Source of the DNA: Microlunatus kandeliicorticis
GTDB taxonomy: Bacteria > Actinomycetota > Actinomycetes > Propionibacteriales > Propionibacteriaceae
Direction of reading: 5' to 3'
Assembly: GCF_014137855.1 (NCBI RefSeq)
Contig: NZ_JACGWT010000001.1
Location: 496,001-560,000, forward strand
Length of the DNA stretch: 64,000 nucleotides
This document shows positions 1 through 64,000 of this stretch, piece by piece. Both the position numbers and the translations under genes were made by a program. A model generated the notes under the pieces. It was not told where the DNA came from and ran no database searches. It was given only the letters and a program-made list of their open reading frames with translations. Numbering within the stretch: position 1 is the first letter of the stretch; the number at the start of each line of letters is the position of its first letter.

Positions 1-1
1 C

Positions 2-1357
2 GTCAAGTTTAACGGTCGGGAGGAGGAAGCCGAGGTCAGATCGGCCATCGCCGAGTCCGACAGGGGCATGGCCGTCTACCTCAACGACGACGGCACGCTT
101 GTGTACATGCGGATCGTCGACAACGGCATCGTCGTGGGCCGCGAGATCGCACCAGCGCGAGACCTCCTGAATTTCAGCCAAGATGGGGTGGCCGTCGAGG
201 AAGCTACGCGGGCCGCCGCCGGCAGGTGGGGCCTCGCTGATCTGGTGCTTCGGCCAGTCATCGTCCCGAAGGGCAGCGGAATCCGCGAACTCGGTGATGG
301 AACGATCTTCGCCGGTCGCCGTGGCGTCAGCCTTCAAGTCAAAGCCCGAGGCGTCACCGGCGACAGTCCGGACAAGGCAGCAAGATGGATGTTGAAGAAC
401 GCTGCCCGCGGGCTCCGGCAGGCGCACGGAACTATCCGCACCACCCTACAGAACCCCACTGTCGACCTGACCAACCTGCGCGGGCGCACTGTGAGGATTC
501 ATGGCAGCACCGTCAGTTGGATCCCTGTCGTCGTGATCGACCACCCGAACCCTCCACCGACCGGTGTCGTTCCAGCGCCGGACCTCAAAGGCCCCAGCGT
601 TGTGTTGACCCGCCGTGACTGGGAGTTTCTCTGGGACCAACTGCGCTCCGCAACAGCTATCGTCGACTACCTTCATCGGGTCGCCGAGGAAGTAGAACCT
701 CTCGAGCTCGGCGCCGAGACCGATCGGTATCTCGACCTTGCAGAGAAGGATGCGCTGGCCCCGCCAGCGTCCTTGCCGACCTGGATCTCTGGGACCGACG
801 CCGAGCCCACAACGACGCCCCTACTTCCCCGCGATCCGGTGGCGTCGGTCGACCGGCTCGGGCATGCCATCTTCCAGCAGATACTTGAGGACGTTGCCAG
901 CACTGACTTCGCTGGAGAAGAAGCCGACCGCATCCGGCTTCTATCCCACATCGACCGAGTAGCGGTCGGAGCGCGAGCCGAGCTAGGCAGACTTCTTTTG
1001 CAGCGGCTGATTCGTTGTGCCGAGGCGGTGCCGGAGGGACACCGGATGGAGCACCGGATTCTCTATCTCGACCATGGAGCCCTACAGGTGACCTTCACGA
1101 CCATGTCACAGCTAACCGGCTACCACCAAGACTTCTACCGCTCGTGGCTACTATTACGTCGCCAGACCTTTCTGGAGCAGTCCGGCGCCCAGGGTCCGAT
1201 CTACCCGTGGACGGTCGGGGTGCTTCTCACACCCCGTCCCGACGGCCCACGGGCGTGGGACACGACGACCATATCCACGAACGGGCCGCCCGCCTACGAC
1301 GATGCGGACTATGAACGTCTCACTGAGGTCTTCTTGCCGAGCGATTCAAGCACGTAG
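2..1357 (+). CDS. Hypothetical protein, possible PD-(D/E)XK nuclease-like N-terminal part (5' partial)
   Basis: The reading frame is open from base 2, so the first ATG at 68 may not be the start and the gene probably begins outside the window. About 80-100 residues after that ATG the protein reads GDGTIF..GRRGVSLQVKAR. The acidic residue followed by a strand ending in QVK resembles the core of PD-(D/E)XK nuclease folds, but I cannot confirm the fold. The rest is charged and soluble, with no signal peptide or membrane segment. It sits at the edge of a region with a broken transposase and a relaxase, so it is probably accessory. Family identity is uncertain; coding status is well supported by the long uninterrupted frame. 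Confidence 0.75.
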   Translation, partial: VKFNGREEEAEVRSAIAESDRGMAVYLNDDGTLVYMRIVDNGIVVGREIAPARDLLNFSQDGVAVEEATRAAAGRWGLADLVLRPVIVPKGSGIRELGDGTIFAGRRGVSLQVKARGVTGDSPDKAARWMLKNAARGLRQAHGTIRTTLQNPTVDLTNLRGRTVRIHGSTVSWIPVVVIDHPNPPPTGVVPAPDLKGPSVVLTRRDWEFLWDQLRSATAIVDYLHRVAEEVEPLELGAETDRYLDLAEKDALAPPASLPTWISGTDAEPTTTPLLPRDPVASVDRLGHAIFQQILEDVASTDFAGEEADRIRLLSHIDRVAVGARAELGRLLLQRLIRCAEAVPEGHRMEHRILYLDHGALQVTFTTMSQLTGYHQDFYRSWLLLRRQTFLEQSGAQGPIYPWTVGVLLTPRPDGPRAWDTTTISTNGPPAYDDADYERLTEVFLPSDSST

Positions 1358-1462
1358 GTCGCCCGCGTGATCATCCTCCAAATCCGGGGCCAGTCATTGT
1401 CGTCGTTTAACCTCCAGGGCGGCGTTGGTGCGCGTCATCTGGCGCCAACTACGAATGTCTAC

Positions 1463-1920
1463 TCAGGAGTGACTCGAGTGCGAATCCCCGTTGCCGTAGA
1501 CGAAGACGTGTATCCACGGGTAGGAGCAGGTGATTCCAACTTGGCTTGGTTCGCAAACCTTGAACTGATAGTCAGTCTCGAATTCTCCGTGGCTCTGGCC
1601 CGCCCACGTCTGCCAGTAGCTCTCGTGATGGGCCACACTGATGTCAGGACCGTTGCCCTGCCCAACGGTCCAGTGATTGTTCTCAGAGGTGATGACGCAA
1701 CCCGCGTTCGCTGTCCAGGCCACGTCGACATACACCTTGAGCCTGTTGATGCTGCCGACCTCCATTCCAGGGTGGGTGTAGTAGCTACCCGACGTGCAGC
1801 CGCCCCCTGGAAGGGTGCTCGCACTGGGCCCTGCGCAGATCCCAACGCGGCTGCACCTGCGAGGGTCACGGCTGCAGCCGCGGTCGTCAGGCGCGTGATC
1901 GCTTGCCTCGCCATACTCAT
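1463..1920 (-). pseudogene. Small secreted protein, frameshifted after its signal peptide
   Basis: An ATG at 1920 follows a GGGAGA ribosome-binding site. It opens a good Sec signal peptide (MSMARQAITRL, then an Ala-rich hydrophobic core ending near ALGSAQG). That frame continues as low-complexity Ala/Arg sequence. The mature-looking part, with CTSGSYYTHPG, YVDVAWTANAGC, SYWQTWAGQSH and four well-spaced cysteines, is in another frame that ends at 1463 and has no sensible start of its own. A single indel between about 1810 and 1850 would join the two. I read it as one broken gene for a secreted Trp/Cys-rich protein of unknown function. A sequencing error would look the same. Confidence 0.55.
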
Positions 1921-2201
1921 CTTGCGTCTCCCGCTTGGCTCGGAGGTAGATCGTTCTACTCGCATCTAGACCTGATCGCGGTATCACTGAGGCGTCTGTC
2001 GAGAACTCGGTCATCTCCGGCCGGCATCAGGAGTACGCCAGGTTCCGCCCGCGTCAGGCGCCGTCGGGAAGGAGAGATGGGACGGCAGTGCGCGTCGGAC
2101 TCAGGTCAAGATCCGAGAAGCGTTCACAGACCCGTGAATGAACCGTGACGGGCAGGCTGAAGCGGCGCCGGTGGTGACCGACGCCGAAGTGGGGCCAGGG
2201 T

Positions 2202-3435
2202 TCAGGCGGCCGGGGCGAGGGTGACGGTGTGTCCGAGCTTCTCCAGTTGCGCGACGAGCCTGCGGGCGTGGGCCTCGGCGTTTCGCTTTTCGCGCCAGTC
2301 CGGGCCGAGGTCGCGGTAGGGCTCGTCTCGGATCAGCATCCAGTAGGCGGTGACCAGGATGGAGTGCGCGACCGCGACCTGGGCCCGGCCCATCCCGCGG
2401 CGGCGGGTCAGGCGGGCGTGCTTCGCGGCCAGGTAGTTCTTCGACTTCATCCGGCCGACCGATCCGGCCGCCTCGACCAGCATCGCGGTCAGCCACTTGT
2501 TGCCATGCCGCTTCCCCGCCGGGGTGACCCCGGCCGGCGGACTCGTTCATCGCCGGCACCAGGCCGGCCCAGGCGGCCAGATGGGCTGCGGTCGGGAACC
2601 GGGTCATGTCAGCGCCGGTCTCGGCGATGATCACCTGCGCCACCTTCGGCCCGACCCCGGGGATCGTCATCAGCAGGTCGATCTGGTGCTGCCAGGGCCG
2701 GCAGGCCTCCACGATCACGGCGTCCAGCTCGGCCAGGGCGTCCTCGACCAGTTGCAGCCGACGCAGCAGCGCTTTGGCCAGCTGGGCATCGTGGGCATCG
2801 AAGGTGCCGGTCAACGCCTGGGCCAGCTCGGGGATCTTGCGGCGCATCGGCCCGCGGGCCAACTCGGCCAGCTGCAGCGGGTCGGTCTGCCCGTCGATCA
2901 TCGCAGTCAGCATCGCCCGCGCCGACACCGTGTTCAGACTCGAGGCGACCGAGGACAGTTTGATGCTGGCGTCTTCCAACATCAGCTCCAGCCGGGTGGT
3001 GTCGCGGGTCCGATCACCCATCAGCTGCACGCGGTAGCGGGTCAGCAGCCGCAGCCGGCGGATCTCCGGCGGCGGCACGAACGACGGCGACAACAACCCG
3101 TGCTCCAACAGCTGCGCGATCCACTCCGCGTCGCGGACATCGCTCTTACGGCCCGGGACAGCCTTCATGTGGGCTGCGTTCAGCAGCCACACCGTCATCA
3201 CCTCCTCCAGGCAGTAGTACGGCGGCTACCAATAAGTCGAGGTTGACTCCATCGCCGCGATCTCCACCCCGGCCTCGACCAGCCAGTCCCGCATCAACCG
3301 CAACGACCCGAACGTCGTCTTGAACGTCCGCGTCTCCGCACGCCGGCCCCGCCGGGCACCCGGCGTCCGCAGGCACACCGTGACCGAGTCGTTCCCGACA
3401 TCCAGCCCGGCGACCCGGTCATACATCACCTCCAT
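2202..3435 (-). pseudogene. IS110-family transposase, inactivated by an amber stop and a frameshift
   Basis: The N-terminus (from ATG 3435: MEVMYDRVAGLDVGNDSVTV) carries the first Asp of the IS110 RuvC-like DEDD domain, followed by AAMESTSTYW. The codon after that Trp is TAG (3226-3228). The same frame resumes at once with the typical [18 protein letters not shown] and [17 protein letters not shown] segments. At about 2520 a frameshift moves the conserved C-terminus ([17 protein letters not shown], then the Ser-less tail ending LAPAA) into another frame. Both lesions must be repaired to give a full transposase of about 410 residues. IS110 elements usually lack terminal inverted repeats and none was seen. 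Confidence 0.85.
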
Positions 3436-3687
3436 GATCACCAACCCCTTCCCGACACCGCGGGACGGCCATCGCCCCACAGGCGTCGACCGGAGGGCGC
3501 CAGGACACAGACCCACGTGCTCGCAGCAACAATCAAGCGGCTACCGACAACCCGCGCCATACACCTCTACCGGCTCACCCGGACCAGTGTGTGTCGACGT
3601 CGCCGGCCGCCCCCCCACTCTCATCAGCCAGCGCAGCGATCTCGAAGAGTCGCAAGTCGGTTACACCTCTTGCAGATCCCTCTGAGT

Positions 3688-3703
3688 GGTAACTACAGTT
3701 ACC
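3688..3703. promoter_or_regulatory. Palindromic operator at the relaxase start (GGTAACT-AC-AGTTACC)
   Basis: This is a perfect 7+2+7 inverted repeat that ends three bases before the relaxase ATG at 3707. It contains TACAGT (3694-3699), a TANNNT -10-like hexamer seven bases before that ATG, as expected of a leaderless actinobacterial promoter. Near-identical palindromes lie at 21996-22011 and 28217-28232. A protein bound here would cover the -10 element and start codon, so repression is the simplest reading. Confidence 0.7.
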
Positions 3704-3706
3704 TTC

Positions 3707-6700
3707 ATGATGACCATCCACGTGCTGCACGCTGGGGATGGCTACCTCTACCTGATCCGGTCGGTGGCCGCTCACGACGCCCAGCGTGCGCCGGGCGAGA
3801 CGTTGGCTGGCTACTACGCGGCCGCCGGTCAGCCGCCCGGCCGATGGGCGGGCAGGCTCGCCACGGATCTCGGCGTCGCCGGCGAGGTAACTGAGGAACA
3901 GATGTGCTCGCTGTTCGGTGAGGGTCGGCACCCCAATGCTGACCAGGTCCGACAGGGCCTCCTCCACGACGGCTTCAGCGCCGACGAGGCCGACCGAGCC
4001 GTTCGTCTCGGTCGTCGTTTCCCCGTCTACGGCCGAGCCGCGACCCTGAACCCTGCCTTCGCGGAGGCGTACCGAGCCGAGGAGCGCTCGATCGGGAGAG
4101 GCCTCACCGACGAGGAGCGACTGACGATCCGGCAGCGGGTGGCCGCGGAGGACTTCGAGCGCCGCACCGGCCGTCTGCCGGTCGATCCGGTCGAACTGGA
4201 GGCCGTCGACCGCGGCACGTCCCGGAGCGCGGTGGCCGGCTACGACTTCGTCTTCACGCCGGTGAAGTCGGTGTCGGTGCTCTGGGGTCTCGGGTCACCC
4301 GAGACGCGGCGACAGATCCACGAGGCTCACCGAGCCGCCGTCGCTGACGCCATCCACTGGCTGGAGTCGAACGCCGCGTTCACCCGCACGGGCACCGAGG
4401 GTCAGGCGCAGATCGACACGACCGGGGTCATGGCGGCCACCTTCGACCACTGGGATTCGCGCGCCGGAGACCCCGACCTGCACACCCACGTCGCCGTCTC
4501 CAACAAGGTGCGAGGCGCCGACAGCAAGTGGCGCTCGCTCGACGGGCGGGCACTCTTCGCCGCAGCGGTCTCGCTCTCCGAGCGCTACAACACCCGAATC
4601 GAGGATGAGCTCCGCACCCGTCTCGGCGTCCGGTTCACCGAGCGCGGCGACGGCGAGGGGCGCCGGCCGGTCCGCGAGATCGACGGCGTCCTGCCCGCGC
4701 TGCTGAGGCAGTTCTCAAAGCGTCGGCTGAGCATCGAGGGCATCTACCGCGACCAGCTCGGCGACTACCGGGCCACCCACGGCCGCGAACCGTCCGAACC
4801 CGCCCGGCTCAGCCTCTACCAGCAGGCGACGCTCTCCGAACGACCCGAGAAGCAGCGTGGACGCTCGCTCGAGCAGATGGTCAGTGCCTGGCGCGTCGAG
4901 GCCGAGCGCGTGCTCGGGACCCCCGGGATCTCGGCTGCGATCGAGTCAGCCGCGCTCGGCCATCGCGCCGACCGCTCTGCCGTCGACGTCGATGCCTTGG
5001 CCGACGCCGTCCTGAACGTGCTCGCGAGCGAGCGGTCGACCTGGGCCATCCACCACGTCCGCGCCGAGGCGCACCGGCAGTCGCGGTGGGCGACCACCGA
5101 CGACCGGGATGGTCTGGTCGAGCAGATCGCGAAGCTCGCCACGGCCCCGGACCGGAGCATCCGGATCGAGACCCCGCGCGCGGTCGCCGAGCCCGCCGAG
5201 CTGCGGCGGGCCGACGGTCTGTCGGTGTTCGTCGAGCACGGCTCGGCCCGGTTCACCACCCGAACCATCCTCGACGCCGAGGAACGCATCGTCACCGCGG
5301 CTCGGAAGCGCGACGCGATCACGCTCGATCGCGACATCGTCCGGGCCGCCGTCGATCGGGCCGGGACCGGATCCCGCAGGCTCAACGACGGTCAGCGCGC
5401 GCTCGTTCGGTCGTTCTGCCTGTCGGGCCGACGGGCCCAGCTGGCGCTCGCGCCGGCCGGGGCCGGCAAGACCACGGCGATGCGCGCCGTCGCCGATGCC
5501 TGGTCCGCGGCCGGCCACGAGGTGATCGCGCTGGCGCCCTCCGCCGCAGCGGCCGACGTCCTCGCCTCGGAGATCGGCGTCCCGGCGGACACTGCGGCCA
5601 AGTTCGACCACGACCGGCCGGACGTCCGACCAGGAACGCTGATACTGGTCGACGAGGCCGGCATGACCGGGACCCTGGTGCTCGACCGTCTCGTCGCAAG
5701 GGCGGGCGCAGCCGGGGCGGTCGTCCGGCTCGTCGGTGATGACCAGCAGCTCGGCGCGGTCGAAGCCGGTGGGGTGATCCGCCAGATCGCCCACGACGTC
5801 GGCGCCGTCCGGATGGAGCAGGTGGTCCGGTTCGCCGACTCCGCCGAGGCCGCCGTCACGCTGCAGGTCCGTCGCGGGGACGTCCGGGCCATCGCCTTCT
5901 ACCTCGCCAAGGACCGGGTCGTCGCTGGCACCACCGAGACCGTCCCCGACGCGGCTTATGTCGCCTGGCTGACCGACCTCGACGCCGGCCGCGACAGCCT
6001 GTTGCTCGCTCCCTCGGCGAGTCAGGTGACCGCCCTGAACGCCCGAGCCCGCGCCGACCGGGTGCTGGCCGGAAAGGTGGCGGCGGACGGCGTCGCGCTG
6101 CGGGACGGGACGGTCGCGGGGGTGGGTGACCACATCACCACCCGCCGTAACGAACGCCTGCTGCTGGTCCACTCGGGCCGCGACTGGGTCAAGAACGGCG
6201 ACTCCTGGCGGGTCGAACAGGTCGGCGATGACGGAACGGTCACCGCCGTCCACCGACGGCACCGCGGGCAGGTCACCCTTCCGGCCGACTACGTCGGCGC
6301 CCAGGTCGAGCTCGACTACGCCCGGACCATCCGCCGGTCGCAGGGGCTGACCGTGGACCGCGCGCACCTCCTCGTCGATCCCCGGATGGCACGGGAGGAC
6401 CTCTACGTCGGCCTCACCCGGGCGCGGGAGTCCACCAGGCTCTACGTGGCGATCATGACCGAGCCGGGACCGGACCATCTGCCCGAAGTGTCGGGCAGCG
6501 CAGCCGACGTGCTCCGCGGCGTCCTGGCGCGCACCGGTGTCGAGCTGTCGGCGGCCGAGACGATCCGCGAGTCGCTGGCGGCCGCGGGTGACCTGCGCCG
6601 GATGGCCGTGGAGTACGAGCACGCGCTCGGCGTGAGCGTCGGCACCCGTTATGCCACCGCCGCGGAGTCCGTCCGCGCTGGGATCACCGCCGATGCCGCC

Positions 6701-7303
6701 TGGCCGTACGTGGCCCGCCGACTCCACCGGGCGGAGGCCGATGGCTGGTCGGTGACGGAGCTGCTCCGGCGGGCCGAAAGCCTGAGCGGCTGGGCGGATG
6801 CCCGGTCGGAGGCGGAGGTGATGGCCTACCGGATCGACCGGCTGATGTCAGCTGGCGAGCGGCGAACCGAGCGGCCCGTACCGACCTGGCTGGCACCACC
6901 GCCGGCCCGGCACCTCGAGGCACCCTGGGACGACTACCTGCCGAAGCGGTACCGGCAGCTCGCCGAGCGCGTGAGAGACCTGGCCGCCGAGACCGAACGC
7001 GACGGTCCACAGTGGCTGACCGATCTCGAGGCAGCACCGAACCGGCCCGAGGCGTTGCGGCAGGTCGTCAGCTACCGCGCCGTCTACGGCATCACGGATC
7101 CGTCGCCGCTGGGTCCGGAGCCAGCCCTTCGGTCCCGGCAGCACGAGGCTTGGACCGAAGCGACGAGAGCGGCGCGACACCACGACGAACCCGAACCCGA
7201 GCCGGCGGCAGCGCAACGCCTTCTGGCCGAACTCGAAGGGCCGTCGGTCGCGTACGACGAAGCGCCCCCAGACGTCCACCGAGCTCACGCACGCCACCTC
7301 TGA
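3707..7303 (+). CDS. MobF-family relaxase-helicase (TraA/TrwC-like)
   Basis: This 1198-residue protein would nick the transfer origin, stay covalently bound to the DNA and unwind it during conjugation. The N-terminus has the Tyr-rich MTIHVLHAGDGYLYL segment typical of actinobacterial MobF proteins. DLHTHVAVSNKV around residues 257-268 supplies the metal-binding histidines. The C-terminal RecD/TraI-like helicase has Walker A APAGAGKTT (Lys near 588), Walker B ILVDEAG, GDDQQLGAVEAGG and a final YVGLTRARE motif. I chose ATG 3707 (ATG 3710 is equally possible) over the upstream GTG 3686, because the promoter palindrome overlaps the latter. No lesion is visible. Confidence 0.93.
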   Translation: MMTIHVLHAGDGYLYLIRSVAAHDAQRAPGETLAGYYAAAGQPPGRWAGRLATDLGVAGEVTEEQMCSLFGEGRHPNADQVRQGLLHDGFSADEADRAVRLGRRFPVYGRAATLNPAFAEAYRAEERSIGRGLTDEERLTIRQRVAAEDFERRTGRLPVDPVELEAVDRGTSRSAVAGYDFVFTPVKSVSVLWGLGSPETRRQIHEAHRAAVADAIHWLESNAAFTRTGTEGQAQIDTTGVMAATFDHWDSRAGDPDLHTHVAVSNKVRGADSKWRSLDGRALFAAAVSLSERYNTRIEDELRTRLGVRFTERGDGEGRRPVREIDGVLPALLRQFSKRRLSIEGIYRDQLGDYRATHGREPSEPARLSLYQQATLSERPEKQRGRSLEQMVSAWRVEAERVLGTPGISAAIESAALGHRADRSAVDVDALADAVLNVLASERSTWAIHHVRAEAHRQSRWATTDDRDGLVEQIAKLATAPDRSIRIETPRAVAEPAELRRADGLSVFVEHGSARFTTRTILDAEERIVTAARKRDAITLDRDIVRAAVDRAGTGSRRLNDGQRALVRSFCLSGRRAQLALAPAGAGKTTAMRAVADAWSAAGHEVIALAPSAAAADVLASEIGVPADTAAKFDHDRPDVRPGTLILVDEAGMTGTLVLDRLVARAGAAGAVVRLVGDDQQLGAVEAGGVIRQIAHDVGAVRMEQVVRFADSAEAAVTLQVRRGDVRAIAFYLAKDRVVAGTTETVPDAAYVAWLTDLDAGRDSLLLAPSASQVTALNARARADRVLAGKVAADGVALRDGTVAGVGDHITTRRNERLLLVHSGRDWVKNGDSWRVEQVGDDGTVTAVHRRHRGQVTLPADYVGAQVELDYARTIRRSQGLTVDRAHLLVDPRMAREDLYVGLTRARESTRLYVAIMTEPGPDHLPEVSGSAADVLRGVLARTGVELSAAETIRESLAAAGDLRRMAVEYEHALGVSVGTRYATAAESVRAGITADAAWPYVARRLHRAEADGWSVTELLRRAESLSGWADARSEAEVMAYRIDRLMSAGERRTERPVPTWLAPPPARHLEAPWDDYLPKRYRQLAERVRDLAAETERDGPQWLTDLEAAPNRPEALRQVVSYRAVYGITDPSPLGPEPALRSRQHEAWTEATRAARHHDEPEPEPAAAQRLLAELEGPSVAYDEAPPDVHRAHARHL

Positions 7304-7328
7304 CCACCCACCCGAGAGGAACCAGACC

Positions 7329-7505
7329 ATGATCACTTCCGAGTCGCCGACAGTCCCGACCCCGAGAGCCCGCCGCGCTCCCGACCTGACCTTCGTGATC
7401 GAGCAGCTGCAGAACCAGCTCGACGACCTGACCGAGACCGTCCGTCTGCAGCAGGAGCAGATCGACCGGCAGGCGTCGCAGATCCGCGCACTCGAACGCG
7501 TCTGA
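7329..7505 (+). CDS. Small coiled-coil protein of the transfer region
   Basis: This 58-codon frame starts at ATG 7329 after a GAGAGGAA ribosome-binding site, 26 bases after the relaxase stop and 8 before the next gene. After a basic Pro/Arg start it reads FVIEQLQNQLDDLTE then LQQEQIDRQASQI, a strong amphipathic heptad pattern. That predicts a short dimeric or trimeric coiled coil. Tight packing between relaxase and ArdC/Toprim genes suggests a transfer-accessory role. No family is recognised. Confidence 0.65.
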   Translation: MITSESPTVPTPRARRAPDLTFVIEQLQNQLDDLTETVRLQQEQIDRQASQIRALERV

Positions 7506-7512
7506 GCCGACC

Positions 7513-9612
7513 GTGCCCGATGAAGACGCTCGCCGGACGCCGGGCGTCGATGAACTCCACGCCCGGCTGCTGGCCGCGGTCAAGTCGATCGAGACCGGCC
7601 AGAACTGGCAGGACTGGCTCGACCTCGCCGGTCGGCTGCACCGCTACAGCTTCCGCAACCTGATGTTGATCACGTCGCAGCGTCCGGATGCCACGGCAGT
7701 CGCCGGTTACTCGACCTGGAAGGCGGCGGGACGTCAGGTCCGACGCGGTGAGAAGTCGATCAAGGTGCTGGCCCCCGTCTCGAAGCGGGTCACGAGCAAC
7801 GACGATGATCTTGACGCGGAACCGGACGGGCGGAGCCGTGCAGACCGCAAGATCGTCGGCTTCCGGTCCGCAGCCGTCTTCGACATCGCGCAGACCGAGG
7901 GACCTCCGCTGCCCAGCCGGTCAGAGCCCCGGCTGCTCGACGGCGACGCTCCCGCCGGGCTCTGGTACGCGTTGGTGGCCGAGACGTCCGCCCGCGGCTA
8001 CCGCCTGCTCCGCGGCGATGCGGACAGGCTGGGTGAGGCGAACGGGCTCACCGACGTCGAGCGACGCGAGGTCTGGGTGCGCGACGACCTCACCGGTGCC
8101 CAGGCGGCCAAGACCCTCGCGCACGAACTCGGCCACGTCCTCCTGCACGCAGACGGCGAAGCCGAGCAGTGTCGCGGCGTCGTCGAAGTGGAGGCCGAGT
8201 CCGTCGCCTTCGTGGTGATGGGCAGCCACGGCGTTCGCTCCGACGACTTCTCGTTCCCCTACGTGGCGCACTGGGCCTACCCGCTCGCCGCCGTCGAGCA
8301 CGTGCCGATCACCGAGATCGTCAGCCGCACCGGTCAGCGCGTCGTCGAAGCTGCCCAGGCGCTGATCGACTCCACCCAGACCAACCACACCGATGATCAC
8401 GTCATTCGCGCGCTCGCGGACCGGGTTTCAGAGGCGGCCGAACGAACTGCCTCGCTGCGTAGCCGGGCGGAGGCGACGGCGCCCGCGGAGGTCGATCACC
8501 GTGTGCTGCTGGCCGTCGTCGCCGATACCCAGGAGTTCTTCCGTCGCAGGGCCGCGGGCTCGTGGGTCCCCGGCTACCTCGAGGGCCGCGGGCTCGGAGC
8601 GGCCGTCGGCAGCCACGAGATCGGCTACGCGCCGAGGGGTTGGACGACGCTGGTCGATCACCTGCGCAGTCTCGGGTACACCGACACTCGGATCGAGGAG
8701 TCCGGCGTCGCGGGCCGGGCCCGGACCGGGCAGCTCATCGACCGCTTCCGGGACCGTCTGACGCTGCCGCTCCGGGACCACCACGGCATGCTCGTCGGCT
8801 TCACCGCCCGCGTCGGACCCGACGCCCCCATCGACGCTCCGAAGTACCTGAACTCGCCCGAGACGGCGATCTTCCACAAGCACGAGGTGCTCTACACGCG
8901 AGCCGGCGGTTGGGGTCAGATCGCTGGGGGAGCACGTGCCGTCGTCTGCGAGGGGGCCTTGGACGCGGTGGCCGTCGACCTGGCCTCGGTGGCCTCGAGG
9001 AAACGGCTCGTCGGCGTCGCCTCCTGCGGGACCGCCTTCACCGACGACCACGGTCGAGCGCTCGCCGGCCAACTCGGTGGCGCGACGGTCTGCCTGGCCT
9101 TCGACGGCGACGACGCGGGTGTCAAAGCAGTCGAACGTGCCTGGTCGGCCCTGGCCGGTTCCGGGCACCTGGCCGTGGTCGCCGCCGAGCTGCCGTCTGG
9201 AGAGGATCCGGCGTCGTTTCAGCAAGGGAGTCCGGAGCGACTGGTCGAGATCCTGGTGGGTGCTCGTGGCGCCGCGTGGATGCTGGCAGACCGGAGAACC
9301 GGGGAGCGTCCACCGGACGATCCGGGACGGGCTCTCCTGGCCTATCGCAATCTCAGCGACTGGGCGGACCGGGTCCCGCGCGACCAGCGCATCGATTTCG
9401 TACTGCACATCGCCGGCAGGCTCGGCATCGATCCGACCGAAGCAGCCGCAGACCTCGGTCGACGGCACCCGCAGGTCCTGGCCGAGAGCACCGGCCTGGC
9501 GACCGTGCTGAACTGTGCGCGATGGGCACAGGAGCTGGGCCAGCCCACCCAGACCGATCGCGAGTTTCGAGCCGAGCCGGCGAACCTGCCTGCTCTGACG
9601 CGAGGGAGATGA
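7513..9612 (+). CDS. ArdC-type ssDNA-binding / zinc-peptidase-like / Toprim primase-like fusion
   Basis: GTG 7513 opens a 699-residue protein. Residues 1-110 resemble the ArdC N-terminal ssDNA-binding domain (NWQDWLDLAGRLHRYSFRN, then GYSTWKAAGRQVRRGEKS). Next comes an ImmA/IrrE-like zinc-peptidase core, AKTLAHELGHVLLHAD, with HELGH at 204-208. After a linker, residues about 340-600 resemble a DnaG-type primase core, with a KYLNSPET..FHKHEVLY segment, Toprim acidic residues in VCEGALDAVAV (about 480) and FDGDDAG (530-536). ArdC proteins protect incoming single-stranded plasmid DNA; the Toprim part suggests priming of the transferred strand in the recipient. Roles are inferred from domains and position behind the relaxase. 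Confidence 0.8.
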   Translation: MPDEDARRTPGVDELHARLLAAVKSIETGQNWQDWLDLAGRLHRYSFRNLMLITSQRPDATAVAGYSTWKAAGRQVRRGEKSIKVLAPVSKRVTSNDDDLDAEPDGRSRADRKIVGFRSAAVFDIAQTEGPPLPSRSEPRLLDGDAPAGLWYALVAETSARGYRLLRGDADRLGEANGLTDVERREVWVRDDLTGAQAAKTLAHELGHVLLHADGEAEQCRGVVEVEAESVAFVVMGSHGVRSDDFSFPYVAHWAYPLAAVEHVPITEIVSRTGQRVVEAAQALIDSTQTNHTDDHVIRALADRVSEAAERTASLRSRAEATAPAEVDHRVLLAVVADTQEFFRRRAAGSWVPGYLEGRGLGAAVGSHEIGYAPRGWTTLVDHLRSLGYTDTRIEESGVAGRARTGQLIDRFRDRLTLPLRDHHGMLVGFTARVGPDAPIDAPKYLNSPETAIFHKHEVLYTRAGGWGQIAGGARAVVCEGALDAVAVDLASVASRKRLVGVASCGTAFTDDHGRALAGQLGGATVCLAFDGDDAGVKAVERAWSALAGSGHLAVVAAELPSGEDPASFQQGSPERLVEILVGARGAAWMLADRRTGERPPDDPGRALLAYRNLSDWADRVPRDQRIDFVLHIAGRLGIDPTEAAADLGRRHPQVLAESTGLATVLNCARWAQELGQPTQTDREFRAEPANLPALTRGR

Positions 9613-9824
9613 GGATCCGCATGGACGCCGACCACGATGAGCCCGAGCCGACGGCCGCCGAGGAGTTCGAGCATCCGGCCTGGGACCCGTCGGAGATCCT
9701 GCGGCAGCGTGCGTGCAGGTCGCGTGCGGAGGCCGACGCCGCGCTGGGCGAGCTCCGCGAGTCCATGTCGGACAAGGAGATCCTGGACGAGTTCGGGATC
9801 GACGTCGCCAGGTTCGAGGACTGA
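9609..9824 (+). CDS. Small acidic protein of the transfer region
   Basis: ATG 9609 overlaps the stop of the preceding gene (ATGA), which implies translational coupling. The 71-residue product begins MRIRMDADHDEPEPTAAEEF and is acidic and mostly helical; it includes WDPSEILRQRACRSRAEADA and ends DEFGIDVARFED. ATG 9621 is an alternative start. It has no signal peptide or membrane segment and I do not recognise a family. The next gene starts four bases after its stop, so it is part of the relaxase operon. Confidence 0.65.
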   Translation: MRIRMDADHDEPEPTAAEEFEHPAWDPSEILRQRACRSRAEADAALGELRESMSDKEILDEFGIDVARFED

Positions 9825-9827
9825 GCC

Positions 9828-10955
9828 GTGGAACGCGCTGTCGCCGAGACCGTCGTTCGCGGGACCCGTGACGATGCCGAGCAGGCGGCTCGAACGGACC
9901 TGTCCGAGCTGCGTCGGCGTGCGCTCGAAGCCGGTCGAGAGCGCTCCCGCGAGTTGATCAAGGTCACCCGCTTCGGCGCCGACGGGTCGATCAGGCACAA
10001 CCCGGCCGGTCGTGTCCTCCGGGACTGGTACGTGCACGCCTACATGAACGGGCTACGTGCTTCACTCGGGCTGCCGCATGAGCCGGTCGACGCCCAGCAG
10101 ACCGAGGAGACCGCCGCGCTGCTGCGCCGACTCCAGCCGGACTTCGAGCCGCTCCGCACGCTCCAGGCCGCCGGAGCGGTCCGGAAGCGGGCCGACGCGG
10201 ACGCAGCCGAGGCCGTCGTGCACGTCGTCGAGGCCCTACGTCGGGGCGCGATCGAACGCGCGGTTCGTCATGCCGCCGATGATCGCTTCGACGGCGACGA
10301 GCTGCGCGTCCACGTCACCCGGCACTGGTACCAACGCTGCTACGACACCATCGTTGACGAGATGGTCGGCGCCCGCCACCCGCTCGCCGCGATCACCGCC
10401 GGCGAGGACGCGGAGGTCGCGCGGGCCCTCGCCACGGGCGAGGTCCGCCGGCTGATCGGCCGCGACGGCATCCCACTCGTCACCGCCCACCAGACCGTGA
10501 TGAACGACCTCGACCGGCGACTCGCGGCAGGCGAGACCGGGCTCGTGCCGCCGTCGATCGTCGAGGTCCGCAACCACGACGGCTTCAAGCCGCTCGAGCA
10601 GCGGGTTCGGGCAGCCTGGACGTCGGTCGACCGCACGATGCGCGGCGAATGGTTGTTCCTGGCCGATGCGCTTCCGTTGCCGGACGACTCCCGCTGGAGC
10701 CGGCTCAGTTCCGAGCAGCAGACGCGACTGGTCGGGCACTACCTGAAGACCCACCGACTCGAGCTGCTCGGTCGGGACTTCGACCGGCCGATACTGCAGG
10801 GCGACAGTGCGGACGTAGCCCGCCGGATGTTCAACCACCGGGCGCCACTCGTCGCCGAAGGGGCGGAACCGGCCGCCGAGGCGCGAGGAGCAGGCTTCGA
10901 GCCCGTCGAGTCAGCCAACCGGTCGATCGAGTCGAGCCGCGGTCTGACCCGCTGA
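9828..10955 (+). CDS. Hypothetical protein of the relaxase operon
   Basis: GTG 9828 starts a 375-residue soluble, Arg- and Glu-rich protein without signal peptide or membrane helices. It contains a Trp/Tyr-rich patch (RVLRDWYVHAYMNGLRASLGL, residues about 65-85), a long helical middle part and the segment VTRHWYQRCYDTIVDEM. It is the last gene of the operon that begins with the relaxase (3707). Base composition matches its neighbours. No known fold or catalytic motif is evident; a structural or DNA-processing role in transfer is only an inference from position. Confidence 0.7.
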   Translation: MERAVAETVVRGTRDDAEQAARTDLSELRRRALEAGRERSRELIKVTRFGADGSIRHNPAGRVLRDWYVHAYMNGLRASLGLPHEPVDAQQTEETAALLRRLQPDFEPLRTLQAAGAVRKRADADAAEAVVHVVEALRRGAIERAVRHAADDRFDGDELRVHVTRHWYQRCYDTIVDEMVGARHPLAAITAGEDAEVARALATGEVRRLIGRDGIPLVTAHQTVMNDLDRRLAAGETGLVPPSIVEVRNHDGFKPLEQRVRAAWTSVDRTMRGEWLFLADALPLPDDSRWSRLSSEQQTRLVGHYLKTHRLELLGRDFDRPILQGDSADVARRMFNHRAPLVAEGAEPAAEARGAGFEPVESANRSIESSRGLTR

Positions 10956-10982
10956 GCCGAGGGCAGCGCGGTCGCTGGACCG

Positions 10983-11000
10983 GGTTCGGTCGACCGGACC
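10983..11000. terminator. Possible bidirectional hairpin between convergent genes
   Basis: A near-perfect 18-base palindrome (GGTTCGGTCGACCGGACC, one G-T pair) lies between the end of the relaxase operon and the end of lsr2. No U-tract follows on either strand, so a terminator role rests only on location. Confidence 0.3.
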
Positions 11001-11001
11001 G

Positions 11002-11355
11002 TCAGCTGTGCGCGGCCTGGAAGGCTTCCTGAACCTTCGCCGGTATCCGGCCACGAGCACTGACCTCATGCCCGTTCGCGTTCGCCCACGACCGGATCGC
11101 CGCGGTCTGCGCCGGGTCGGTCCGCGTCGAGCCGCTCGACTTACGGCTTGGCGCGGGAGCGTCCGGCTGCGTACGCCGCCCTCCGGTGCGTCGCGCCTTC
11201 TCCAGCCACGGCGCGAACGACGCCCGTAGCTCGTCGATGTGCACCTCAGACAGGTCGATCTCGTACGACGCCCCATCGAGCGCGAACTCGACGGTCGCCG
11301 CCGCCTCCGATCCGTCCAGGTCGTCTTCGAGCAATACCTCTACGCGTTGAGCCAC
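11002..11355 (-). CDS. lsr2: Lsr2-family nucleoid-associated protein
   Basis: This 117-residue protein matches Lsr2, the H-NS-like xenogeneic silencer of actinomycetes. The N-terminal dimerisation part reads MAQRVEVLLEDDLDG..ATVEFALDGASYEIDLS, followed by an Ala/Arg linker. The C-terminal DNA-binding part holds IRSWANANGHEVSARGRIP, whose RGR loop is the known AT-hook-like minor-groove contact. Mobile elements often carry their own Lsr2 copy, which may silence or tune element promoters. It is convergent with the relaxase operon and divergent from the lower-GC gene at 11459. Confidence 0.93.
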   Translation of the reverse strand: MAQRVEVLLEDDLDGSEAAATVEFALDGASYEIDLSEVHIDELRASFAPWLEKARRTGGRRTQPDAPAPSRKSSGSTRTDPAQTAAIRSWANANGHEVSARGRIPAKVQEAFQAAHS

Positions 11356-11458
11356 GCCGACAGTCTCCGCGCTCTACCCATCGACGCGGGTCAGCCGCGC
11401 CGGAGCCACACACTGTCCGGTTGGACGAGAGTCAACTCGCGTTGCAGGTGGTGAGATC

Positions 11459-12610
11459 ATGGTTGCCTTCGATGGCGATAGAGACGGGACACGCATGGCT
11501 GGTGCTCGCGGTACGGGCTACTTCGAGTCCGATCTCTCTCGAGCCCGCGGTCTGAACCGCGATGAGTCTGAGCTTCGGATAGCACTTCGTCGCCTGCATC
11601 AGGCAGAGAGTCGGTTGAGGGATCGCGCGCCTGAGGGTGTCCCCCTCACTGCTGAGCGCGAGCTCATACTTGCGCGCTCAGATCTCCAGTTCAGGCTGCT
11701 TAGCTTGATCCAGACTATGCGAGCGATTCAGCGCGATGAATCTTTCTGGGATTCGCTGGTCTCGGGATCGCACTTGGGAATCCGCGAGAAGAATTGGGCC
11801 TCGTGGGTCAGTTTGGCGGAGGTTGGTGTTCAAGATTTCGCGGCAATCCTTCAAGCCTGCGGTTACGTCACCCCACCACCGCCGCCTGCCACTAGACTTG
11901 CTGAATCCTTGATGGACGCGATAGGTGAAATCGGCGCTATTCGTTCTGTCTCCGACCCCACGGTGCTAATCCGCAACGTTCAGCAAGAGATGATTTACGC
12001 GGTTCTTCGGATTGAGCGGCAGGTCAAAAAGATCGATCCCAAGTCATCTGGCGGTTCGTTAGCTGCTGTAGCAAAGCAGCTCGGTAAGCACGCTCGAGAA
12101 ATTGTGCCGATCGCCTCGGTGATGGCGGCCGGAGCTGTGGTGGAGGAGGCGTCGGTGCTCGCAGTGGAGTCCATGACCGGGTCTATCAGCAGCGGTCAGG
12201 CCATTAGTGCTGTTGCGTCTGCCGCCGGGCTCATTGCTTCGGCTTCCGTGGTCGAATTGGGTCGACGAATGATGATTGCACCCCCTCGGTCGGCCGAGAA
12301 TGATGATCGGCCGCGCGTGCTTCCAGTTGAGCACGGATATGTTGAACCAATTGAAGAATCGCGCAGAGAACTGGTCAGGTTTCTGACGAGGACGGCACGG
12401 CCAACTGGTGAGCAGGTCGGCCCCTACGTCGAGAGGCTGATTAATAATCTGGAAGACACGGGTCAAGAGCCTCCTGTACCACTGCGGAAACTTGCCTTGA
12501 TTTGTCGCGAAAGTCCCGGCAGCCCGCTTGATTCGTCTGCTATTCAATTGGCTCGCAAGATGCGCATCGAAAGGACATTCCAACCGAGGGGACCAAGCTT
12601 GCGCATGTAG
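11459..12610 (+). CDS. Hypothetical protein with atypical (lower-GC) composition
   Basis: ATG 11459 follows GGTGGTGAG; ATG 11495 is another option. The 383-residue product begins with a charged helical part (ESELRIALRRLHQAESRLRDR) that could form a coiled coil. In the middle is an Ala-rich, weakly hydrophobic stretch (IASVMAAGAVVEEAS to ASAAGLIASASVVEL, about residues 220-265) that might insert into or associate with membrane. Codon use is clearly less GC-biased than in the conjugation genes on both sides, so it looks like recently acquired cargo next to lsr2. No family is recognised; a defence or exclusion role is possible but unsupported. Confidence 0.7.
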   Translation: MVAFDGDRDGTRMAGARGTGYFESDLSRARGLNRDESELRIALRRLHQAESRLRDRAPEGVPLTAERELILARSDLQFRLLSLIQTMRAIQRDESFWDSLVSGSHLGIREKNWASWVSLAEVGVQDFAAILQACGYVTPPPPPATRLAESLMDAIGEIGAIRSVSDPTVLIRNVQQEMIYAVLRIERQVKKIDPKSSGGSLAAVAKQLGKHAREIVPIASVMAAGAVVEEASVLAVESMTGSISSGQAISAVASAAGLIASASVVELGRRMMIAPPRSAENDDRPRVLPVEHGYVEPIEESRRELVRFLTRTARPTGEQVGPYVERLINNLEDTGQEPPVPLRKLALICRESPGSPLDSSAIQLARKMRIERTFQPRGPSLRM

Positions 12611-12652
12611 CTTGAGCTCGCCGTCGGGGGTGGCTACCCAGATCGGCTCTGA

Positions 12653-13201
12653 TTAAGCTTGTCGATTTTGCAAACTGTGGGTACGGCGCTCGTCAATCCC
12701 ATGGTCATCGTCGAGACAGTTCGCAGGAATCCACAGATGCATTCGCTGTTGGAAACCCGGTAGCCACCGGTCGTGCCACATCTGGGCGGCGTCGGAGTTC
12801 GCCTTGGCGTCATGGAACGCTCGCTGCCAACTCACCGCGAGCGTCGCGATCTCCGCGGCGAGACCAGGGTGCTCCTGCCAGCAGTAGGGGATGCGCTTGT
12901 TCTGGTCGAGCGGTGCGTATCGAAGGTTGAACCAGGCGACCCAGGTCGGGAGGACGTCGACGTCCTTCATCGGCGGTGGCTCGTGGTAGCACCAGGGCGC
13001 TCGCTTGAGCTTGCCCTCGCGGACGTCGATCAGCTTGCCGAGCACGGTGTCGATGGCTTCGATCGCTCGGCGCTGCTGGTCGACCGCGGTGCGGAGCGCT
13101 TCCACCTCCTTCCGCAGCTTCTCGACTTCGCTCTCGCCTCGAGCTGAGCCTCCGAAGAAGTCGGTGGGCTCGTCGAACGGGTCGAAGTCGTCTTCACTCA
13201 T
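12653..13201 (-). CDS. DUF4913-like accessory protein of the conjugation cluster
   Basis: This 182-residue protein has an acidic start, a clear coiled coil at about residues 22-65 ([20 protein letters not shown]) and a Trp-rich domain with [33 protein letters not shown] and [14 protein letters not shown]. That pattern resembles DUF4913 proteins that accompany actinobacterial transfer genes; the assignment is from memory of the pattern. Its ATG overlaps the stop of the coupling-protein gene by four bases, so the two are translationally coupled. It is the last gene of the leftward transfer operon. Confidence 0.7.
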
Positions 13202-15027
13202 GCGGCGACCCCGATCTCCGGAGGCGTAGCTTCGACCGGCCGACCCTCCCCGGCCCGAACCGCCCCTGCGTCAGCCTGCAGCTGCTTCCAGTCCGGACGC
13301 TTCCAGGCCGGGACGAGCCGAACGATCGCCGCCGGCATTGAGCGCATGATCAGGAGCGCTCGGCCGCGCGGGAGTTGTCGGACGGCTGCGGGGTCGAGGA
13401 TGTCCGTTCTCTCGCTGCCGATGTGCATGGACCCGATGTCGGTCCAGCCTCTGCCGGTCTGACGACTCCGTCGCTCCTCGAGCCGCCGGCCGACCAGGAG
13501 CGAGGCCCACTTGAGCGTCTCCTCCGACTTCAGCCCGCCAAAGATGGTCAGCGCCGTCGTGTTGTCGAAGAGCGTCGCGGCGGCCTTGCCCCACCGGGCC
13601 TGCGCCTGGGCCGGCGACTGCAGCGCGTAGTGGATCAGCACCCCGCGGCCGGCCGAGTCCGACAAGGTGTCCGGCAGATCGGGCAGCGGGCAGATCGAGG
13701 CGATCTCGTCGAGCACGGCGCTGAACGGGGGAGTGAGCCGCTCGCGGCCGGTTGAGGCGCTGCCCGCAATCGCCATCCGTCGAGCGGTGTCGAGCACGTC
13801 CTGAACGAACGCGGTGATCAGAGGAGCCTGCGATGCGGCGTCGTCCTCCGACCCGATCACGTAGACCGTCCCGCCCCCGCGGATGAAGTCCTCGGGGTCG
13901 AACTCGTCCCAGCCCCGGCCGGGCAGCGTGTTCTCGATCACCTCGGGATCGGTCAGACAGGCCACCGAGTCGCGGATCGTCTCCCAGATGCCCGACCGGG
14001 TCTCGTCGACCACACCCTGAGCCTGCTGGAGCGTCCGGCGGACAGCGGCGAACTCCGGCCGGGTGCGGAGGATCGTGGCAGCCTCGGTCCCCAGGTCGTT
14101 CTGGCACCAGCCGACGAACTCCGGCACCGACGCCCCGGAGATGCCGGCGGCCAGCAGGTACGCGGTCAACACGTCCACCGCCCGACGCTCGAAGAAGTGG
14201 TGGTTGCCCGCGGCGCCGTCGAGCCCGTCGCCGGCGGTTGCCCGGAGCAACGCCTGGGCGCGGCGCTTCGCAGCGCGGACCGTCTCGCAGCCACGGATCG
14301 GGTTCCAGCGGACACGGGCCGGCCAGCGGACCGCGCCGGTCGGGTCGAGCACCCGCACGCTCGAGCCGCCGCGCTCCCGGGCGCGCGCTGTCAGCAGGAA
14401 CAGGTCGAGCTTGGTCGAGGTGACGATCAAACCTCCCGGCGCGGCCAGCACCTTGTGCAGCAGGTCCATCAGCGTCTTCCCGGACTGCTGTGGTGCGATC
14501 ACACCGGTCGCGTTCTCCAACGGCAGCCAGAGGGCGCTGCCGCCGATCGCCGAGCGGTGCAACGGAATCCCGATCGTGCCCGCACCAGCCCGTCGTCGCC
14601 CACGCCGATCGAGATCGGGCCGGGTCGTCCTCGACCGAGCACGGCAGGTGCCCAACGACAGGTCTCGTGCGAGATCGGCACGTGAGGCGAAGCCAGCGCC
14701 GAGCGGAGCCGTCAGTCCGTAGGCGGTGACGGCGAACCAGCCGTAGCCGACCAACAGGGCGATGATCACGAGTGCGGTCACGGCCCAGAACAGAACAGGC
14801 TCGGCGCTGCCTCCGAAGATCAGATCCGGTCGGGAAGGGCGCTGCCAGAAGCGGATCGCGGAGGTGATCCACGGCGACCGGATCGGACTTCCGACCCACG
14901 AGAGGCGAGCGAGAAGCAGGCCGGTGATCATGGGCGACAGCGCCGCAACGAACATGCCGCCGACCGCGAACAGCAAGATCAGCGCCGCAGCCTGGCGGCG
15001 GTCCTCAGCTGTGTACCAACGCCACAT
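13198..15027 (-). CDS. VirD4/TraG-type coupling protein
   Basis: This is the ATPase that docks the relaxosome to the transfer channel. It has 609 residues, with two or three N-terminal membrane segments ([21 protein letters not shown] near 16-36; [21 protein letters not shown] near 80-100). A P-loop, APQQSGKT, lies near residue 185 and a Walker B-type AVLDEIASI further on, then [21 protein letters not shown], typical of VirD4/TraG. GGGGAGTT precedes the ATG at 15027. The upstream VirB4-like gene ends two bases before it. Confidence 0.9.
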
Positions 15028-15029
15028 CG

Positions 15030-16598
15030 CTAACTCCCCAACGATTCCGAGCCGTCGACCCCCGAGCCGCGAAGCTCTTCCGCCATCGCCGCATCAGGGT
15101 TGTGGATCGACTCGTACTTGTGGCTGCCCATCCGTGAGTCGGTCTGAATCAGGTCCCACTCGAGCCCGTCCCGCAGCACGGTGTGGTCGACCAGGAACGA
15201 ACGCTGCGCCACCTTCCAGAGCGCGGTCGCCTGCGGCAGCTTCGGCAGCAGCTCGGACTCGACGTCGGTCAGGTTGAGCGTCGTCCGGGTCAACGGGATT
15301 TGGTCGTCGGCCTGGTTGTACATGATTCGGGTCGAGCAGTCGGCCAGCAGACCGAGGGCAAGGTCGCGCACCTCCGGGGCTGCGCCCATCAGGTCGGAAA
15401 TGCGGTGCAGCGAGATCAGGGTCGCCGAGCCCGACGTGACGTCGTCGCCGCGGGCGAGCTTCTGGCCTTCCGAGATCCTGCGGACAATGTGCGGGTAGCG
15501 GATCTGTCGCCAGCACTCGTCGAGCAGCCGTACCCACTGGTGGTCGGTGAAGGTGAGGATTTGGTCGACGAGGGCTTGCGCGCAGGTCATGGTGAGCGCG
15601 ACGCCCGCGTCGGAGGCCCGGATCCGCGAGATGTCGATCACCACCCCGGGCCGGTCCCAGTCCACCTCGACCGACTCGCCGTCGAAGACGCCCTTCAACG
15701 ATCCCTTGACCATCGCGCGGAAGCGCAGCGCGAGATCAAGGCAGTCGTCCGCCAGCACCGAGAGCGGCACCGGGATGGCCGCGGCCATCTCCGGTGTGGG
15801 GCTCAGCATCAGTTCGCAGAACTCAGTGAGGTTCGGCTGCCGCATCCGGTCCGCGGCGACGTGGTCGGACTGACGGGTCAGCTGCGCCAGCGCCTGCTCT
15901 ACCCCGGTCTCCTCACGGGCGCTCAGCGGCCGGCCGGAGGCGGTGGCGCCGAGCGCGTTGAGCAGCAGCAGCCGGTGCTGTTCGATCAGCTCGATGTAGC
16001 GGCGTTCGTCGACGTGGGGCGGACGGGCCGGCGCGTGCAGGGGGTTCAGGGCCTTGCCCATCCCCGGTCCGAGCTGGACCAGGGTCGCTCCGACCGCCCG
16101 GGCCATCGCGGCCATCTCGCCCTTGGTGTCGGCTGGGTTGATGAACCGCACCCCGAAGGCGAGCAGCCGGAGCGCCAGGGTCTTGATCAGCGACGACTTG
16201 CCGGAGCCGATGGTGCCGAAGATCGCGACGTTCGGGTTCGGCAGCAGGCCTGCGCGGTAGAGCTCGAACGGGTCGAACCGGAAGGCGCCGCGGGTGAACC
16301 GGTCACGGCCGATGAACGCGCCGTCGGCGGTGAAACCGCGTTCGGCGACGAAGGGGTAGGTGCCGGCCACCTGGGCGGTGGTCTCCTCCTGCGCGCGAAG
16401 GTGCATCCGGTGGAAAACACGACCGGCGTGGGGTCCACGCGGGCCGCGGCCGGCGGGCGCGAGATCCAGCGCGCCGAGTACGTCGGAGAGCGGGTTGTCG
16501 GTCTGCGGGACGGGCTGCTGCGTCCGCCACGGCGTCCTCGGGGCTGTGACGGGAAGATCAGATCGCCCGTCCGCGAGCGGGGTCGGTCGGCGCCTCAC
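15030..16598 (-). CDS. VirB4/TraC-like conjugation ATPase
   Basis: Starting at GTG 16598, which overlaps the preceding stop (GTGA), the product has 522 residues. The frame is open further upstream, but that part is the shadow of the neighbouring gene. It has Walker A FGTIGSGKSS at 127-136, FINPADTKGEM, a Walker B-type WVRLLDECWRQI and SATLISLHRISDL, as in VirB4-class ATPases that power channel assembly. It is shorter than proteobacterial VirB4 because the N-terminal domain is apparently supplied by the next protein (16595-18100), an arrangement known for SCO6880-type actinobacterial clusters. Confidence 0.88.
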   Translation of the reverse strand: MRRRPTPLADGRSDLPVTAPRTPWRTQQPVPQTDNPLSDVLGALDLAPAGRGPRGPHAGRVFHRMHLRAQEETTAQVAGTYPFVAERGFTADGAFIGRDRFTRGAFRFDPFELYRAGLLPNPNVAIFGTIGSGKSSLIKTLALRLLAFGVRFINPADTKGEMAAMARAVGATLVQLGPGMGKALNPLHAPARPPHVDERRYIELIEQHRLLLLNALGATASGRPLSAREETGVEQALAQLTRQSDHVAADRMRQPNLTEFCELMLSPTPEMAAAIPVPLSVLADDCLDLALRFRAMVKGSLKGVFDGESVEVDWDRPGVVIDISRIRASDAGVALTMTCAQALVDQILTFTDHQWVRLLDECWRQIRYPHIVRRISEGQKLARGDDVTSGSATLISLHRISDLMGAAPEVRDLALGLLADCSTRIMYNQADDQIPLTRTTLNLTDVESELLPKLPQATALWKVAQRSFLVDHTVLRDGLEWDLIQTDSRMGSHKYESIHNPDAAMAEELRGSGVDGSESLGS

Positions 16599-18100
16599 CG
16601 GAGACCTCTGGCCAGCGGCAACGCGGCCGCCCCGAACGCCTGGTCGTGCTCGCCGGACATCCGGGCCACCTCGAGCTGCGAACGCTGCGCCAACGACTCG
16701 ATCTCTCCCGAAGCCGCCTCCAGGGTGGGCAGGTCGGCCGCGGAGACCGACAGGAACCCGAGCATCCGGTACAGGCCGTGACCGGCGACGAGCTCGGCCT
16801 CGCGACGGTCGACGTCGCCGGCCTCGACCTCCTGCCGCCGGGTGGTGCGGCGCCGAAACCGCTGCCGGAGCGCCGCCTCCGAGGTCACCCCCGACTGTCG
16901 TAGCGTCACCCGGCGGTTCGCCCGGCTGGGGCCCAACGGCTCGAGGACGATCGACACCGTCCGCCGGTGCTGGCTGGACAGCAGCAACGGCGAGAGGAAG
17001 CCGGAGTCGACGTACTGACGCGGCCACTGCAGGATCCACCAACAGCGGTGGACGGCGGAGTCGGTGCGGTAGTGCGACCAGACGTTCTCGGCCCGCATCG
17101 GCCCGCAGACCCTCGGGTCGACGCCGGACGGCAAGCCCATGTCGCCGCCGACGGTGTCCGCCGTCCCGCCGCCACGTCGCTGCACCATCGAGCGGGCGGC
17201 CGGATCGTAGGCGGTCCTGATCACCTCACCGAGCAGTCGGGGCGGGCACCAACCGTCCACCCGGACGCCGGCGGTCCTCAGCCCGTCGGCGATCTTGTCC
17301 AGCTCACGCAGCACCACGGCGGCGGCGCCTTCGTGCCCGCCGCCGGCCTGCCGGATCTCCGCGCCGGCCCGACGGGCGTCGACGCTCACCGCGACGAAGC
17401 ACTCGTGCGCCTGGGTCGAGCCGTCGACCGCGGCGAGCAGCTGCTCGTAGTTGGCAGCCTGCAGGGATCCGTCGTGGACACCGCGCCGGGTCCAGTCGCG
17501 CAGCAGCGCGTCGCCGGAGTCGGGCAGCGTCCGCTCGAGGATCTGCAGGCGGGCGATCGCGCTGCCCTCGGTGCAGAGCTGGGCCAGCAGGGTGCCCCAG
17601 GCGTCGACCCGGGCGGTCTGCACCGTCGTCTCCAGCAGCGCGAAGGTCGAACCCTCGAGTACGAGAACGGCGGTGTAGGTCTTGAGGTGGGAGTCGTGGA
17701 CCACGGCGATCTCGGCCTCGTCACTGCCGGCGACGGTGAAGGTGATCAGCTGCAGGTGGGCGAGGTCCCCGGGCAGGAACATCGAAGCCGCATCGTCACG
17801 GGACATCCGGAACACGCCCCCTCGGTAGATGTCGTGGCCGCTGGCCCGCTGCGCCCAGTAGTTGACGGCGACCGGCAGGTACTCGACCACCGTCCGTCCG
17901 CGCAGCGGAAGGAAGGCGACGATCAGGCAGACGGCGGCGAGCAGGATCCAACCCGCCCGCGCGGCCGCTCCCGTGTCGGTGTCGAAGATGCGGGTCGTCG
18001 TCCAGACCGCCACGACGCCCAGCAGCAGCTGAGGCGTCGTCATCCCGAGCAGCCAGCCGCGCGACTCCCGCGGCCCGAAGCGGACCTGTCGGCTAGTCAT
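16595..18100 (-). CDS. SCO6880-like membrane protein of the conjugation apparatus
   Basis: This 501-residue protein starts at ATG 18100 (MTSRQVRFGPRESRGWLLGM), overlapping the upstream stop by eight bases. Two N-terminal membrane segments (LLLGVVAVWTTT and WILLAAVCLIVAFLPL, within residues 20-70) precede a large cytoplasmic part with VEYLPVAVNYWAQRASG and a long Arg/Glu-rich C-terminus. The pattern matches SCO6880-family proteins, which look like PrgI-type VirB3 fused to the N-terminal half of VirB4. A frame-extended start at 18127 has no advantage. It very likely works as a unit with the VirB4-like ATPase, with which it overlaps. Confidence 0.85.
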   Translation of the reverse strand: MTSRQVRFGPRESRGWLLGMTTPQLLLGVVAVWTTTRIFDTDTGAAARAGWILLAAVCLIVAFLPLRGRTVVEYLPVAVNYWAQRASGHDIYRGGVFRMSRDDAASMFLPGDLAHLQLITFTVAGSDEAEIAVVHDSHLKTYTAVLVLEGSTFALLETTVQTARVDAWGTLLAQLCTEGSAIARLQILERTLPDSGDALLRDWTRRGVHDGSLQAANYEQLLAAVDGSTQAHECFVAVSVDARRAGAEIRQAGGGHEGAAAVVLRELDKIADGLRTAGVRVDGWCPPRLLGEVIRTAYDPAARSMVQRRGGGTADTVGGDMGLPSGVDPRVCGPMRAENVWSHYRTDSAVHRCWWILQWPRQYVDSGFLSPLLLSSQHRRTVSIVLEPLGPSRANRRVTLRQSGVTSEAALRQRFRRRTTRRQEVEAGDVDRREAELVAGHGLYRMLGFLSVSAADLPTLEAASGEIESLAQRSQLEVARMSGEHDQAFGAAALPLARGLR

Positions 18101-19943
18101 GATCACTCGCCTTCGAGGGCAGGGCACGCGGTGCGGTCGGCAGCTCGTTGGTCGGTTCGACGATGGTGCCGGGCATGATCACGCTGGTCGGGTCGTCACG
18201 TGTCAGTGCGGGTCGGCCCGCGCCCGCCGGTGGATGCTGGAGCACGGTGATCACCGCGGTCTGCGGGCGCTGCGACGCGCCAGCGGCCGGCTGTGCCGGC
18301 TGCTGTTGTGGCTGCGTACGTGGGGTTCCGGAGCCATAGGGGGCGCGCGAGATCGGCGGCGATGGCACATGGGGCGCCTCGACGTCTCCGAGGACGCCGC
18401 CGCCGGTGGCGGCGTGGCCGGCCATCCAGCGTCCACCGGACTCGAGCGCGCCGGCGGCCAGCACCGCGCCGACGGCGGCCAGGCCGATCGGGCCGGCCGC
18501 GGCCCCGGCACCGGCGCCCGCGGTCCGGGCCGCAGTTGTCCCGCGGGCCGAGCCGACGGCGAGCGCCGGTCGTGGAGCATTGCGATCCATGATCATCCGG
18601 GTCATGTCCATCGTCGACTGCGCGGACTGCGCCGTCTGCGTGCTCAGCCCTCCGCCGGACCGTGGACCGGAACCGGCCGAGGTGTTCATCAGGCCTCCCG
18701 AGAACCGGTAGACCACCCCCGGCAGGAGCGCCGCGACCAGGATGATCGCCACGCCCAGCAGTGCGTCGGAGAACGTTGCCCGGGGTTCGCCGACGTTCGG
18801 GACCGACACCATCACCGCGCCGAGCCTGACCGCGATCACGATCAACGGTTTGGCGAGCAGCAGTGCGACGAACATCCGGACGGCCGCGGAGAACCACTCG
18901 CGGCTCATCCGTGGTCCGGCGGTGCCGGCCAGGCTGAGCGGCAGCGCCATGATGATCATGAGCAGACCGACATTGCGCATCAGCAGCGCGATTAGGGTCG
19001 AGACGATCGCGGCGATCAGCAACAGGCAGACGAGCAGCGCGGTGAGACTGCCGGGCTCGTAGGACGGGGTGAGCGGAAGCGAGCCGGTCGCGTCGGAGAT
19101 GTACTCGATCCAGCTGGCGAACCGCTGGCCGGCGCGGTCAAGGTCGGTGTGGCCCGTGGCGTCAGGGCGTCCGGCCAGCCAACGGGAGATCTCGTCGGAC
19201 GCCTTCATCAACAGCACGGCCGCACTCACCCCGCCGGACCAGAACAGTCCCCAGACGACAACGCCGAGGATCGTGTTGCCGAACTGGCGGAAGTCGAACC
19301 GAATGGCCGAGATGATCAAGGACATCAGCAGCACGCCGAGCAGCAGGACGGCGCCGACGCTGCCGATGTCGCTGTAAAGCGAGACGATCCCGGCGTTGCG
19401 CCAGCCGTCGAGCAACGAGATCACCGCAGTGTTCCCGGTGAGGACGGTCAACAGGCCCTGCCAGAGGCTGACGATGGACTGCTCGAGCCAGAGGTGCACC
19501 TGCTGGGTGAGGCAATCGTAGGCGCCGGGCGAGGTGGCGAGGCAGGCCAGCTTCTGCGCGGTCGGGGCGATCCTGTCCAGGAACAGCGTCCGTGCCGGGT
19601 CGAGCAGCCTGTCGAGAGCCTCGGCGCAGAACGGGACGGCGGCACGCGCCGGGCCGGGAAGGGCGGCCTGGCAGGCTGCGCGGATACCGCTGTTGTCGCC
19701 GTCTGGGTCGACGTTCTCGACGATCACCGATCGGCACACCTTGTTGGCGTCCACGGTGCTCGGCAGCTTGGGGATCTCCGGTACGGACCGGCAGACATCG
19801 GCGGCGACCTGCTCGGCCACCACTCGGCGCTCGTCCGTCGACGGGCCGGCCTCGGCCCTCGGAGTTGCCGAGGCCAGCAGGCCGGTCGCCAGCAGCAGCG
19901 TCACCGCGGCGACGAGCGCGGTTCTACCGCGGCGCGTCGGCAT
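18093..19943 (-). CDS. Large polytopic membrane protein of the transfer channel (VirB6/TrbL-like)
   Basis: The 616-residue product starts with a signal peptide (MPTRRGRTALVAAVTLLLATG, cleavage near RAEA). After a Cys-containing exported stretch come about seven hydrophobic segments between residues 185 and 450 (for example VLLLGVLLMSLIISAI, LLVCLLLIAAIVSTLIALL, LMIIMALPLSLAGTAGP). A Gly/Ala/Pro-rich cytoplasmic tail follows. This is the layout of SCO6881-type or VirB6/TrbL-like channel proteins. It overlaps the genes on both sides by 8 and 20 bases, so the whole cluster is one operon. Confidence 0.83.
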   Translation of the reverse strand: MPTRRGRTALVAAVTLLLATGLLASATPRAEAGPSTDERRVVAEQVAADVCRSVPEIPKLPSTVDANKVCRSVIVENVDPDGDNSGIRAACQAALPGPARAAVPFCAEALDRLLDPARTLFLDRIAPTAQKLACLATSPGAYDCLTQQVHLWLEQSIVSLWQGLLTVLTGNTAVISLLDGWRNAGIVSLYSDIGSVGAVLLLGVLLMSLIISAIRFDFRQFGNTILGVVVWGLFWSGGVSAAVLLMKASDEISRWLAGRPDATGHTDLDRAGQRFASWIEYISDATGSLPLTPSYEPGSLTALLVCLLLIAAIVSTLIALLMRNVGLLMIIMALPLSLAGTAGPRMSREWFSAAVRMFVALLLAKPLIVIAVRLGAVMVSVPNVGEPRATFSDALLGVAIILVAALLPGVVYRFSGGLMNTSAGSGPRSGGGLSTQTAQSAQSTMDMTRMIMDRNAPRPALAVGSARGTTAARTAGAGAGAAAGPIGLAAVGAVLAAGALESGGRWMAGHAATGGGVLGDVEAPHVPSPPISRAPYGSGTPRTQPQQQPAQPAAGASQRPQTAVITVLQHPPAGAGRPALTRDDPTSVIMPGTIVEPTNELPTAPRALPSKASDHD

Positions 19944-20739
19944 ACTCGAACCAGGTCTGTCGGGCGGTGTCGGTGATCTCGCCCGGATCGGCAGGGGTCC
20001 GCGACAGGATGGAGTGTTTCTCCGCGGGCGTCGGGTTGCCGCTCGGGTCGGTGGGGTCGGCCGCGGCGCCGCCGGTGGCGGAGATCAGTGCGCCGTCGAG
20101 CTTCCAGTCGTCCTGCGCCCAGGTGAGGTCGATGGCGACGATCGGCCAGACCTGGTCGGTCACTCCAGCGGAGTCCTTGGTGACCTCGGGCGCCCAGATG
20201 TAGATGCGCGCCGCGGTGGCGGAATAGGAGCGGACGGCGTAGGCGCCACGCGCGGGCTCGGGCTGGTCCTCGCTCAGCGACGACATGCCGGAGCGGAGAT
20301 CGGCGAAGGACGCCTCGAGCTTGCCCTTGGCCGCGGCGTCAGTGGTGGTGGCGGCCGCCAGGCTGGCGGCAGTGGTTGCGTTCTTGATCCGGATCGAGTT
20401 CATCCACATCAGGTAGTTGGTGGCTGCGGCGATGGCGCCCGACCGGTCATGGGCGTAGCCGAGCGGCACTCCGTCCGGTCCGGTGGTGTGGCCGCCGGCG
20501 GCGGTGGTTACGTTGCCCGTGGTGAGCGCCGGCTCGGGCGACCCTTGCTGGTTCGTCGGGGAATAGCTCGGGCTCGGCGAAGGGGTCGGAGCCGCGGAGG
20601 TCGCCGGGGTCTGCGGAGTGGTGGGCGGCGGCGTGGCGGTCCCGCTCCGGCCGGCCGTGTAGGCCACGAGGGCGACGACTCCGAGCACGACGACCAGCCC
20701 GACGATCACGGCAACAGTCCGACGGGAGGTTTGGGCCAC
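19924..20739 (-). CDS. Bitopic VirB8/TcpC-like conjugation protein
   Basis: The 271-residue protein has one N-terminal membrane anchor (TVAVIVGLVVVLGVVALVAY, residues 8-27), a Pro/Thr/Ser-rich spacer to about residue 75 and an extracytoplasmic domain. Segments such as YLMWMNSIRIKNATTAASLAAA, RSYSATAARIYIWAPEV and WPIVAIDLTWAQDDWKLDG suggest an NTF2-like VirB8/TcpC fold. VirB8-type proteins scaffold the channel on the outer face of the membrane. Its 3' end overlaps the next gene by 20 bases. The fold assignment is by pattern and context, not alignment. Confidence 0.8.
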   Translation of the reverse strand: MAQTSRRTVAVIVGLVVVLGVVALVAYTAGRSGTATPPPTTPQTPATSAAPTPSPSPSYSPTNQQGSPEPALTTGNVTTAAGGHTTGPDGVPLGYAHDRSGAIAAATNYLMWMNSIRIKNATTAASLAAATTTDAAAKGKLEASFADLRSGMSSLSEDQPEPARGAYAVRSYSATAARIYIWAPEVTKDSAGVTDQVWPIVAIDLTWAQDDWKLDGALISATGGAAADPTDPSGNPTPAEKHSILSRTPADPGEITDTARQTWFEYADAPR

Positions 20740-20767
20740 GGTGCTCTCCTTCGCGTACCGCCTCGGC

Positions 20768-21139
20768 TCATGCTCCGGCGTTGTAGAAGAAGTTGATCAG
20801 AGTTGCCGAGATCCCGACCAGGAACGCAACGCCGAGCGAGGCGAAGATCCCGACCTTCCCTACGGTGCTGGCCTGGTGGAAGCCGAGCCGCGGCCCGATG
20901 GCGAGGATGAGCCCCGAGAGCAGCAGGCCGACCAGGCAGGCGACGATCGCGTAGAAGCCGATGGTGTTGATCAGGTCGCCGATCGCAGCGCTCCCGGGGG
21001 CGTTCTGCGCCCCGGCGGCGATGTCCGGGCCCTCCACCACGTTCTTGCCGCCCTTGGGTGCGGCGACAGCGACGGTAGGCGTCAGGACGCCGGCGAGCGT
21101 GACGTAGCCGATGGTGAGCAGGCGGACGAATCTGGGCAT
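20768..21139 (-). CDS. Small VirB2-like pilin/channel protein
   Basis: This 123-residue protein has a signal peptide (MPRFVRLLTIGYVTLAGVLT, probable cleavage after AVAA) and two hydrophobic helices (INTIGFYAIVACLVGLLLSG and VGIFASLGVAFLVGISATLI) joined by a short basic loop. That is the architecture of VirB2/TrbC pilins and of the small SCO6883-type proteins found at this position. CCGGAGG sits at good spacing before ATG 21139. It lies between the ParA-like gene and the VirB8-like gene on the same strand. Confidence 0.8.
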   Translation of the reverse strand: MPRFVRLLTIGYVTLAGVLTPTVAVAAPKGGKNVVEGPDIAAGAQNAPGSAAIGDLINTIGFYAIVACLVGLLLSGLILAIGPRLGFHQASTVGKVGIFASLGVAFLVGISATLINFFYNAGA

Positions 21140-21164
21140 GGGTCCTCCGGAGGGGATGGGCGGG

Positions 21165-21986
21165 TCAGCGCGGGATGGTGACGCGGTGGATGTCGAGACA
21201 CAGCTGGGTGAGGATCAGGCGAAGACTTGGTCGCAGCTGCCCGTGCGGCGGTAGCGACCCGAGGGGTCCGAGCGATCGATCCGCCGGCAGTCGCCGGACG
21301 GTGGTGGTGCGGATACCCAGCGCGGTGGCGGTCGCCCGGCTTCGCCGGTCTGACGACCCCAGCTGGTCGTTGATTACGACCACGGTCCGAGAACGAGGAA
21401 GCTCACCCGTCGAGTGCAGCCAGGCCAGCGCCGAGGCGAGATCGTTCAGGCTGTGCTGGTCCGGACGAACGACCAGCACAACGGCGGCCGAGGGCGATGC
21501 GGTGACGGCTCGCAGGCAGGGCGCAAGGCCAGCGGAAACGTCGAGGACGGCTAGCCCGGAGGTCTCGCTCGGGACTCCCGCTCGGTCCTGGAGGTCAACG
21601 AGCGGGCTAATGCCTTTCCACCTCCGCCGAATCGTGGTGACGGTGTCCGGTTCGACCTCGCCCACCACGAGCCGACGCATCGCGTGCTGCTGTGCGGGGA
21701 GCGCGGAAGCGAGGGTGCCGGCGATCAGCCCGACGAGCGTCGTACGGCCTACGCCGCCGGCCAGGCTGCAGACCAGGATGCGGTGGCTGTCCGGCCATTG
21801 GGCGTTGGCCAGCTGGTCCGCGGGCCACACCCTGTCGCGCCGTGGACCAGCCAGTCGTCGCACCGCGCGGTCTCCCCCCGAAGACGCGACCGCGGTCAGC
21901 CTCTGACCCCGAACGAGGTCGACCGAGACCGGGCGGGATCCGTATCCCGCGCCGACCGGCTCGGCGTACTCAAGGTCATCAGGCAT
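21165..21986 (-). CDS. ParA/MinD-like P-loop protein with a degenerate Walker A motif
   Basis: From ATG 21986 (MPDDLEYAEPVGAG) the product has 273 residues. The fold is recognisable from the P-loop SLAGGVGRTTL near residue 75, VLDVSAGLAP and LVVRPDQHSLNDLASAL. The deviant Walker A of the family is KGGxGKT; here both lysines are changed (AGGVGRT), so ATP hydrolysis may be lost or altered. It is first in the leftward transfer operon, perhaps placing the apparatus in the cell. A longer start at 22022 would cross the divergent promoter and is rejected. TACCAT (minus strand, 21999-21994) seven bases before the ATG suggests a leaderless transcript. Confidence 0.82.
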   Translation of the reverse strand: MPDDLEYAEPVGAGYGSRPVSVDLVRGQRLTAVASSGGDRAVRRLAGPRRDRVWPADQLANAQWPDSHRILVCSLAGGVGRTTLVGLIAGTLASALPAQQHAMRRLVVGEVEPDTVTTIRRRWKGISPLVDLQDRAGVPSETSGLAVLDVSAGLAPCLRAVTASPSAAVVLVVRPDQHSLNDLASALAWLHSTGELPRSRTVVVINDQLGSSDRRSRATATALGIRTTTVRRLPADRSLGPLGSLPPHGQLRPSLRLILTQLCLDIHRVTIPR

Positions 21987-21995
21987 GGTTGTAAT

Positions 21996-22011
21996 GGTAA
22001 CTGTAGTTAGG
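21996..22011. promoter_or_regulatory. Palindromic operator in the divergent ParA-like / 22016 promoter
   Basis: GGTAACT-GT-AGTTAGG differs from the perfect relaxase-site palindrome by two outer bases. It fills most of the 29 bases between two divergent start codons (ATG 21986 leftward, ATG 22016 rightward). It overlaps the leftward -10-like TACCAT and a weaker rightward TGTAGT (22002-22007). One bound protein would block both promoters and thus the whole transfer operon. Confidence 0.7.
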
Positions 22012-22015
22012 GCAC

Positions 22016-23383
22016 ATGCCAAGCGTGCTTTCTGACGATTTGGCTGCCTTCCGCCTCCGGAAGCGCTCTGGGCACGTATTCTTCGTCGGGTCCGGCCCCC
22101 TTTCAGAATCCGGAGCGCCTCCAGTGAGCAATGAGATCGAGCTGATCACCGACGACGAGGGAATCGCTGTCATCGGGGAGTCGTCGGCCGTCGAGCGCTT
22201 TCTCTCCTCAGCCAATCTGCCGTCCCGGGACCTCGGGCTGCACGAACGCCTGGGATCGGCCCTCAGCACGGGCGCAGGCCTCGCGCAGGCCGGCTCGGAG
22301 CTCGCGGCGACCTCGGGACGTTGGGTCAAGCTGACGGAGAAGTCGGCGCAAGCGATGAAGACCGGTCAGCTGATGACCGGCTCGTCCTCGGATGTCGCTC
22401 GGGCGATCGTTGTCGATAAGGGCAAGCAGACCAAGCACATCCTCGAGATCGTCAAGACGACAACGCCCACGTCGATGCTGACGAACCCGGCGATCCTGGC
22501 GGGTGCGGCCGGCATCATGGCCCAGTTGGCGATGCAGCAGACAATGGACGAGATCACCGACTATCTCGCCGTGATCGACGAGAAGGTCAGTGACGTCCTT
22601 CGCGCGCAACGGGACGCCGCGCTGGCTCAGCTGGTCGGCGTGGGCTCGGTCATCGACGAGGCGATGACGATCCGCGAACACACCGGCCGCGTGTCGGAGA
22701 CCACGTGGTCGAAGATCCAGGCCACCTCCCTGACGGTCGCACAGGCGCAGTCGTATGCCCTGTTCCAGCTCGACGCGCTGGCCCAGAAGATGGAGAAGAA
22801 GAAGCAGGCACCCGACCTGGCGAAGGTGACGAAGGAGGCCGAGGAGAAGGTCGGTGAATGGCTTGCCGTGCTGGCCCGCTGTTTCCAGCTTCAGGACGCG
22901 ATCGCCGTCCTGGAACTAGACCGCGTGCTCGACGCGAGTCCTGACGAACTCGACCGGCATCGCATCGCGCTGCAGGCCGCCCGCAGTCACCGGCGAGAGG
23001 CGATCGGGCGCAGCACCGAACGCCTGATGGCGCGGATGGATGCCGCGTCGGTGACCGCCGACGCACAGGTGCTCCTCCATCCGATCGCCTCCCACGCCGT
23101 GACGCGCTCGAGCAACCAGGTCGGAGACGGCGTCGTCGCTTTTCACGCCCGCCTGGGCATCGACTCGGACCGCCAGGCGCTCGAAGCGAAGGCATGGGTG
23201 GCGGCCGCCACTGACATGAAGGACCTCGCACTGGAGACAGGGGTCGACGGGGTCGAGGCCGCTCGACGGTTCGGGGTCAAGACCCTCGGCAGCGCGCGGA
23301 CCGCCGCCTCCAACGTCGGTGGTGGCCTGACCCAACGACTCGCACGGCGTAGGAAGGACGAGGATCCGGAGCCCGTTGACTGA
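22016..23383 (+). CDS. Hypothetical protein divergent from the transfer operon
   Basis: The 455-residue product begins MPSVLSDDLAAFRLRKRSGH. ATG 22016 is only 29 bases from the divergent gene and would be read from a leaderless transcript; GTG 22124 is a possible internal start. There is a hydrophobic patch around residues 155-180 (MLTNPAILAGAAGIMAQLAM). Long charged helical regions follow (LDALAQKMEKKKQAPDLAK, KEAEEKVGEWLAVLARC), so a coiled-coil cytoplasmic protein is likely. No catalytic motif is visible. Sharing an operator with the transfer genes ties it to conjugation control or mating. Confidence 0.75.
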   Translation: MPSVLSDDLAAFRLRKRSGHVFFVGSGPLSESGAPPVSNEIELITDDEGIAVIGESSAVERFLSSANLPSRDLGLHERLGSALSTGAGLAQAGSELAATSGRWVKLTEKSAQAMKTGQLMTGSSSDVARAIVVDKGKQTKHILEIVKTTTPTSMLTNPAILAGAAGIMAQLAMQQTMDEITDYLAVIDEKVSDVLRAQRDAALAQLVGVGSVIDEAMTIREHTGRVSETTWSKIQATSLTVAQAQSYALFQLDALAQKMEKKKQAPDLAKVTKEAEEKVGEWLAVLARCFQLQDAIAVLELDRVLDASPDELDRHRIALQAARSHRREAIGRSTERLMARMDAASVTADAQVLLHPIASHAVTRSSNQVGDGVVAFHARLGIDSDRQALEAKAWVAAATDMKDLALETGVDGVEAARRFGVKTLGSARTAASNVGGGLTQRLARRRKDEDPEPVD

Positions 23384-23507
23384 CATTGCGCGTCTCGGCA
23401 GGCCCAGGTTGTAATCGAAAGTTTGGTGGTTGAGCGTGCGCGCGTTCCACAGTTCAGCGATTGTGGGACACTCGCGCCGAGAGGACAGCTGGCCTGTGAG
23501 GAGGATC

Positions 23508-23951
23508 GTGGCGTCGGACGGCATCCCCGGCCTGGCCGAGAAGGTGAACCATCTCTTCGCCACCGTTCCGGCTCCCACCAGAAGCGGCTTGTACTCGAAC
23601 GACACGGCCGCCGCGGCGTTGGCTGAGCGCGGGATCACCGTGTCGGGTGTTCATCTGTCGCACCTGCGGTCCGGGCGTCGGGACAACCCGTCGGCGCGGC
23701 TGCTGGCCGCCATTGCCGAGCTCTTCGGGGTGCCGATCGGCTACTTCTTCGACCCGACCATGGAAGACACCCTCAACTCCGAGCTGGACGCGCTGTCGGC
23801 GATCAAGGACCCGCGGGCCAAGGAGCTGATGGTGCGGGCACAGGGCCTGAGCCCGGAGAGCATGGACCAGGTCACGGCGATGCTCGACCGGATCCGTGCT
23901 CTGGAAGGTTTGGACGGCGGCCCGGGCGGCAAGGCGAAGAAGTCGCGGTGA
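23508..23951 (+). CDS. EspR-like XRE-family DNA-binding regulator
   Basis: The frame opens at 23430, but GTG 23508 has a strong GAGGAGG at correct spacing and gives a 147-residue protein starting MASDGIPGLAEKVNHLF. The layout follows mycobacterial EspR: an N-terminal LAEKVNHLFATVPAP helix, a helix-turn-helix with GITVSGVHLSHLRSGRRDNPS, then LAAIAELFGVPIGYFFD. A C-terminal dimerisation part contains ELMVRAQGLSPESMDQVTAMLDRI. EspR-type proteins are dimeric nucleoid-associated regulators of secretion loci. This one is a candidate reader of the shared GGTAACT palindromes, which is untested. Its stop overlaps the next gene. Confidence 0.87.
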   Translation: MASDGIPGLAEKVNHLFATVPAPTRSGLYSNDTAAAALAERGITVSGVHLSHLRSGRRDNPSARLLAAIAELFGVPIGYFFDPTMEDTLNSELDALSAIKDPRAKELMVRAQGLSPESMDQVTAMLDRIRALEGLDGGPGGKAKKSR

Positions 23952-24958
23952 GGCTGCTCGTCCTCGGTGGCACGGGCTTCATCGGCCGTGCCGTGGTCGA
24001 GGCCGCCCTGAGCGCCGGGCACGAGGTGACGACCTTCAACCGCGGGGTGAGCGACACCGACGTCATGGGCGTGCAAGTGATCCGGGGCGACCGAGGAGAT
24101 GCCGAGTCGATCGCCGCGCTGGTCCGCTCCGGCCCTTGGTCCGTTGTGATCGACTGCTCCGGCTATGTCCCACGGAACGTGCTGGCGGTCACCCGAGCGC
24201 TCGAGCCGGTCGCCGGTCACCTCGTCTTCATGTCGTCGGTCAGTGCCTACGCCGGCTGGCCGGTCGCGCCGCTCGACGAGGCATCCCCGCTCCTCGAGGC
24301 GCCGGCCGACGCCGGGCCCGACTTCGGCACGGACACCGAGGACGGGCCCACCCGCTACGGCTACCAGAAGGCCGGGTGCGAGGCCGCCGTGCACGAGGTC
24401 TTCGGTCCGAGCCGGTCGACGGTTCTTCGTCCCGGTGTGGTGCTCGGGCCGCGCGAATATGTAGGTCGGCTGGTGTGGTGGCTCAACCGTGTCGCCACCG
24501 GGAAACGGGTGATCGCCCCTGCGCCAGCCGAACGCCACATCCAGCCCATCGACGTCCGCGACCTCGCCGACTTCACCCTCCGCTGCTCCGAGCTCCACCT
24601 GTCCCGAGCGTTCACCATCGCCGGCCCGGTGCGGCAGACCACGTTCAAGGATCTGATCGACGCCTGTCGCTCGGTCACCGGATCGAGTGCCGAGGTGAGC
24701 TGGGTGCCTCCCGACATCCTCACGCGCCTAGGTGTGCGGCAATGGTCGGAGCTGCCGCTGTGGCGCACGGCGGACGGCGTGTGGAAGCTCGACAGCACCC
24801 GTGCCTTCGACGCGGGGCTCAGCTCCCGTCCGATCGCCGGGACTGCAGCCGCGACCTGGTCGTGGATGCAGTTGGGCGGCCTCGTCGACGGCCGGGAACG
24901 CGCCTCGGAGATTGGATTGTCGCCGGCGCACGAGCAGGCTCTTCTCGCCGTCATCTGA
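23948..24958 (+). CDS. NAD-dependent epimerase/dehydratase (extended SDR)
   Basis: GTG 23948 overlaps the preceding stop (GTGA). The 336-residue product has the N-terminal nucleotide-binding motif VLGGTGFIGRAV (residues 5-16) and the catalytic pair in TRYGYQKAGCE (Tyr-x3-Lys, about 135-145). It ends with WSWMQLGG near the C-terminus. It probably acts on a nucleotide sugar or related substrate, but substrate residues cannot be assigned. Coupling to a regulator gene inside a conjugative element is unusual for a metabolic enzyme; it could be cargo or could modify the cell surface. Confidence 0.85.
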   Translation: MRLLVLGGTGFIGRAVVEAALSAGHEVTTFNRGVSDTDVMGVQVIRGDRGDAESIAALVRSGPWSVVIDCSGYVPRNVLAVTRALEPVAGHLVFMSSVSAYAGWPVAPLDEASPLLEAPADAGPDFGTDTEDGPTRYGYQKAGCEAAVHEVFGPSRSTVLRPGVVLGPREYVGRLVWWLNRVATGKRVIAPAPAERHIQPIDVRDLADFTLRCSELHLSRAFTIAGPVRQTTFKDLIDACRSVTGSSAEVSWVPPDILTRLGVRQWSELPLWRTADGVWKLDSTRAFDAGLSSRPIAGTAAATWSWMQLGGLVDGRERASEIGLSPAHEQALLAVI

Positions 24959-24989
24959 TGCAGGTGCGGTCGCAGCCGGGCCGGCGTGA

Positions 24990-25114
24990 TCAGGGAGCGA
25001 GGCCTCGCCGCTTGGCCTCCGCGACGGCCTCGGAGATACCCGCCCTGGCGGAGAGCACGACCCGAGGTCGCTCTGCTTTGTCCAGTCCACGCTGGCAGGA
25101 TCGACGATCGTCAT
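24990..25114 (-). pseudogene. Possible small gene with a frameshift in an AAA run
   Basis: ATG 25114 has an excellent AAAGGAAG ribosome-binding site and reads MTIVDPASVDWTK. At an ACAAAGC run the frame breaks. One extra A would continue it as KAERPRVVLSARAGISEAV and on to a TGA at 24990, giving about 42 residues. The second half resembles a charged amphipathic helix ending AKRRGLAP. Either a tiny gene is broken or the base call is wrong. It is convergent with the epimerase and lies downstream of no obvious partner. Confidence 0.35.
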
Positions 25115-25189
25115 GGTGCTTCCTTTCAAGCGGTTCGTGGGGCCACGGTACGGCTGCCTTCCGACAGTCCGACCTAGTCGAAGCTCGGG

Positions 25190-26548
25190 TCAATCGCCGA
25201 GCGGCCGCGGCTTCGCGGCTTCCGCGGCGAGTCGACCGGCAGCGAGGTAGGCCTCGGCCTGTTCCGCGAGCTCGCGTGCTTCCCGGTTCGCTTCCAGGGG
25301 TCGGAGGACCGTGAGCACGTTCTTGAGTCGGCCTGTTGTGGAGACCGTGCTGCGGTCAGGGCTCAGGTCGAGCGCGGGGGTTATCAGGGCTCGGGCGGTG
25401 GCGATGTCGCCGTCGAGCGCACTGGCAGCGGCGCCGTCGATGAGCAGGCCGTTGACCACGTTCGTCGACGGCGCTGGGTCGCTGACCAGGGCCCGGATCG
25501 CGCGGTAGGTCGTCTTGAGGGCCTGGTGTCCGTCGCCGACGCGCAGCCAGGCGGCTCCGGCGCACGCGGTGCCCCGGACGTAGCCGAAGGCGAACTCACC
25601 GCCGATGCCGTCGTGGAGGTCGTCACGAAGCCCCTCCATAAAGTCGAGCTGGGCGTTGGCGGCCCCGATCGAGGCACGGACGCCCTCGACGTTGCCGGCC
25701 ACGGCGTGAGCGCGGGCCTCGATGTGGTGCAGCCGGTAGCTGGGGGCACCCATTGGAGCGATCGCGAGGCCGTGGTCGACGTGGTCGAGGGCGAGCCGAG
25801 GGTCGGCCCGCCAGAACGCGAGCGTGGCCCGTAGACCGAGGGTCCAGGCGTGCAAGGAACTGTGTCCGGACATATCTGCATAGCTCGACGCGGTCCTTGC
25901 CAGCGTCTCGGCCGCATCCCACCGGTCGAGGTCGAAGGCGAGCGAGGCCATCAGCGCGTTCAGCTGGCCGAGCGAAGCGTAGAGGTCGACCAGCTCGGAC
26001 GGCCGTCGCGTCCGGTCCGCGAGCGTGCTGGCGACCTCGCTGACGTCGCGGGCGTGCCGCAGACCGGCCAGCCGCGACTCGGTGTCGTAGCCGTTGGCCA
26101 GACTCATGACCTCCTGGACCAGAGTCGGCAGCACGTCGGCCGACAGCCGTCCGGAGCGCAGCAGTGCCTCGGTCGAGGACTGCTGGGCGACGCGGCGGAT
26201 CCAGTCGCCGTCGGGCTCCGGTTCGGGTCGGGCACGGTCGATCGCCATCAGCAGCGAGAAACGTTCCCGCTCGGCAGGGGCGAGACCGGTCAGCACGGTG
26301 TCGAGCAGGGCTGCGGTCTCGGTGCGAAGCCGGCTGTCGGGCCGTTCGTGCCAGCGAGCGACACCGCGGGTCGAGAGGCCGAGGCGGTGGGCGAACGACT
26401 CCTGCGTCTCGCGAGTGGCCTCCTGCAGGGCGACGGCGAGCGCGCCGGTCCACTCGGTGACGGCCGTCGGACGTGCAGTGCCAGTTCGGTCTGGCTGCAG
26501 TGCCGGTTCATGGTCGACCGGATGGGGGAGCGGTTGGCTTCCAGCCAT
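25190..26548 (-). CDS. XRE-type regulator with C-terminal TPR-like repeats
   Basis: From ATG 26548 (MAGSQPLPHPVD) the product has 452 residues. The N-terminal helix-turn-helix includes ALQEATRETQESFAHRLGLSTRGVARW (about residues 35-61). The rest is an all-helical repeat region (LARTASSYADMSGHSSLHAW, AEQAEAYLAAGRLAAEAAK), as in actinobacterial XRE-TPR regulators that sense peptides or small ligands. The frame is open far upstream, but that part is antisense to the WhiB-like gene and is rejected. It is divergent from the WhiB-like gene, with 72 bases between. Confidence 0.82.
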   Translation of the reverse strand: MAGSQPLPHPVDHEPALQPDRTGTARPTAVTEWTGALAVALQEATRETQESFAHRLGLSTRGVARWHERPDSRLRTETAALLDTVLTGLAPAERERFSLLMAIDRARPEPEPDGDWIRRVAQQSSTEALLRSGRLSADVLPTLVQEVMSLANGYDTESRLAGLRHARDVSEVASTLADRTRRPSELVDLYASLGQLNALMASLAFDLDRWDAAETLARTASSYADMSGHSSLHAWTLGLRATLAFWRADPRLALDHVDHGLAIAPMGAPSYRLHHIEARAHAVAGNVEGVRASIGAANAQLDFMEGLRDDLHDGIGGEFAFGYVRGTACAGAAWLRVGDGHQALKTTYRAIRALVSDPAPSTNVVNGLLIDGAAASALDGDIATARALITPALDLSPDRSTVSTTGRLKNVLTVLRPLEANREARELAEQAEAYLAAGRLAAEAAKPRPLGD

Positions 26549-26620
26549 GACGATCAGGATGGGGCACGCCTCTGACAATCGGAAGCACCGATCGGCTCCC
26601 GCGCCGACGCGGCAGCACCG

Positions 26621-26974
26621 ATGAGCGACACACCGGTCGACGGGTCGGTGATCATGACGCTCGCGGAGCAGCAGTACCGGGCGTCGGTGATCCGGCAGCT
26701 GCAGATCAGCGTCGACTGGCAGCTGGTGGAGTGGGTCGACGGAGCGGCCTGCCGCGACAGCGGACGCGCTGATCGTCCGACCTGCGCACGCTGCCCGGTC
26801 CGGGCCGAGTGCCTGGCCGCGGCGCTGGTGGCCGGCGACACGGCCGAGTGGCGCGGGGGAGCAGACCGGGAGGAACGCGCCGGCCTGTGGGAAGACCTCG
26901 AGCGGGTCTACCTCGGCCATCGCGACCGCGGGTTCATGCAGCTGGACCGCTCGCTCACCGGGCGGTGGGGATGA
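26621..26974 (+). CDS. WhiB-like iron-sulfur transcription factor
   Basis: The 117-residue protein has four cysteines in a WhiB-like pattern: ACRDSG, then TCARCPVRAECLAA (C-x2-C-x5-C). They would hold a [4Fe-4S] cluster. The turn motif is WRGGADREERAGLW, replacing the usual GVWGG. WhiB-like proteins bind sigma factor and regulate transcription. It lacks a strongly basic C-terminal tail and ends RSLTGRWG. The stop overlaps the next start (ATGA). Mobile actinobacterial elements and phages often carry such proteins. Confidence 0.87.
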   Translation: MSDTPVDGSVIMTLAEQQYRASVIRQLQISVDWQLVEWVDGAACRDSGRADRPTCARCPVRAECLAAALVAGDTAEWRGGADREERAGLWEDLERVYLGHRDRGFMQLDRSLTGRWG

Positions 26975-28185
26975 CCTGGTCGGTGACCGTACCGGTGCGG
27001 CCGCTGCCACGGTGGTCTGGCGACCGGTGGTGCGCGGTCGAGGCCGCACGGACGGCGGTGCGCTGCCGGGACGATCTGGCCGTTTTCTATCGCAGCGCGA
27101 CGCTGCCGAAGCCAAGGAGACAGCTGCAACCGGCGCCGGTGGTTCGGCACCTCGCGCGTGCACTCACCGAGTGGGAAGACCTCCCCGACGGTGCGAGCGC
27201 GTCGGAGCTCACACGGCGCTCGCTGGAGCTGGGGCTGGCCGCGCAGCCGGTCCACGACCCGATCAGGCTGGCGGTCCGCTGTGGCGCCGACCGCTCGGAG
27301 CGTCTGCGCCGGCTGCCGGCGTACGTCCTCACCCCGGACATGGTCGACGTCTGCATCGCGGCCGCCAACACTCTCGACTACGACAACATCGCCGAGACAG
27401 TTCCGGAGCCCGACCTCACGTCGGGGTTCCTGCTGCTGCCCCAACCGCTGCCGATGTTGAGTGCGGGTACGGAGCACCTGATGTTGCCGCGGGCGCTGGC
27501 CTGGTTCCCCAGCCAGACCGTCGACCGCGGACGCGTCTGGGGTCCGGCCCACTTCGACAGCCTCGAAGACGTCCCGCTCGTTCCGACCACCCGGATGATG
27601 TGCTGGGGCGATCCCGGGGCCGACAACAGACTCGGTCCGCCGATGGCGCTGCTCGGTGACCACTGGTGGTCGGCCGGCCGGCACTACGCCGAGGACGAGC
27701 TCGCCGGATGTGTTGCCACCACACAGGCATTGGTCCGGAAGATGCGCGCGGATCGGACCGACCCGGGACCACCGAGGGCGGAACGGGTCGGCAGCCACAC
27801 CGCAGGTGAGCCGGTCAACGATCATGACTGCCACTTCTTGCCCCGGTTCCTGCTGGCGTTCTGGCGGCTGTGCGAGCAGTCTCTCACCGAGACCACGCCT
27901 CAGCACTCGACCGGACGCGGGCCTCGGCACCAGCAGGCCGGGGACCCGGCGGATGTGCGGGTCGTCGCGCTCCGGACGCGACGGTCACGGCAGTGCGAGC
28001 CGGACGCCTCCGGTCTCACGCCGCGGAGCTGGTCGCACCGCTGGATCGTGTCCATGCACCGACGACACCAGTGGTACCCCAGCGAAGGCCGGCACAAGAT
28101 CATCTTCGTCGGCCCGTACGTCAAGGGACCGGCTGATCGACCGCTGCAGCCCAGCCCCGAGACCGTCCGCGCACTGGCCCGCTGA
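26971..28185 (+). CDS. Hypothetical protein coupled to the WhiB-like gene
   Basis: ATG 26971 overlaps the WhiB-like stop. The 404-residue product is soluble with many Trp residues. The C-terminal part reads RVVALRTRR, then WSHRWIVSMHRRHQWYPSEG and KIIFVGPYVKGP. I have seen this arrangement in element-borne hypothetical proteins of actinomycetes but know no function. The spacing of Arg, His and Trp residues would suit nucleic-acid binding. The gene ends 55 bases before the next promoter palindrome. Confidence 0.7.
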   Translation: MTWSVTVPVRPLPRWSGDRWCAVEAARTAVRCRDDLAVFYRSATLPKPRRQLQPAPVVRHLARALTEWEDLPDGASASELTRRSLELGLAAQPVHDPIRLAVRCGADRSERLRRLPAYVLTPDMVDVCIAAANTLDYDNIAETVPEPDLTSGFLLLPQPLPMLSAGTEHLMLPRALAWFPSQTVDRGRVWGPAHFDSLEDVPLVPTTRMMCWGDPGADNRLGPPMALLGDHWWSAGRHYAEDELAGCVATTQALVRKMRADRTDPGPPRAERVGSHTAGEPVNDHDCHFLPRFLLAFWRLCEQSLTETTPQHSTGRGPRHQQAGDPADVRVVALRTRRSRQCEPDASGLTPRSWSHRWIVSMHRRHQWYPSEGRHKIIFVGPYVKGPADRPLQPSPETVRALAR

Positions 28186-28216
28186 AAGATCCTGGCGAAC
28201 ATCACTCGTGTCAAAT

Positions 28217-28232
28217 GGTAACTGTGGTTACC
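28217..28232. promoter_or_regulatory. Palindromic operator before the cell-wall hydrolase
   Basis: GGTAACT-GT-GGTTACC differs from the perfect relaxase-site palindrome at one arm position. Its right arm runs into TACCAT (28229-28234), a TANNNT -10-like element six bases before ATG 28241. The site therefore overlaps a probable leaderless promoter, as at the other two copies. Confidence 0.7.
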
Positions 28233-28240
28233 ATCTAGTC

Positions 28241-28264
28241 ATGGGAACGGTGAGGCTGAGGTGA
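28241..28264 (+). CDS. Seven-codon leader peptide overlapping the hydrolase start
   Basis: ATG 28241 lies at the expected +1 position of a leaderless transcript and reads MGTVRLR, then TGA. The stop overlaps the GTG 28261 of the next gene (GTGA). This would load ribosomes on a transcript lacking an obvious leader and deliver them to the hydrolase start by translational coupling. An alternative is that transcription starts elsewhere and the frame is chance. Confidence 0.4.
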   Translation: MGTVRLR

Positions 28265-29376
28265 TTGGGCGCATGCTTGCAGGGCTTGTCCTGGTGCTCG
28301 GTCTCGCGGTCGCCCTCCCGGCTGGTGGCTTCCTGGCCACCCAGAGCGCGTCGACGGGATGCACCGACACCGCGGCGGTGAGCGAAACGGCAACGGCGGC
28401 GGGCGGATCCGTGTCCGCACAGCAGATCCGCAACGCCCGGACGATCGACCAAGTCGTCCGCTCGCTCGGATTCTCCGGACAGGCTGCGCTGGTCACTCTC
28501 GTCGCCGCGGTCGGCGAATCGGACCTGGTCAACGTCGACTACGGCGACACCGCCGGGCCCGACAGCCGCGGCCTGTTCCAGCAGCGCTCGAGTTGGGGCA
28601 CCGAGGCCCAACGCATGGACCCGGTCTACGCCACTCAGTCCTTCCTGCTCGGACCTCAGCACGACGGCAAGGCCCATGGTCCCGGCGGGACCGGTCTCGT
28701 CGCCATCCCCGGCTGGCAGTCGATGACGCCGGCCGCGGCCATCCACGCCGTCCAGATCAACGCCGACCCGAACCACTACACGAAATTCATCCCCGAGGCC
28801 CGCCAGATCGCCGCCCGAGCCGGCATCGACCTGACCCACGCCGGCTCGGACTTAACGTCCGCGGGCCTGGCCGCTGTCAGCTCCGGCGGCTGCACGGGGA
28901 TTACCGCCGACGCCGCGGCTGTCGGCACCGGCGCCTGCCCCCTCGACGGAGTCTTCGCCCCCGGCCACAAGAACCCGAACACCTGCAACCAAGCCCTCGC
29001 CTTCGAGCAGGCCCAGATCGACAGCGGCACCCACCAGTGGCACCGCGCCTGCCTCGCCCTCGTCGCCCGCGCGTACGGCTGGCACGGCTCCGGTGAAGCA
29101 ACCGCCCGCCAGGCCGCCCAGACGATCATCGACGCCGGCCAGATGCACACCGACACCACCGACATTCCTCGCGGCGCGATCCTCTGGTGGGACGGCTCCG
29201 CCGTCGGCAACTCAGCCGGCCACGTCGCCATCTACGCCGGTGGCGGCCTCATCTACTCCAGCGACGCACCGGCCAACGATGGCAGCGTCGGCCGGGTGCC
29301 CTGGGACTACCCGATGTCGCGCTGGCACCAGCGGCTGCTCGGTTGGTCGCCGCCGTACTTCCTTCATAGTGCGTGA
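28261..29376 (+). CDS. Secreted peptidoglycan hydrolase with NlpC/P60- or CHAP-like C-terminus
   Basis: GTG 28261 (or ATG 28273) starts a 371-residue exported protein with signal segment MLAGLVLVLGLAVALPAGGF. Residues about 60-170 resemble a lysozyme-like or accessory domain (VTLVAAVGESDLVNVDYGD, then DSRGLFQQRSSWGTEAQRM). The C-terminal part has a Cys in HRACLALVARAYGW and a His in AGHVAIYAGGGLIYSS, the catalytic pair of NlpC/P60 or CHAP amidases. Conjugative systems use such enzymes to open the cell wall for the channel. Its operator matches those of the relaxase and transfer operons. Confidence 0.85.
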   Translation: MIGRMLAGLVLVLGLAVALPAGGFLATQSASTGCTDTAAVSETATAAGGSVSAQQIRNARTIDQVVRSLGFSGQAALVTLVAAVGESDLVNVDYGDTAGPDSRGLFQQRSSWGTEAQRMDPVYATQSFLLGPQHDGKAHGPGGTGLVAIPGWQSMTPAAAIHAVQINADPNHYTKFIPEARQIAARAGIDLTHAGSDLTSAGLAAVSSGGCTGITADAAAVGTGACPLDGVFAPGHKNPNTCNQALAFEQAQIDSGTHQWHRACLALVARAYGWHGSGEATARQAAQTIIDAGQMHTDTTDIPRGAILWWDGSAVGNSAGHVAIYAGGGLIYSSDAPANDGSVGRVPWDYPMSRWHQRLLGWSPPYFLHSA

Positions 29377-29841
29377 GCAGCAAGCTAGAGCGCCTCCAGC
29401 CTGGGGGTCCACAATTCAGCGAGCGATCAGAGTTGCAGGACTACCGAAGAAAAAGTTAGCAATGAGCCGCAAGAACGAGCGGCGCGGGTCGATCGGAGGC
29501 TCGGCGTGACGCAACCACCTGGAGGGCCACCGATCAGCGGCCACCTTGATTCGATGACTCAGGCACTGTGGCACGGAGCGTGACTCAGAGCGAAATAAAC
29601 GGCGGCGTCTAGTTAGCGACGGTAGCTGGGTTGGGCCGCGTCGAAGGTCGCTGTAGAGCTCACTGGTTTCAGATCTTCGCTTCCTCAACCGATCGGATCG
29701 CCGACCCGCTAGTCAACCCCCTTGACGTCTTGGCAAACTGCATCGATTGCAGTCCAGAACGGCAACCGACATAACCCGAAAGGTTTCGCTGCCGACTGCG
29801 CTTCGACCGTGTCCATGACCTTCTAGACAAACGAGTCTTCC
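29377..29841. other. Gene-poor spacer with lower GC
   Basis: No convincing gene is seen in this 465-base stretch. Short frames on the minus strand lack ribosome-binding sites and family features. GC content falls relative to the transfer genes, which marks the transition to the cargo pair that follows. Confidence 0.6.
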
Positions 29842-30975
29842 ATGTGCGACCATCCGGAAATGCGCGTTGAGCAAGCTCTCGAGGAGTACAAGGCGGCGAC
29901 ACGGAGTTTGCACTTTCTAAAACGGCTGACCCCGCGTTCGATTACGCAAGACCGGGCTGACTTGATCAATTACGCGAAAAGCGGTAAAAAAAGTTCTCTC
30001 TCCTGGGTGCTCGAGCCGAACTCAGATCTTGCCTCAGAACGACTCAGAACCGCGGCGGCACGGATCGAGCAGGTTCTTCCAGGCCACGCTGGCTCATTGC
30101 TTAACCTTGCTGAGGGATTAGAGTTGGCCGGATCCGAGCATAAGTCGCATGAATTTCTGGAGTGGTCGGAAAATAGGTACGGATCACCGTCCGACGACCT
30201 CATACGCTCGGCGAACAGCATCCTGGAACGAGACGCACTACCCGAGAGGAAGAACATTCCGTCTAACGGGGTTTTCGATGTTTTCAGTGAGGTTGTTACT
30301 CAAGTCCTGCCAAGCCGGTTCGTTGTAAGGCTTGACATGCAGTCTGGCGCAAAGGCAAGCGTGTCTGGTCATACAATTCGAGTTCGTGATCAGGAAGTAT
30401 TTAGTCACGACGAAGTGCTGCGGTTGGTTGTTCACGAAATTGGGACCCATGCATTTCGAAGAGCTAACTCGGACGCTCAGCAAGTCACCGAATTGCTTTC
30501 ATCACATGACTCAGATGCATGGACAGAAGAGGGACTGGCAGTCTATAACGAGCACCACCTTGGCGTCGCAAGCGACAATACGAATCGCATCTATGCGGCA
30601 CGCGCTATTGCGGCACAAACTGCTCAGACGAATGGAATATTCGAGGTCCTAGACTTCCTCACACAGCACTTCGAGCCGAGTCGAGCTGTAGATATCGCCA
30701 TCCGTTGCAAGAGAGGCCTTGTGAGACCGACTCGCCAAGGGGCCTTCACGAAAGATCTAGCTTACCTGGGGGGGTTTTTGGCGGTCAGTCAGCAAATTGA
30801 AGGTAACTGTGGTCTGTGGAGCGTACTGATGTCCGCCAAGGTTGCCTTGCACCGGCTCCCTGAAATGCTTGAAGCCAAGAACAGGGGTGCCCTAGTCTCA
30901 CCCGAGTATCTTCCTTCGACAAGCCTCGTTGAGCTTTCCACGAAAGCCCTCGCGCTCGGAGGATGGCGGGAGTGA
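29842..30975 (+). CDS. DUF1704/MATCAP-like zinc metallopeptidase homologue
   Basis: The 377-residue product (ATG 29842 or 29860) has VVHEIGTHAFRRAN near residues 195-208. This is an HExxxH zinc motif matching the HEIGTH signature of DUF1704 proteins, whose eukaryotic members are microtubule tyrosine carboxypeptidases. The downstream DAWTEEGLAVYNEHHLG fits the conserved EEGLA segment that supplies another ligand. RLDMQSGAKASVSGHTIRV precedes the motif, as in that family. Codon use is lower in GC than the flanks, so it looks acquired. Its stop overlaps a membrane-protein gene. Substrate in bacteria is unknown to me. Confidence 0.75.
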   Translation: MCDHPEMRVEQALEEYKAATRSLHFLKRLTPRSITQDRADLINYAKSGKKSSLSWVLEPNSDLASERLRTAAARIEQVLPGHAGSLLNLAEGLELAGSEHKSHEFLEWSENRYGSPSDDLIRSANSILERDALPERKNIPSNGVFDVFSEVVTQVLPSRFVVRLDMQSGAKASVSGHTIRVRDQEVFSHDEVLRLVVHEIGTHAFRRANSDAQQVTELLSSHDSDAWTEEGLAVYNEHHLGVASDNTNRIYAARAIAAQTAQTNGIFEVLDFLTQHFEPSRAVDIAIRCKRGLVRPTRQGAFTKDLAYLGGFLAVSQQIEGNCGLWSVLMSAKVALHRLPEMLEAKNRGALVSPEYLPSTSLVELSTKALALGGWRE

Positions 30976-31733
30976 TCCACGACGGAATCATCGCTGTCAC
31001 CGCCGCGTTTATCGCGGCATTTCTAAGCTACGCGTTCGGGCGAATTGTGCTACGACCGAGACTCAGGTCGTCTCGTGTCCTTCGGGAACGAGTTTACGAC
31101 GGCAAGCATGTGACCCAGATCAAGATCATGAACGGGAGCCCCCTTCGATCAATTGTGGATATCCGTATTTATGCTGCCGTTCTTATTCCTTTTATTGATC
31201 GTGAGTTCGATCAGCAAGCAAAAAACTTACTCCGAGTTCCCTTGCCCTTAAGCGTGCAAGATGCACTTCGTCTCGAGCAGCGGCGAACTCGCGTCATAAA
31301 TCTAAGGGCGGATGACTTAACAAATTTCAGCCGCGTCCGACTTACTGAGCTGGGTTGTGGCGATATTGCCGATGCAACAGCCGATGGTTCACGCCAGGTT
31401 CGAGATTTGCTGGATCTAAAGCTCGTGGAACCGGGGATTTATGATTCTCAGCATGATCCAAGGACTCGCTTGGTGATAGAGATACTTTGCAAGGATAGCA
31501 TTACTGGAAGAGATTTTGCTCTGCAGATCGGACCTATTTATTCGTCGGACCTAAAGCATGGGCATTGGAAACATGGCGACGACAGTCCGTCGGGTAGACT
31601 TGCAAGAGCTGTGGCCAAGTGGGTTGTGCGGTGGCGGAACGCTGTGAACCGGCAGGACGCAATTGGCTTTATAGAGGAGAAAGAAAGCAGAGCCAGCGAT
31701 CACTTAAGCTCGGTCGCTGCAGATCGAGAGTAG
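30972..31733 (+). CDS. Single-pass membrane protein coupled to the DUF1704-like gene
   Basis: GTG 30972 overlaps the upstream stop (GTGA) and has GGAGG nine bases before it, so it is preferred to ATG 30963, which abuts that GGAGG. The 253-residue protein has one N-terminal membrane helix (IIAVTAAFIAAFLSYAFGRI) and a cytoplasmic part with basic and charged stretches. The segment HVTQIKIMNGSPLRSIVDIRIYAAV suggests a beta-rich core. I recognise no family. Low GC matches its partner, so the two probably entered together as a cassette. Confidence 0.7.
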   Translation: MIHDGIIAVTAAFIAAFLSYAFGRIVLRPRLRSSRVLRERVYDGKHVTQIKIMNGSPLRSIVDIRIYAAVLIPFIDREFDQQAKNLLRVPLPLSVQDALRLEQRRTRVINLRADDLTNFSRVRLTELGCGDIADATADGSRQVRDLLDLKLVEPGIYDSQHDPRTRLVIEILCKDSITGRDFALQIGPIYSSDLKHGHWKHGDDSPSGRLARAVAKWVVRWRNAVNRQDAIGFIEEKESRASDHLSSVAADRE

Positions 31734-32355
31734 CAGACCCTTGGTATTAGTTTTTGGATAGTGCGCGAATCTCTCCAAAAGTTAATAGGTCAAGATCAAC
31801 GAATCCTCATTGCTCAGCGGTGGTCAAGGTTGCCGCTTAAGCAGAGAATAAAGGATTCTTGAGAAATAGTGTGAGGCCTCGTTGCACTCAGCGTAGCAAG
31901 CATCGCGTTCTTTCGAACCGGCTAAAGCGCGACTTCGATCGCTGCCAGCACATTTGCGGCAGCCGGTGGTCATGCTCGCAAGCGGTTGGCATACTCTAGA
32001 AATTCACCGGCGCTGTCGCTGGTCTGCAGGCGCATCGCTGGTCGAGTCAGCGTGGCCGATCGGGATAAACGAGGGTTGTTCTTGAAGGGGGCCGAGTTGG
32101 CCGCGGGCAAGATCCGTGCGTCCGCAGCGCTCAGCTGAAGACTCAGAGTGTGTGAGTGGAGAGCGTCGTGCTGCCAAAGGAATCGGCCGTGAATCAGGTC
32201 AGATGGTCCACATGGGTGGGGACATGGCGGGTTAACAGCTGACCGAGGGCAGGGTCCGCCGGCGGGCGCGGGACACGTCGTCACAGTCGTAAGATGCGCC
32301 GTCGTCCGATGGGACAACCGAGTTATACTTGAGGATTCCGCATGCGTCCGGTCTA
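31734..32355. other. Long spacer, no gene recognised
   Basis: This 622-base stretch has mixed, mostly low GC. It contains no convincing coding frame, tRNA or repeat. A TTCGAACC at about 31914 looks like a tRNA T-loop piece on the minus strand, but no cloverleaf can be built. It may hold an element boundary or decayed DNA. Confidence 0.5.
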
Positions 32356-32712
32356 ATGAATCGTTTGGCGAGTTCACACCAGATCAGCCCTCTCTCGCTT
32401 GAAACGTTCCCTGCCTGGTGGCCATCGCCCAGAAGCACAGCGGGGTCTGGGGTGCATGCTATTGCTCGTACTTTCACGGCGACACCGAGCACACGGTGAG
32501 AGACGACTACGGCCGGGCGACATTCAAGCAGAGACTGGTCGCCGAGGGCATCGCGCATGCGGCTCTCGTCTTCGATGGTGCAGGCGCCATCGCTTGGTGT
32601 GAGTTCGGGAGACCCGTCGAGCTGCCCAACATCTATCACCGCAAGCAGTACGACGCCGGTGAGTCAAGGCCGGCACCGTGGCGGATCACCTGCTTCTTCG
32701 TCGAGCGCAGCG
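32356..32712 (+). pseudogene. GNAT acetyltransferase N-terminal remnant
   Basis: From ATG 32356 the frame reads ISPLSLETFPAW. It then shifts near 32416 into AIAQKHSGVWGACYCSYFHG, followed by AALVFDGAGAIAWCEFGRP, ELPNIYHRKQYDAG and WRITCFFVERSG. This series is typical of an actinobacterial GNAT family. The protein stops matching after CFFVER, just before the acetyl-CoA-binding motif, so the enzyme is cut in half as well as frameshifted. The sequence runs directly into another gene remnant. Confidence 0.65.
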
Positions 32713-33021
32713 GCCACGGGTTTGCTGCCCCTCGATCGCTATCTCGAGCTTCATACCCTGGCGTCCCTGCCAGGGATCGTCCTTCAACCGGTCGCTCTTG
32801 CTCTGCACGCCCTGGTGCTCGCGCAAGCCGGGGGGTCGCTTTGGTGGACTGGTCTAGCAGTTGGTGTGGCTTGTTGCTTCTTGGCCGTAATCTTCGTGCT
32901 GCGTTTGGACACGCAGTGGGGCGGGCTGCTGGAGCGAGCAGCGATCTGGCCCTGCCTCCTTGCGCTCCCGATGCTTGCTGCGTCCTTCGTGCGGAAACGC
33001 AGCGGTTCACGGGTTGGCTGA
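32713..33021 (+). pseudogene. C-terminal remnant of a DUF998-like membrane protein
   Basis: In another frame from the GNAT remnant, the sequence reads GLLPLDRYLELHTLASLPG, then two or three hydrophobic helices (VLQPVALALHALVLAQAG, WTGLAVGVACCFLAVIFVL, AAIWPCLLALPMLAASFV). The LHTL segment and helix layout resemble the second half of DUF998 proteins. No start lies before it, so it is a fragment joined to the GNAT piece by a deletion. Confidence 0.45.
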
Positions 33022-33481
33022 TCGTCAAAAATCGTTGACGGGTGCCCTTGCCACGATTCGACCGTAATCCAGCGACAGCGCTGTAGGCCCGGTCGGGGTG
33101 TCGAAACCAGTGACGCAAGATCGGAGTCCATGCCGCAACCGGCTACCTTGTTGCGGAGCTTGCGGAACTCTTGGGCCCTGTGCCAGGGTGCCGAAACCCT
33201 CCGATTGACACCCGCGTTGACCTTTGTTGGACCCCGCGGAGGTAGCCATGATTTCAGAGCTTCGTCACCGCATCCGTCACCCGGCGGTGACCCCATCGGA
33301 GCCGCAGCCCCGATGATCACGTGGTGTTCAGCGGGCGGTGATGTCAGGGGTGGCCGAAGGCATCGCGTAGCGACGCGCAGCGCTCCCGATCCTGACGGCT
33401 GTCGGTCCCGGAACGTGACGAGTGAGTGAGGCGGCTCGCGCGACCAGCTCTCCGGGTACATACTGACAGTGTCTTCGGGCT
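33022..33481. other. Spacer upstream of the fluoride riboswitch
   Basis: No gene is recognised in this 460-base stretch. It holds a hairpin (CCGCAAC 33133-33139 with GTTGCGG 33150-33156) that could end transcription from the remnants upstream, and it must contain the promoter for the fluoride operon. I could not place a confident -10/-35 pair. Confidence 0.5.
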
Positions 33482-33573
33482 CGGTAGTGGGGCTTACCGG
33501 ACACAACCTCGACGCTTCGTCGACAACAGTCCCTATCTCAGCTAGTCGCGCCTTTGCGCGCCCGAGGTAGGGA
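33482..33573 (+). promoter_or_regulatory. Fluoride (crcB-type) riboswitch with a possible RBS-masking platform
   Basis: Stem CGGTA (33482-33486)/TACCG (33495-33499) encloses GGGGCT (33489-33494). That loop can pair with AGTCCC (33528-33533) as the pseudoknot expected of the fluoride aptamer. Between lie ACAACC and a hairpin TCGACG-CTT-CGTCGA (33509-33523), followed by ACAGTCCCTA, close to the conserved 3' UGAUGnCUCCUAC end. TCCCTA (33530-33535) could instead pair with TAGGGA (33568-33573), which includes the ribosome-binding site of the next gene. The two pairings exclude each other, so fluoride binding should free translation. The downstream crcB pair strongly supports the call. Confidence 0.72.
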
Positions 33574-33578
33574 GTGTT

Positions 33579-34085
33579 GTGTCAGAACCAGTCGGAAGCG
33601 GACCAGTCGTGGTCGGTGTCCTTCCAGGCTTCGCGCCGGGGGTCGTCGAGGTGGCGGCATCCATCGCTCGTCGCTTCGGTACGACGCTGGTGTGCGTTAG
33701 CGTCGACACCTCGCTCGTTGATCTCGGTACGCGTCCGGACGGGTCGGTGATGATGGAGCCGATCGACCCTGACACCGCTGACACGACCCCGCGCGGCCTG
33801 TCAGACGGCGACGAGACGACAGTTCGTGCCGCCGCCTCGACCTACGGCGTCGACGTCTCGTTCGTCCCGCGGATCGGAGATGCCAGCCGGGCATTGTCGC
33901 AGGTGGCGGAGGACCGCGACGCGGTGATGCTGGTCGTCGGAACCAGGACGGCAGGTGGGCGGATCGCGGAGTTCTTCACGGGGTCGGTTGCCGCACGGCT
34001 GGCCCATCAGCAGCACCGCCCGGTACTCGTGGTGCCGGTCGACCCGGTCGGGTTCGACGCCTCGCTGCCCTGGGACACCCTGTGA
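33579..34085 (+). CDS. Universal stress protein (UspA family) in the fluoride operon
   Basis: GTG 33579 lies six bases after GTAGGGA. The 168-residue product has VVVGVLPGFAPGVVEVAASIARRFG at the N-terminus. Near the C-terminus it has the ATP-binding pattern VVGTRTAGGRIAEFFTGSVAARL then PVLVVPV. It is cytoplasmic. Its stop overlaps the next start (GTGA), and it is the first gene after the riboswitch, so it is expected to rise with fluoride. UspA proteins are known beside crcB in actinomycetes, but their role in fluoride stress is unclear. Confidence 0.85.
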   Translation: MSEPVGSGPVVVGVLPGFAPGVVEVAASIARRFGTTLVCVSVDTSLVDLGTRPDGSVMMEPIDPDTADTTPRGLSDGDETTVRAAASTYGVDVSFVPRIGDASRALSQVAEDRDAVMLVVGTRTAGGRIAEFFTGSVAARLAHQQHRPVLVVPVDPVGFDASLPWDTL

Positions 34086-34825
34086 CCGGGCAACTGGTGC
34101 TGCTCCGCCACGGGCAGAGCACGGCCAACGCTGCCGGAATCTTCACCGGGTTGCGGGACGCGGCGTTGACCGAGAAGGGCATCACGGAAGCGACCCGGGC
34201 AGGGTCGCTGCTGCTGCACGCCGGCATTCGACCGGACCATCTGCTCACGTCGACACTCGAGCGGGCTCTGCACACGGCGGAGATCGTTACCGACCTCCTC
34301 GGACGTGGGGCGCCGATCGAGTCCACGTGGCGGTTGAACGAGCGGAACTACGGCGCCCTCACCGGCATGTCGAAGCAAGGCGCGAAGGCGGCGTTGGGGA
34401 CGGAGGAGTTTTTTGCCATGCGTCGGACCCGCACGGGTCGGCCACCACGCATGTCGATCTGTGCGTGGTTGGCGCTGGGGCGGACGCCGGCTCTTCGTGG
34501 GCTGCCGTGGCCGGCAGTTCGTCGAACCGAATCGCTTCTCGACGTCATCCGCCGAGTACGACCCGTCTTGTCGGACTGCATCATCCCACTGCTCCGCGAC
34601 GGGAGGTCGGTGCTCGTCGTCGCGCACGGCAACTCACTGCGGGCACTGTGCGCCTGCATGGACGACCTGACGGACGGTGAGATCGCGGACCTGAACCTTC
34701 CTACCGGCGAACCCCTGCTCTACCGGTTCGACGGCGACGGTGGGCTCTGTCCACGGGGTGGGCAGTACCTGCATCCGGCAGCACGAGCGGCAGCGGCGGC
34801 GGTCGCCGCGGAAGGTGGAACATGA
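34082..34825 (+). CDS. gpmA: 2,3-bisphosphoglycerate-dependent phosphoglycerate mutase family protein
   Basis: The 247-residue protein has the phosphohistidine motif LVLLRHGQSTANAAGIFTG (His near residue 10), SLLLH..TSTLERALHTA, LNERNYGALTGMSK and VVAHGNSLRALC, all marks of the cofactor-dependent GpmA family. The middle, where GpmA has RRSYDTPPP, reads RRTRTGRPPRMS and is followed by a divergent stretch, so this is a specialised paralogue. Fluoride inhibits enolase and disturbs phosphoglycerate metabolism, which makes a fluoride-induced mutase sensible. It overlaps genes on both sides by four bases. Confidence 0.85.
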   Translation: MTGQLVLLRHGQSTANAAGIFTGLRDAALTEKGITEATRAGSLLLHAGIRPDHLLTSTLERALHTAEIVTDLLGRGAPIESTWRLNERNYGALTGMSKQGAKAALGTEEFFAMRRTRTGRPPRMSICAWLALGRTPALRGLPWPAVRRTESLLDVIRRVRPVLSDCIIPLLRDGRSVLVVAHGNSLRALCACMDDLTDGEIADLNLPTGEPLLYRFDGDGGLCPRGGQYLHPAARAAAAAVAAEGGT

Positions 34826-35325
34826 CGTCCCGATCGGACACGGACCTGCTCGATGGGCAGCTTCCGCCCGACCCTGACATCGACGCCGACGATCCCGAAC
34901 CTGGTGCCCGGCCTGTGCATCTGCGGTGGCGGTACGTGGGCGCCGTCGCAGTCGGCGGCACCGTCGGTACCGCCGCACGCGACGGACTCAGCACCGCGTT
35001 CCCCGCTGAGCACGAAGTGTCGTGGGCGATCTTCTGGATCAACATCGCCGGTGCGCTCATGCTTGGTGTGCTCCTGGAACATCTCGCGCATCGCGGACCG
35101 GACGAAGGTCGCCGGCGAACCCTCCGGCTGCTGCTCGGAACTGGAGTCCTCGGCGGGTTCACCACCTACAGCACTCTTGCGACCAGTACCGCGGTGTTGT
35201 TCCTCGGCGGCCGGGGGCTGGCCGGCACCGGCTACGCACTCCTGACGGTTCTCGCCGGCGCGATCGCCACCGGACTCGGCCTCGCGATCGCGGGCTGGGT
35301 CCGACCGAACGGAGCTACCTCATGA
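34822..35325 (+). CDS. crcB: Fluoride channel subunit CrcB/Fluc (first copy)
   Basis: The 167-residue protein has an N-terminal acidic extension of about 35 residues, then four hydrophobic helices. Family landmarks are VGGTVGTAARDGL, FWINIAGALMLGVLLEHL (Asn in helix 2) and LGTGVLGGFTTYSTLATST, which contains the GGFTTYST pore motif with the central Na+ site region. Fluc channels are dual-topology dimers that let fluoride leave the cytoplasm. Two adjacent genes suggest a heterodimer of opposite topology with the next product. Confidence 0.93.
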   Translation: MTSRSDTDLLDGQLPPDPDIDADDPEPGARPVHLRWRYVGAVAVGGTVGTAARDGLSTAFPAEHEVSWAIFWINIAGALMLGVLLEHLAHRGPDEGRRRTLRLLLGTGVLGGFTTYSTLATSTAVLFLGGRGLAGTGYALLTVLAGAIATGLGLAIAGWVRPNGATS

Positions 35326-35693
35326 GCGTCCTGGCCTTCCTCGCTGTCGCTGTCGCTGGCGGTGTCGGCGCAGCGACTCGGTTCTTCGTCGACGGGGCGA
35401 TCAACCGGGGCCGGGAGTTCCGGCTCCCCGTTGGCACTCTGGCGATCAACATCACCGGCTCGTTCCTCCTCGGCGTCGTCACCGGCGTTGCCAGTCACCT
35501 CGGCGCTACTCCAGTAGCGGTGCTTGGGACGGGGTTGATGGGTGGCTACACCACGTTCAGCACCGCCAGCTTGGAAACCGTCCGCCTCGCCCGCACCGGC
35601 CGCACCACCGCAGCCGCGATGAACGGGCTCGGGATGCTCGTCCTCTCCGTCGCTGCAGCAGCCGGAGGGGTCGCCCTCGGCAACCTCACCTGA
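35322..35693 (+). CDS. crcB: Fluoride channel subunit CrcB/Fluc (second copy)
   Basis: ATG 35322 overlaps the stop of the first crcB. The 123-residue protein lacks the N-terminal extension and has four helices with VAGGVGAATRFFVDG, LAINITGSFLLGVVTG (Asn in helix 2) and LGTGLMGGYTTFSTASLE (pore motif). It presumably pairs with the first copy as a heterodimeric fluoride channel. It is the last gene of the riboswitch-controlled operon. Confidence 0.93.
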   Translation: MSVLAFLAVAVAGGVGAATRFFVDGAINRGREFRLPVGTLAINITGSFLLGVVTGVASHLGATPVAVLGTGLMGGYTTFSTASLETVRLARTGRTTAAAMNGLGMLVLSVAAAAGGVALGNLT

Positions 35694-35696
35694 TCA

Positions 35697-35711
35697 GTCG
35701 ACGGAGTCGAC
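35697..35711 (+). terminator. Possible hairpin after the crcB operon
   Basis: GTCGAC-GGA-GTCGAC directly follows the crcB stop. No U-tract is present, so the terminator call rests on position and symmetry only. The remaining 314 bases up to the ccsB stop hold no gene I can support; a 91-codon frame there has no family features. Confidence 0.35.
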
Positions 35712-36025
35712 CAATTCATGCCCGTCGACATCTCAGACGAGATCCCCTGCGGCAGCGGCAGAAGGTACGAGGTCGACCAGAACCAGTTCGCGGTGATCGC
35801 GCAGAACAACCAGCGCAGGCGCAGGACGCCGAGCTCTGACAAAGGTCGGGGATCGACGTCAGCCAGCCGGGTGAGCGTTGATGACGTAACCAGGGATCGT
35901 TGGCTGGACCTGTGGCGGCGGTTCACGATCGCTTTGCATCGTGGGTCTTGTGCGGTGCTCGGCTTCACCAAGCTCAGCGCCCCTTCTCGGTAGGAACGGG
36001 TCGGCGCTCTGCAACCGGCCCCAGC

Positions 36026-37060
36026 TCAGACGCCGGCGTAGGAGTGCAGACCGGTCACCAACAAATTGATGCCGATGAAGTTGAACCAGAAGACCGCCAC
36101 GCCCACGATGGCGATGATCGCGGCATTTCGGCCCCGCCAGCCGGCAGTAGCGCGCGCGTGCAGGTAGCAGGCATAGATCACCCAGGTGACCAGCGCCCAG
36201 GTCTCCTTGGGGTCCCAACCCCAGTAGCGGCCCCAGGCGTACTCGGCCCAGACCGCCCCGGCGGCGACGGTGAACGTCCACAACGGAAAGGCGAAGGCGT
36301 TGAACCGATAGGCCCAGACGTCGAGCTGGGCGGCCGTCGGAAGTCGACAGAGGTGGCCCTGGACCTGGCCGCGGCGCTCGGCGTTCCGCCGGATCAGGTA
36401 GAGCACGGAGGTCGCGGCGCCGAGATTGAAGGCGGCCGCCGAGACCGTGGCCCCGGCGATGTGGATCAGGAACCAGACCGAGTGCAGCGCCGGCACCAAC
36501 GGGGCCACGGCGACGTAGAAGACGGTGACCGCCAGCCCGTTGCCCAGCGCGGCCAGGAGGGTGACCGGCAGGCCAAGCCAGCCGAGCCCGGCTCGTCTGA
36601 CCAGCACCAGGTAACCGCCCACCACCAGCACCATCGCCGCGGTCAGGAACTCGAGCATGTTGCCCCAGGGAGCCCGCTGGGCGGCGAGTCCGCGAAGCAC
36701 CACCCCGCCGAGGTCGAGGGCGAACCCGAGGACGGTGAGCGTCAGCCCGACCCGGGCGGCGGCCGCCGAGACACGGGGAACGGGCACCGGGGAGGTGGGC
36801 GACGGAGAGGTGGGCGACGGGCAGACGGGCGCCGTGGAGGCGGCCGCTGACCGGGCCGTGAACCGCCGAGACGTCATCGCGCCGGTGGACGTCCCCCTGG
36901 TCGTCGTCGCGGCGGCGAGTCGCGGTCCGGCGACCCGCGTGCTCGTGACCAGCGGGAGTGCCACCATCCGACCCGCCGACCATTCGACCGCGTGGGCGAT
37001 CATCGCCAGGACGTAGAGCATCGTCGCACTGACCAGACTCAGGCTCGAGAGCGCTTCCAC
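36026..37060 (-). CDS. ccsB: Cytochrome c biogenesis protein CcsB (CcsA/ResC family)
   Basis: GTG 37060 with GGAGGAG at good spacing gives 344 residues. After the first helix (LSSLSLVSATMLYVLAMIAH) there is a loop with a Ser/Pro/Thr tract, then about seven more helices. The Trp-rich haem-handling motif WGRYWGWDPKETWALVTW lies near residue 280. HIAGATVSAAAFNLG and FNFIGINLLVTGLHSYAGV supply His residues typical of the family. CcsB moves haem and attaches it to exported c-type cytochromes with ResB; no ResB gene is in the window. The longer frame start at 37165 has no ribosome-binding site. Confidence 0.9.
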   Translation of the reverse strand: MEALSSLSLVSATMLYVLAMIAHAVEWSAGRMVALPLVTSTRVAGPRLAAATTTRGTSTGAMTSRRFTARSAAASTAPVCPSPTSPSPTSPVPVPRVSAAAARVGLTLTVLGFALDLGGVVLRGLAAQRAPWGNMLEFLTAAMVLVVGGYLVLVRRAGLGWLGLPVTLLAALGNGLAVTVFYVAVAPLVPALHSVWFLIHIAGATVSAAAFNLGAATSVLYLIRRNAERRGQVQGHLCRLPTAAQLDVWAYRFNAFAFPLWTFTVAAGAVWAEYAWGRYWGWDPKETWALVTWVIYACYLHARATAGWRGRNAAIIAIVGVAVFWFNFIGINLLVTGLHSYAGV

Positions 37061-37180
37061 CGAATCTCCTCCGCTCCGCCGGCGCCCAGAACGGGCCCGG
37101 AGTGGTCCGGTCGGCAGGATTCGCCGCCAGCAGCGGGACCTCCGGCAGATCCCGACGACGGCCACCCCGGGGCCGAACTA

Positions 37181-37193
37181 CTATGAAGCATAG
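37181..37193. promoter_or_regulatory. Short palindrome between ccsB and the multicopper oxidase
   Basis: CTATG-AAG-CATAG is a perfect 5+3+5 inverted repeat in the 197-base divergent promoter region, 65 bases before the oxidase start. It could be an operator, for example for the BlaI-like protein encoded at 39936, but the sequence does not show which protein would bind. No second copy was found nearby. Confidence 0.35.
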
Positions 37194-37257
37194 GAGATGG
37201 CTGCCGGCAGGACCCGATCGGGGCTTACCGGTACCGGACGAATCTGGAGACAGCAGC

Positions 37258-38838
37258 ATGGCAACAGAGAACGAGCATCCCTCGAGCGACGAGGGCACGA
37301 CGGGGCCGGTCCCAGCCGGCATGCCCATGCGTGCTGGGGGCCTCAGTCGCCGCCGGGTACTGGGGGCCGCGGCCGGAGGTCTGGCTGTGGCCGGGGTGGG
37401 GACCGGAGCGTGGCTGGTCGGACGACCGCGACCGGTCGCACCAGGTGGTCCGCAGGTTCTGGCGGTGGAACGTGATCGACCGACCACCGGACGGGTGGTC
37501 GAGAGGGTTCTCCGGCTCGGCCCGGCCGAACTCGACCTGGGCGGCCGGGTGGTCCGCACCTGGGCCTTCGACGGACAGGTCCCGGCCGCCCCGATCCGGG
37601 CCGAACCGGGGGACGAACTGCGGATCCGGGTGCGCAACGGGCTGCCCGAGCCGACCACCGTCCACTGGCACGGTCTAGCGCTCCGCAACGACATGGACGG
37701 GGTGCCCGACGTGACGATGGCGCCGATCGCGCCGGGCGCGGGCTTCGACTACGGCTACGTCGTCCCGGAACACCCTGGAACCTACTGGTTCCACCCTCAT
37801 GTCGGGACCCAGCCCGACACCGGCCTCTACGGTCCGCTGATCGTGACCGATCCGGCCGACAACGGCTACGACGAGGACGTCGTCCTGGTCCTCGACGACT
37901 GGACGGACGGCTGGGGTCGTTCTCCGCAGGCTCTGTTGACCGACGCTCGCCGCAACGGCATGGGTGGCGGAGCGGGAGGGAGCGGCGGAATGGGCGGAAT
38001 GGCGGGGATGGGGATGCCGTCGGCGACCGAGCCGTTGGGCGCCGATACCGGCGACGTCAGCTACCCGGCTCATCTGATCAACGGCCGGGTGCCGTCCGAC
38101 CCCTTCGTCGTCTCGTCGTCGCCGGGGCGTCGACTGCGGCTGCGGTTGATCAACGCCGGTGCCGACACCGCCTACCGGTTCGCGGTCGGTGGCCATCGGT
38201 TGACCGTGACCCATGCCGACGGCTTCCCGGTCCGGCCGGTCGAGGTCGACACCCTGCTGCTCGGGATGGGGGAGCGCTACGACGTCACGGTGACCGCCGG
38301 TAGCGGTGTCTTCCCCGTCGTCGCCGTACCGGAGGGGAAGAAGGATCCGATCGCTGCCGGGCTGCTGCGCACGGCCCGCGGGCGTACGCCGCCGATGGGG
38401 ACCCGACCCGCCGAGCTGCGCGGCCGGATGCTCGGTTACGGCGACCTGGTCGCCACCGATGCGGTTGCGCTGAGGTCGAGAGCCCCGGATCTGAGCCTGT
38501 CGATGTCCCTCACGATGGCCGACGGCGGCAGGCAGTGGCTGATCAACGGGCGCCCGTACGACGACCGGCAACCGCTGCCGGTCGAGCAGGGGCAGCGGGT
38601 TCGCCTCGACCTGGTGAACCGATCGATGATGTTCCACCCGATGCATCTGCACGGGCACAGCTTCGCGCTCGCCCGGGGCGACGGGAACGGCCCGCGCAAG
38701 GACACGGTGAACGTGCTGCCGATGGGCCGGACGAGCATCGAACTGGACGCCGACAACCCGGGTCAGTGGCTCGCGCACTGCCACAACACCTACCACCTGG
38801 AACTCGGGATGGGCACCGTGCTCTCCTACCGGACCTGA
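37258..38838 (+). CDS. Tat-exported multicopper oxidase
   Basis: The start is ATG 37258, with GGAG nine bases before it; an upstream in-frame ATG at 37183 is weaker. The 526-residue product has a Tat signal (SRRRVLGAAAGGLAVAG) and all four copper-binding blocks: TTVHWHG, TYWFHPHVG, MFHPMHLHGHSF and HCHNTYHLELGM. A Met/Gly-rich loop (GGMGGMAGMGM) lies in the middle, as in oxidases that oxidise Cu(I). It probably detoxifies cuprous copper outside the membrane, which fits the copper genes further along. Confidence 0.93.
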   Translation: MATENEHPSSDEGTTGPVPAGMPMRAGGLSRRRVLGAAAGGLAVAGVGTGAWLVGRPRPVAPGGPQVLAVERDRPTTGRVVERVLRLGPAELDLGGRVVRTWAFDGQVPAAPIRAEPGDELRIRVRNGLPEPTTVHWHGLALRNDMDGVPDVTMAPIAPGAGFDYGYVVPEHPGTYWFHPHVGTQPDTGLYGPLIVTDPADNGYDEDVVLVLDDWTDGWGRSPQALLTDARRNGMGGGAGGSGGMGGMAGMGMPSATEPLGADTGDVSYPAHLINGRVPSDPFVVSSSPGRRLRLRLINAGADTAYRFAVGGHRLTVTHADGFPVRPVEVDTLLLGMGERYDVTVTAGSGVFPVVAVPEGKKDPIAAGLLRTARGRTPPMGTRPAELRGRMLGYGDLVATDAVALRSRAPDLSLSMSLTMADGGRQWLINGRPYDDRQPLPVEQGQRVRLDLVNRSMMFHPMHLHGHSFALARGDGNGPRKDTVNVLPMGRTSIELDADNPGQWLAHCHNTYHLELGMGTVLSYRT

Positions 38839-38883
38839 CCCGCGCCGCCGGACCGGACCGCCCAGCGAGGTGATCGGCGCCGA

Positions 38884-39939
38884 TCAGGACAACAGACCGG
38901 AGGCCGGGCATACCCGGTCCAGCCAGGCGGCCACCGCAGGTGTCAGGGCCACCAGCACCGGGGCCAGGGCCAGCGCGGTCGTGAATGCGACAGCAGCCAG
39001 TCCGGCGCCCGGTGGGTGCGACTCGCGGGTGAGTCGGGCGATCCGGGCCGGTACGTCCGCCCCGCCGGCTCCGAGGGTGCCGATCGGTGGCTCGGCGCCG
39101 CCCAACGCCACCATCGCGGTGGCGACGGCGCGCCGTCCGGAGACGCGGACCGCGGCGTCGTCGGCAGCCATCTCGACCAGGGTCCGGAGTTCGCGGGCGG
39201 CCAGTGCGAAGACACCAACCGATGCGAAGGTGCGTTGCAGCACGCCCGCGCCGAACAGGATCCGGTCGTGGCGGTGGGTCAGGTGATCGCGTTCGTGGGC
39301 GAGCACGGCGGCCAGCTCGCCCGGGTCCAGCCGCCCCAGCGCGCCGCTGGTGAGCACCACGACCGATCTGCGGCCGGGCAGCACGTAGGCGGCTGGACGT
39401 GGGTGCGGCAGGACCAGGGCCGCCGAGACCGGCTCGAGCTCGGCGACCAGGTTCAACGCGGCACGGTGCCGGCGTTGGCTGGACCGGGTCGCCCGCCACA
39501 CCCCGTGTCCGACCACGGCCAGCCGGAGCACCGGGATGCTCACCGTCACCGCCAGCGCGACGACCGCAGCCGTCCGCGACCATCCCGGCATCGAGGCGAG
39601 GGGATGGTCAATCGGACCGGCGCCCAGGCAGAGCCGGGCCAACGCGGCGAGCCAGTGCTGACGCTCGTCCGGCGGGACGACCGGGCCGGGCCGGAGCGGG
39701 GCGGCCGGGAGGAGGCCGGGAGCGACCGGCCGCCAGCGTGGCACGGGTACCAGCGCCATCACGGCGACCACCGCGGCCGCGAACGGGGTGAGCAGTACCG
39801 ACACCGTCAGTCCCCGCCAGGCGGCGATGCCCAGTCGGGGGTGCCGGTGTGGCCAGGACGCTGCGGACAGCGTCCGTGCGCCCCCGGTGGCGAGCAGGAC
39901 CGTGCCGGTCAGCAGCAGCGACACCAGCGCTGCGTTCAT
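38884..39939 (-). CDS. M56-family membrane metallopeptidase (BlaR1/MecR1-like)
   Basis: The 351-residue protein has membrane helices at the N-terminus (LVSLLLTGTVLLATGG, VSVLLTPFAAAVVAVMALV), a middle helix and a C-terminal one. The cytoplasmic zinc motif is AVLAHERDHLTHRHDR (HExxH near residue 220). It lacks the penicillin-binding sensor domain of BlaR1. M56/BlaI pairs transmit envelope signals by cleaving the repressor. The start overlaps the blaI stop by four bases. It is convergent with the oxidase gene. Confidence 0.9.
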   Translation of the reverse strand: MNAALVSLLLTGTVLLATGGARTLSAASWPHRHPRLGIAAWRGLTVSVLLTPFAAAVVAVMALVPVPRWRPVAPGLLPAAPLRPGPVVPPDERQHWLAALARLCLGAGPIDHPLASMPGWSRTAAVVALAVTVSIPVLRLAVVGHGVWRATRSSQRRHRAALNLVAELEPVSAALVLPHPRPAAYVLPGRRSVVVLTSGALGRLDPGELAAVLAHERDHLTHRHDRILFGAGVLQRTFASVGVFALAARELRTLVEMAADDAAVRVSGRRAVATAMVALGGAEPPIGTLGAGGADVPARIARLTRESHPPGAGLAAVAFTTALALAPVLVALTPAVAAWLDRVCPASGLLS

Positions 39940-40316
39940 CGCGACCGCTCCGGGGGCTCGGGCTCACGGTCCAGCCAGGCCCGCACCCGTTCGACCTCGG
40001 CGGCACTCATCGTTTCGACGAAGTGCAGCAGGACGGACTCCCGGTCGTCGCTGGTCGCGAACACCTCGCGCAACAGGTCGGCCGCGTGCTGCTCGCGGGT
40101 CCGGGTCGGCCGGTAGTGGAAGGCCCGACCCTGCTTGCGGCGTTCGAGCAACGCCTTGCGGCCGAGGTTCTGCAGCACGGTCTGGACGGTGGTGTACGCG
40201 AGCGGGCCCACCCGGTCGCGGTTCAGCTCGGTCAGCACCTCCCGGGCCGAGGCGTCCCGGTCGCGGTTCCAGAGGAGCGCCATCACCTCGGCCTCGAGCG
40301 ATCCAAGACGCGGCAC
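39936..40316 (-). CDS. BlaI/MecI/CopY-family repressor
   Basis: GTG 40316 starts a 126-residue winged-helix repressor with LGSLEAEVMALLWNRDRDASAREVLTEL and TVQTVLQNLGRKALLERRKQGRAFHY, the family's DNA-binding part. A C-terminal dimerisation part follows. It shares an operon with the M56 peptidase that would cleave it. It lies 60 bases downstream of the nuoN-like gene on the same strand, so it may also be transcribed with the Complex I-like genes. CopY-type Cys residues for copper are absent. Confidence 0.9.
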   Translation of the reverse strand: MPRLGSLEAEVMALLWNRDRDASAREVLTELNRDRVGPLAYTTVQTVLQNLGRKALLERRKQGRAFHYRPTRTREQHAADLLREVFATSDDRESVLLHFVETMSAAEVERVRAWLDREPEPPERSR

Positions 40317-40376
40317 GCTCCTGCGTTCCTCCTCGATCCCACTGCGTGGGCGACGGTCTTCCTCGCAGCACCGGAT

Positions 40377-41795
40377 TCAGCCTGCACCGATCACGCGCCA
40401 GAGTAGTGCCGAAGCGATGCCGAGGAGCACGCTCAGGCCCGCGACGGCGACCGCCACCGTCGCGCCCCAGCGCCGGACCGAGGTGACCGGTCGCCCCGAC
40501 CGCACCAGTGGGGCGATCCAACGCAGGTAGTAGAACAGGCTGAGCAGCGAGTTCAGCAGCACCACGAGGGCCAGCCAGGCGTCGCCCCCCTCCCAGGCGG
40601 CCACGGTGATCGCCAGCTTGCCGGCGAAGACCGCGGCCGGCGGGGTGCCGACCAGACCCAGCAGCGCCACCAGCAGCGCCCCGGCCAACCAGGGTTGCCG
40701 GCCGGCCAGACCGGTGTACTCGGTCAGGGTCCGGCGCCCGGGAACGGCGGCGATCACCGCGAACGCAGCCAGGTTGGTCACCGCGTAGCCGGCCAGGTAG
40801 ACCACCAGCGCACCCGTGGCCAGTCCGCTGCGGCCGGCCATCGCCACCGGCACCAGCAGATAGCCGGCCTGACTCACCGTCGACCAGCCGAGCAGCCGCT
40901 GCGGGTCGTTCTGGCTGAAGGCGGCCAGGTTGCCCAGCGTCATGGTGACCACGGCCAGGATCGCCACCAACAGCGCGGCCCGGGACGGACCTGGCAGCAC
41001 GGTGACGAGCCGGAAGGCCGCCACCAGCGCGCCGATCTTGGGCACGGTGGTCAGGTAGGAGGCAGCCAGTACGCCGCTGCCCTGGGCGGCGTCCGGCACC
41101 CAGAAGTGGCCGGGCACGGCGCCGATCTTGAACATCAGACCGGCGAACAGCGCGACGGTGCCGACGATCAACGGGCCGGTCGGGGCGGTGGCCAGCCCGG
41201 CCTCCAGCCCGGGGTAGTCGGTCCGGCCGCCGAGACCGTACAGGACGGTGACCCCGGCCATCAGGACGATGCCGGAGAGCGAGCCGAACAGATAGGTCTT
41301 GAGCGAGGCCTCGGCGGCCAGCGGTGTCCGGGTCAGCCCGACCAGGGCGTACAGCGGGACGCTGGCCAGTAGGAAGCCGGTGATCACCAGCAGCAGGTCC
41401 TGCGCCCCGGCCAGCACCAGGGTGCCGGTGGTGGCCAGCAGCAGCAGGACGCAGAGCTCGGCCTGGCGTGCCGATCCGGCCAGTTCGTCCCCGGCCAGCA
41501 GCACGACGATCGCCGTGGCTCCGACCGCGATCAGCCGCACGGCGGTGGTCGCGTGGTCGATCGCGAAGTTGCCCTCGAAGACCGTCCGGATGCCCCGACC
41601 GAGGGTGAGCGTCGTGCTGCCCAGGCTGCCCGCGCAGCTGACCAGGGTGAGCAGGCGGGCCAGGTTCAGCCGTCGGCGGGGCAGGAACGAGCCGGCCAGC
41701 AGCACCACCAGGGCGCCGGCCACCAGCCACAGCTCGGGCAGCAGACCGAGCACATCGGCGCCGGAGGCCATCTGCGGCACCATCTGCGACACCAA
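40377..41795 (-). CDS. NuoN-like subunit of a Complex I-type membrane module
   Basis: The 472-residue protein has about 14 helices and the antiporter-like core FAGLMFKIGAVPGHFWVPDA with Lys and His, then LTTVPKIGALVAAF. The usual Glu in helix 5 (LELLSL) is not seen; the equivalent stretch reads ITGFLLASVPLYALVG. Start is TTG 41795 or GTG 41792 right after the nuoM-like stop. It is the last pump-like subunit of the leftward operon. It would form one proton channel of the membrane arm, unless the missing Glu has disabled it. Confidence 0.85.
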   Translation of the reverse strand: MVSQMVPQMASGADVLGLLPELWLVAGALVVLLAGSFLPRRRLNLARLLTLVSCAGSLGSTTLTLGRGIRTVFEGNFAIDHATTAVRLIAVGATAIVVLLAGDELAGSARQAELCVLLLLATTGTLVLAGAQDLLLVITGFLLASVPLYALVGLTRTPLAAEASLKTYLFGSLSGIVLMAGVTVLYGLGGRTDYPGLEAGLATAPTGPLIVGTVALFAGLMFKIGAVPGHFWVPDAAQGSGVLAASYLTTVPKIGALVAAFRLVTVLPGPSRAALLVAILAVVTMTLGNLAAFSQNDPQRLLGWSTVSQAGYLLVPVAMAGRSGLATGALVVYLAGYAVTNLAAFAVIAAVPGRRTLTEYTGLAGRQPWLAGALLVALLGLVGTPPAAVFAGKLAITVAAWEGGDAWLALVVLLNSLLSLFYYLRWIAPLVRSGRPVTSVRRWGATVAVAVAGLSVLLGIASALLWRVIGAG

Positions 41796-41796
41796 C

Positions 41797-43284
41797 TCAG
41801 CCGCCCAGCTGGCGGATCAGGGTCTGCGCGGCCGGCGTGATCACGGCGAGCAGCGGCCGGGGGACCAGCCCGATCGCCACCGCCGGCACCAGCAGCAGTC
41901 CGGCGGCCAGGACCTCGTGCGGACTCAGGTCGGCGAAGTCGACCGATGCGCCCCGCTGCGGACCGGTGAAGACGCGCTGGAGCGCCCGGAGGAACAATCC
42001 GGCGGTGATCAGGATGCCGAGCAACGCGACCGCGGTCACCGGGGCGAGTGCGATGCTCCCGGTGAAGATCTGGAATTCGGCCACGAAGCCGCTGAAGCCG
42101 GGCAGGCCGAGCGAGGCGAACGCGGCGAGCCCGAACATCGCGGTCAGCCGGGGTGCACTGCGGGCCAGGCCGCCGTAGTCGTCGAGGGCGTAGCTCTGCC
42201 GGCGCTCCCAGAAGGTGCCGGCGAGCAGGAACAGCGCGCCGGTGATCAGACCGTGGCTGACCATCTGGGTGACCGCTCCGGTGACCGCGATCTGCCGGGC
42301 CACTTCGTCGCTGCGTGCGGTCAGGCCGGCCACCCCGACCCCGAGGACGACGTAGCCCATGTGGTTCACCGAGGTGTAGGCGATCGTCCGCTTCAGATCG
42401 GTCTGAGCCAGCGCGACCAGCGCGCCGTAGAGCACCGACACCACGCCGACCACGATGATCACCCACGACCACTGTCGCCAGCTCTCGGGCAGCATCGGCA
42501 TCGCGATCCGGACGAAGCCGTAGGTGCCCATCTTCAACAGCACGGCCGCCAGCACCAGCGACCCGACGGTGGGGGCGTCGGTGTGGGCCGGCGGCAGCCA
42601 GGTGTGGAACGGGACGGTCGGGGTCTTGACCGCCAACCCGATCAGCAGCAGGACGATCACCAGCGTGGCCGCGCCGGGCCGGCCGACCAGCGGCGGATGA
42701 GCGGCCAGGGCCACCATGTCGAAGGTGTGCGGATTCGACGCGACGAACAGCCCGATGAACGCGCCGAGCAGGGCCAACGAGCCCAGAAACGTGTACAGGA
42801 AGAACTTCAGAGCCGAACGGCGGTGGGTCGCGCCGTGGCCCCAACGCGCTATGACCAGATACATCGCCACGATCGACAGGTCGAAGAAGACGAAGAAGAG
42901 GATCAGGTCCTGGGCCGCGAACAGCCCGAAGCAGGTGCTCTGCAGGAACAGGTTGACCGCGGCGTACAGCCGGGGCCGGTCGTGCTGGGCGAACGCGTAC
43001 GCCGCAGCCGCGACGAAGATCACCGCGGTCAGCCCGAGCAGCGGCAGGGACAGCCCGTCCACGCCGACGTGGTAGCTGACGCCCACGCTCGGGATCCAGC
43101 GCAGCTGCTCCTCGGCCCACAGTCCGGAGGAGCCGGGCCGGGCCGTGACCCAGAGGGTCACCACCAGGACGAACTCGGCCAGCGCCGTGACCACCCAGAC
43201 CCAGCGGGCGACCAGGTCCGGCAGCCGAACCACGCATAGCAGCAGCCCGACAACCAGCGGCAGGAAGATGATCAAGGAGAGCAT
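41797..43284 (-). CDS. NuoM-like proton-channel subunit
   Basis: The 495-residue protein matches the NuoM family: DLILFFVFFDLSIVAMYLVI, VKTPTVPFHTWLPPAHTDAP (channel Lys and His), LLKMGTYGFVRIAM and AYTSVNHMGYVVLG. The conserved Glu of FWE in helix 5 appears as Asp in FFDL. About 14 helices are present. ATG 43284 lies just after the nuoL-like stop. Charged residues of the half-channels are mostly kept, so ion pumping remains plausible. Confidence 0.9.
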   Translation of the reverse strand: MLSLIIFLPLVVGLLLCVVRLPDLVARWVWVVTALAEFVLVVTLWVTARPGSSGLWAEEQLRWIPSVGVSYHVGVDGLSLPLLGLTAVIFVAAAAYAFAQHDRPRLYAAVNLFLQSTCFGLFAAQDLILFFVFFDLSIVAMYLVIARWGHGATHRRSALKFFLYTFLGSLALLGAFIGLFVASNPHTFDMVALAAHPPLVGRPGAATLVIVLLLIGLAVKTPTVPFHTWLPPAHTDAPTVGSLVLAAVLLKMGTYGFVRIAMPMLPESWRQWSWVIIVVGVVSVLYGALVALAQTDLKRTIAYTSVNHMGYVVLGVGVAGLTARSDEVARQIAVTGAVTQMVSHGLITGALFLLAGTFWERRQSYALDDYGGLARSAPRLTAMFGLAAFASLGLPGFSGFVAEFQIFTGSIALAPVTAVALLGILITAGLFLRALQRVFTGPQRGASVDFADLSPHEVLAAGLLLVPAVAIGLVPRPLLAVITPAAQTLIRQLGG

Positions 43285-43285
43285 G

Positions 43286-45178
43286 TCAGCCGATCACGAT
43301 CAGGAGCACGGCGACGACGATCACGACGGCCGCGCTCTGCAGGTAGTACTGATGGATCTGGCCGGTCTGCGGTCGGCGGGCCAGCCGGGCCAACCGGCGG
43401 ACGGCGCGGCCAAGACCCTCGACCAGCCCGTCCAGGTCGGACCGGTCGAATCGGGCTGCCGCCCCGGCGAGCGCGACGGTGCGCCCGGCCGCGGTTTCGA
43501 CGCCGGCGTCCAGCATCCGGTCGTCGAAGCGGGCCAGCAGGCCGGCCAGCCGGTCGACCGGCGCTACCAGCCCGGCCCGGGCCGCCCGCTCGAGTCCGAA
43601 CCAGTCCAGCAGCAGCCGGGTCGGGCGGGTCGACCGGACGGGCCGGCGTTCGGCCACCGCGGTCCGACGCCAGGCGATCGCGGTCACCACCAGGGCCAGC
43701 CCCGCGGAGCCGATCAGCTCGACCACGCCCTCGGCCGGGTGCGGGCCGCCCACCGCGGCGGCCAGTGGGTCCGAGACGGCCGGCAGCGCCAGCACCCCGA
43801 GCGCCACCGCAGCCAGGGCGAGCAGGATCAACGGCGGCCACATCGCGGGCTCGATCCGGCGCGTCCCGGGTTCGAACTCGTCCCACCGGTCGGTCTCGGG
43901 TGAGCGACCCGACCAGATGATCTGCAGCACCCGGCCGGCGTAGGCCGCCGACAGCGCCGTGCCGAGTAGACCGAGCAAATAGAGCGGCCACCCGCCCTCG
44001 GATGAAATTCTGGATGAGGTTGTGGACAGGGCCACGGCCAGCACGCCCTCCTTGCCGGCCCACAGCGACAACGGGGCGATCCCGGCCAGACTGAGCAGAC
44101 CGACCGTGGCCAGAGCGCCGAGCAGCGGCCACCGCCGGGCGACGCCCCGCAACGCGCTCAGGCGACGGGTGCCGAGCGCCGACAACCAGGCTCCGGCGGC
44201 CAGGAACAGCAGCGCCTTGGTGGCCGCGTGCGCCAACAACTGACCGACGCCGGCGCTCACCCCGCCCAGCCCGGCCGCCAGCACCACGAAGCCGAGCTGG
44301 GCCGAGGTGGAGGCAGCCAGCACCTGCTTCACATCGCGCTGGGCCAGCGCGACCAGGCCGAGCCCGACCGTGGTCAGCGCGCCGATCCAGGCCACCGTCG
44401 TCCCCACCACCGGCGTCCGTGCGAGCAGCTCGGGCACCCGGAGCAGCAGGTAGCCGCCCATCGCCACCATCGCCGCCGAGTGCAACAACGCGCTGACCGG
44501 ACTCGGGCCCTCCATCGCCCGGGAGATCCAGAACGTGAACGGCAGTTGCGCGGCCTTGCCGATCGCCGCCGCCGCGATGCCCGCGGCCACCACGGTGCGC
44601 CACGGCTCGGCCACGTCGGACATGCGGGCCAGGTCGAGCGTCCCGCCGCCCGCCAGAGCCGCGCCGGCGGCCAGGTAGAGACCCAGGTCGGCGGTCCGGG
44701 TGGTGACAAAGGCGACCACGCCCCCGGTCACCGCGGCCGGCCGGCGCCAGTCGAAGCCGATCAGCGCGTACGAGGTCGCGCCCATCACCTCCCACCCGAG
44801 GATCAGCGTCGGCAGCGTGCGGGCGGCCACCGTGGTCAGCACAGCGGCCACAAACAGCAGCATCAGACCGCCGAACCGGGCCGGCGACTCGGTCACGTCG
44901 GCGCCGGCGAACACCAGCACCAGGACGGCGACCACCACCACCGCGACCCCGACCACCCCAGCCAGCGGATCCATCCCCAGCGCAAGATCGGCCTTGGCCA
45001 GGAACGGCGTCCGCACCGTCGACTGACCGACGGCGAACCCCGTGGTCAGCACCAGCGTCAGCGCCGCGACCGTCAGGGTGATCGTCACCGCGGCCCGGCG
45101 GGACCGGACCCCGGAGAGGGCCAGCACCGCCCCGGCCGCGGCGGGCAGTCCGGGGACCAGCCAGAGCAGGGCGTTCAC
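43286..45178 (-). CDS. NuoL-like proton-channel subunit
   Basis: The 630-residue protein has the NuoL landmarks TLILGWEVMGATSYALIGF (helix 5 Glu), GKAAQLPFTFWISRAMEGPS, SALLHSAAMVAMGGYLLLR, QRDVKQVLAASTSAQLGFV and HAATKALLFLAAGA. A long C-terminal part fits the lateral helix. In the family the motif is normally DAMEGP; here it is RAMEGP. GTG 45178 overlaps the nuoK-like stop. All residues needed for a proton path appear to be present. Confidence 0.92.
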   Translation of the reverse strand: MNALLWLVPGLPAAAGAVLALSGVRSRRAAVTITLTVAALTLVLTTGFAVGQSTVRTPFLAKADLALGMDPLAGVVGVAVVVVAVLVLVFAGADVTESPARFGGLMLLFVAAVLTTVAARTLPTLILGWEVMGATSYALIGFDWRRPAAVTGGVVAFVTTRTADLGLYLAAGAALAGGGTLDLARMSDVAEPWRTVVAAGIAAAAIGKAAQLPFTFWISRAMEGPSPVSALLHSAAMVAMGGYLLLRVPELLARTPVVGTTVAWIGALTTVGLGLVALAQRDVKQVLAASTSAQLGFVVLAAGLGGVSAGVGQLLAHAATKALLFLAAGAWLSALGTRRLSALRGVARRWPLLGALATVGLLSLAGIAPLSLWAGKEGVLAVALSTTSSRISSEGGWPLYLLGLLGTALSAAYAGRVLQIIWSGRSPETDRWDEFEPGTRRIEPAMWPPLILLALAAVALGVLALPAVSDPLAAAVGGPHPAEGVVELIGSAGLALVVTAIAWRRTAVAERRPVRSTRPTRLLLDWFGLERAARAGLVAPVDRLAGLLARFDDRMLDAGVETAAGRTVALAGAAARFDRSDLDGLVEGLGRAVRRLARLARRPQTGQIHQYYLQSAAVVIVVAVLLIVIG

Positions 45179-45489
45179 CGGGCCGGGTCCTCGGCCAGAT
45201 CGGTCAGCTGGTCCGTCATGTCCGAGCCGCGCGTGCGGTGCACGAGGACGGCGACTGCGAAGCCCATCGCCATCTCCAGCGTCATCACCGCCAGCACCAC
45301 CAGCACCAGCACCTGCCCGCTGACGTCCGGAGCCAGGAACAGCCAGAGCGCGCCGGCGGCCAGCACCACAGCGTTGAGCATCAGCTCGAGGCCCATCATC
45401 ACCATCACCACGACCTGCTGGGACAGCGCGCCGTAGAGCCCGACGCAGAACAGCGCGGCGGCGACGATCAGCACCAGGGGGAGGATCAT
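45175..45489 (-). CDS. NuoK-like subunit
   Basis: ATG 45489 starts a 104-residue protein with three helices: LPLVLIVAAALFCVGLYGAL, VMVMMGLELMLNAVVLAAGA (with the conserved Glu of the E-channel in MGLELMLNA) and VLVVLAVMTLEMAMGFAVAV (second conserved Glu). These match canonical NuoK. It overlaps neighbours on both sides by four bases (ATGA and GTGA types). The frame continues upstream as antisense-free extension, which is not coding here. Confidence 0.9.
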   Translation of the reverse strand: MILPLVLIVAAALFCVGLYGALSQQVVVMVMMGLELMLNAVVLAAGALWLFLAPDVSGQVLVLVVLAVMTLEMAMGFAVAVLVHRTRGSDMTDQLTDLAEDPAR

Positions 45490-46055
45490 CGGCCCACCCC
45501 GCCCGGTTGCGGATCGCTGGCCACGCGGCGGTCCAGGTCGTCGCCGAACCGGTCGTAGCGGGTCCGGTGCGAGGCCAGCACCACGCCGGCGACGATAGTG
45601 GCGAACATGACCGGACTGATCGTCATCATCACCAGCATCTTGTCGCCCATCAGCGCCTGACCGAGCTGCCGGGCCCGGGCCGGCGCCGCGTGGGGATGCT
45701 GCGGCCACGGAGCGAGCAGGATGCCGACCACCAGCAGGACGAACAGCCCGGCCGAGGCCACCAGCGCCGGTCTCTGGCCGTGCACCATGCTCATCGGTAT
45801 CAGGGCCGGGTTCATCCCCATGAACATGATCATGAAGACCGCCATGATCGCCATCTCCATGATCATCATCAGGATGGTGATCACGCCGGGATAGGTCAGA
45901 CCGAACAGCACCAGGGCCCCGCCGACGGCGACGAAGGAAATCGCGAGGGCGTAGGTAGCCCGGGCCATCGAGTCGATAACGAAGACCAGAGCGCCGCTGA
46001 CCACCGCGACGAGCGCCAGCACGAGGAAGACGATGATGAAGACGACGACGTTCAT
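45486..46055 (-). CDS. NuoJ-like subunit
   Basis: ATG 46055 starts a 189-residue protein with five helices, including VVVFIIVFLVLALVAVVSG and YALAISFVAVGGALVLFGLTYPG. The stretch VITILMMIMEMAIMAVFMIMFMGM is unusually Met-rich. Canonical NuoJ has a helix with a pi-bulge here, and the Met density may suit copper or be chance. It starts at the nuoH-like stop (four-base overlap) and ends at the nuoK-like start. Confidence 0.85.
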   Translation of the reverse strand: MNVVVFIIVFLVLALVAVVSGALVFVIDSMARATYALAISFVAVGGALVLFGLTYPGVITILMMIMEMAIMAVFMIMFMGMNPALIPMSMVHGQRPALVASAGLFVLLVVGILLAPWPQHPHAAPARARQLGQALMGDKMLVMMTISPVMFATIVAGVVLASHRTRYDRFGDDLDRRVASDPQPGGVGR

Positions 46056-46978
46056 GACCACCCCCCGACGGTGACCAGCAGCGAGACCACCAGCAGTTGC
46101 AGCAGTGCGGCCGGCAGCAGGATCAGCCAGCCGATCTCCATGAACCGGTCGGGCCGAAGCAGCACCAGCCGGTTGCGCAGCACGACCAAGGCGGCGACCA
46201 GCACCGCGGACTTGACCAGCAGCCAGCACCAGGACGGCAGCAGTGGTCCCGCGCCGCCGCCGAGGAACAGGGCGGCGGTGAACACCGACCCGGCGACCAG
46301 CAGCAGGTAGCGACCGGTGAGGGCCAGCCACCGGTCCGGCCCAGACAGTTCGCCGAGGACGCCGCCGGCCAGATCCGGGCCGGCCGCCGGGCCGAGCGAA
46401 CCCCAGACCGAGAACCCGGCCACGCCGACCAGCAGCACGACGAAGGCCAGCGGCATCCAGACCACGTACGGCAGCCCGGCCTGGGCGGCGACGATGTCGG
46501 TGACCCGGAGGCTGTGGGCGGCCACCGCCGGCGCGGTCAGGGCGAACATCAGCGGGAGCTCGTACGCCAGCGCCGAGGCCAGGAAGCGGAACGCCCCGAC
46601 CAGGGCGAAGGTGGCGTTGGCGCCCCAGCCGAGCAGCCAGACGAGAGCCCAGACGGCGACGTCGGCGGTGTTGAACCAGACGACGCCGACGGCGGAATCG
46701 AGCACCGGGGGCGGGCCGAGCGGCACCACGGCCAGCATCAGCAACGGCACCAGCACCAGCCCGGCGCCGGCGATCCGCCACAAGAGCAGGTCCGCACCGG
46801 GCGCTGAGCGACGCCGTTGGCGCAGCAGCCGGGCGGTTTCGGCCAGCGGCAGGGTCAGGCCGTGCCGCACCGACGGTCCGGCCAATACGCCGCCGAACGC
46901 CGCCGCGCAGAGACCGCCGACCCCAAGCACGACGACGGTCAGCACGACGCTCAGCACGGCCGAGGCTGCGTCGGTCAT
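46052..46978 (-). CDS. NuoH-like subunit lacking the quinone-site motif
   Basis: ATG 46978 gives 308 residues and about eight helices. YELPLMFALTAPAVAAHSL (YEVPL block) and RPDRFMEIGWLILLPAALL (RxDQLMxxGWKxLLP block) identify NuoH. The acidic AExNRxPFDLxEAESE loop of canonical NuoH, which lines the quinone chamber, is replaced by AAGPDLAGGVLGEL. That makes normal quinone reduction unlikely. It overlaps the unusual B/D-like gene by four bases and would be the contact point for any peripheral subunit. Confidence 0.85.
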   Translation of the reverse strand: MTDAASAVLSVVLTVVVLGVGGLCAAAFGGVLAGPSVRHGLTLPLAETARLLRQRRRSAPGADLLLWRIAGAGLVLVPLLMLAVVPLGPPPVLDSAVGVVWFNTADVAVWALVWLLGWGANATFALVGAFRFLASALAYELPLMFALTAPAVAAHSLRVTDIVAAQAGLPYVVWMPLAFVVLLVGVAGFSVWGSLGPAAGPDLAGGVLGELSGPDRWLALTGRYLLLVAGSVFTAALFLGGGAGPLLPSWCWLLVKSAVLVAALVVLRNRLVLLRPDRFMEIGWLILLPAALLQLLVVSLLVTVGGWS

Positions 46979-48066
46979 CCGGCGGCTCCGACCGGGTGGT
47001 CGACCGGGCTGCCCGCGGAGGTTTCCGCAGCGATGAAAGCCAGCCCGGCCAGGCTGGCCACGGTCAGGCGGACGTCGGCCAGTTCGGACCCGGTCAGTAG
47101 ACCGGGCAGCAGTTCGGCCAGGGCGGGCAGATCCTGCACCGCCGGTCCAGGCGCAGTCCGGTCGTTCCCGGGATCGACCAACCGGAGCAGTCGGTCGTAG
47201 CAGTCGCCGCCCCACTCCACCGGGACGTCGACGGCGTCGACGGGTCCGACCCCGCGCAGAGCGCGTTTCAGCGGCCAGGACCGCGCGATCCGACGCCGGA
47301 GGTCGACCGGGTCCGGGCCAGAACCGGTCAGACCGAGCCGGTGGTCGCGGGCGGCCAGTACTCGGTCGGCCAGTGCGCCCGCACCGGTCAGCTGCAGCAG
47401 CCGAGCGGCCCAGTCCAGCCGGTAGGCGAACGGATCGTGGACCGGAATCCGCTGGGCGGCGGTGACCTCGACCGCGGCGACCACGTCGCCCTGCAGGGTC
47501 AGCAGCAGGCTCAGACCGGCCGGCCAGTCGGGCAGCGCCGGCCCGAGCGGCAGGTGCAGGACGTCCATCTCCAGTCCGTCGCGGTCGTCGGCGCCCGAGG
47601 CCAGCGCGATCCCTCCCGGCCCGCCCATGTCCATGTCGCCCATGTGGTCGCCCATGTCCATGTCGCCCATGTCGTGGTCGCCCATGTCGTGGCCGCCGTG
47701 CTGATCGGGCTCCGCCGACGGCAACGGGTCCTCGGCGCGGTTCCAGGCGAGGTAGTCGGCGGCCAGCTCGTCGAGCACTCCGGGGAGCTCGGGAACTGCT
47801 GAGAGCGTCCCCCGGACCCGCGGTCCCGGCATGGCCTGCCACACCCGGTCCAGCGCCGCGGCGAGGTCCCCGTGGGGCTCAGAGCCGCAGACCACCAGCA
47901 GATCCGCGTCCGCCGGAGAGGTGGCCAGCGGCCAGCCACGCACCCGGCAGGCGTGCTCCAGCCGCATCCGCAGCTCACCCGCGCCGGGCACCTCCACCGG
48001 CAGCACGTGCAGCCGGCCGAGCGCCAGCCGCCCGAGCAGCCGGTCGACCGTCGCGCTCAGGCCCAT
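46975..48066 (-). CDS. NuoB-like/NuoD-like hybrid with a Met/His/Asp-rich metal-binding linker
   Basis: This 363-residue soluble protein sits where nuoB, C and D would be. Residues about 25-90 resemble NuoB (SPADADLLVVCGSEPHGDL, ALDRVWQAMPGPRV), but the four cluster-binding cysteines are missing. Residues about 122-148 are a repeat of HDMGD and MDMGD units. LHLPLGPALPDWPAGLSLLLTLQGDVV then resembles the first strands of NuoD. A helical remainder contains RRRIARSWPLKRALRGVG but none of the NuoD catalytic blocks. I infer a cluster-free adapter or copper sensor on a membrane module. Confidence 0.7.
   Translation of the reverse strand: MGLSATVDRLLGRLALGRLHVLPVEVPGAGELRMRLEHACRVRGWPLATSPADADLLVVCGSEPHGDLAAALDRVWQAMPGPRVRGTLSAVPELPGVLDELAADYLAWNRAEDPLPSAEPDQHGGHDMGDHDMGDMDMGDHMGDMDMGGPGGIALASGADDRDGLEMDVLHLPLGPALPDWPAGLSLLLTLQGDVVAAVEVTAAQRIPVHDPFAYRLDWAARLLQLTGAGALADRVLAARDHRLGLTGSGPDPVDLRRRIARSWPLKRALRGVGPVDAVDVPVEWGGDCYDRLLRLVDPGNDRTAPGPAVQDLPALAELLPGLLTGSELADVRLTVASLAGLAFIAAETSAGSPVDHPVGAAG
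47621..47703 (-). repeat. Degenerate tandem repeat encoding HDMGD/MDMGD units
   Basis: Repeats of about 12-15 bases built on GGCGACATG encode HDMGDHDMGDMDMGDHMGD and so on. The units alternate His, Asp and Met as in copper-binding segments of CopC/PcoA-type proteins. The repeat lies between the NuoB-like and NuoD-like parts of the hybrid subunit. Confidence 0.8.
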
Positions 48067-48401
48067 CGCAGGGCACCTTCGCGCCAGGCCCAGACCACGC
48101 CCACCAGCAGCACCCCGAGGAAGACGAACATCTCGGTGACCGCACCGATGCCCTCCATCGCCACCACCAGCGTCCAGGGGTACATGAACAGCATCTCGAC
48201 GTCGAAGGCGAGGAAGAGCAGGGTGGCGACGTACCAGCGGGCGTGGTAGCGGGAGAGCGCGTGTTCGCTCGGCGCCAGCCCGGACAGGAACGGCAACGCG
48301 ACCGCGGCCGGCTCGCGGTACAGGAGCCGGTGGCCGGCGTAGAGGACGGCGAGCCCCAGCGACCCGACGATCAGCAGAGCGAGCACCGGGAGAGCCTGCA
48401 T
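48057..48401 (-). CDS. NuoA-like subunit
   Basis: ATG 48401 with GAGAGGAG at good spacing gives 114 residues; an upstream start at 48446 would run through the CsoR box and is rejected. Three helices are present. LLFLAFDVEMLFMYPW matches the conserved FDVExxFLYPW block. The cysteine of the N-terminal YECG loop is missing (the loop reads FLSGLAPSEHAL), which fits loss of the quinone-site interface. It is the first gene of the Complex I-like operon. Confidence 0.88.
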   Translation of the reverse strand: MQALPVLALLIVGSLGLAVLYAGHRLLYREPAAVALPFLSGLAPSEHALSRYHARWYVATLLFLAFDVEMLFMYPWTLVVAMEGIGAVTEMFVFLGVLLVGVVWAWREGALRWA

Positions 48402-48445
48402 GCGGTCCGCTCCTCTCCCGATCGACGCCATGGCCGCCAGCCCCA

Positions 48446-48460
48446 TACCCCCCTGGGGTA
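48446..48460. promoter_or_regulatory. CsoR-type operator before the Complex I-like operon
   Basis: TACCCCCCTGGGGTA is a near-perfect inverted repeat that fits the GC-tract palindrome bound by CsoR (TACCC-N5-GGGTA). It lies 45 bases upstream of the nuoA-like ATG on the minus strand, where it would overlap the promoter. A second copy faces copZ. It predicts that the Complex I-like operon is derepressed by copper. Confidence 0.75.
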
Positions 48461-48516
48461 AGCTGTGCGGTGTGGACCGGGAAGGGTTCCCGGACGCGCG
48501 AGGGTTACCTTACACA

Positions 48517-48531
48517 TACCCCTGGGGGGTA
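48517..48531. promoter_or_regulatory. CsoR-type operator before copZ
   Basis: TACCCCTGGGGGGTA lies 30 bases upstream of the copZ ATG. It has the same arms and spacing as the box at 48446-48460. CsoR is encoded downstream in the same operon, which gives a classic copper-feedback circuit. Confidence 0.82.
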
Positions 48532-48560
48532 AGTCGAGGGAAGTCTGAGAGGAGACCGTG

Positions 48561-48770
48561 ATGACGACTGGTGAGTATCGGGTGACCGGGATGACCTGCG
48601 AACACTGCGAGATGTCGGTCCGCGAGGAGGTCGAGACCATCGGCGGGGTCGAACAGGTCGAGGTCGACGCCGGAACCGGTCGGCTGGTGGTGACCGCGGC
48701 TGGCGGGATCGACGACCGGGCCGTGCTGGCCGCGGTGGACGAGGCCGGCTATTCGGCGGTCAGGGTCTGA
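48561..48770 (+). CDS. copZ: Copper chaperone CopZ (HMA domain)
   Basis: ATG 48561 (preceded by GAGAGGAG; an adjacent GTG at 48558 is too close) gives 69 residues with the Cu(I) motif [11 protein letters not shown] (residues 11-21) and the ferredoxin-like fold pattern [17 protein letters not shown], then [14 protein letters not shown]. It passes Cu(I) to the CopA ATPase encoded five bases further on. Confidence 0.92.
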
Positions 48771-48775
48771 TCGGG

Positions 48776-51121
48776 GTGGCGGTGTCGACGGCCCCGACCG
48801 ATCGCGATCCGGGTAGCCCCGCGGGCTCGGACCTCGAGCTGCAGATCGCCGGGATGACGTGCGCCTCCTGCGCGATGCGGATCGAGAAGAAGCTGAACAA
48901 GCTGGAGGCGGTGAGCGCGACCGTCAACTACGCCACCGAGAAGGCGCGGGTCAGCGTCCCGGCCGGCTACGACCCCGCACTGCTGATCGCCGAGGTGACC
49001 AAAGCCGGCTACACCGCGACGCTGCCGCCCCCGCCCGCCCCGGAGATCCCGGCCGCCCAGGCCGACGGGTCCGCCGAGGGCGACGGGTCCGCGCGCGCCG
49101 GCGAGGACCCTGAGCTGAGGGGTCTGCGGCACCGGCTGACCGGTTCGATCGCGCTGTCGGTGCCGGTGATCCTGCTCGCCATGGTGCCGCCGCTCCAGTT
49201 CACCGACTGGCAGTGGGCCTCGCTCACGCTGGCCGCACCGGTGGTGGTCTGGGGCGCCTGGCCGTTCCACCGCGCCGCCTGGCTGAACGCCCGGCACCGG
49301 ACCGCGACCATGGACACCCTGGTCTCGCTCGGCACCACGGCCGCCTTTCTGTGGTCGCTCTACGCGCTGTTCCTCGGCACCGCCGGTGCACCCGGGATGA
49401 CCGACCACTTCAGCCTGCGGCCGGCCCACTCGGGCGCGTCCGACACGATCTACCTCGAGGTCGCCGCGGGAGTGACCACCTTCATCCTGGCCGGCCGGTT
49501 CTTCGAGAAGCGGGCCAAGCGGCGGGCCGGAGCGGCGCTCCGGTCGTTGCTCGAACTCGGCGCCAAGGACGTGACACTGCTCGCCGACGGGATCGAGACC
49601 CGAGTCGGCATCGCCGCACTCCGGGTCGGTTCGGAGTTCGTCGTGCGGCCGGGGGAGAAGATCGCCACCGACGGCGTCGTCATCGCCGGCACCTCGGCGG
49701 TCGATGTCTCGATGATGACCGGGGAGTCCGTGCCGGTCGAGGTCGGCATGGGCGACGCGGTCGCCGGCGCCACGGTGAACGCGGGCGGTCGGCTGGTGGT
49801 GCGGGCCACCCGGGTCGGCACCGACACCCAGCTCGCGCAGATGGCCACGCTGGTCGAAGAGGCGCAGACCGGCAAGGCCCCGGTCCAGCGGCTGGCCGAC
49901 CGGGTGGCCGGGGTCTTCGTCCCGGTCGTGCTGGGGATCGCAGTGCTGACGCTGATCGGTTGGCTGGTCGCCGGCGCGACCGCAGTCGAGGCCTTCACCG
50001 CCGCGGTGGCCGTGCTGGTGATCGCGTGCCCGTGCGCGCTCGGGCTGGCCACGCCGACCGCGCTGCTGGTCGGCACCGGCCGGGGCGCGCAGCTGGGCGT
50101 GCTGATCAAGGGTCCGGAGGTGTTGGAGTCGACCCGCCGGGTCGACACCGTCGTCCTGGACAAGACCGGCACCGTCACCGTCGGCGCCATGAGCCTGGTC
50201 GACGTGCTGCCGGCGGCCGGCGAGGACGCCGCCGAGGTGCTCAGGCTGGCCGGAGCGCTCGAGCACGCCTCCGAACACCCGATCGGCCGGGCGGTGGCCG
50301 CCGCGGCCGCCGACCGGCTCGGCCCACTACCGGACGTGCAGGAGTTCGCGAACCTCGAGGGCCGCGGGGTCCGCGGTCGGGTGGAGGACCGGCTGGTCCT
50401 GGTCGGCCGTGGCTCGTTGGTCGGCGGCCCCGACGGTCCTGACGGAAGTGACGGACCTGAGAGCACCGACCGCACCGGTGCGGGGCTGGTTGCCGCCCGG
50501 ACGGAGGCGGAGCGGGCCGGTCGGACAGTCGTCACGGTCGGCTGGAGCGGTGCGGTCCGCGGGCTGCTGGTGCTGGCCGACCGGGTGCGACCGACCAGCG
50601 CGGAGGCGGTGGCCGGACTGCGTCGGCTCGGGTTGACGCCGGTGATGCTGACCGGCGACAACGCGGTGGTGGCCCGCCGGATCGCCGACGAGGTCGGGAT
50701 CGGTGAGGTCGTCGCCGAGGTGCTGCCGACCGACAAGGCTGCGGTGGTGGCGCGGCTGCAGGCCGAGGGTCGGGTGGTGGCGATGGTCGGTGACGGCGTC
50801 AACGACGCCCCCGCGCTCGCCCGGGCCGATCTCGGTCTGGCCATGGGCACCGGGACCGACGTGGCGATCGAGGCCTCAGACATCACCCTGGTGCGGGCCG
50901 ACCTGCGGAGCGCCGTGGATGCGATCCGGCTGTCCCGGCGCACGCTCGGCACCATCAAGGTCAATCTGTTCTGGGCCTTCGCCTACAACGTCGCGGCGAT
51001 CCCGGTCGCCGCCTTCGGGCTGCTCAACCCGATGCTCGCCGGTGCGGCGATGGCGTTGTCGAGCGTGTTCGTGGTCGGCAACAGCCTGCGGTTGCGTCGT
51101 TTCCGGGGGACGGATCGATGA
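48776..51121 (+). CDS. copA: Copper-exporting P1B-type ATPase CopA
   Basis: The 781-residue pump has an N-terminal HMA domain (GMTCASC, Cys 29 and 32), eight expected membrane helices and the transmembrane copper site CPC at 418-420. It also has the phosphorylated Asp in DKTGT (462), the SEHPIGRAV nucleotide-site motif, MLTGDN and GDGVNDAP near 672. TGES is the actuator motif. It exports Cu(I). GTG 48776 is five bases after the copZ stop, and its own stop overlaps the csoR start. Confidence 0.95.
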
Positions 51122-51513
51122 CGAGCGGCGATGATGGTGGTCCATCCCGTCGGCGCCCGACGGGCCCGGACCGAGGAGGCAGCCCGGTGACCGAACCGAT
51201 CGGCGACGGCGGCGACCAGGTCGAGGTCGCCCATCACGGGTACATCAGCGACAAGCAGCAGTACCTCCGACGACTGCGCCGGATCGAGGGGCAGGCGCGC
51301 GGCCTCTCCCGGATGATCGAGGAGGAGAAGTACTGCATCGATATCCTGACCCAGGTCAGTGCGCTGACCCGGGCCCTGCAGGCGGTGGCGATGGGGTTGC
51401 TCGACGACCACCTGGAGCACTGCGTCATGGACGCGGCCCGCGTCGGCGGCGATGAGGCCGAGGCGAAGCTCAAGGAGGCGAGCGAGGCGATCGGCCGGCT
51501 GGTCCGCTCCTGA
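51118..51513 (+). CDS. csoR: Copper-sensing repressor CsoR
   Basis: The 131-residue product holds the CsoR copper site: Cys in [11 protein letters not shown], then His and Cys in DDHLEHCVM. The [15 protein letters not shown] helix is the DNA-binding region. ATG 51118 overlaps the copA stop. GTG 51187, with GAGGAGG in front, is a strong alternative that removes 23 disordered residues and gives the usual length. The repressor releases DNA when it binds Cu(I). Its targets probably include all three boxes at 48446, 48517 and 52771. Confidence 0.93.
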
Positions 51514-51534
51514 CCGGCCGCTGAAGAACCGCCC

Positions 51535-51563
51535 CGGTCCACGACCCGTCGGGTCGTGGACCG
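51535..51563. terminator. Strong hairpin between convergent csoR and DUF305 genes
   Basis: CGGTCCACGACCC, loop GTC, GGGTCGTGGACCG is a perfect 13-base stem that lies 22 bases after the csoR stop and 31 bases before the DUF305 stop. No U-tract follows, which is common for actinobacterial terminators. It would serve both strands. Confidence 0.8.
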
Positions 51564-51593
51564 AGGCGTTGCGTCGGTTCAGAGTTTCGGGGT

Positions 51594-52283
51594 TCAGAGT
51601 TTCGACAGCAGCCCCGTCATGGTGGTGATCTCTTCGTTCTGGGTCCGGACGATGCTGCGGGCCAGGGCGATCGCGTCCGGGTTCGACCCGTCGGCGATCT
51701 CGGTCTTCGCCATCACCACCGCCCCGCGGTGGTGGCCGATCATGCCCTGCAGGTACAGCTTCTGCGCGGTCGCGGTGGAAGCGGAGCGGAGCTCGGCCAG
51801 TTCGGCCGTGGTGAGCATCCCGTCGCTGCCGCCATGGTTCATCCCTCCCATGCTGCCGGCGGTCGGGGCGCCCCAGATCTTCAGCCAGCCGGTCATCGTG
51901 GTGATCTCCGGTGCCTGTTCGGCCTTGATCTGTTCGGCCAGCTTCTGCGCCCGCGGATCGAGCCCGGGCTTGGCCAGGAGCAGGTCGCTCATCTGCACCG
52001 CCTGCTGGTGGTGCGGGATCATCATCTGGGCGAACATGACGTCGGCCTCGTTCGCCGCCCGGGCACCGGCGCTCGGGCTCGCCGAGGGCATGCCGGACAT
52101 CGAGGGCATGCCGGACATCGAGGGCATGCCGGACATCGAGGGCATGCCGGACATCGAGGGCATGCCGGAGGACGATCCGGTCGAGCCGCAACCGGCGGCG
52201 GCGGCAACCGCCAGGCCGAGGACGACCGCGGCCGCGGCCCGACGGCGGGGCATGCGGAACTGCTGGATGGTTCGGTAGAACAC
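51594..52283 (-). CDS. DUF305 lipoprotein with Met-rich repeat
   Basis: GTG 52283 follows AAGGAG at ideal spacing and gives 229 residues. A signal with lipobox (AVAAAAGCG) is followed by repeated SGMPSM units (about residues 38-66), then the DUF305 domain: DVMFAQMMIPHHQQAVQMSDLL, then MNHGGSDGM and GMIGHHRGAVVMAKTEIADG. The paired MIPHH and MIGHH segments are the family's metal-binding signature. DUF305 proteins are often found with copper resistance genes, probably binding copper outside the cell. It follows the DUF6153 gene on the same strand. Confidence 0.92.
   Translation of the reverse strand: MFYRTIQQFRMPRRRAAAAVVLGLAVAAAAGCGSTGSSSGMPSMSGMPSMSGMPSMSGMPSMSGMPSASPSAGARAANEADVMFAQMMIPHHQQAVQMSDLLLAKPGLDPRAQKLAEQIKAEQAPEITTMTGWLKIWGAPTAGSMGGMNHGGSDGMLTTAELAELRSASTATAQKLYLQGMIGHHRGAVVMAKTEIADGSNPDAIALARSIVRTQNEEITTMTGLLSKL
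52084..52170 (-). repeat. 18-base tandem repeat in the DUF305 gene
   Basis: The plus-strand unit GAGGGCATGCCGGACATC occurs four times without change (52084-52155), plus a partial fifth. It encodes SGMPSM repeats in the linker after the lipobox. Perfect identity of the copies suggests recent expansion or ongoing slippage, so copy number may vary between strains. Confidence 0.9.
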
Positions 52284-52340
52284 GGAAAACTCCTTGCTGG
52301 GTTCGGGTCGGTGCGGATTCGATCGGGCAGCGCGTGCCGA

Positions 52341-52754
52341 TCAGGTCCGACAGACCCCGAACTCCAGCCGGGAGGGTGACCGGGCCCTCAGTCGGGGGAG
52401 CGGGCCGGTGCGACTCTGGCCCGGGCCGCGGATCCGGCGGCTCGCCAGCGCCCGGACCGATCCGAGCCGGTGTGCCGGCCGCAGCACGGTCAGCACCAGT
52501 AACAGCAGACAACCGGCCGCCAGCGCGCAGTCCATGGCCGGGGCGCTGGCTCGCGTGTCGACCTGGGTGCTCGGAACGGTGTGCTGGGTGTACTCGGTGT
52601 GCTGCCCGGACGAGGTGACGCTGAGGGCGCTCGGCGGTTCGGTCCGGCCGGCGTCTGGGCGGAGTTGGTGCATGGCCACCAGCGCGAGGGCCAGCGCCAC
52701 GACCACACCGAGCAGGGTAAGGCGCAGCAATCGGAGCAACACGGTCCGCATCAC
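52341..52754 (-). CDS. DUF6153-like small membrane protein
   Basis: The start is ATG 52751 or GTG 52754, behind GGAGGGAGG. The 137-residue product has two helices (LRLTLLGVVVALALALVAMHQL and CALAAGCLLLLVLTVL) with an extracellular loop rich in Ser, Thr, Gln and His (SSGQHTEYTQHTVPS), then an Arg-rich tail. This matches small DUF6153 proteins that lie beside DUF305 and copper genes in actinomycetes. The name is from memory of the pattern. A CsoR-type box lies 17-20 bases upstream. Confidence 0.75.
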   Translation of the reverse strand: MMRTVLLRLLRLTLLGVVVALALALVAMHQLRPDAGRTEPPSALSVTSSGQHTEYTQHTVPSTQVDTRASAPAMDCALAAGCLLLLVLTVLRPAHRLGSVRALASRRIRGPGQSRTGPLPRLRARSPSRLEFGVCRT

Positions 52755-52770
52755 ACCCTCCCTCCGTGAT

Positions 52771-52785
52771 TACCCCCCTAGGGTA
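52771..52785. promoter_or_regulatory. Third CsoR-type operator, before the DUF6153-DUF305 pair
   Basis: TACCCCCCTAGGGTA matches the two boxes around copZ in arms and length. It lies immediately upstream of the leftward DUF6153 gene. It also precedes the ACR3 remnant on the plus strand, which starts 16 bases away. This places the small membrane protein and DUF305 lipoprotein in the copper regulon. Confidence 0.75.
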
Positions 52786-52800
52786 CCTTCTCGTTCGTCG

Positions 52801-53000
52801 ATGGAGACGGATCGGGTGGACCACTACGATGCCTTCACCGCAGCCGGTAACACCTGCGAGCGGGCGATCGCCGCGGCCATCGGCACCTTCGGTGCCACCA
52901 GCGGCCAGGCACTGGCCGGGGTGGTCGGCCCGCTGATCGAAGTGCCGGTACTGCTGGGGGCGGTCCACCTCGCGCTCCGAGCAGGCCGGACATTTCCGGG
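52801..53000 (+). pseudogene. C-terminal remnant of an ACR3-type arsenite efflux pump
   Basis: The frame from ATG 52801 reads DHYDAFTAAGNTCERAIAAA, then IGTFGATSGQALAGVVGPLIEVPVLLGAVHLAL. This matches the end of ACR3 pumps, where AAGNNFELAIAVA and the IGPLVEVPVLV block form the last transport helices. Here NNFEL is changed to NTCER and the first 300 or so residues are missing. Reading continues to 53091 without further similarity. It is a decayed fragment, not a working pump. Confidence 0.7.
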
Positions 53001-53024
53001 CCGACGGCCCGGACTGCGCACCTT

Positions 53025-53039
53025 ACAAAGAAATTTTGT
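53025..53039. promoter_or_regulatory. AT-rich palindrome upstream of the molybdoenzyme operon
   Basis: ACAAA-GAAAT-TTTGT is a 5+5+5 inverted repeat in otherwise very GC-rich DNA, 48 bases before the first gene. The right side continues as TTTTGTGACC. It may be an operator or promoter element. The binding protein is unknown. Confidence 0.35.
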
Positions 53040-53087
53040 GACCCCGCCTGTAGAGCGCCGCGGACTGTTCCTCCTAGCCTGCGGTGC

Positions 53088-54635
53088 ATGACCACCGAGG
53101 CGCTCGACCACGACACGGGTACCGCGCCGCAGCGCTGGGTGAAGGTGCTCGACCAGACCCGGTGTATCGGCTGCCACGCCTGCAGCACCGCCTGCAAGAG
53201 CGAGAACGAGGTGCCCCTCGGGGTCAACCGCACCTACGTCAAGTCGGTCGACGTCGGGGTCTTCCCGCAGGTACGTCGGGCTTTCCAGGTGACCCGGTGC
53301 AACCAGTGCACCGACGCGCCGTGCGTGAACGCCTGCCCGACCCAGGCTATGTACAAGCGCGACGACGGCATCGTCGACTTTGACAAGTCGATCTGCATCG
53401 GCTGCAAGGCCTGTATGGCGGCCTGCCCCTACGACGCGATCTTCATCAATCCCGAGGATCACTCGGCCGAGAAGTGCAACTTCTGCGCGCATCGGCTCGA
53501 TGTCGGGCTCGAGCCGGCCTGCGTCAGCGTCTGCCCGACCGAGGCGATCCTGGTCGGTGACCTGAACGACCCCACCTCGAAGGTCGCCCAGTTGGTCCAG
53601 CGCAAGGCGGCGGTGGTCCGGCGACCGGAGAAGGAGACCGGCCCCGGCGTCTTCTACCTCGGCGCACACCAGGCCACCCTCGACCCGCTGGCGGCCCGCC
53701 GCCCGGACGGTGGGCTCTACGCCTGGGCCACCCAAGGGCCCGCCGACCCGCAGCTGGTCCCGGCCGGTCATCCCGGCCACAACACCTCTTCCGCCGCGGC
53801 GTTGGTCTCCTACGACGTCCCGCACCGGGCGCCATGGGGGTGGCGGGTCAGCCTCTACACCTGGACCAAGAGCCTGTCCGCCGGGATGTTCGTCGTGGCG
53901 CTGGCGCTGGCGTTCGTCGGTCTGCTCGGCTGGTCCGACCCGGTGGTCGAGTGGGTGGCACCGCTCGGTGCGATCTTCTTCCTCGGGGTCACCGGCGTGC
54001 TGCTGATCTGGGACCTCAAGCACCCGTTCCGGTTCTGGATGATCTTCACCAAGCACCACTGGCGGAGCTGGCTGGTTCGCGGCTCGTTCGTGATCGGCGG
54101 CTACGGCGGAGTGGCTGTGCTCTACCTGGCCGCGACCTTCTTCGGCCTGCGTCCTGCGGTGCTGGTCACCGGCGCGGTCGGGATCGTGCTCGGTCTGGGC
54201 ACCGCCTGCTACACCGCGTTCCTGTTCGCCCAGGCCAAGGCCCGCGACCTCTGGCAGAGCCCGCTGCTGCCGCCGCACCTGGCCGTCCAGGCGGTACTGG
54301 CCGGATCGGCCGGGCTGCTGCCCTTCACCGCGGGCCTGTCCGGGGCCGCCGGCACCGACGTGGTGGCAGTGGTGCTCGCCGTGTCCGCCGCCGTCCACCT
54401 GCTGATGGTGGCCGGTGAGACCACGCTGCCGCACGTCACCGCACACGCCCACCTGGCCACCCACACCATGACCCGGGGCCGCTACGCCCGGTTCTTCTGG
54501 GTCGGTGTGGTCGGGGTGGCGATCGGCCTGGCCGCACCCTGGATCGGGGTGTTCGCCGTGCCGTTCGCGCTGATCGGCCTGCTGGCCCACGAACACGCCT
54601 ATGTCCAGGCCGGCCAGTCGGTACCGCTGGCATGA
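53088..54635 (+). CDS. Fused ferredoxin/NrfD-type electron-transfer and membrane subunit
   Basis: The 515-residue protein joins two subunits that are usually separate. Residues about 15-190 hold four [4Fe-4S] sites: CIGCHACSTACKSEN, CNQCTDAPCVNACP, CIGCKACMAACPY and CNFCAHRLDVG..ACVSVCP, as in DmsB/PsrB. After a linker, residues about 255-510 form eight helices of the NrfD/PsrC type (for example LSAGMFVVALALAFVGLLG, LKHPFRFWMIF). It would connect the quinone pool to the catalytic subunit encoded next. ATG 53088 overlaps the end of the ACR3 remnant frame. Confidence 0.9.
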   Translation: MTTEALDHDTGTAPQRWVKVLDQTRCIGCHACSTACKSENEVPLGVNRTYVKSVDVGVFPQVRRAFQVTRCNQCTDAPCVNACPTQAMYKRDDGIVDFDKSICIGCKACMAACPYDAIFINPEDHSAEKCNFCAHRLDVGLEPACVSVCPTEAILVGDLNDPTSKVAQLVQRKAAVVRRPEKETGPGVFYLGAHQATLDPLAARRPDGGLYAWATQGPADPQLVPAGHPGHNTSSAAALVSYDVPHRAPWGWRVSLYTWTKSLSAGMFVVALALAFVGLLGWSDPVVEWVAPLGAIFFLGVTGVLLIWDLKHPFRFWMIFTKHHWRSWLVRGSFVIGGYGGVAVLYLAATFFGLRPAVLVTGAVGIVLGLGTACYTAFLFAQAKARDLWQSPLLPPHLAVQAVLAGSAGLLPFTAGLSGAAGTDVVAVVLAVSAAVHLLMVAGETTLPHVTAHAHLATHTMTRGRYARFFWVGVVGVAIGLAAPWIGVFAVPFALIGLLAHEHAYVQAGQSVPLA

Positions 54636-54684
54636 CCGTCAGCCGCCCCGGTGTTTGCATCGCCTACGGATTCGAGGAGCATCG

Positions 54685-57633
54685 ATGACCGCGCACGATG
54701 ATCGTGGTGCCGCTGATGATCTTGGCGCCAGGGCCCGACGGGTTTCAGCCGCCCGCCGGGCCACCGAGGCCCGGGGCGAGACCTTCTACCCGGGCCCGAG
54801 CCGGATCCACCTGGCTGCCTTCCCGCCGAAGGAGCGTTGGGACGACTGGGTCGAACTCGACTCCCGGTCCTGGCCGAAGCGCGTCGAGCACCGGTACATG
54901 CTGGTGCCCACCACCTGCTTCAACTGCGAGTCAGCCTGCGGTCTGCTTGCCTACGTCGACAAGGACGACCTGCACGTCCGCAAGTTCGAGGGCAACCCGG
55001 AGCACCCGGGCTCGCGAGGGCGGAACTGCGCCAAGGGGCCGGCCACCATCAACCAGGTCACCGATCCCGACCGGATCCTGTACCCGCTGAAGCGGGTCGG
55101 GGCTCGCGGTGAGGGCAAGTGGCAGCGGGTCAGCTGGGACGAGGCGCTGGACGCGCTCGGCGATCGGTTGCGCACGGCGATCACCGAGCAACGGCAGAAC
55201 GAGATCATGGTCCACCTCGGTCGTCCGGGCGAGGACGGTTACACGGAGCGGGTGCTGGCCAGCTGGGGCGTCGATGGCCACAACAGCCACACGAACGTCT
55301 GCTCCAGCGGCGGCCGGACCGGATACCAGTTCTGGATGGGGATCGACCGGCCCAGCCCTGACCACGCCAACGCGAAGGTGATCTACCTGATCAGCTCGCA
55401 CCTGGAGACCGGGCACTACTTCAACCCGCACGCCCAGCGGATCACCGAGGCCCGTGCAAACGGGGCCAAGGTGATCGTGCTCGACACCCGACTGTCCAAC
55501 ACCGCCACCCAGGCCGACTACTGGCTGTCACCACAGCCGGGCAGCGAGGCGGCGATCAACCTGGCCATCGCCCGTCACCTGATCACCACCGGCCGCTACG
55601 ACCGCGAGTTCGTCCGCCGCTGGTTTAACTGGGTCGAGTACCTCGAGCACTGCTGCCCCGACCTGCCGGTGACCTTCGAATCGTTCGAGGCCCAACTCGT
55701 CCGGCTCTACGACGAGTTCACCTTCGACTACGCCGCGTCCGAGTCAGGGATCGACGCCGCGACCCTGGCCGAGGTGGCCGAGGTGGTAGCCGGAGCCGGG
55801 CACCGCTTCACGTCGCACAGCTGGCGTTCAGCCGCCGCGGCCAACCTCGGTGGCTGGCAGGTTTCTCGGACCCTGTTCTTCCTGCAGGCGTTGCTCGGGG
55901 CGGTCGCCACCGAGGGCGGCTTGTTCCCCAACGCCTACAACAAGTTCGTCCCGAAGCCGATCCACACCCCGCCACATCCCGGCGTCTGGCAGGACCTGAC
56001 CTGGCCGCTGGAGTACCCGCTGGCCCAAAACGAGCTCAGCTTCCTGTTGCCGCACCTGATCAAGGACGGCCGCGGCACCCTCGACACCTACTTCACCCGG
56101 GTCTACAACCCGGTCTGGACCAACCCGGACGGGCTCAGCTGGATGGAGGTGCTGACCGACGAGAAGCAGGTCGGCTGCTTCGTCGCGCTCACCCCGACCT
56201 GGAACGAATCGGCCTACCTGGCCGACTGGGTGCTGCCGATGGGACATGCCTCAGAACGTCACGACACCCACTCCTACGAGCAGTACGACGGCCAGTGGCT
56301 GGGCTTCCGGCAGCCGGTCCTCCGGGCAGCCCGGGAACGACTCGGCGAGACGATCACCGACAGCCGGGAGATCAACCCGGGTGAGGTGTGGGAGGAGAAC
56401 GAGTTCTGGATCGAGCTGTCCTGGCGGATCGACCCGGACGGCAGCCTGGGCATCCGGCAGTACCACGAGTCCAAGGCCGAGCCCGGGACCAAGCTCAGCG
56501 TCGACGAGTACTACGGGTGGATGTTCGAGAACTCGGTCCCGGGGCTGCCCGAGCGGGCCGCGGCCGAGGGGCTGACCCCGCTGCAGTTCATGCGCCGGTA
56601 CGGCGCCTTCGAGATCGCCAGGGGAATCGGCGCGGTCCACGAGCAGCCGGTGCCGATCGACGAGCTCAGAGACCTCAACATCACCGACCACGGCCGGGTC
56701 TACACCGCCACCGACAAGCCGGCCAGCCCGAACATCGTCCCGCTCGGCGCCCCGGATCCCGACGCCCAAGGGCGACGCGCGGTGGGCGTCCGGGTGGAGG
56801 GAGAGATCCTCCGCGGCTTCCCGACCCCGAGCGGTCTACTCGAGTTCTGGTCTTCGACGCTGGCCGACTGGGGCTGGCCCGAGCATGCCTTGCCGGGATA
56901 CATCAAGAGTCACGTACACCCCGAGGCCATGGACGCCGACCAGATGGTGCTGCTGTCCACGTTCCGGCTGCCGACCCAGATCCACACCCGATCGGCGAAC
57001 TCGAAATGGCTCGACGAGCTGGCCCACACCAACCCGGTCTGGGTGAACCCCGTGGATGCCCGCCGACTCGGAGTCGCCCGGACCGGCGATCTCCTGCGGG
57101 TGGAGACGACGATCGGGTACTTCGTGGCCAAGGCCTGGATCACCGAGGGGATCCGACCCGGGGTGGTGGCCTGCAGCCACCACATGGGCCGGTGGAAGAC
57201 CGCCGCCCAGGACGGTGCGGTCGGGGCGATGATGGCCACGGTCGACCTGGTCCACGACGGGTCGGAGTGGTCGATGCACAAGACCGCCTCGGTCGCGCCG
57301 CACCCCAGCAGCGACCCCGACACCCAGCGGATCTGGTGGAGCGACACCGGGGTGCACCAGAACCTGACCTTCGGCGTCCACCCGGACCCGATCTCGGGCA
57401 TGCACTGCTGGCACCAGGCCGTCCGGGTCACGCCGGCCCGGCCCGACGACCGGGCCGGTGACATCAGCGTCGACACCGCGAAGTCGCGCGAGGTCTACCT
57501 GGAGTGGCTGGCCAAGACCCGGGCGGCGGCCCTGGTCTCCCCGGACGGGAAGCGCCGGCCCGACTGGCTGATGCGTCCGCTCAAGCCCACCCCGGAGGCG
57601 CGGCTGATCCCGGCCGCGCCGGGCCCGTCGTGA
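54685..57633 (+). CDS. Molybdopterin oxidoreductase catalytic subunit (DMSO reductase family)
   Basis: ATG 54685 follows GAGGAGC and gives 982 residues. The N-terminal [4Fe-4S] site is C78-x2-C81-x3-C85-x29-C115 (CFNCESACG..NCAKG). HTNVCSSGGRTGYQFWMG places Cys 206 where the family has its molybdenum ligand. LNITDHG and RSANSKWLDEL lie in the cofactor-binding C-terminal half. No Tat signal is seen, so it is probably cytoplasmic. Similarity to thiosulfate, polysulfide or arsenate-type enzymes cannot be decided from motifs. The substrate is therefore open. Confidence 0.92.
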   Translation: MTAHDDRGAADDLGARARRVSAARRATEARGETFYPGPSRIHLAAFPPKERWDDWVELDSRSWPKRVEHRYMLVPTTCFNCESACGLLAYVDKDDLHVRKFEGNPEHPGSRGRNCAKGPATINQVTDPDRILYPLKRVGARGEGKWQRVSWDEALDALGDRLRTAITEQRQNEIMVHLGRPGEDGYTERVLASWGVDGHNSHTNVCSSGGRTGYQFWMGIDRPSPDHANAKVIYLISSHLETGHYFNPHAQRITEARANGAKVIVLDTRLSNTATQADYWLSPQPGSEAAINLAIARHLITTGRYDREFVRRWFNWVEYLEHCCPDLPVTFESFEAQLVRLYDEFTFDYAASESGIDAATLAEVAEVVAGAGHRFTSHSWRSAAAANLGGWQVSRTLFFLQALLGAVATEGGLFPNAYNKFVPKPIHTPPHPGVWQDLTWPLEYPLAQNELSFLLPHLIKDGRGTLDTYFTRVYNPVWTNPDGLSWMEVLTDEKQVGCFVALTPTWNESAYLADWVLPMGHASERHDTHSYEQYDGQWLGFRQPVLRAARERLGETITDSREINPGEVWEENEFWIELSWRIDPDGSLGIRQYHESKAEPGTKLSVDEYYGWMFENSVPGLPERAAAEGLTPLQFMRRYGAFEIARGIGAVHEQPVPIDELRDLNITDHGRVYTATDKPASPNIVPLGAPDPDAQGRRAVGVRVEGEILRGFPTPSGLLEFWSSTLADWGWPEHALPGYIKSHVHPEAMDADQMVLLSTFRLPTQIHTRSANSKWLDELAHTNPVWVNPVDARRLGVARTGDLLRVETTIGYFVAKAWITEGIRPGVVACSHHMGRWKTAAQDGAVGAMMATVDLVHDGSEWSMHKTASVAPHPSSDPDTQRIWWSDTGVHQNLTFGVHPDPISGMHCWHQAVRVTPARPDDRAGDISVDTAKSREVYLEWLAKTRAAALVSPDGKRRPDWLMRPLKPTPEARLIPAAPGPS

Positions 57634-58658
57634 GCGCACACCTGGCCGACCCCGAGGTGTCCGAGCGAACCGAGAAGACGGACCGGATCGAGTTGATCCG
57701 GGCGCTGGGAGCGATCGCGCTGACCCCACCGCCGTCGTCGGACCGTCTGTGCGAGGCCGTCGGGCTGGCGTCGATCGCCCCCGCCGATCACACCGAGGCA
57801 TTCGTCCTGCTGCTCCCGCCGCACGCGGCCATCTACCTCGGACCCGACGGCCAGCTGGGCGGCGAGGGACTGGACCGGGTCGAGGGCTTCTGGCGGGCCC
57901 TCGGGCTGCGACCCCCCGCCGACGCCGATCACCTCGGCGTCCTGCTGATGGCCTACGCCGACCTGCTCGAGCAGACGGCTCCGTTCGCCGAGCGTGTCGA
58001 TGCGTCCGCCGAGCTCTCCAACGGACTCAGGATGGCACCCACCGAAGCGCGGACCGATCCTGCGGCCCGGGCTGCGGCCACCGTGTTCCACGAGCATCTA
58101 TGGCCGTTCGCCCCCGGCTATCTGGTCGCGTTGTCCCGGCTCGGTCTACCCGAGGTCAGCGCCTGGGCCGACCTCGTTCTGGCGCTGCTCAGGGACGAAC
58201 GTCACCGGCACCCGGCGCCACCGAGCCTGCCGCTGGCACTGCGCGAGGCGCCCGGACCGATCGAGGTGGGGATCGGCTTCGACGACCTGCTCGACGCCGT
58301 GGTCACCCCGGTCCGGATCGGGATGGTGCTGACCCAGCGCGACCTGGCCGCCGGCGCCGCCGAGGTCGGTCTGGGCTACCGCCGGGGCGAGCGGCGCTAT
58401 GCCCTCAAGGCGATGGTCGAGCAGGACAAGCCGGCCACCCTGTCCTGGCTCGCTCGGCTCGCCCATCGCGCGGCTGGACGCGATATGGCGCACACAGGTG
58501 CGGCCGGAGGTGACGAGACCGAGCGCTGGTGGACCCGACGAGCCACCCACTCCGCCGACGTGCTGGACACCCTGGCCGCCCAGGCGGAAACGTCTCGAGA
58601 GCCGTCCGAGCACCGTCTCGCACCGCACGACCCCGCACCGCACGACGCAGCCCGATGA
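57630..58658 (+). CDS. TorD/DmsD-type molybdoenzyme chaperone
   Basis: GTG 57630 overlaps the catalytic-subunit stop (GTGA). The 342-residue protein is helical and has LGVLLMAYADLLEQT, FHEHLWPFAPGYLVALSRLG and WADLVLALLRDERH, the core pattern of TorD-family chaperones. A C-terminal extension of about 100 residues contains RIGMVLTQRDLAAGAAEVGLGYRRGERRYALKAM. Such proteins hold the apo-enzyme until the cofactor is inserted. Position directly behind the molybdoenzyme makes that the likely client. Confidence 0.82.
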   Translation: MSAHLADPEVSERTEKTDRIELIRALGAIALTPPPSSDRLCEAVGLASIAPADHTEAFVLLLPPHAAIYLGPDGQLGGEGLDRVEGFWRALGLRPPADADHLGVLLMAYADLLEQTAPFAERVDASAELSNGLRMAPTEARTDPAARAAATVFHEHLWPFAPGYLVALSRLGLPEVSAWADLVLALLRDERHRHPAPPSLPLALREAPGPIEVGIGFDDLLDAVVTPVRIGMVLTQRDLAAGAAEVGLGYRRGERRYALKAMVEQDKPATLSWLARLAHRAAGRDMAHTGAAGGDETERWWTRRATHSADVLDTLAAQAETSREPSEHRLAPHDPAPHDAAR

Positions 58659-59755
58659 GCCGCGCCGAGTTGGACGATCGCGTCCGGTCAGCGATCGAGG
58701 CGGTGGTCGAGCCGGAACTCGGCCGGAGCCTGGCTGATCTCGGCCTGGTCAGGGAGGTCCGGACCGGCCCGCTCGGAGGGGTCCGGGTCGAGGTGGCCCT
58801 GACCAGCCGCGGCTACCCGATGGCCGCGGAGTTGCGGACTGCGGTCACCGCCGCCGCCGAGTCGGTGACCGGGGTCCGGAAGGTGAGTCTGGACTTCACC
58901 GTGCTCAGTGAGGCTGAACGCGAGCGCGTGGCCGGCAGCGTTCGGTCGGTGCCCGAGGGGGTCAGCCCGGCCCGAGCCGTCTACGCCGTGGCCAGCGGCA
59001 AGGGTGGCGTCGGCAAGTCCAGCGTGGCAGCGAACCTCGCGGTGGCCTGGGCCACCGAGGGCAAGCGGGTCGGCCTCATCGACGCCGACGTCTGGGGCTA
59101 CTCGGTGCCGCAGCTGTTCGGGATCCACCGCGCCCCGACCGCGATGAACCAGCGCATGCTCCCGGTGCCGGCCCACGGGGTCGGGCTGATGTCGCTCGGG
59201 TTCTTCGTGGCCGAGAACGAGCCGGTGGTCTGGCGGGGTCCGATGTTGCACAAGGCGCTCAGCCAGTTCGTCACCGACGTCGCCTGGGACGACCTCGACG
59301 TGCTGGTTCTCGATCTGCCACCGGGCACTGGCGACGTCACCCTGTCGGTGCTCGAGCTGCTCCCGGACGCCGCTCTGCTCGCCGTCACGACCCCGCAGCC
59401 GGCCGCCCGGTCGGTGGCCAGCCGCGTCGGCGCGATGGCCCGGAGCGTGTCGATGCCGGTGGCGGGTGTGATCGAGAACATGACCGAGCTGGTGTGCGCG
59501 GACTGCTCGGCGCGGACACCGGTGTTCGGCAGCGGCGGCGGTACCCAGCTGGCCGCGGAGCTCGGTTGTCCACTGGTCGGGCAGATCCCCCTCGATATCC
59601 AGCTCCGCGAGGCCGGCGACGCCGGCGTGCCCGTCGTCCTGTCCCACCCGGACAGCCCGTCGGCCCGTGCGCTGCGGCAGACGGCGGCCGCGGTCCGCCC
59701 GGTCCGGCGCAGCCTGCTCGGCCGCTCGCTGTCGCTCACCCCCGTGACCCGATAG
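58655..59755 (+). CDS. Mrp/ApbC-type iron-sulfur carrier P-loop ATPase
   Basis: The 366-residue protein has an N-terminal MIP18/DUF59 domain (VRSAIEAVVEPELGRSLADLGLVREV) and a Mrp ATPase with VASGKGGVGKSSVAANLA, DADVWGYSVPQLFG and LDLPPGTGDV. ENMTELVCADCSA holds the C-terminal CxxC that binds a shared cluster. It probably supplies [4Fe-4S] clusters to the four-cluster subunit and catalytic subunit. ATG 58655 overlaps the preceding stop. A dedicated copy in a molybdoenzyme operon is not typical. Confidence 0.92.
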   Translation: MSRAELDDRVRSAIEAVVEPELGRSLADLGLVREVRTGPLGGVRVEVALTSRGYPMAAELRTAVTAAAESVTGVRKVSLDFTVLSEAERERVAGSVRSVPEGVSPARAVYAVASGKGGVGKSSVAANLAVAWATEGKRVGLIDADVWGYSVPQLFGIHRAPTAMNQRMLPVPAHGVGLMSLGFFVAENEPVVWRGPMLHKALSQFVTDVAWDDLDVLVLDLPPGTGDVTLSVLELLPDAALLAVTTPQPAARSVASRVGAMARSVSMPVAGVIENMTELVCADCSARTPVFGSGGGTQLAAELGCPLVGQIPLDIQLREAGDAGVPVVLSHPDSPSARALRQTAAAVRPVRRSLLGRSLSLTPVTR

Positions 59756-59767
59756 GCGGGCCGCACG

Positions 59768-61036
59768 GTGGCGGATCACAGCTGGTCGGCGGCCCGGCAG
59801 GTGGCCGCGACAGCCTGCCGCGCGCTCGAGCCGGTCGCGGTACCGGTGCGGGAGGCGCTGGGGTGTGTGCTGGCCGGGGACGTACGCGCTCAGGTTGGGC
59901 TGCCAGTCGCCCCGACGGCCGCCATGGACGGCTATGCGGTGCGCGGGACTGGACCGTGGCGACGGATCGGCGCGCTCCTCGCGGGTGAGGAGTGGAGCGG
60001 CGTACTCAGGACGGGTGAGGCGGTCGAGATCGCCACCGGTGCGCCGGTCCCAGCCGGCGCTACCGCGGTGCTGAGGTACGAGGATGCCGAGGCCGGTTGC
60101 CTGGCCGGCTCGTTCCCGGGGGTGTCTCCGACCTCGATGCCGGTCTCGCTTCCCGCCTTGTCACCGATGCCGTCCGCGGATGACAGGGCGGTCCTGGTCG
60201 GTTCCCGCACTGCAGATCTGCCTCACGGGCGACACATCAGAGCAGCCGGCAACGAACTGGCGGCCGGCCAGCTGCTCGCCTCCGCCGGAGAGCGGGTCAC
60301 CGCGCTGACGGTGGGCCTGCTCGCCGCGGCCGGGCTCGACCGGGTCGGGGTCCGACCGGTTCCGCGCGTCGCCGTGCTGGTGACCGGGGACGAGCTGGTC
60401 GACGAGGGTCTTCCCACGGCGAGTCGACCACGCGACGCCCTCGGGCCCGCGTTGCCCGGTCTGCTCGCCGGCCTCGGGGCGGACGCGGCGCACCCGACCC
60501 GGGTGGGCGACACCGTCGAAGAGCTAACCCGCGCGCTCCGGCTCGCGCTCGACGTCCGCGAGCCGACAGCCCAGGTCGACCTGGTCCTGGTCACCGGCGC
60601 GTCCTCGCTCGGTCCGGCTGATCACCTGCACAAGGCCCTGGCCGACCTGGGTGCCGAGCTGTTGGTCGATGGCGTCGCCTGCCGGCCCGGGCATCCGCAA
60701 CTGCTGGCCCGGTTGCCGGGCGGCACCCCGGTCTGTGGCCTCCCCGGGCACCCGTTCGCGGCGGTGGCCGCGGTGATGACCCTGGTGGCGCCGATCCTCG
60801 CGGTCCTCGACGGTCGCCGCCCGGACCCGGTCACCCGGTGCCGTTGGGATGGGCCACGGCGCGAACACGACGTCATGCTGGTGCCGGTCCGGTTGATCGG
60901 TGGCACACCGCAACCGGTTGGCCCGTCACACTCGGCGTCGCTGGTCGCGGTGGCGGCGGCGACTCACCTGCTCGTCGTCCCGCCCGGCTCGGACGACCCG
61001 CAGATGCTCCGCCTGCCCACCGGTCTGGTGCACTGA
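59768..61036 (+). CDS. moeA: Molybdopterin molybdenumtransferase MoeA
   Basis: GTG 59768 starts a 422-residue protein with the MoeA landmarks PTAAMDGYAV, EIATGAPVPAGATAVLRYED, VLVTGDEL, TGASSLGPADHLHKAL (altered TGGxSxG) and GLPGHPFAAVAAV. MoeA inserts molybdate into adenylylated molybdopterin. It would complete the cofactor for the enzyme encoded upstream. It is 12 bases behind the Mrp gene. Confidence 0.92.
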   Translation: MADHSWSAARQVAATACRALEPVAVPVREALGCVLAGDVRAQVGLPVAPTAAMDGYAVRGTGPWRRIGALLAGEEWSGVLRTGEAVEIATGAPVPAGATAVLRYEDAEAGCLAGSFPGVSPTSMPVSLPALSPMPSADDRAVLVGSRTADLPHGRHIRAAGNELAAGQLLASAGERVTALTVGLLAAAGLDRVGVRPVPRVAVLVTGDELVDEGLPTASRPRDALGPALPGLLAGLGADAAHPTRVGDTVEELTRALRLALDVREPTAQVDLVLVTGASSLGPADHLHKALADLGAELLVDGVACRPGHPQLLARLPGGTPVCGLPGHPFAAVAAVMTLVAPILAVLDGRRPDPVTRCRWDGPRREHDVMLVPVRLIGGTPQPVGPSHSASLVAVAAATHLLVVPPGSDDPQMLRLPTGLVH

Positions 61037-61091
61037 GCCCGGCCGCCGGAAACTGATCTGTCGGAACGCTTCGGTCGGAAAGGAGCCCGCA

Positions 61092-62465
61092 GTGGGCACC
61101 GCACGTCAACGCCAGCCCGCGCCGTTGATCAAGCGTCGGCTGCCCTCGGGCGTTGGCGCGATGATGCAACCGAACGCCACCGGAGACGGCCAGGCCCGGC
61201 TGACGGCGAAGTTCTGGTTGATGGTCGCCTTGACCGGCGTGGTGACCGGCCTCTTCGGCGATCTGATGATGTGGATCCTGTTCGGCGTTCAACACCTGGC
61301 CTTCGGGGTCGAGGGCACCGGCGGTGGCTTCGAGGCAGCGGTGGAGCGGGCCTCGGCCTGGCACCGGGCGATCCCGCTGCTGATCGCCGGGGTGTTCGGC
61401 GGCGTGGCCTGGTACCTGCTGCGCCGGTTCACCCCGGGGAAGAAGTCCGAGGTCGACGATGTGCTGTGGACCGGTCAGGGGCGGTTGTCGTTCCGACGCA
61501 GCCTGGGCACCTCTGTCATCTCGGAGATCGTGATCGGGCTCGGCGCCTCACTGGGACGGGAGTCGGCGCCGAAGCTGATGGGGGCGGTCGGTGGCAGCCT
61601 GCTGGCCGAGTGGAGCCGGCTGAGCGGGGCGCAACGCCGGCTGCTGGTGGCCTGCGGTGGGGGAGCCGGTCTGGCCTGCGTCTATAACGTCCCGCTGGGT
61701 GGGGCGCTGTTCACGGCCGAGGTGCTGCTCGGGGCGGTCAACCTGCCGGTGATCCTGCCGGCTCTGGCCTGCTCCGGGATCGCCACCCTGACCGCGTGGC
61801 TCTATCTCCCGTCGCACGCGACGTATGCCGACATCCCGAGCTACCCCTTCGCCTTCCGGCTGTTGGTGTGGTCGGCTCCCGCCGGGGTGGTGATCGGCGT
61901 CCTGGCCGCCGGCTACGTCCGGTTGATCGGCTGGATCTCCCACCACCGGATCACCGGCTGGAAGTCGATCTTCGCGCCCCTGGTCGCGTTCGGTCTGACG
62001 GCCGGGCTGGCGGTCTGGTTCCCGCAGCTCTATGGCAATGGCAAGGGGATGGCCCACGACGCGTTCGTCGGGGTCGGGGGTCTCGGTCTGCTGGTGGCGT
62101 TGAGCGTGCTGAAGCCGCTGGTCACCGTGCTGTGCCTGGGCAGCGGTGCCTCCGGCGGCCTGTTCACCCCGGTCCTGAGCACCGGAGCGGTCCTGGGTGC
62201 CGCGCTCGGGCTGCTGTTCGACCGGCTGTGGCCGGGCAGCCCGGTCGGTGCCTACGCGATGATCGGTGCCGCGGCCATGATCGGCGCCGGCATGCAGGCG
62301 CCACTGGCCGCGCTGGCTCTGGTGCTCGAACTCACCCACGACGGCTTCTCGCTGATGGTGCCGATGGTGATTGCGACCGTGATCGCGACCGCGATCACCC
62401 GCTGGATCGACGGATACTCGATCTACTCGGCCCGGCTCAGCGCCCCGGCCGATGTCACGGTCTGA
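61092..62465 (+). CDS. CLC-family anion channel or antiporter
   Basis: GTG 61092 with AAAGGAG in front gives 457 residues. The CLC core is present: LGASLGRESAPKLMGAVGG (altered GREGPxxxxG), YNVPLGGALFTAEVL and GSGASGGLFTPVLSTGAVLGAALG. The usual GSGIPE of the first selectivity loop is not seen, and the region reads TPGKKSEVDDVLWTGQG. I cannot tell chloride from other halides. An in-frame upstream extension is antisense-free but lacks a ribosome-binding site. It ends next to a hairpin. Confidence 0.9.
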   Translation: MGTARQRQPAPLIKRRLPSGVGAMMQPNATGDGQARLTAKFWLMVALTGVVTGLFGDLMMWILFGVQHLAFGVEGTGGGFEAAVERASAWHRAIPLLIAGVFGGVAWYLLRRFTPGKKSEVDDVLWTGQGRLSFRRSLGTSVISEIVIGLGASLGRESAPKLMGAVGGSLLAEWSRLSGAQRRLLVACGGGAGLACVYNVPLGGALFTAEVLLGAVNLPVILPALACSGIATLTAWLYLPSHATYADIPSYPFAFRLLVWSAPAGVVIGVLAAGYVRLIGWISHHRITGWKSIFAPLVAFGLTAGLAVWFPQLYGNGKGMAHDAFVGVGGLGLLVALSVLKPLVTVLCLGSGASGGLFTPVLSTGAVLGAALGLLFDRLWPGSPVGAYAMIGAAAMIGAGMQAPLAALALVLELTHDGFSLMVPMVIATVIATAITRWIDGYSIYSARLSAPADVTV

Positions 62466-62479
62466 GACAGCAATCTCAG
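62462..62479. terminator. Possible hairpin between convergent CLC and small gene
   Basis: CTGAGA-CAGCAA-TCTCAG covers the stop codons of both convergent genes. The stem is only six bases long and has no U-tract, so support is weak. Confidence 0.3.
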
Positions 62480-62706
62480 CTGACGACCTGCCAGGCGGGC
62501 AGGCCGCGCAGGGTCAGTTCGCGCACCAGGGCCTCGACCTGACGGTCGTCGGCGCCACAGACCAGGATCGGGCGTTCGAGCAGTGAGGCGTCCTCGGGCA
62601 GCTCGGTCCGGGCTCCCCACTGGGTGATCTCCAGGGTGTGGGCGTCGAGGCAGAGCGCACCCTCGGCCTGCAAGCGGCCCGCGCTCGCCGCGTCGACGAT
62701 GACCAT
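62476..62706 (-). CDS. Small hypothetical protein divergent from the LysR gene
   Basis: ATG 62706 has GGGAG eight bases upstream and gives 76 residues: MVIVDAASAGRLQAEGALCL, then ITQWGARTELPEDASLLERPILVCG and REALVRELTLRG-like helix. The beta-alpha pattern and VCG Cys resemble a minimal rhodanese-like or thioredoxin-like fold, but no family is certain. It is divergent from a LysR-type regulator with 113 bases between and may be its target. Confidence 0.6.
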   Translation of the reverse strand: MVIVDAASAGRLQAEGALCLDAHTLEITQWGARTELPEDASLLERPILVCGADDRQVEALVRELTLRGLPAWQVVS

Positions 62707-62819
62707 CTCTGCTCCCTTCTCTGCGTCGGTTCGACGATGCCCTTCGACGCGAGCGACCGGTAGCGGCCCGGCGGATGTGGGGTTACAACAGCCTGCTGTG
62801 GCTTCGCTAGGCTGTCCGC

Positions 62820-63758
62820 GTGGAACTGAGCACCCGGATGCCTGATCTGACCGGGCTGGAGACCTTCTTGGCCGTCGCACGTCTCGGCAGCATCAATGCC
62901 GCCGCGCACGAGCTGGGGATCAGCCAGCAGGCGACCTCGGCCCGAATGGCCGCGCTGGAGGCCCAGACCGGCGTGCAAATGCTGGTCCGGACCGCTCGTG
63001 GTTCGCAACTGACCCCGGCCGGGGTCGTCACCGCAGAGTGGGCCACCCGTGTCATCTCGGCCGCGGTGCACCTGGACCGGGGTCTGGCCACCCTTCGACA
63101 GGACCGGCAGACGCGGCTGCGGCTGGCGGCCAGCCTGACCGTGGCCGAGCTCCTGCTGCCCGGCTGGTTGGTCTCGCTCGATGCCGCCCGCCGCGCCCAG
63201 GGTCGCTCCCATGTCGAAGTGATGCTGACCGCGGCCAACAGCGAGACCGTGATCGCCACCGTCCGGTCCGGCGAGGCCGATCTGGGCTTCGTGGAGAGCC
63301 CGCGGGTGCCGCGCGACATCCGCAGCACGGTCGTCGCCCACGACCGGCTGGTCCTGGTGGCCCGGCCCGACGACCGGCTCGCGCGGCGGAGCCGACCGGT
63401 CACGGCGGACGAGCTGGCGCGGACGCCGTTGGTCAGCCGGGAGACCGGCTCCGGCACCAGGGAGGCACTGGTCGCGGCACTCCGCAGCGTGCTCGGCGCG
63501 GACACCGCCGAACCTCCGGTGATCTTGTCGTTGTCCACGACCTCGGCGGTACGGTCGGCGGTCCTGGCCGGCGCCGGCCCGGCCGCGCTGAGCGAACTGG
63601 CGGTCAACGACGACGTCCACACCGGCCGGCTCGCCCGGATCGATGTCGACGGGCTCGACCTGCGCCGCGCACTCCGAGCGGTCTGGCTCGGCCCGGCCAA
63701 GCCGCCGGCTGGGGCCGGGCGCGACCTGGTCGCCCACATCCAGTCCGGTCGACGGTGA
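62820..63758 (+). CDS. LysR-family transcriptional regulator
   Basis: GTG 62820 starts a 312-residue protein with N-terminal winged helix-turn-helix (LTGLETFLAVARLGSINAAA, ELGISQQATSARMAALEAQTG, VRTARGSQLTPAG). A periplasmic-binding-like effector domain contains GEADLGFVESP, PLVSRETGSGTREAL and GPAALSELAV. The SRETGSGTRE segment is common in CysB/CbbR-type members that sense anions or metabolites. The regulated gene is probably the divergent 62476 gene; the effector is unknown. Confidence 0.92.
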   Translation: MELSTRMPDLTGLETFLAVARLGSINAAAHELGISQQATSARMAALEAQTGVQMLVRTARGSQLTPAGVVTAEWATRVISAAVHLDRGLATLRQDRQTRLRLAASLTVAELLLPGWLVSLDAARRAQGRSHVEVMLTAANSETVIATVRSGEADLGFVESPRVPRDIRSTVVAHDRLVLVARPDDRLARRSRPVTADELARTPLVSRETGSGTREALVAALRSVLGADTAEPPVILSLSTTSAVRSAVLAGAGPAALSELAVNDDVHTGRLARIDVDGLDLRRALRAVWLGPAKPPAGAGRDLVAHIQSGRR

Positions 63759-63761
63759 GGA

Positions 63762-64000
63762 TCAGGGGCGGACGATCCGCGCAGCCAGGGCGAAGGCCTG
63801 CTCCGTCCGGACCGCTGCCTCGTCCCGCCGGTGGGGGTTGGCCGGCGACGGGTGTGGCACCTGCAACGTGACCGGAAGCTCACCCCTACCGGTCGAGGCC
63901 TCCCACCCGTCAGCCAGGGTCAGGAACCGCATCCACCCGTCGAGCGCTGTCTTTCCGACGGTGATCACCAGCTCGAGCTCCGGTAACAGCGCGACCACTT
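63762..64000 (-). CDS. Uracil-DNA glycosylase-like protein (5' partial)
   Basis: The frame reaches the window edge, so only about 79 C-terminal residues are seen. LELVITVGKTALDGWMRF and LQVPHPSPANPHRRDEA match the last strand and HPSP loop of the uracil-DNA glycosylase superfamily. The catalytic N-terminal part is outside the window, so activity cannot be judged. It is convergent with the LysR gene, with only three bases between stops. Confidence 0.65.
   Translation of the reverse strand, partial: VVALLPELELVITVGKTALDGWMRFLTLADGWEASTGRGELPVTLQVPHPSPANPHRRDEAAVRTEQAFALAARIVRP

Follow-up and report, generated by a model that had tools for sequence, protein, structure and literature searches.

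A complex I derivative associated with bacterial copper genes and its putative role in Cu(I) export

Partial nuo operons of the type nuoAHJKLMN ('partial NDH-1 operon') have been described in marine Salinispora, Kocuria and Streptomyces, where their products were taken to pump protons as part of a marine or osmotic adaptation (Penn & Jensen, 2012, and later accounts; PMC3314556, PMC6002675, PMC6676996, PMC8622039). The module considered here, which lies in a window of 64,000 nucleotides of Microlunatus kandeliicorticis DNA (the whole stretch analysed), is very likely the same operon, and Kocuria polaris CD08-4, which appears in a table of one of these papers (PMC6002675), is one of our module loci (L126). 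A preliminary description of this DNA had held that no such derivative was described, and in this respect it must be corrected, since the operon is already in print. Set against the published accounts, as far as their available portions go, what is new is the proposed copper role, an eighth gene encoding a subunit termed BD, and a pattern of methionines, none of which figures in those portions. A search of the available literature, based partly on titles and the beginnings of abstracts, found neither a copper-linked complex I nor a complex-I-like target of CsoR or RicR.

Complex I itself (NDH-1, nuoA-N) shares with the module the seven membrane subunits A, H, J, K, L, M and N, as recognised by Pfam, together with the Glu residues of K and the channel residues of L and M. 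The module differs in that its operon has no C, E, F, G or I, that A, J and K have extra methionines, and that B and D are fused, degenerate and provided with a putative metal-binding insert, with loss of the Fe-S ligands and quinone-site residues. The Mrp cation/proton antiporters fall in the same antiporter-subunit superfamily and are built from the same kind of subunit as L, M and N of the module, for which ion coupling without electrons is likewise plausible; however, an Mrp system comprises MrpA-G without NuoA, NuoH, NuoB or NuoD, whereas the module contains A, H and the B/D remnant. The CopA/CopB P1B ATPases and the CusA-type exporters, of which CusA has a methionine relay, hold Cu(I) by Met, His or HMBD ligands, as the module would in our reading, but the module shows no sequence match to their transport cores, has no ATPase subunit, consists of eight subunits and would be linked to protons if that reading is right. 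It resembles the RicR/CsoR copper regulons in its adjacent CsoR-family gene and in the boxes found at copper- or heavy-metal-type genes. Complex I ancestry and a link to copper are strongly supported for the module; its transport function we infer. We consider it somewhat more probable than its alternatives taken together that this is a copper-induced complex I derivative, most likely acting as a proton-coupled Cu(I) exporter.

The operon and its copper neighbourhood

The module is a leftward operon (40377-48401, minus strand) in which, from the list of open reading frames and the Pfam matches in the window, gene ends overlap or almost touch. Coordinates of A, H, J and K are those of the trimmed genes, their Pfam matches having been made with the longest open reading frames.

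48057..48401, minus strand: NuoA-like subunit (Pfam PF00507 Oxidored_q4, E=1.7e-23, with the longer frame 48057-48446; conservation over 97 loci)
46975..48066, minus strand: BD subunit, the eighth gene, between A and H (363 aa; matches no Pfam family)
46052..46978, minus strand: NuoH-like subunit (Pfam PF00146 NADHdh, with the longer frame; alignments)
45486..46055, minus strand: NuoJ-like subunit (Pfam PF00499 Oxidored_q3, with the longer frame; PDB matches)
45175..45489, minus strand: NuoK-like subunit (Pfam PF00420 Oxidored_q2, with the longer frame)
43286..45178, minus strand: NuoL-like antiporter subunit (Pfam PF00361 Proton_antipo_M; clade adjoining canonical NuoL)
41797..43284, minus strand: NuoM-like antiporter subunit (Pfam PF00361; NCBIfam TIGR01972 above cut-off; tree)
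40377..41795, minus strand: NuoN-like antiporter subunit (Pfam PF00361; tree)

Pfam confirms the set of seven homologues given in the preliminary description, and the gene content of the window agrees with its statement that NuoE, F, G and I, as well as C, are missing from the operon; E, F, G and I are also absent from the operon in the annotated relatives that were read. Canonical B and D are lacking as it had said, a degenerate NuoB-NuoD fusion standing in their stead. This eighth gene and the methionine pattern, which it did not describe, carry most of the meaning of the locus. The same genome has a canonical nuo operon at a distance of about 100 kb (C1:417-433 kb), in which A, B, D, H, K, L, M and N were read and J was found by family.

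Of 295 other genomes of the class, 17 have a module with its genes in this order, as do 80 named actinobacterial contigs (five of them incomplete) and all eight proteobacterial or Rubrobacter plasmids read; one further locus (L053, genome G235) was left out because BD was the sole module gene matched there, perhaps through low-complexity sequence. Arthrobacter sp. FB24 and Halomonas sp. KO116 each have the module on a plasmid, and plasmid copies in two phyla are annotated as NADH-quinone oxidoreductase subunits. The repetition of one eight-gene order in many genomes rules out a pseudogene or an assembly artefact.

The surroundings of the operon in the window are rich in copper-type genes.

37495..38838, plus strand: multicopper oxidase (longest open reading frame 37102-38838)
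48446..48460, no strand assigned: CsoR-type box of the module (pattern scan)
48517..48531, no strand assigned: CsoR-type box of copZ-copA-csoR (pattern scan)
48561..48770, plus strand: copZ-type HMA chaperone (Pfam PF00403)
48776..51121, plus strand: copA-type P1B ATPase (profile matches)
51118..51513, plus strand: CsoR-family repressor (best NCBIfam model RicR, 142.8 bits, below the 175-bit cut-off)
51594..52283, minus strand: DUF305 protein, a frequent neighbour of the module (family match)
52771..52785, no strand assigned: third box, preceding a small membrane-protein gene and then the DUF305 gene (pattern scan)

Both boxes reported earlier are exact: TACCCCCCTGGGGTA is 45 bases ahead of the probable start codon of A (ATG at 48401), and TACCCCTGGGGGGTA faces copZ-copA-csoR. 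The pattern TACCCN5GGGTA occurs five times in the 4.30 Mb genome, as against once for the reversed pattern, and on this ground we reject chance boxes; the module promoter has an operator-type palindrome of the CsoR/RicR kind. The other four boxes of the genome stand at copper- or heavy-metal-type genes. The third is 17 bases upstream of the small membrane-protein gene (52341-52754, minus strand), whose product belongs to no Pfam family; the fourth immediately precedes a second CsoR-family gene, and the fifth a P-type ATPase in which an HMBD-like CPMHPE..CPICGM motif was noted by eye.

Beyond this genome, copper genes flank 52 of the 80 named module loci and 7 of the 17 class-genome loci, as against none of 18 canonical nuo operons; 28 of the 80 and 10 of the 17 have none of the five copper genes in the stretch of DNA available for them. 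The search for actinobacterial operons of this type next to copper genes, which had been put forward as a check, found them, and in many lineages. By eye, the surrounding 15 kb of the module include a CsoR-family gene in 8 of 18 genomes, those of canonical NuoJ in 0 of 25. An exact box within 300 bp upstream of A is present in only 13 of 96 module loci, a count made without L116 (short upstream sequence) and L134 (no A). Two proteobacterial loci, in Acuticoccus and Roseivivax, have CueR as the annotated regulator nearby; no CueR-type dyad was seen by eye before A in the proteobacterial upstream stretches L226, L230, L231 and L232, and the Gordonia and Thioclava loci read have no annotated copper gene beside the module. 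Because of the five boxes, the recurrent copper neighbours and CueR at the two proteobacterial loci, the predicted copper control of the module is well supported.

These neighbourhoods bear on the published reading. Although the operon does occur in the marine genera named above, a proton-pumping role in marine or osmotic adaptation seems to us very improbable: with the redox module missing the pump would have no energy source, many carrier genera are, judging by titles, not known as marine, and the most frequent neighbour clusters include copper-type genes. Rhizosphere strains and SM254, from copper-rich mine fluids, also carry the operon (PMC6676996).

The BD subunit and the electron-handling parts

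Profile comparison identifies BD as a NuoB-NuoD fusion that has degenerated and in which no Fe-S cysteines are conserved. With hhalign, the window BD family matched NuoB at 92% and the long forms of BD at 99.8%, and the long forms matched NuoD at 98.9%; direct alignment of the window family with NuoD fails (1.6%), so that the NuoD ancestry of BD rests on the long forms. Among ten BD proteins scanned, six gave PF00346 above the cut-off (E 4e-17 to 3e-7) and five contained HMBD domains. A PDB sequence search with BD returned a NuoB chain as its best match (E 0.72), and Foldseek gave no match that reached E 0.001, the 50 matches listed being complex-I-type entries with low TM-scores to the query (0.18-0.33). 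BD also has an insert.

47614..47706, minus strand: His/Met/Asp/Gly-rich insert of BD (residues 121-151; 4 His, 7 Met)

At least five His plus Met residues are present in 87 of 91 BD inserts, the other four being poor in them; six of the 97 BD proteins had been left out (L045, a run of N; L070 and L115, motif filter; L124, L132 and L134, contig ends), and of the 75 named BD proteins retained, 58 were used in A6. Five long BD homologues have 2-5 HMBD domains at the insert position, and five of the eight plasmids combine 2-5 HMBD domains in the insert with a NuoD remnant recognised by Pfam.

The catalytic residues of the parent subunits have gone. No Cys is found among the invariant or near-invariant columns of 17 BD proteins, and the four N2-cluster cysteines, invariant in 18 canonical NuoB, are absent; the invariant cysteines of the long forms (155, 169, 172) fall in the HMBD region. 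An energy-converting hydrogenase, MBH or FHL is ruled out, BD having no invariant Cys to serve as NiFe CxxC ligands. The quinone loop GPQHPSTHG, invariant in 16 canonical NuoD, is missing with its His, its counterpart being GPxLxxWPxxL in 17 BD proteins and GPxFPGLPxG in five long forms. Alignments of the NuoH-like subunit show the loss of the quinone-chamber acidic loop and of the N-terminal YERK...RKGP stretch. Since BD has no invariant Cys and the H loop is lost, electron handling is taken to be dead. The earlier proposal that the module works without NADH oxidation is supported by the lack of E, F, G and I in the operon, and can be strengthened by a B/D remnant that is devoid of the Fe-S and quinone-site residues. 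Gene content and profile comparison together show a complete membrane arm, and a single degenerate fusion is what remains of the two subunits that in complex I hold the last Fe-S cluster and the quinone site.

The same residues weigh on a cuprous redox machine, in which Cu(I)/Cu(II), held by BD or by a His/Met cluster, would replace Fe-S cluster N2 and pass electrons to quinone with proton pumping, or the reverse. BD would indeed occupy the meeting place of cluster N2 and quinone, and multicopper oxidases are common nearby (tblastn, 20 of 80 named loci), yet H no longer has its acidic loop and N-terminal stretch, the D loop has lost its His and no other cofactor site was seen, and we regard this scheme as improbable. 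Still less credible is a spare membrane arm of ordinary complex I that borrows the canonical B, C, D, E, F, G and I. Canonical J, B and D genes are present in all 18 genomes searched, which is in its favour, but the module's own B/D remnant would fill the same place, and A, J and H are altered at the positions where B and D would bind. Moreover, module L, M and N form their own clades, each adjoining its canonical counterpart, with the MrpA and MrpD of the same genome outside them on long branches. These separate clades, with a BD unlike canonical B and D, also rule out an ordinary partial nuo duplicate.

Conserved methionines and a possible copper path

A further departure from complex I, in the membrane, concerns NuoJ.

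45780..45869, minus strand: Met-rich stretch, third transmembrane helix (TM3) of the NuoJ-like subunit and the following loop (residues 63-92)

Fifteen NuoJ columns are Met in 0.95-1.00 of 96 module proteins and in none of 25 canonical ones, the window protein having Ile at one of them. Of 78 named J proteins, 47 were used in A7. Eleven of the fifteen are also Met in all eight J proteins from outside Actinomycetes, where columns 68, 88, 138 and 145 (191-aa numbering) generally are not. The columns run along a membrane helix; the single-chain model of NuoJ is weak (pLDDT 66), and the pattern, known from sequence, may place Cu(I) ligands across the membrane. The NuoK-like subunit retains both channel Glu residues and has gained Met near them, of which only 29, 69 and 73 are present in all eight proteins from outside Actinomycetes. 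In the NuoA-like subunit, the methionines of FDVEM-FMYPW and the histidines of EHALSRYH replace canonical residues. Alignments thus show methionines fixed across phyla along NuoJ TM3 and its loop, near the Glu residues of NuoK, and in NuoA.

The rise in Met is limited to J, K and, slightly, A; H, L, M and N are not enriched, as judged against one canonical protein each. A composition effect is ruled out by 25 canonical J and 25 canonical K proteins of the same genomes that do not have it, and is countered too by the module H, L, M and N. Of the antiporter-type subunits, L and M keep their channel acid and Lys residues and N has lost its TM5 Glu. With their conserved carboxylates and lysines, K, L and M agree with the earlier suggestion that the module might consume or generate an ion gradient.

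These channel residues would also suit a copper-gated ion translocator, in which BD senses copper and switches a path for protons (or Na+/K+) without copper being carried, its purpose being to adjust the membrane gradient in copper stress. The shared subunit kind of the Mrp antiporters agrees with such a device, and regulation and neighbours are as for copper export. However, it leaves unexplained why methionines are fixed along the J membrane helix and near the K carboxylates and not just in the soluble part; we think it unlikely, though the likeliest of the alternatives.

For Cu(I) export, the following course of events can be proposed. High copper would release CsoR and so induce both the module and copZ-copA-csoR. 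On the cytosolic side, the insert of BD would bind Cu(I) and hand it to the NuoA His/Met cluster and the NuoJ TM3-TM4 loop, at what is the quinone docking place in complex I. Given the sidedness that we assume for NuoJ TM3, the ion would travel along the J methionine ladder toward the periplasm, its movement being coupled through carboxylates of A, J and K to protons in L and M (and the altered N). Export would most likely be driven by the proton-motive force, direction and stoichiometry being guesses. This reading as a whole, in which a complex I descendant of eight subunits no longer handles electrons and exports Cu(I) through the membrane, has in our judgement a modestly better than even chance of being correct. 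With slightly less than even confidence, we suggest that it represents a new class of metal-ion pump with a complex I fold, in which Cu(I), held by the NuoB-NuoD remnant and a NuoJ/NuoK methionine ladder, replaces electron and quinone as the proton-coupled partner.

Significance for complex I and copper resistance

The interpretation in the preliminary description is, overall, partly supported. Many bacteria possess a complex I relative whose dead electron parts have been exchanged for predicted metal-binding ones, often among copper-resistance genes, and which looks like a machine that links copper with the passage of ions through the membrane. It is an old question how, in complex I, the chemistry of the quinone site is coupled to distant protons in the membrane. 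If our reading is true, there is in nature a derivative in which the membrane arm persists without the redox chemistry and other ligands occupy the former quinone site, which would allow the two parts of this coupling problem to be treated apart, and the coupling device of complex I would be able to run on metal-ion movement alone. By the same reading, bacterial copper resistance would gain an unrecognised multi-subunit component, and an operon now filed under marine adaptation would acquire a new meaning.

Gene content, distribution and published counterparts of the module

The complex-I-like module is a compact operon on the minus strand in which A, H, J, K, L, M and N are all recognised by Pfam, in keeping with the preliminary description; the likely start of A is the ATG at 48401, which has a purine-rich stretch immediately upstream.

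40377-48401, minus strand: module, gene order A-BD-H-J-K-L-M-N
46975-48066, minus strand: BD, the eighth gene
39936-40316, minus strand: BlaI/CopY-type repressor
38884-39939, minus strand: M48/M56-type membrane peptidase

The repressor and peptidase genes (38884-40316) follow the nuoN-like gene after a 60-base gap, and a similar pair is found near the module at locus L117.

A search with BD across 296 genomes of the class, its own included, gave a match in 19. The order A-BD-H-J-K-L-M-N is present in 17 other genomes and in the Microlunatus genome itself; genome G235 was rejected as a carrier, BD being its sole match and the other module genes absent. At least 217 relatives were confirmed in a scan of named genome contigs, and the 80 used here, all Actinomycetes by their titles, are the best matches to window BD and hence a non-random sample. 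Across 98 loci (97 and the window), genes were predicted for A in 97, for H, J and K in 96 each, for L and M in 94 each and for N in 93. By the tblastn map and contig ranges, the absent genes belong to loci that reach a contig end (L072, L080, L124, L132 and L134, and N of L130). Pseudonocardia oceani (L109 and L121) and Mycobacterium sp. WUMAC-067 (L071 and L088) have two module loci each.

Plasmid searches by tblastn returned 15 records with window J and 31, partly overlapping, with Acuticoccus J, the latter including Roseivivax, Halomonas, Vreelandella, Sulfitobacter, Paracoccus, Thioclava, Nitratireductor and Rubrobacter. The gene order is the same in all eight non-Actinomycete plasmid loci examined (seven proteobacterial, one Rubrobacter). 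The module is also plasmid-borne in Mycobacterium avium and M. intracellulare, and on pMAH135 (L228) it adjoins a heavy-metal P-type ATPase. In Halomonas KO116 two genes for ergothioneine, egtB and egtD, come straight after it (L231, 17864-20136).

A partial operon, nuoAHJKLMN, has been published as a 'marine adaptation' gene set in Salinispora (PMC3314556, in whose main text 'copper' occurs 0 times). Further papers report the same gene set in K. polaris CD08-4 and Kocuria flava (PMC6002675) and in Streptomyces (PMC8622039, PMC6676996); PMC6676996 reports it from rhizosphere strains and from strain SM254 of copper-rich mine fluids as well, and reads it as osmoadaptation. Because K. polaris CD08_4 is one of our module loci (L126), the published operon is very likely the module. 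The preliminary description knew of no copper-regulated complex I derivative: the operon itself proves to be in print, and a copper reading of it was not found in a literature search of limited coverage.

The BD subunit

No canonical B or D is encoded in the module, as had been noted, but the gene between A and H had been left undescribed. Its product, BD, has 363 residues without a Pfam family and a weak NCBIfam match to NuoB (E 0.055). Five long homologues (611-816 aa), each with two to five Pfam copies of the heavy-metal-binding domain HMBD, and the Halomonas form match Complex1_49kDa (NuoD) above the Pfam cut-off; the NuoB family is matched in these forms below cut-off only. By profile comparison, the window BD family matches the long BD family (99.8%, E 6e-28), which itself matches canonical NuoD (98.9%, E 3e-17) and NuoB (94%); the window family matches canonical NuoB (92%, E 6e-7, across 39 columns) and fails in direct comparison with NuoD (1.6%). 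An AlphaFold2 model of BD from 59 sequences (pLDDT 85.5, pTM 0.81) drew 733 Foldseek matches at E <=10, the best at E 1.5e-3 and none reaching 0.001. The best 50 of these 733 all belong to complex I, NDH-1, MBS or formate hydrogenlyase, with low TM-scores to the query (0.18-0.33). Judged from chain letters and lengths, the chains matched resemble B- or D-type subunits, the best fit being that of the B-type part (2.6 Angstrom over 86 columns). Taken together, the Pfam, profile and Foldseek matches make BD most likely a NuoB-NuoD fusion carrying an insert. None of its Cys is invariant, and the GPQHPSTHG quinone loop of NuoD has been lost. The insert holds at least five His and Met combined in 87 of 91 proteins (medians 10 His, 5 Met and 72 residues), and residues 121-151 of window BD include four His and seven Met.

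CsoR-type boxes and copper-gene neighbours

Both CsoR-type boxes of the preliminary description are exact and correctly placed, and the window holds a third.

48446-48460: box of the module
48517-48531: box of copZ-copA-csoR
52771-52785: third box, 17 bases upstream of the gene for a small membrane protein (52341-52754, minus strand), then a DUF305 gene

The pattern TACCCN5GGGTA, which we take to mark CsoR/RicR operators, occurs five times in the whole 4.30 Mb genome, and once when read backwards. Two of the five boxes are in the gap that separates copZ from the module, another is immediately ahead of a second CsoR-family gene, and the fifth (L274, 3493-6059) is immediately ahead of a P-type ATPase elsewhere in the genome, with an HMBD-like CPMHPE...CPICGM motif, recognised by eye, at its N-terminus. 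Excluding the module's own box, all four are at copper- or heavy-metal-type genes, where DUF305 is so classed from its position among the module's neighbours. Exact boxes lie within 300 bp upstream of A at 13 of 96 loci, a count that includes the window and near-identical pairs, compared with 0.8% when 4592 stretches were drawn at random from these loci.

The pairing of module and copper genes recurs in other actinobacterial genomes. When five window proteins (CopA, CopZ, CsoR, MCO and DUF305) were used as tblastn queries, at least one matched at 7 of 17 class-genome loci and 52 of the 80 best contig loci (48 without DUF305). None matched in stretches reaching up to 20 kb to each side of canonical NuoJ genes in 18 genomes, 699 kb of DNA being compared there against 338 kb for the 17 module loci. 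The 18 genomes gave 49 CsoR-family matches. In 8 of the 18 such a gene lies no more than 15 kb from the module, and at 0 of 25 canonical NuoJ does one lie that close, with positions taken by eye. At 32 of 97 loci, A is preceded on its own strand by a copper-island cluster gene whose end is at most 700 bp away; 19 of these genes encode CopA, CopZ, CsoR, MCO or DUF305, and the rest fall in clusters labelled by eye. A divergent copper gene is present within 1 kb at 7 of 97 loci, the window counted. Outside Actinomycetes, and leaving BD aside, copper or heavy-metal genes are annotated within 12 kb at seven of eight loci, the exception being Thioclava, and CueR at two of eight; in Rubrobacter, copA-, csoR- and copZ-type genes precede A on the same strand. 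Among three actinobacterial plasmid loci, metal genes are near the module in Arthrobacter FB24 and M. avium, with none in Gordonia.

A 4Fe-4S/NrfD fusion gene and one for a molybdopterin oxidoreductase (53088-57633, plus strand), possibly a respiratory unit, lie beside the window's copper genes.

Methionines, ion-path residues and a possible role in copper export

Fifteen columns of J are Met in 0.95-1.00 of 96 module proteins and in none of the 25 canonical NuoJ encoded by the 18 class genomes with the module; one further Met column is common to both sets. Window J has Met in 14 of the 15, and Met content is 9.7% against 2.4% in canonical J. Eleven of these columns, and a His after them, are kept in all eight J outside Actinomycetes; columns 68, 88, 138 and 145 (191-aa numbering) are not. 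A low-confidence J model (pLDDT 66) places most of the Met in TM3 (helix 55-79, 189-aa numbering) and the following loop. J-like subunits of Acuticoccus (L226, 11932-12642) and Roseivivax (L230, 12001-12903) have a His-rich C-terminal part. K has extra Met close to its two channel Glu, which are retained in 96/96 and 94/96 proteins; Met 29, 69 and 73 occur in all eight K outside Actinomycetes and in none of 25 canonical K, and Met 31, 75 and 91 are less general. Compared with one canonical A, module A has extra Met after an FD(V/M)E-type motif and extra His before it. The J TM3-TM4 and A TM1-TM2 loops presumably face the cytosol close to the quinone site. Against one canonical protein each, H, L, M and N show no Met enrichment.

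Set against one canonical sequence each from the same genome, H no longer has the acidic loop of the quinone chamber or the YERK..RKGP stretch, and the TM5 Glu present in canonical N is gone from the N-like subunit (40377-41795); L and M retain the TM5 acid, the GK/KTP lysine and further TM Lys or Glu. We assume the usual functional roles for these residues (quinone chamber, TM5 acid, lysines). In a midpoint-rooted tree of 44 proteins, module L, M and N each form one clade (support 99/91, 99/97 and 100/98) beside canonical L, M or N of the Microlunatus genome, whose MrpA and MrpD fall outside these clades and have long branches. This placement points to a single origin of the module from a whole complex I.

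The case for a copper link and for complex-I ancestry is strong. The metal-binding insert and the positions of the methionines suggest that copper would be carried by the module rather than sensed; the neighbouring genes suggest that the carried copper would be exported. A copper-gated ion translocator, in which copper would be sensed, seems to us rather improbable. We lean, with some reserve, towards a copper-linked module derived from complex I that may carry and export copper.
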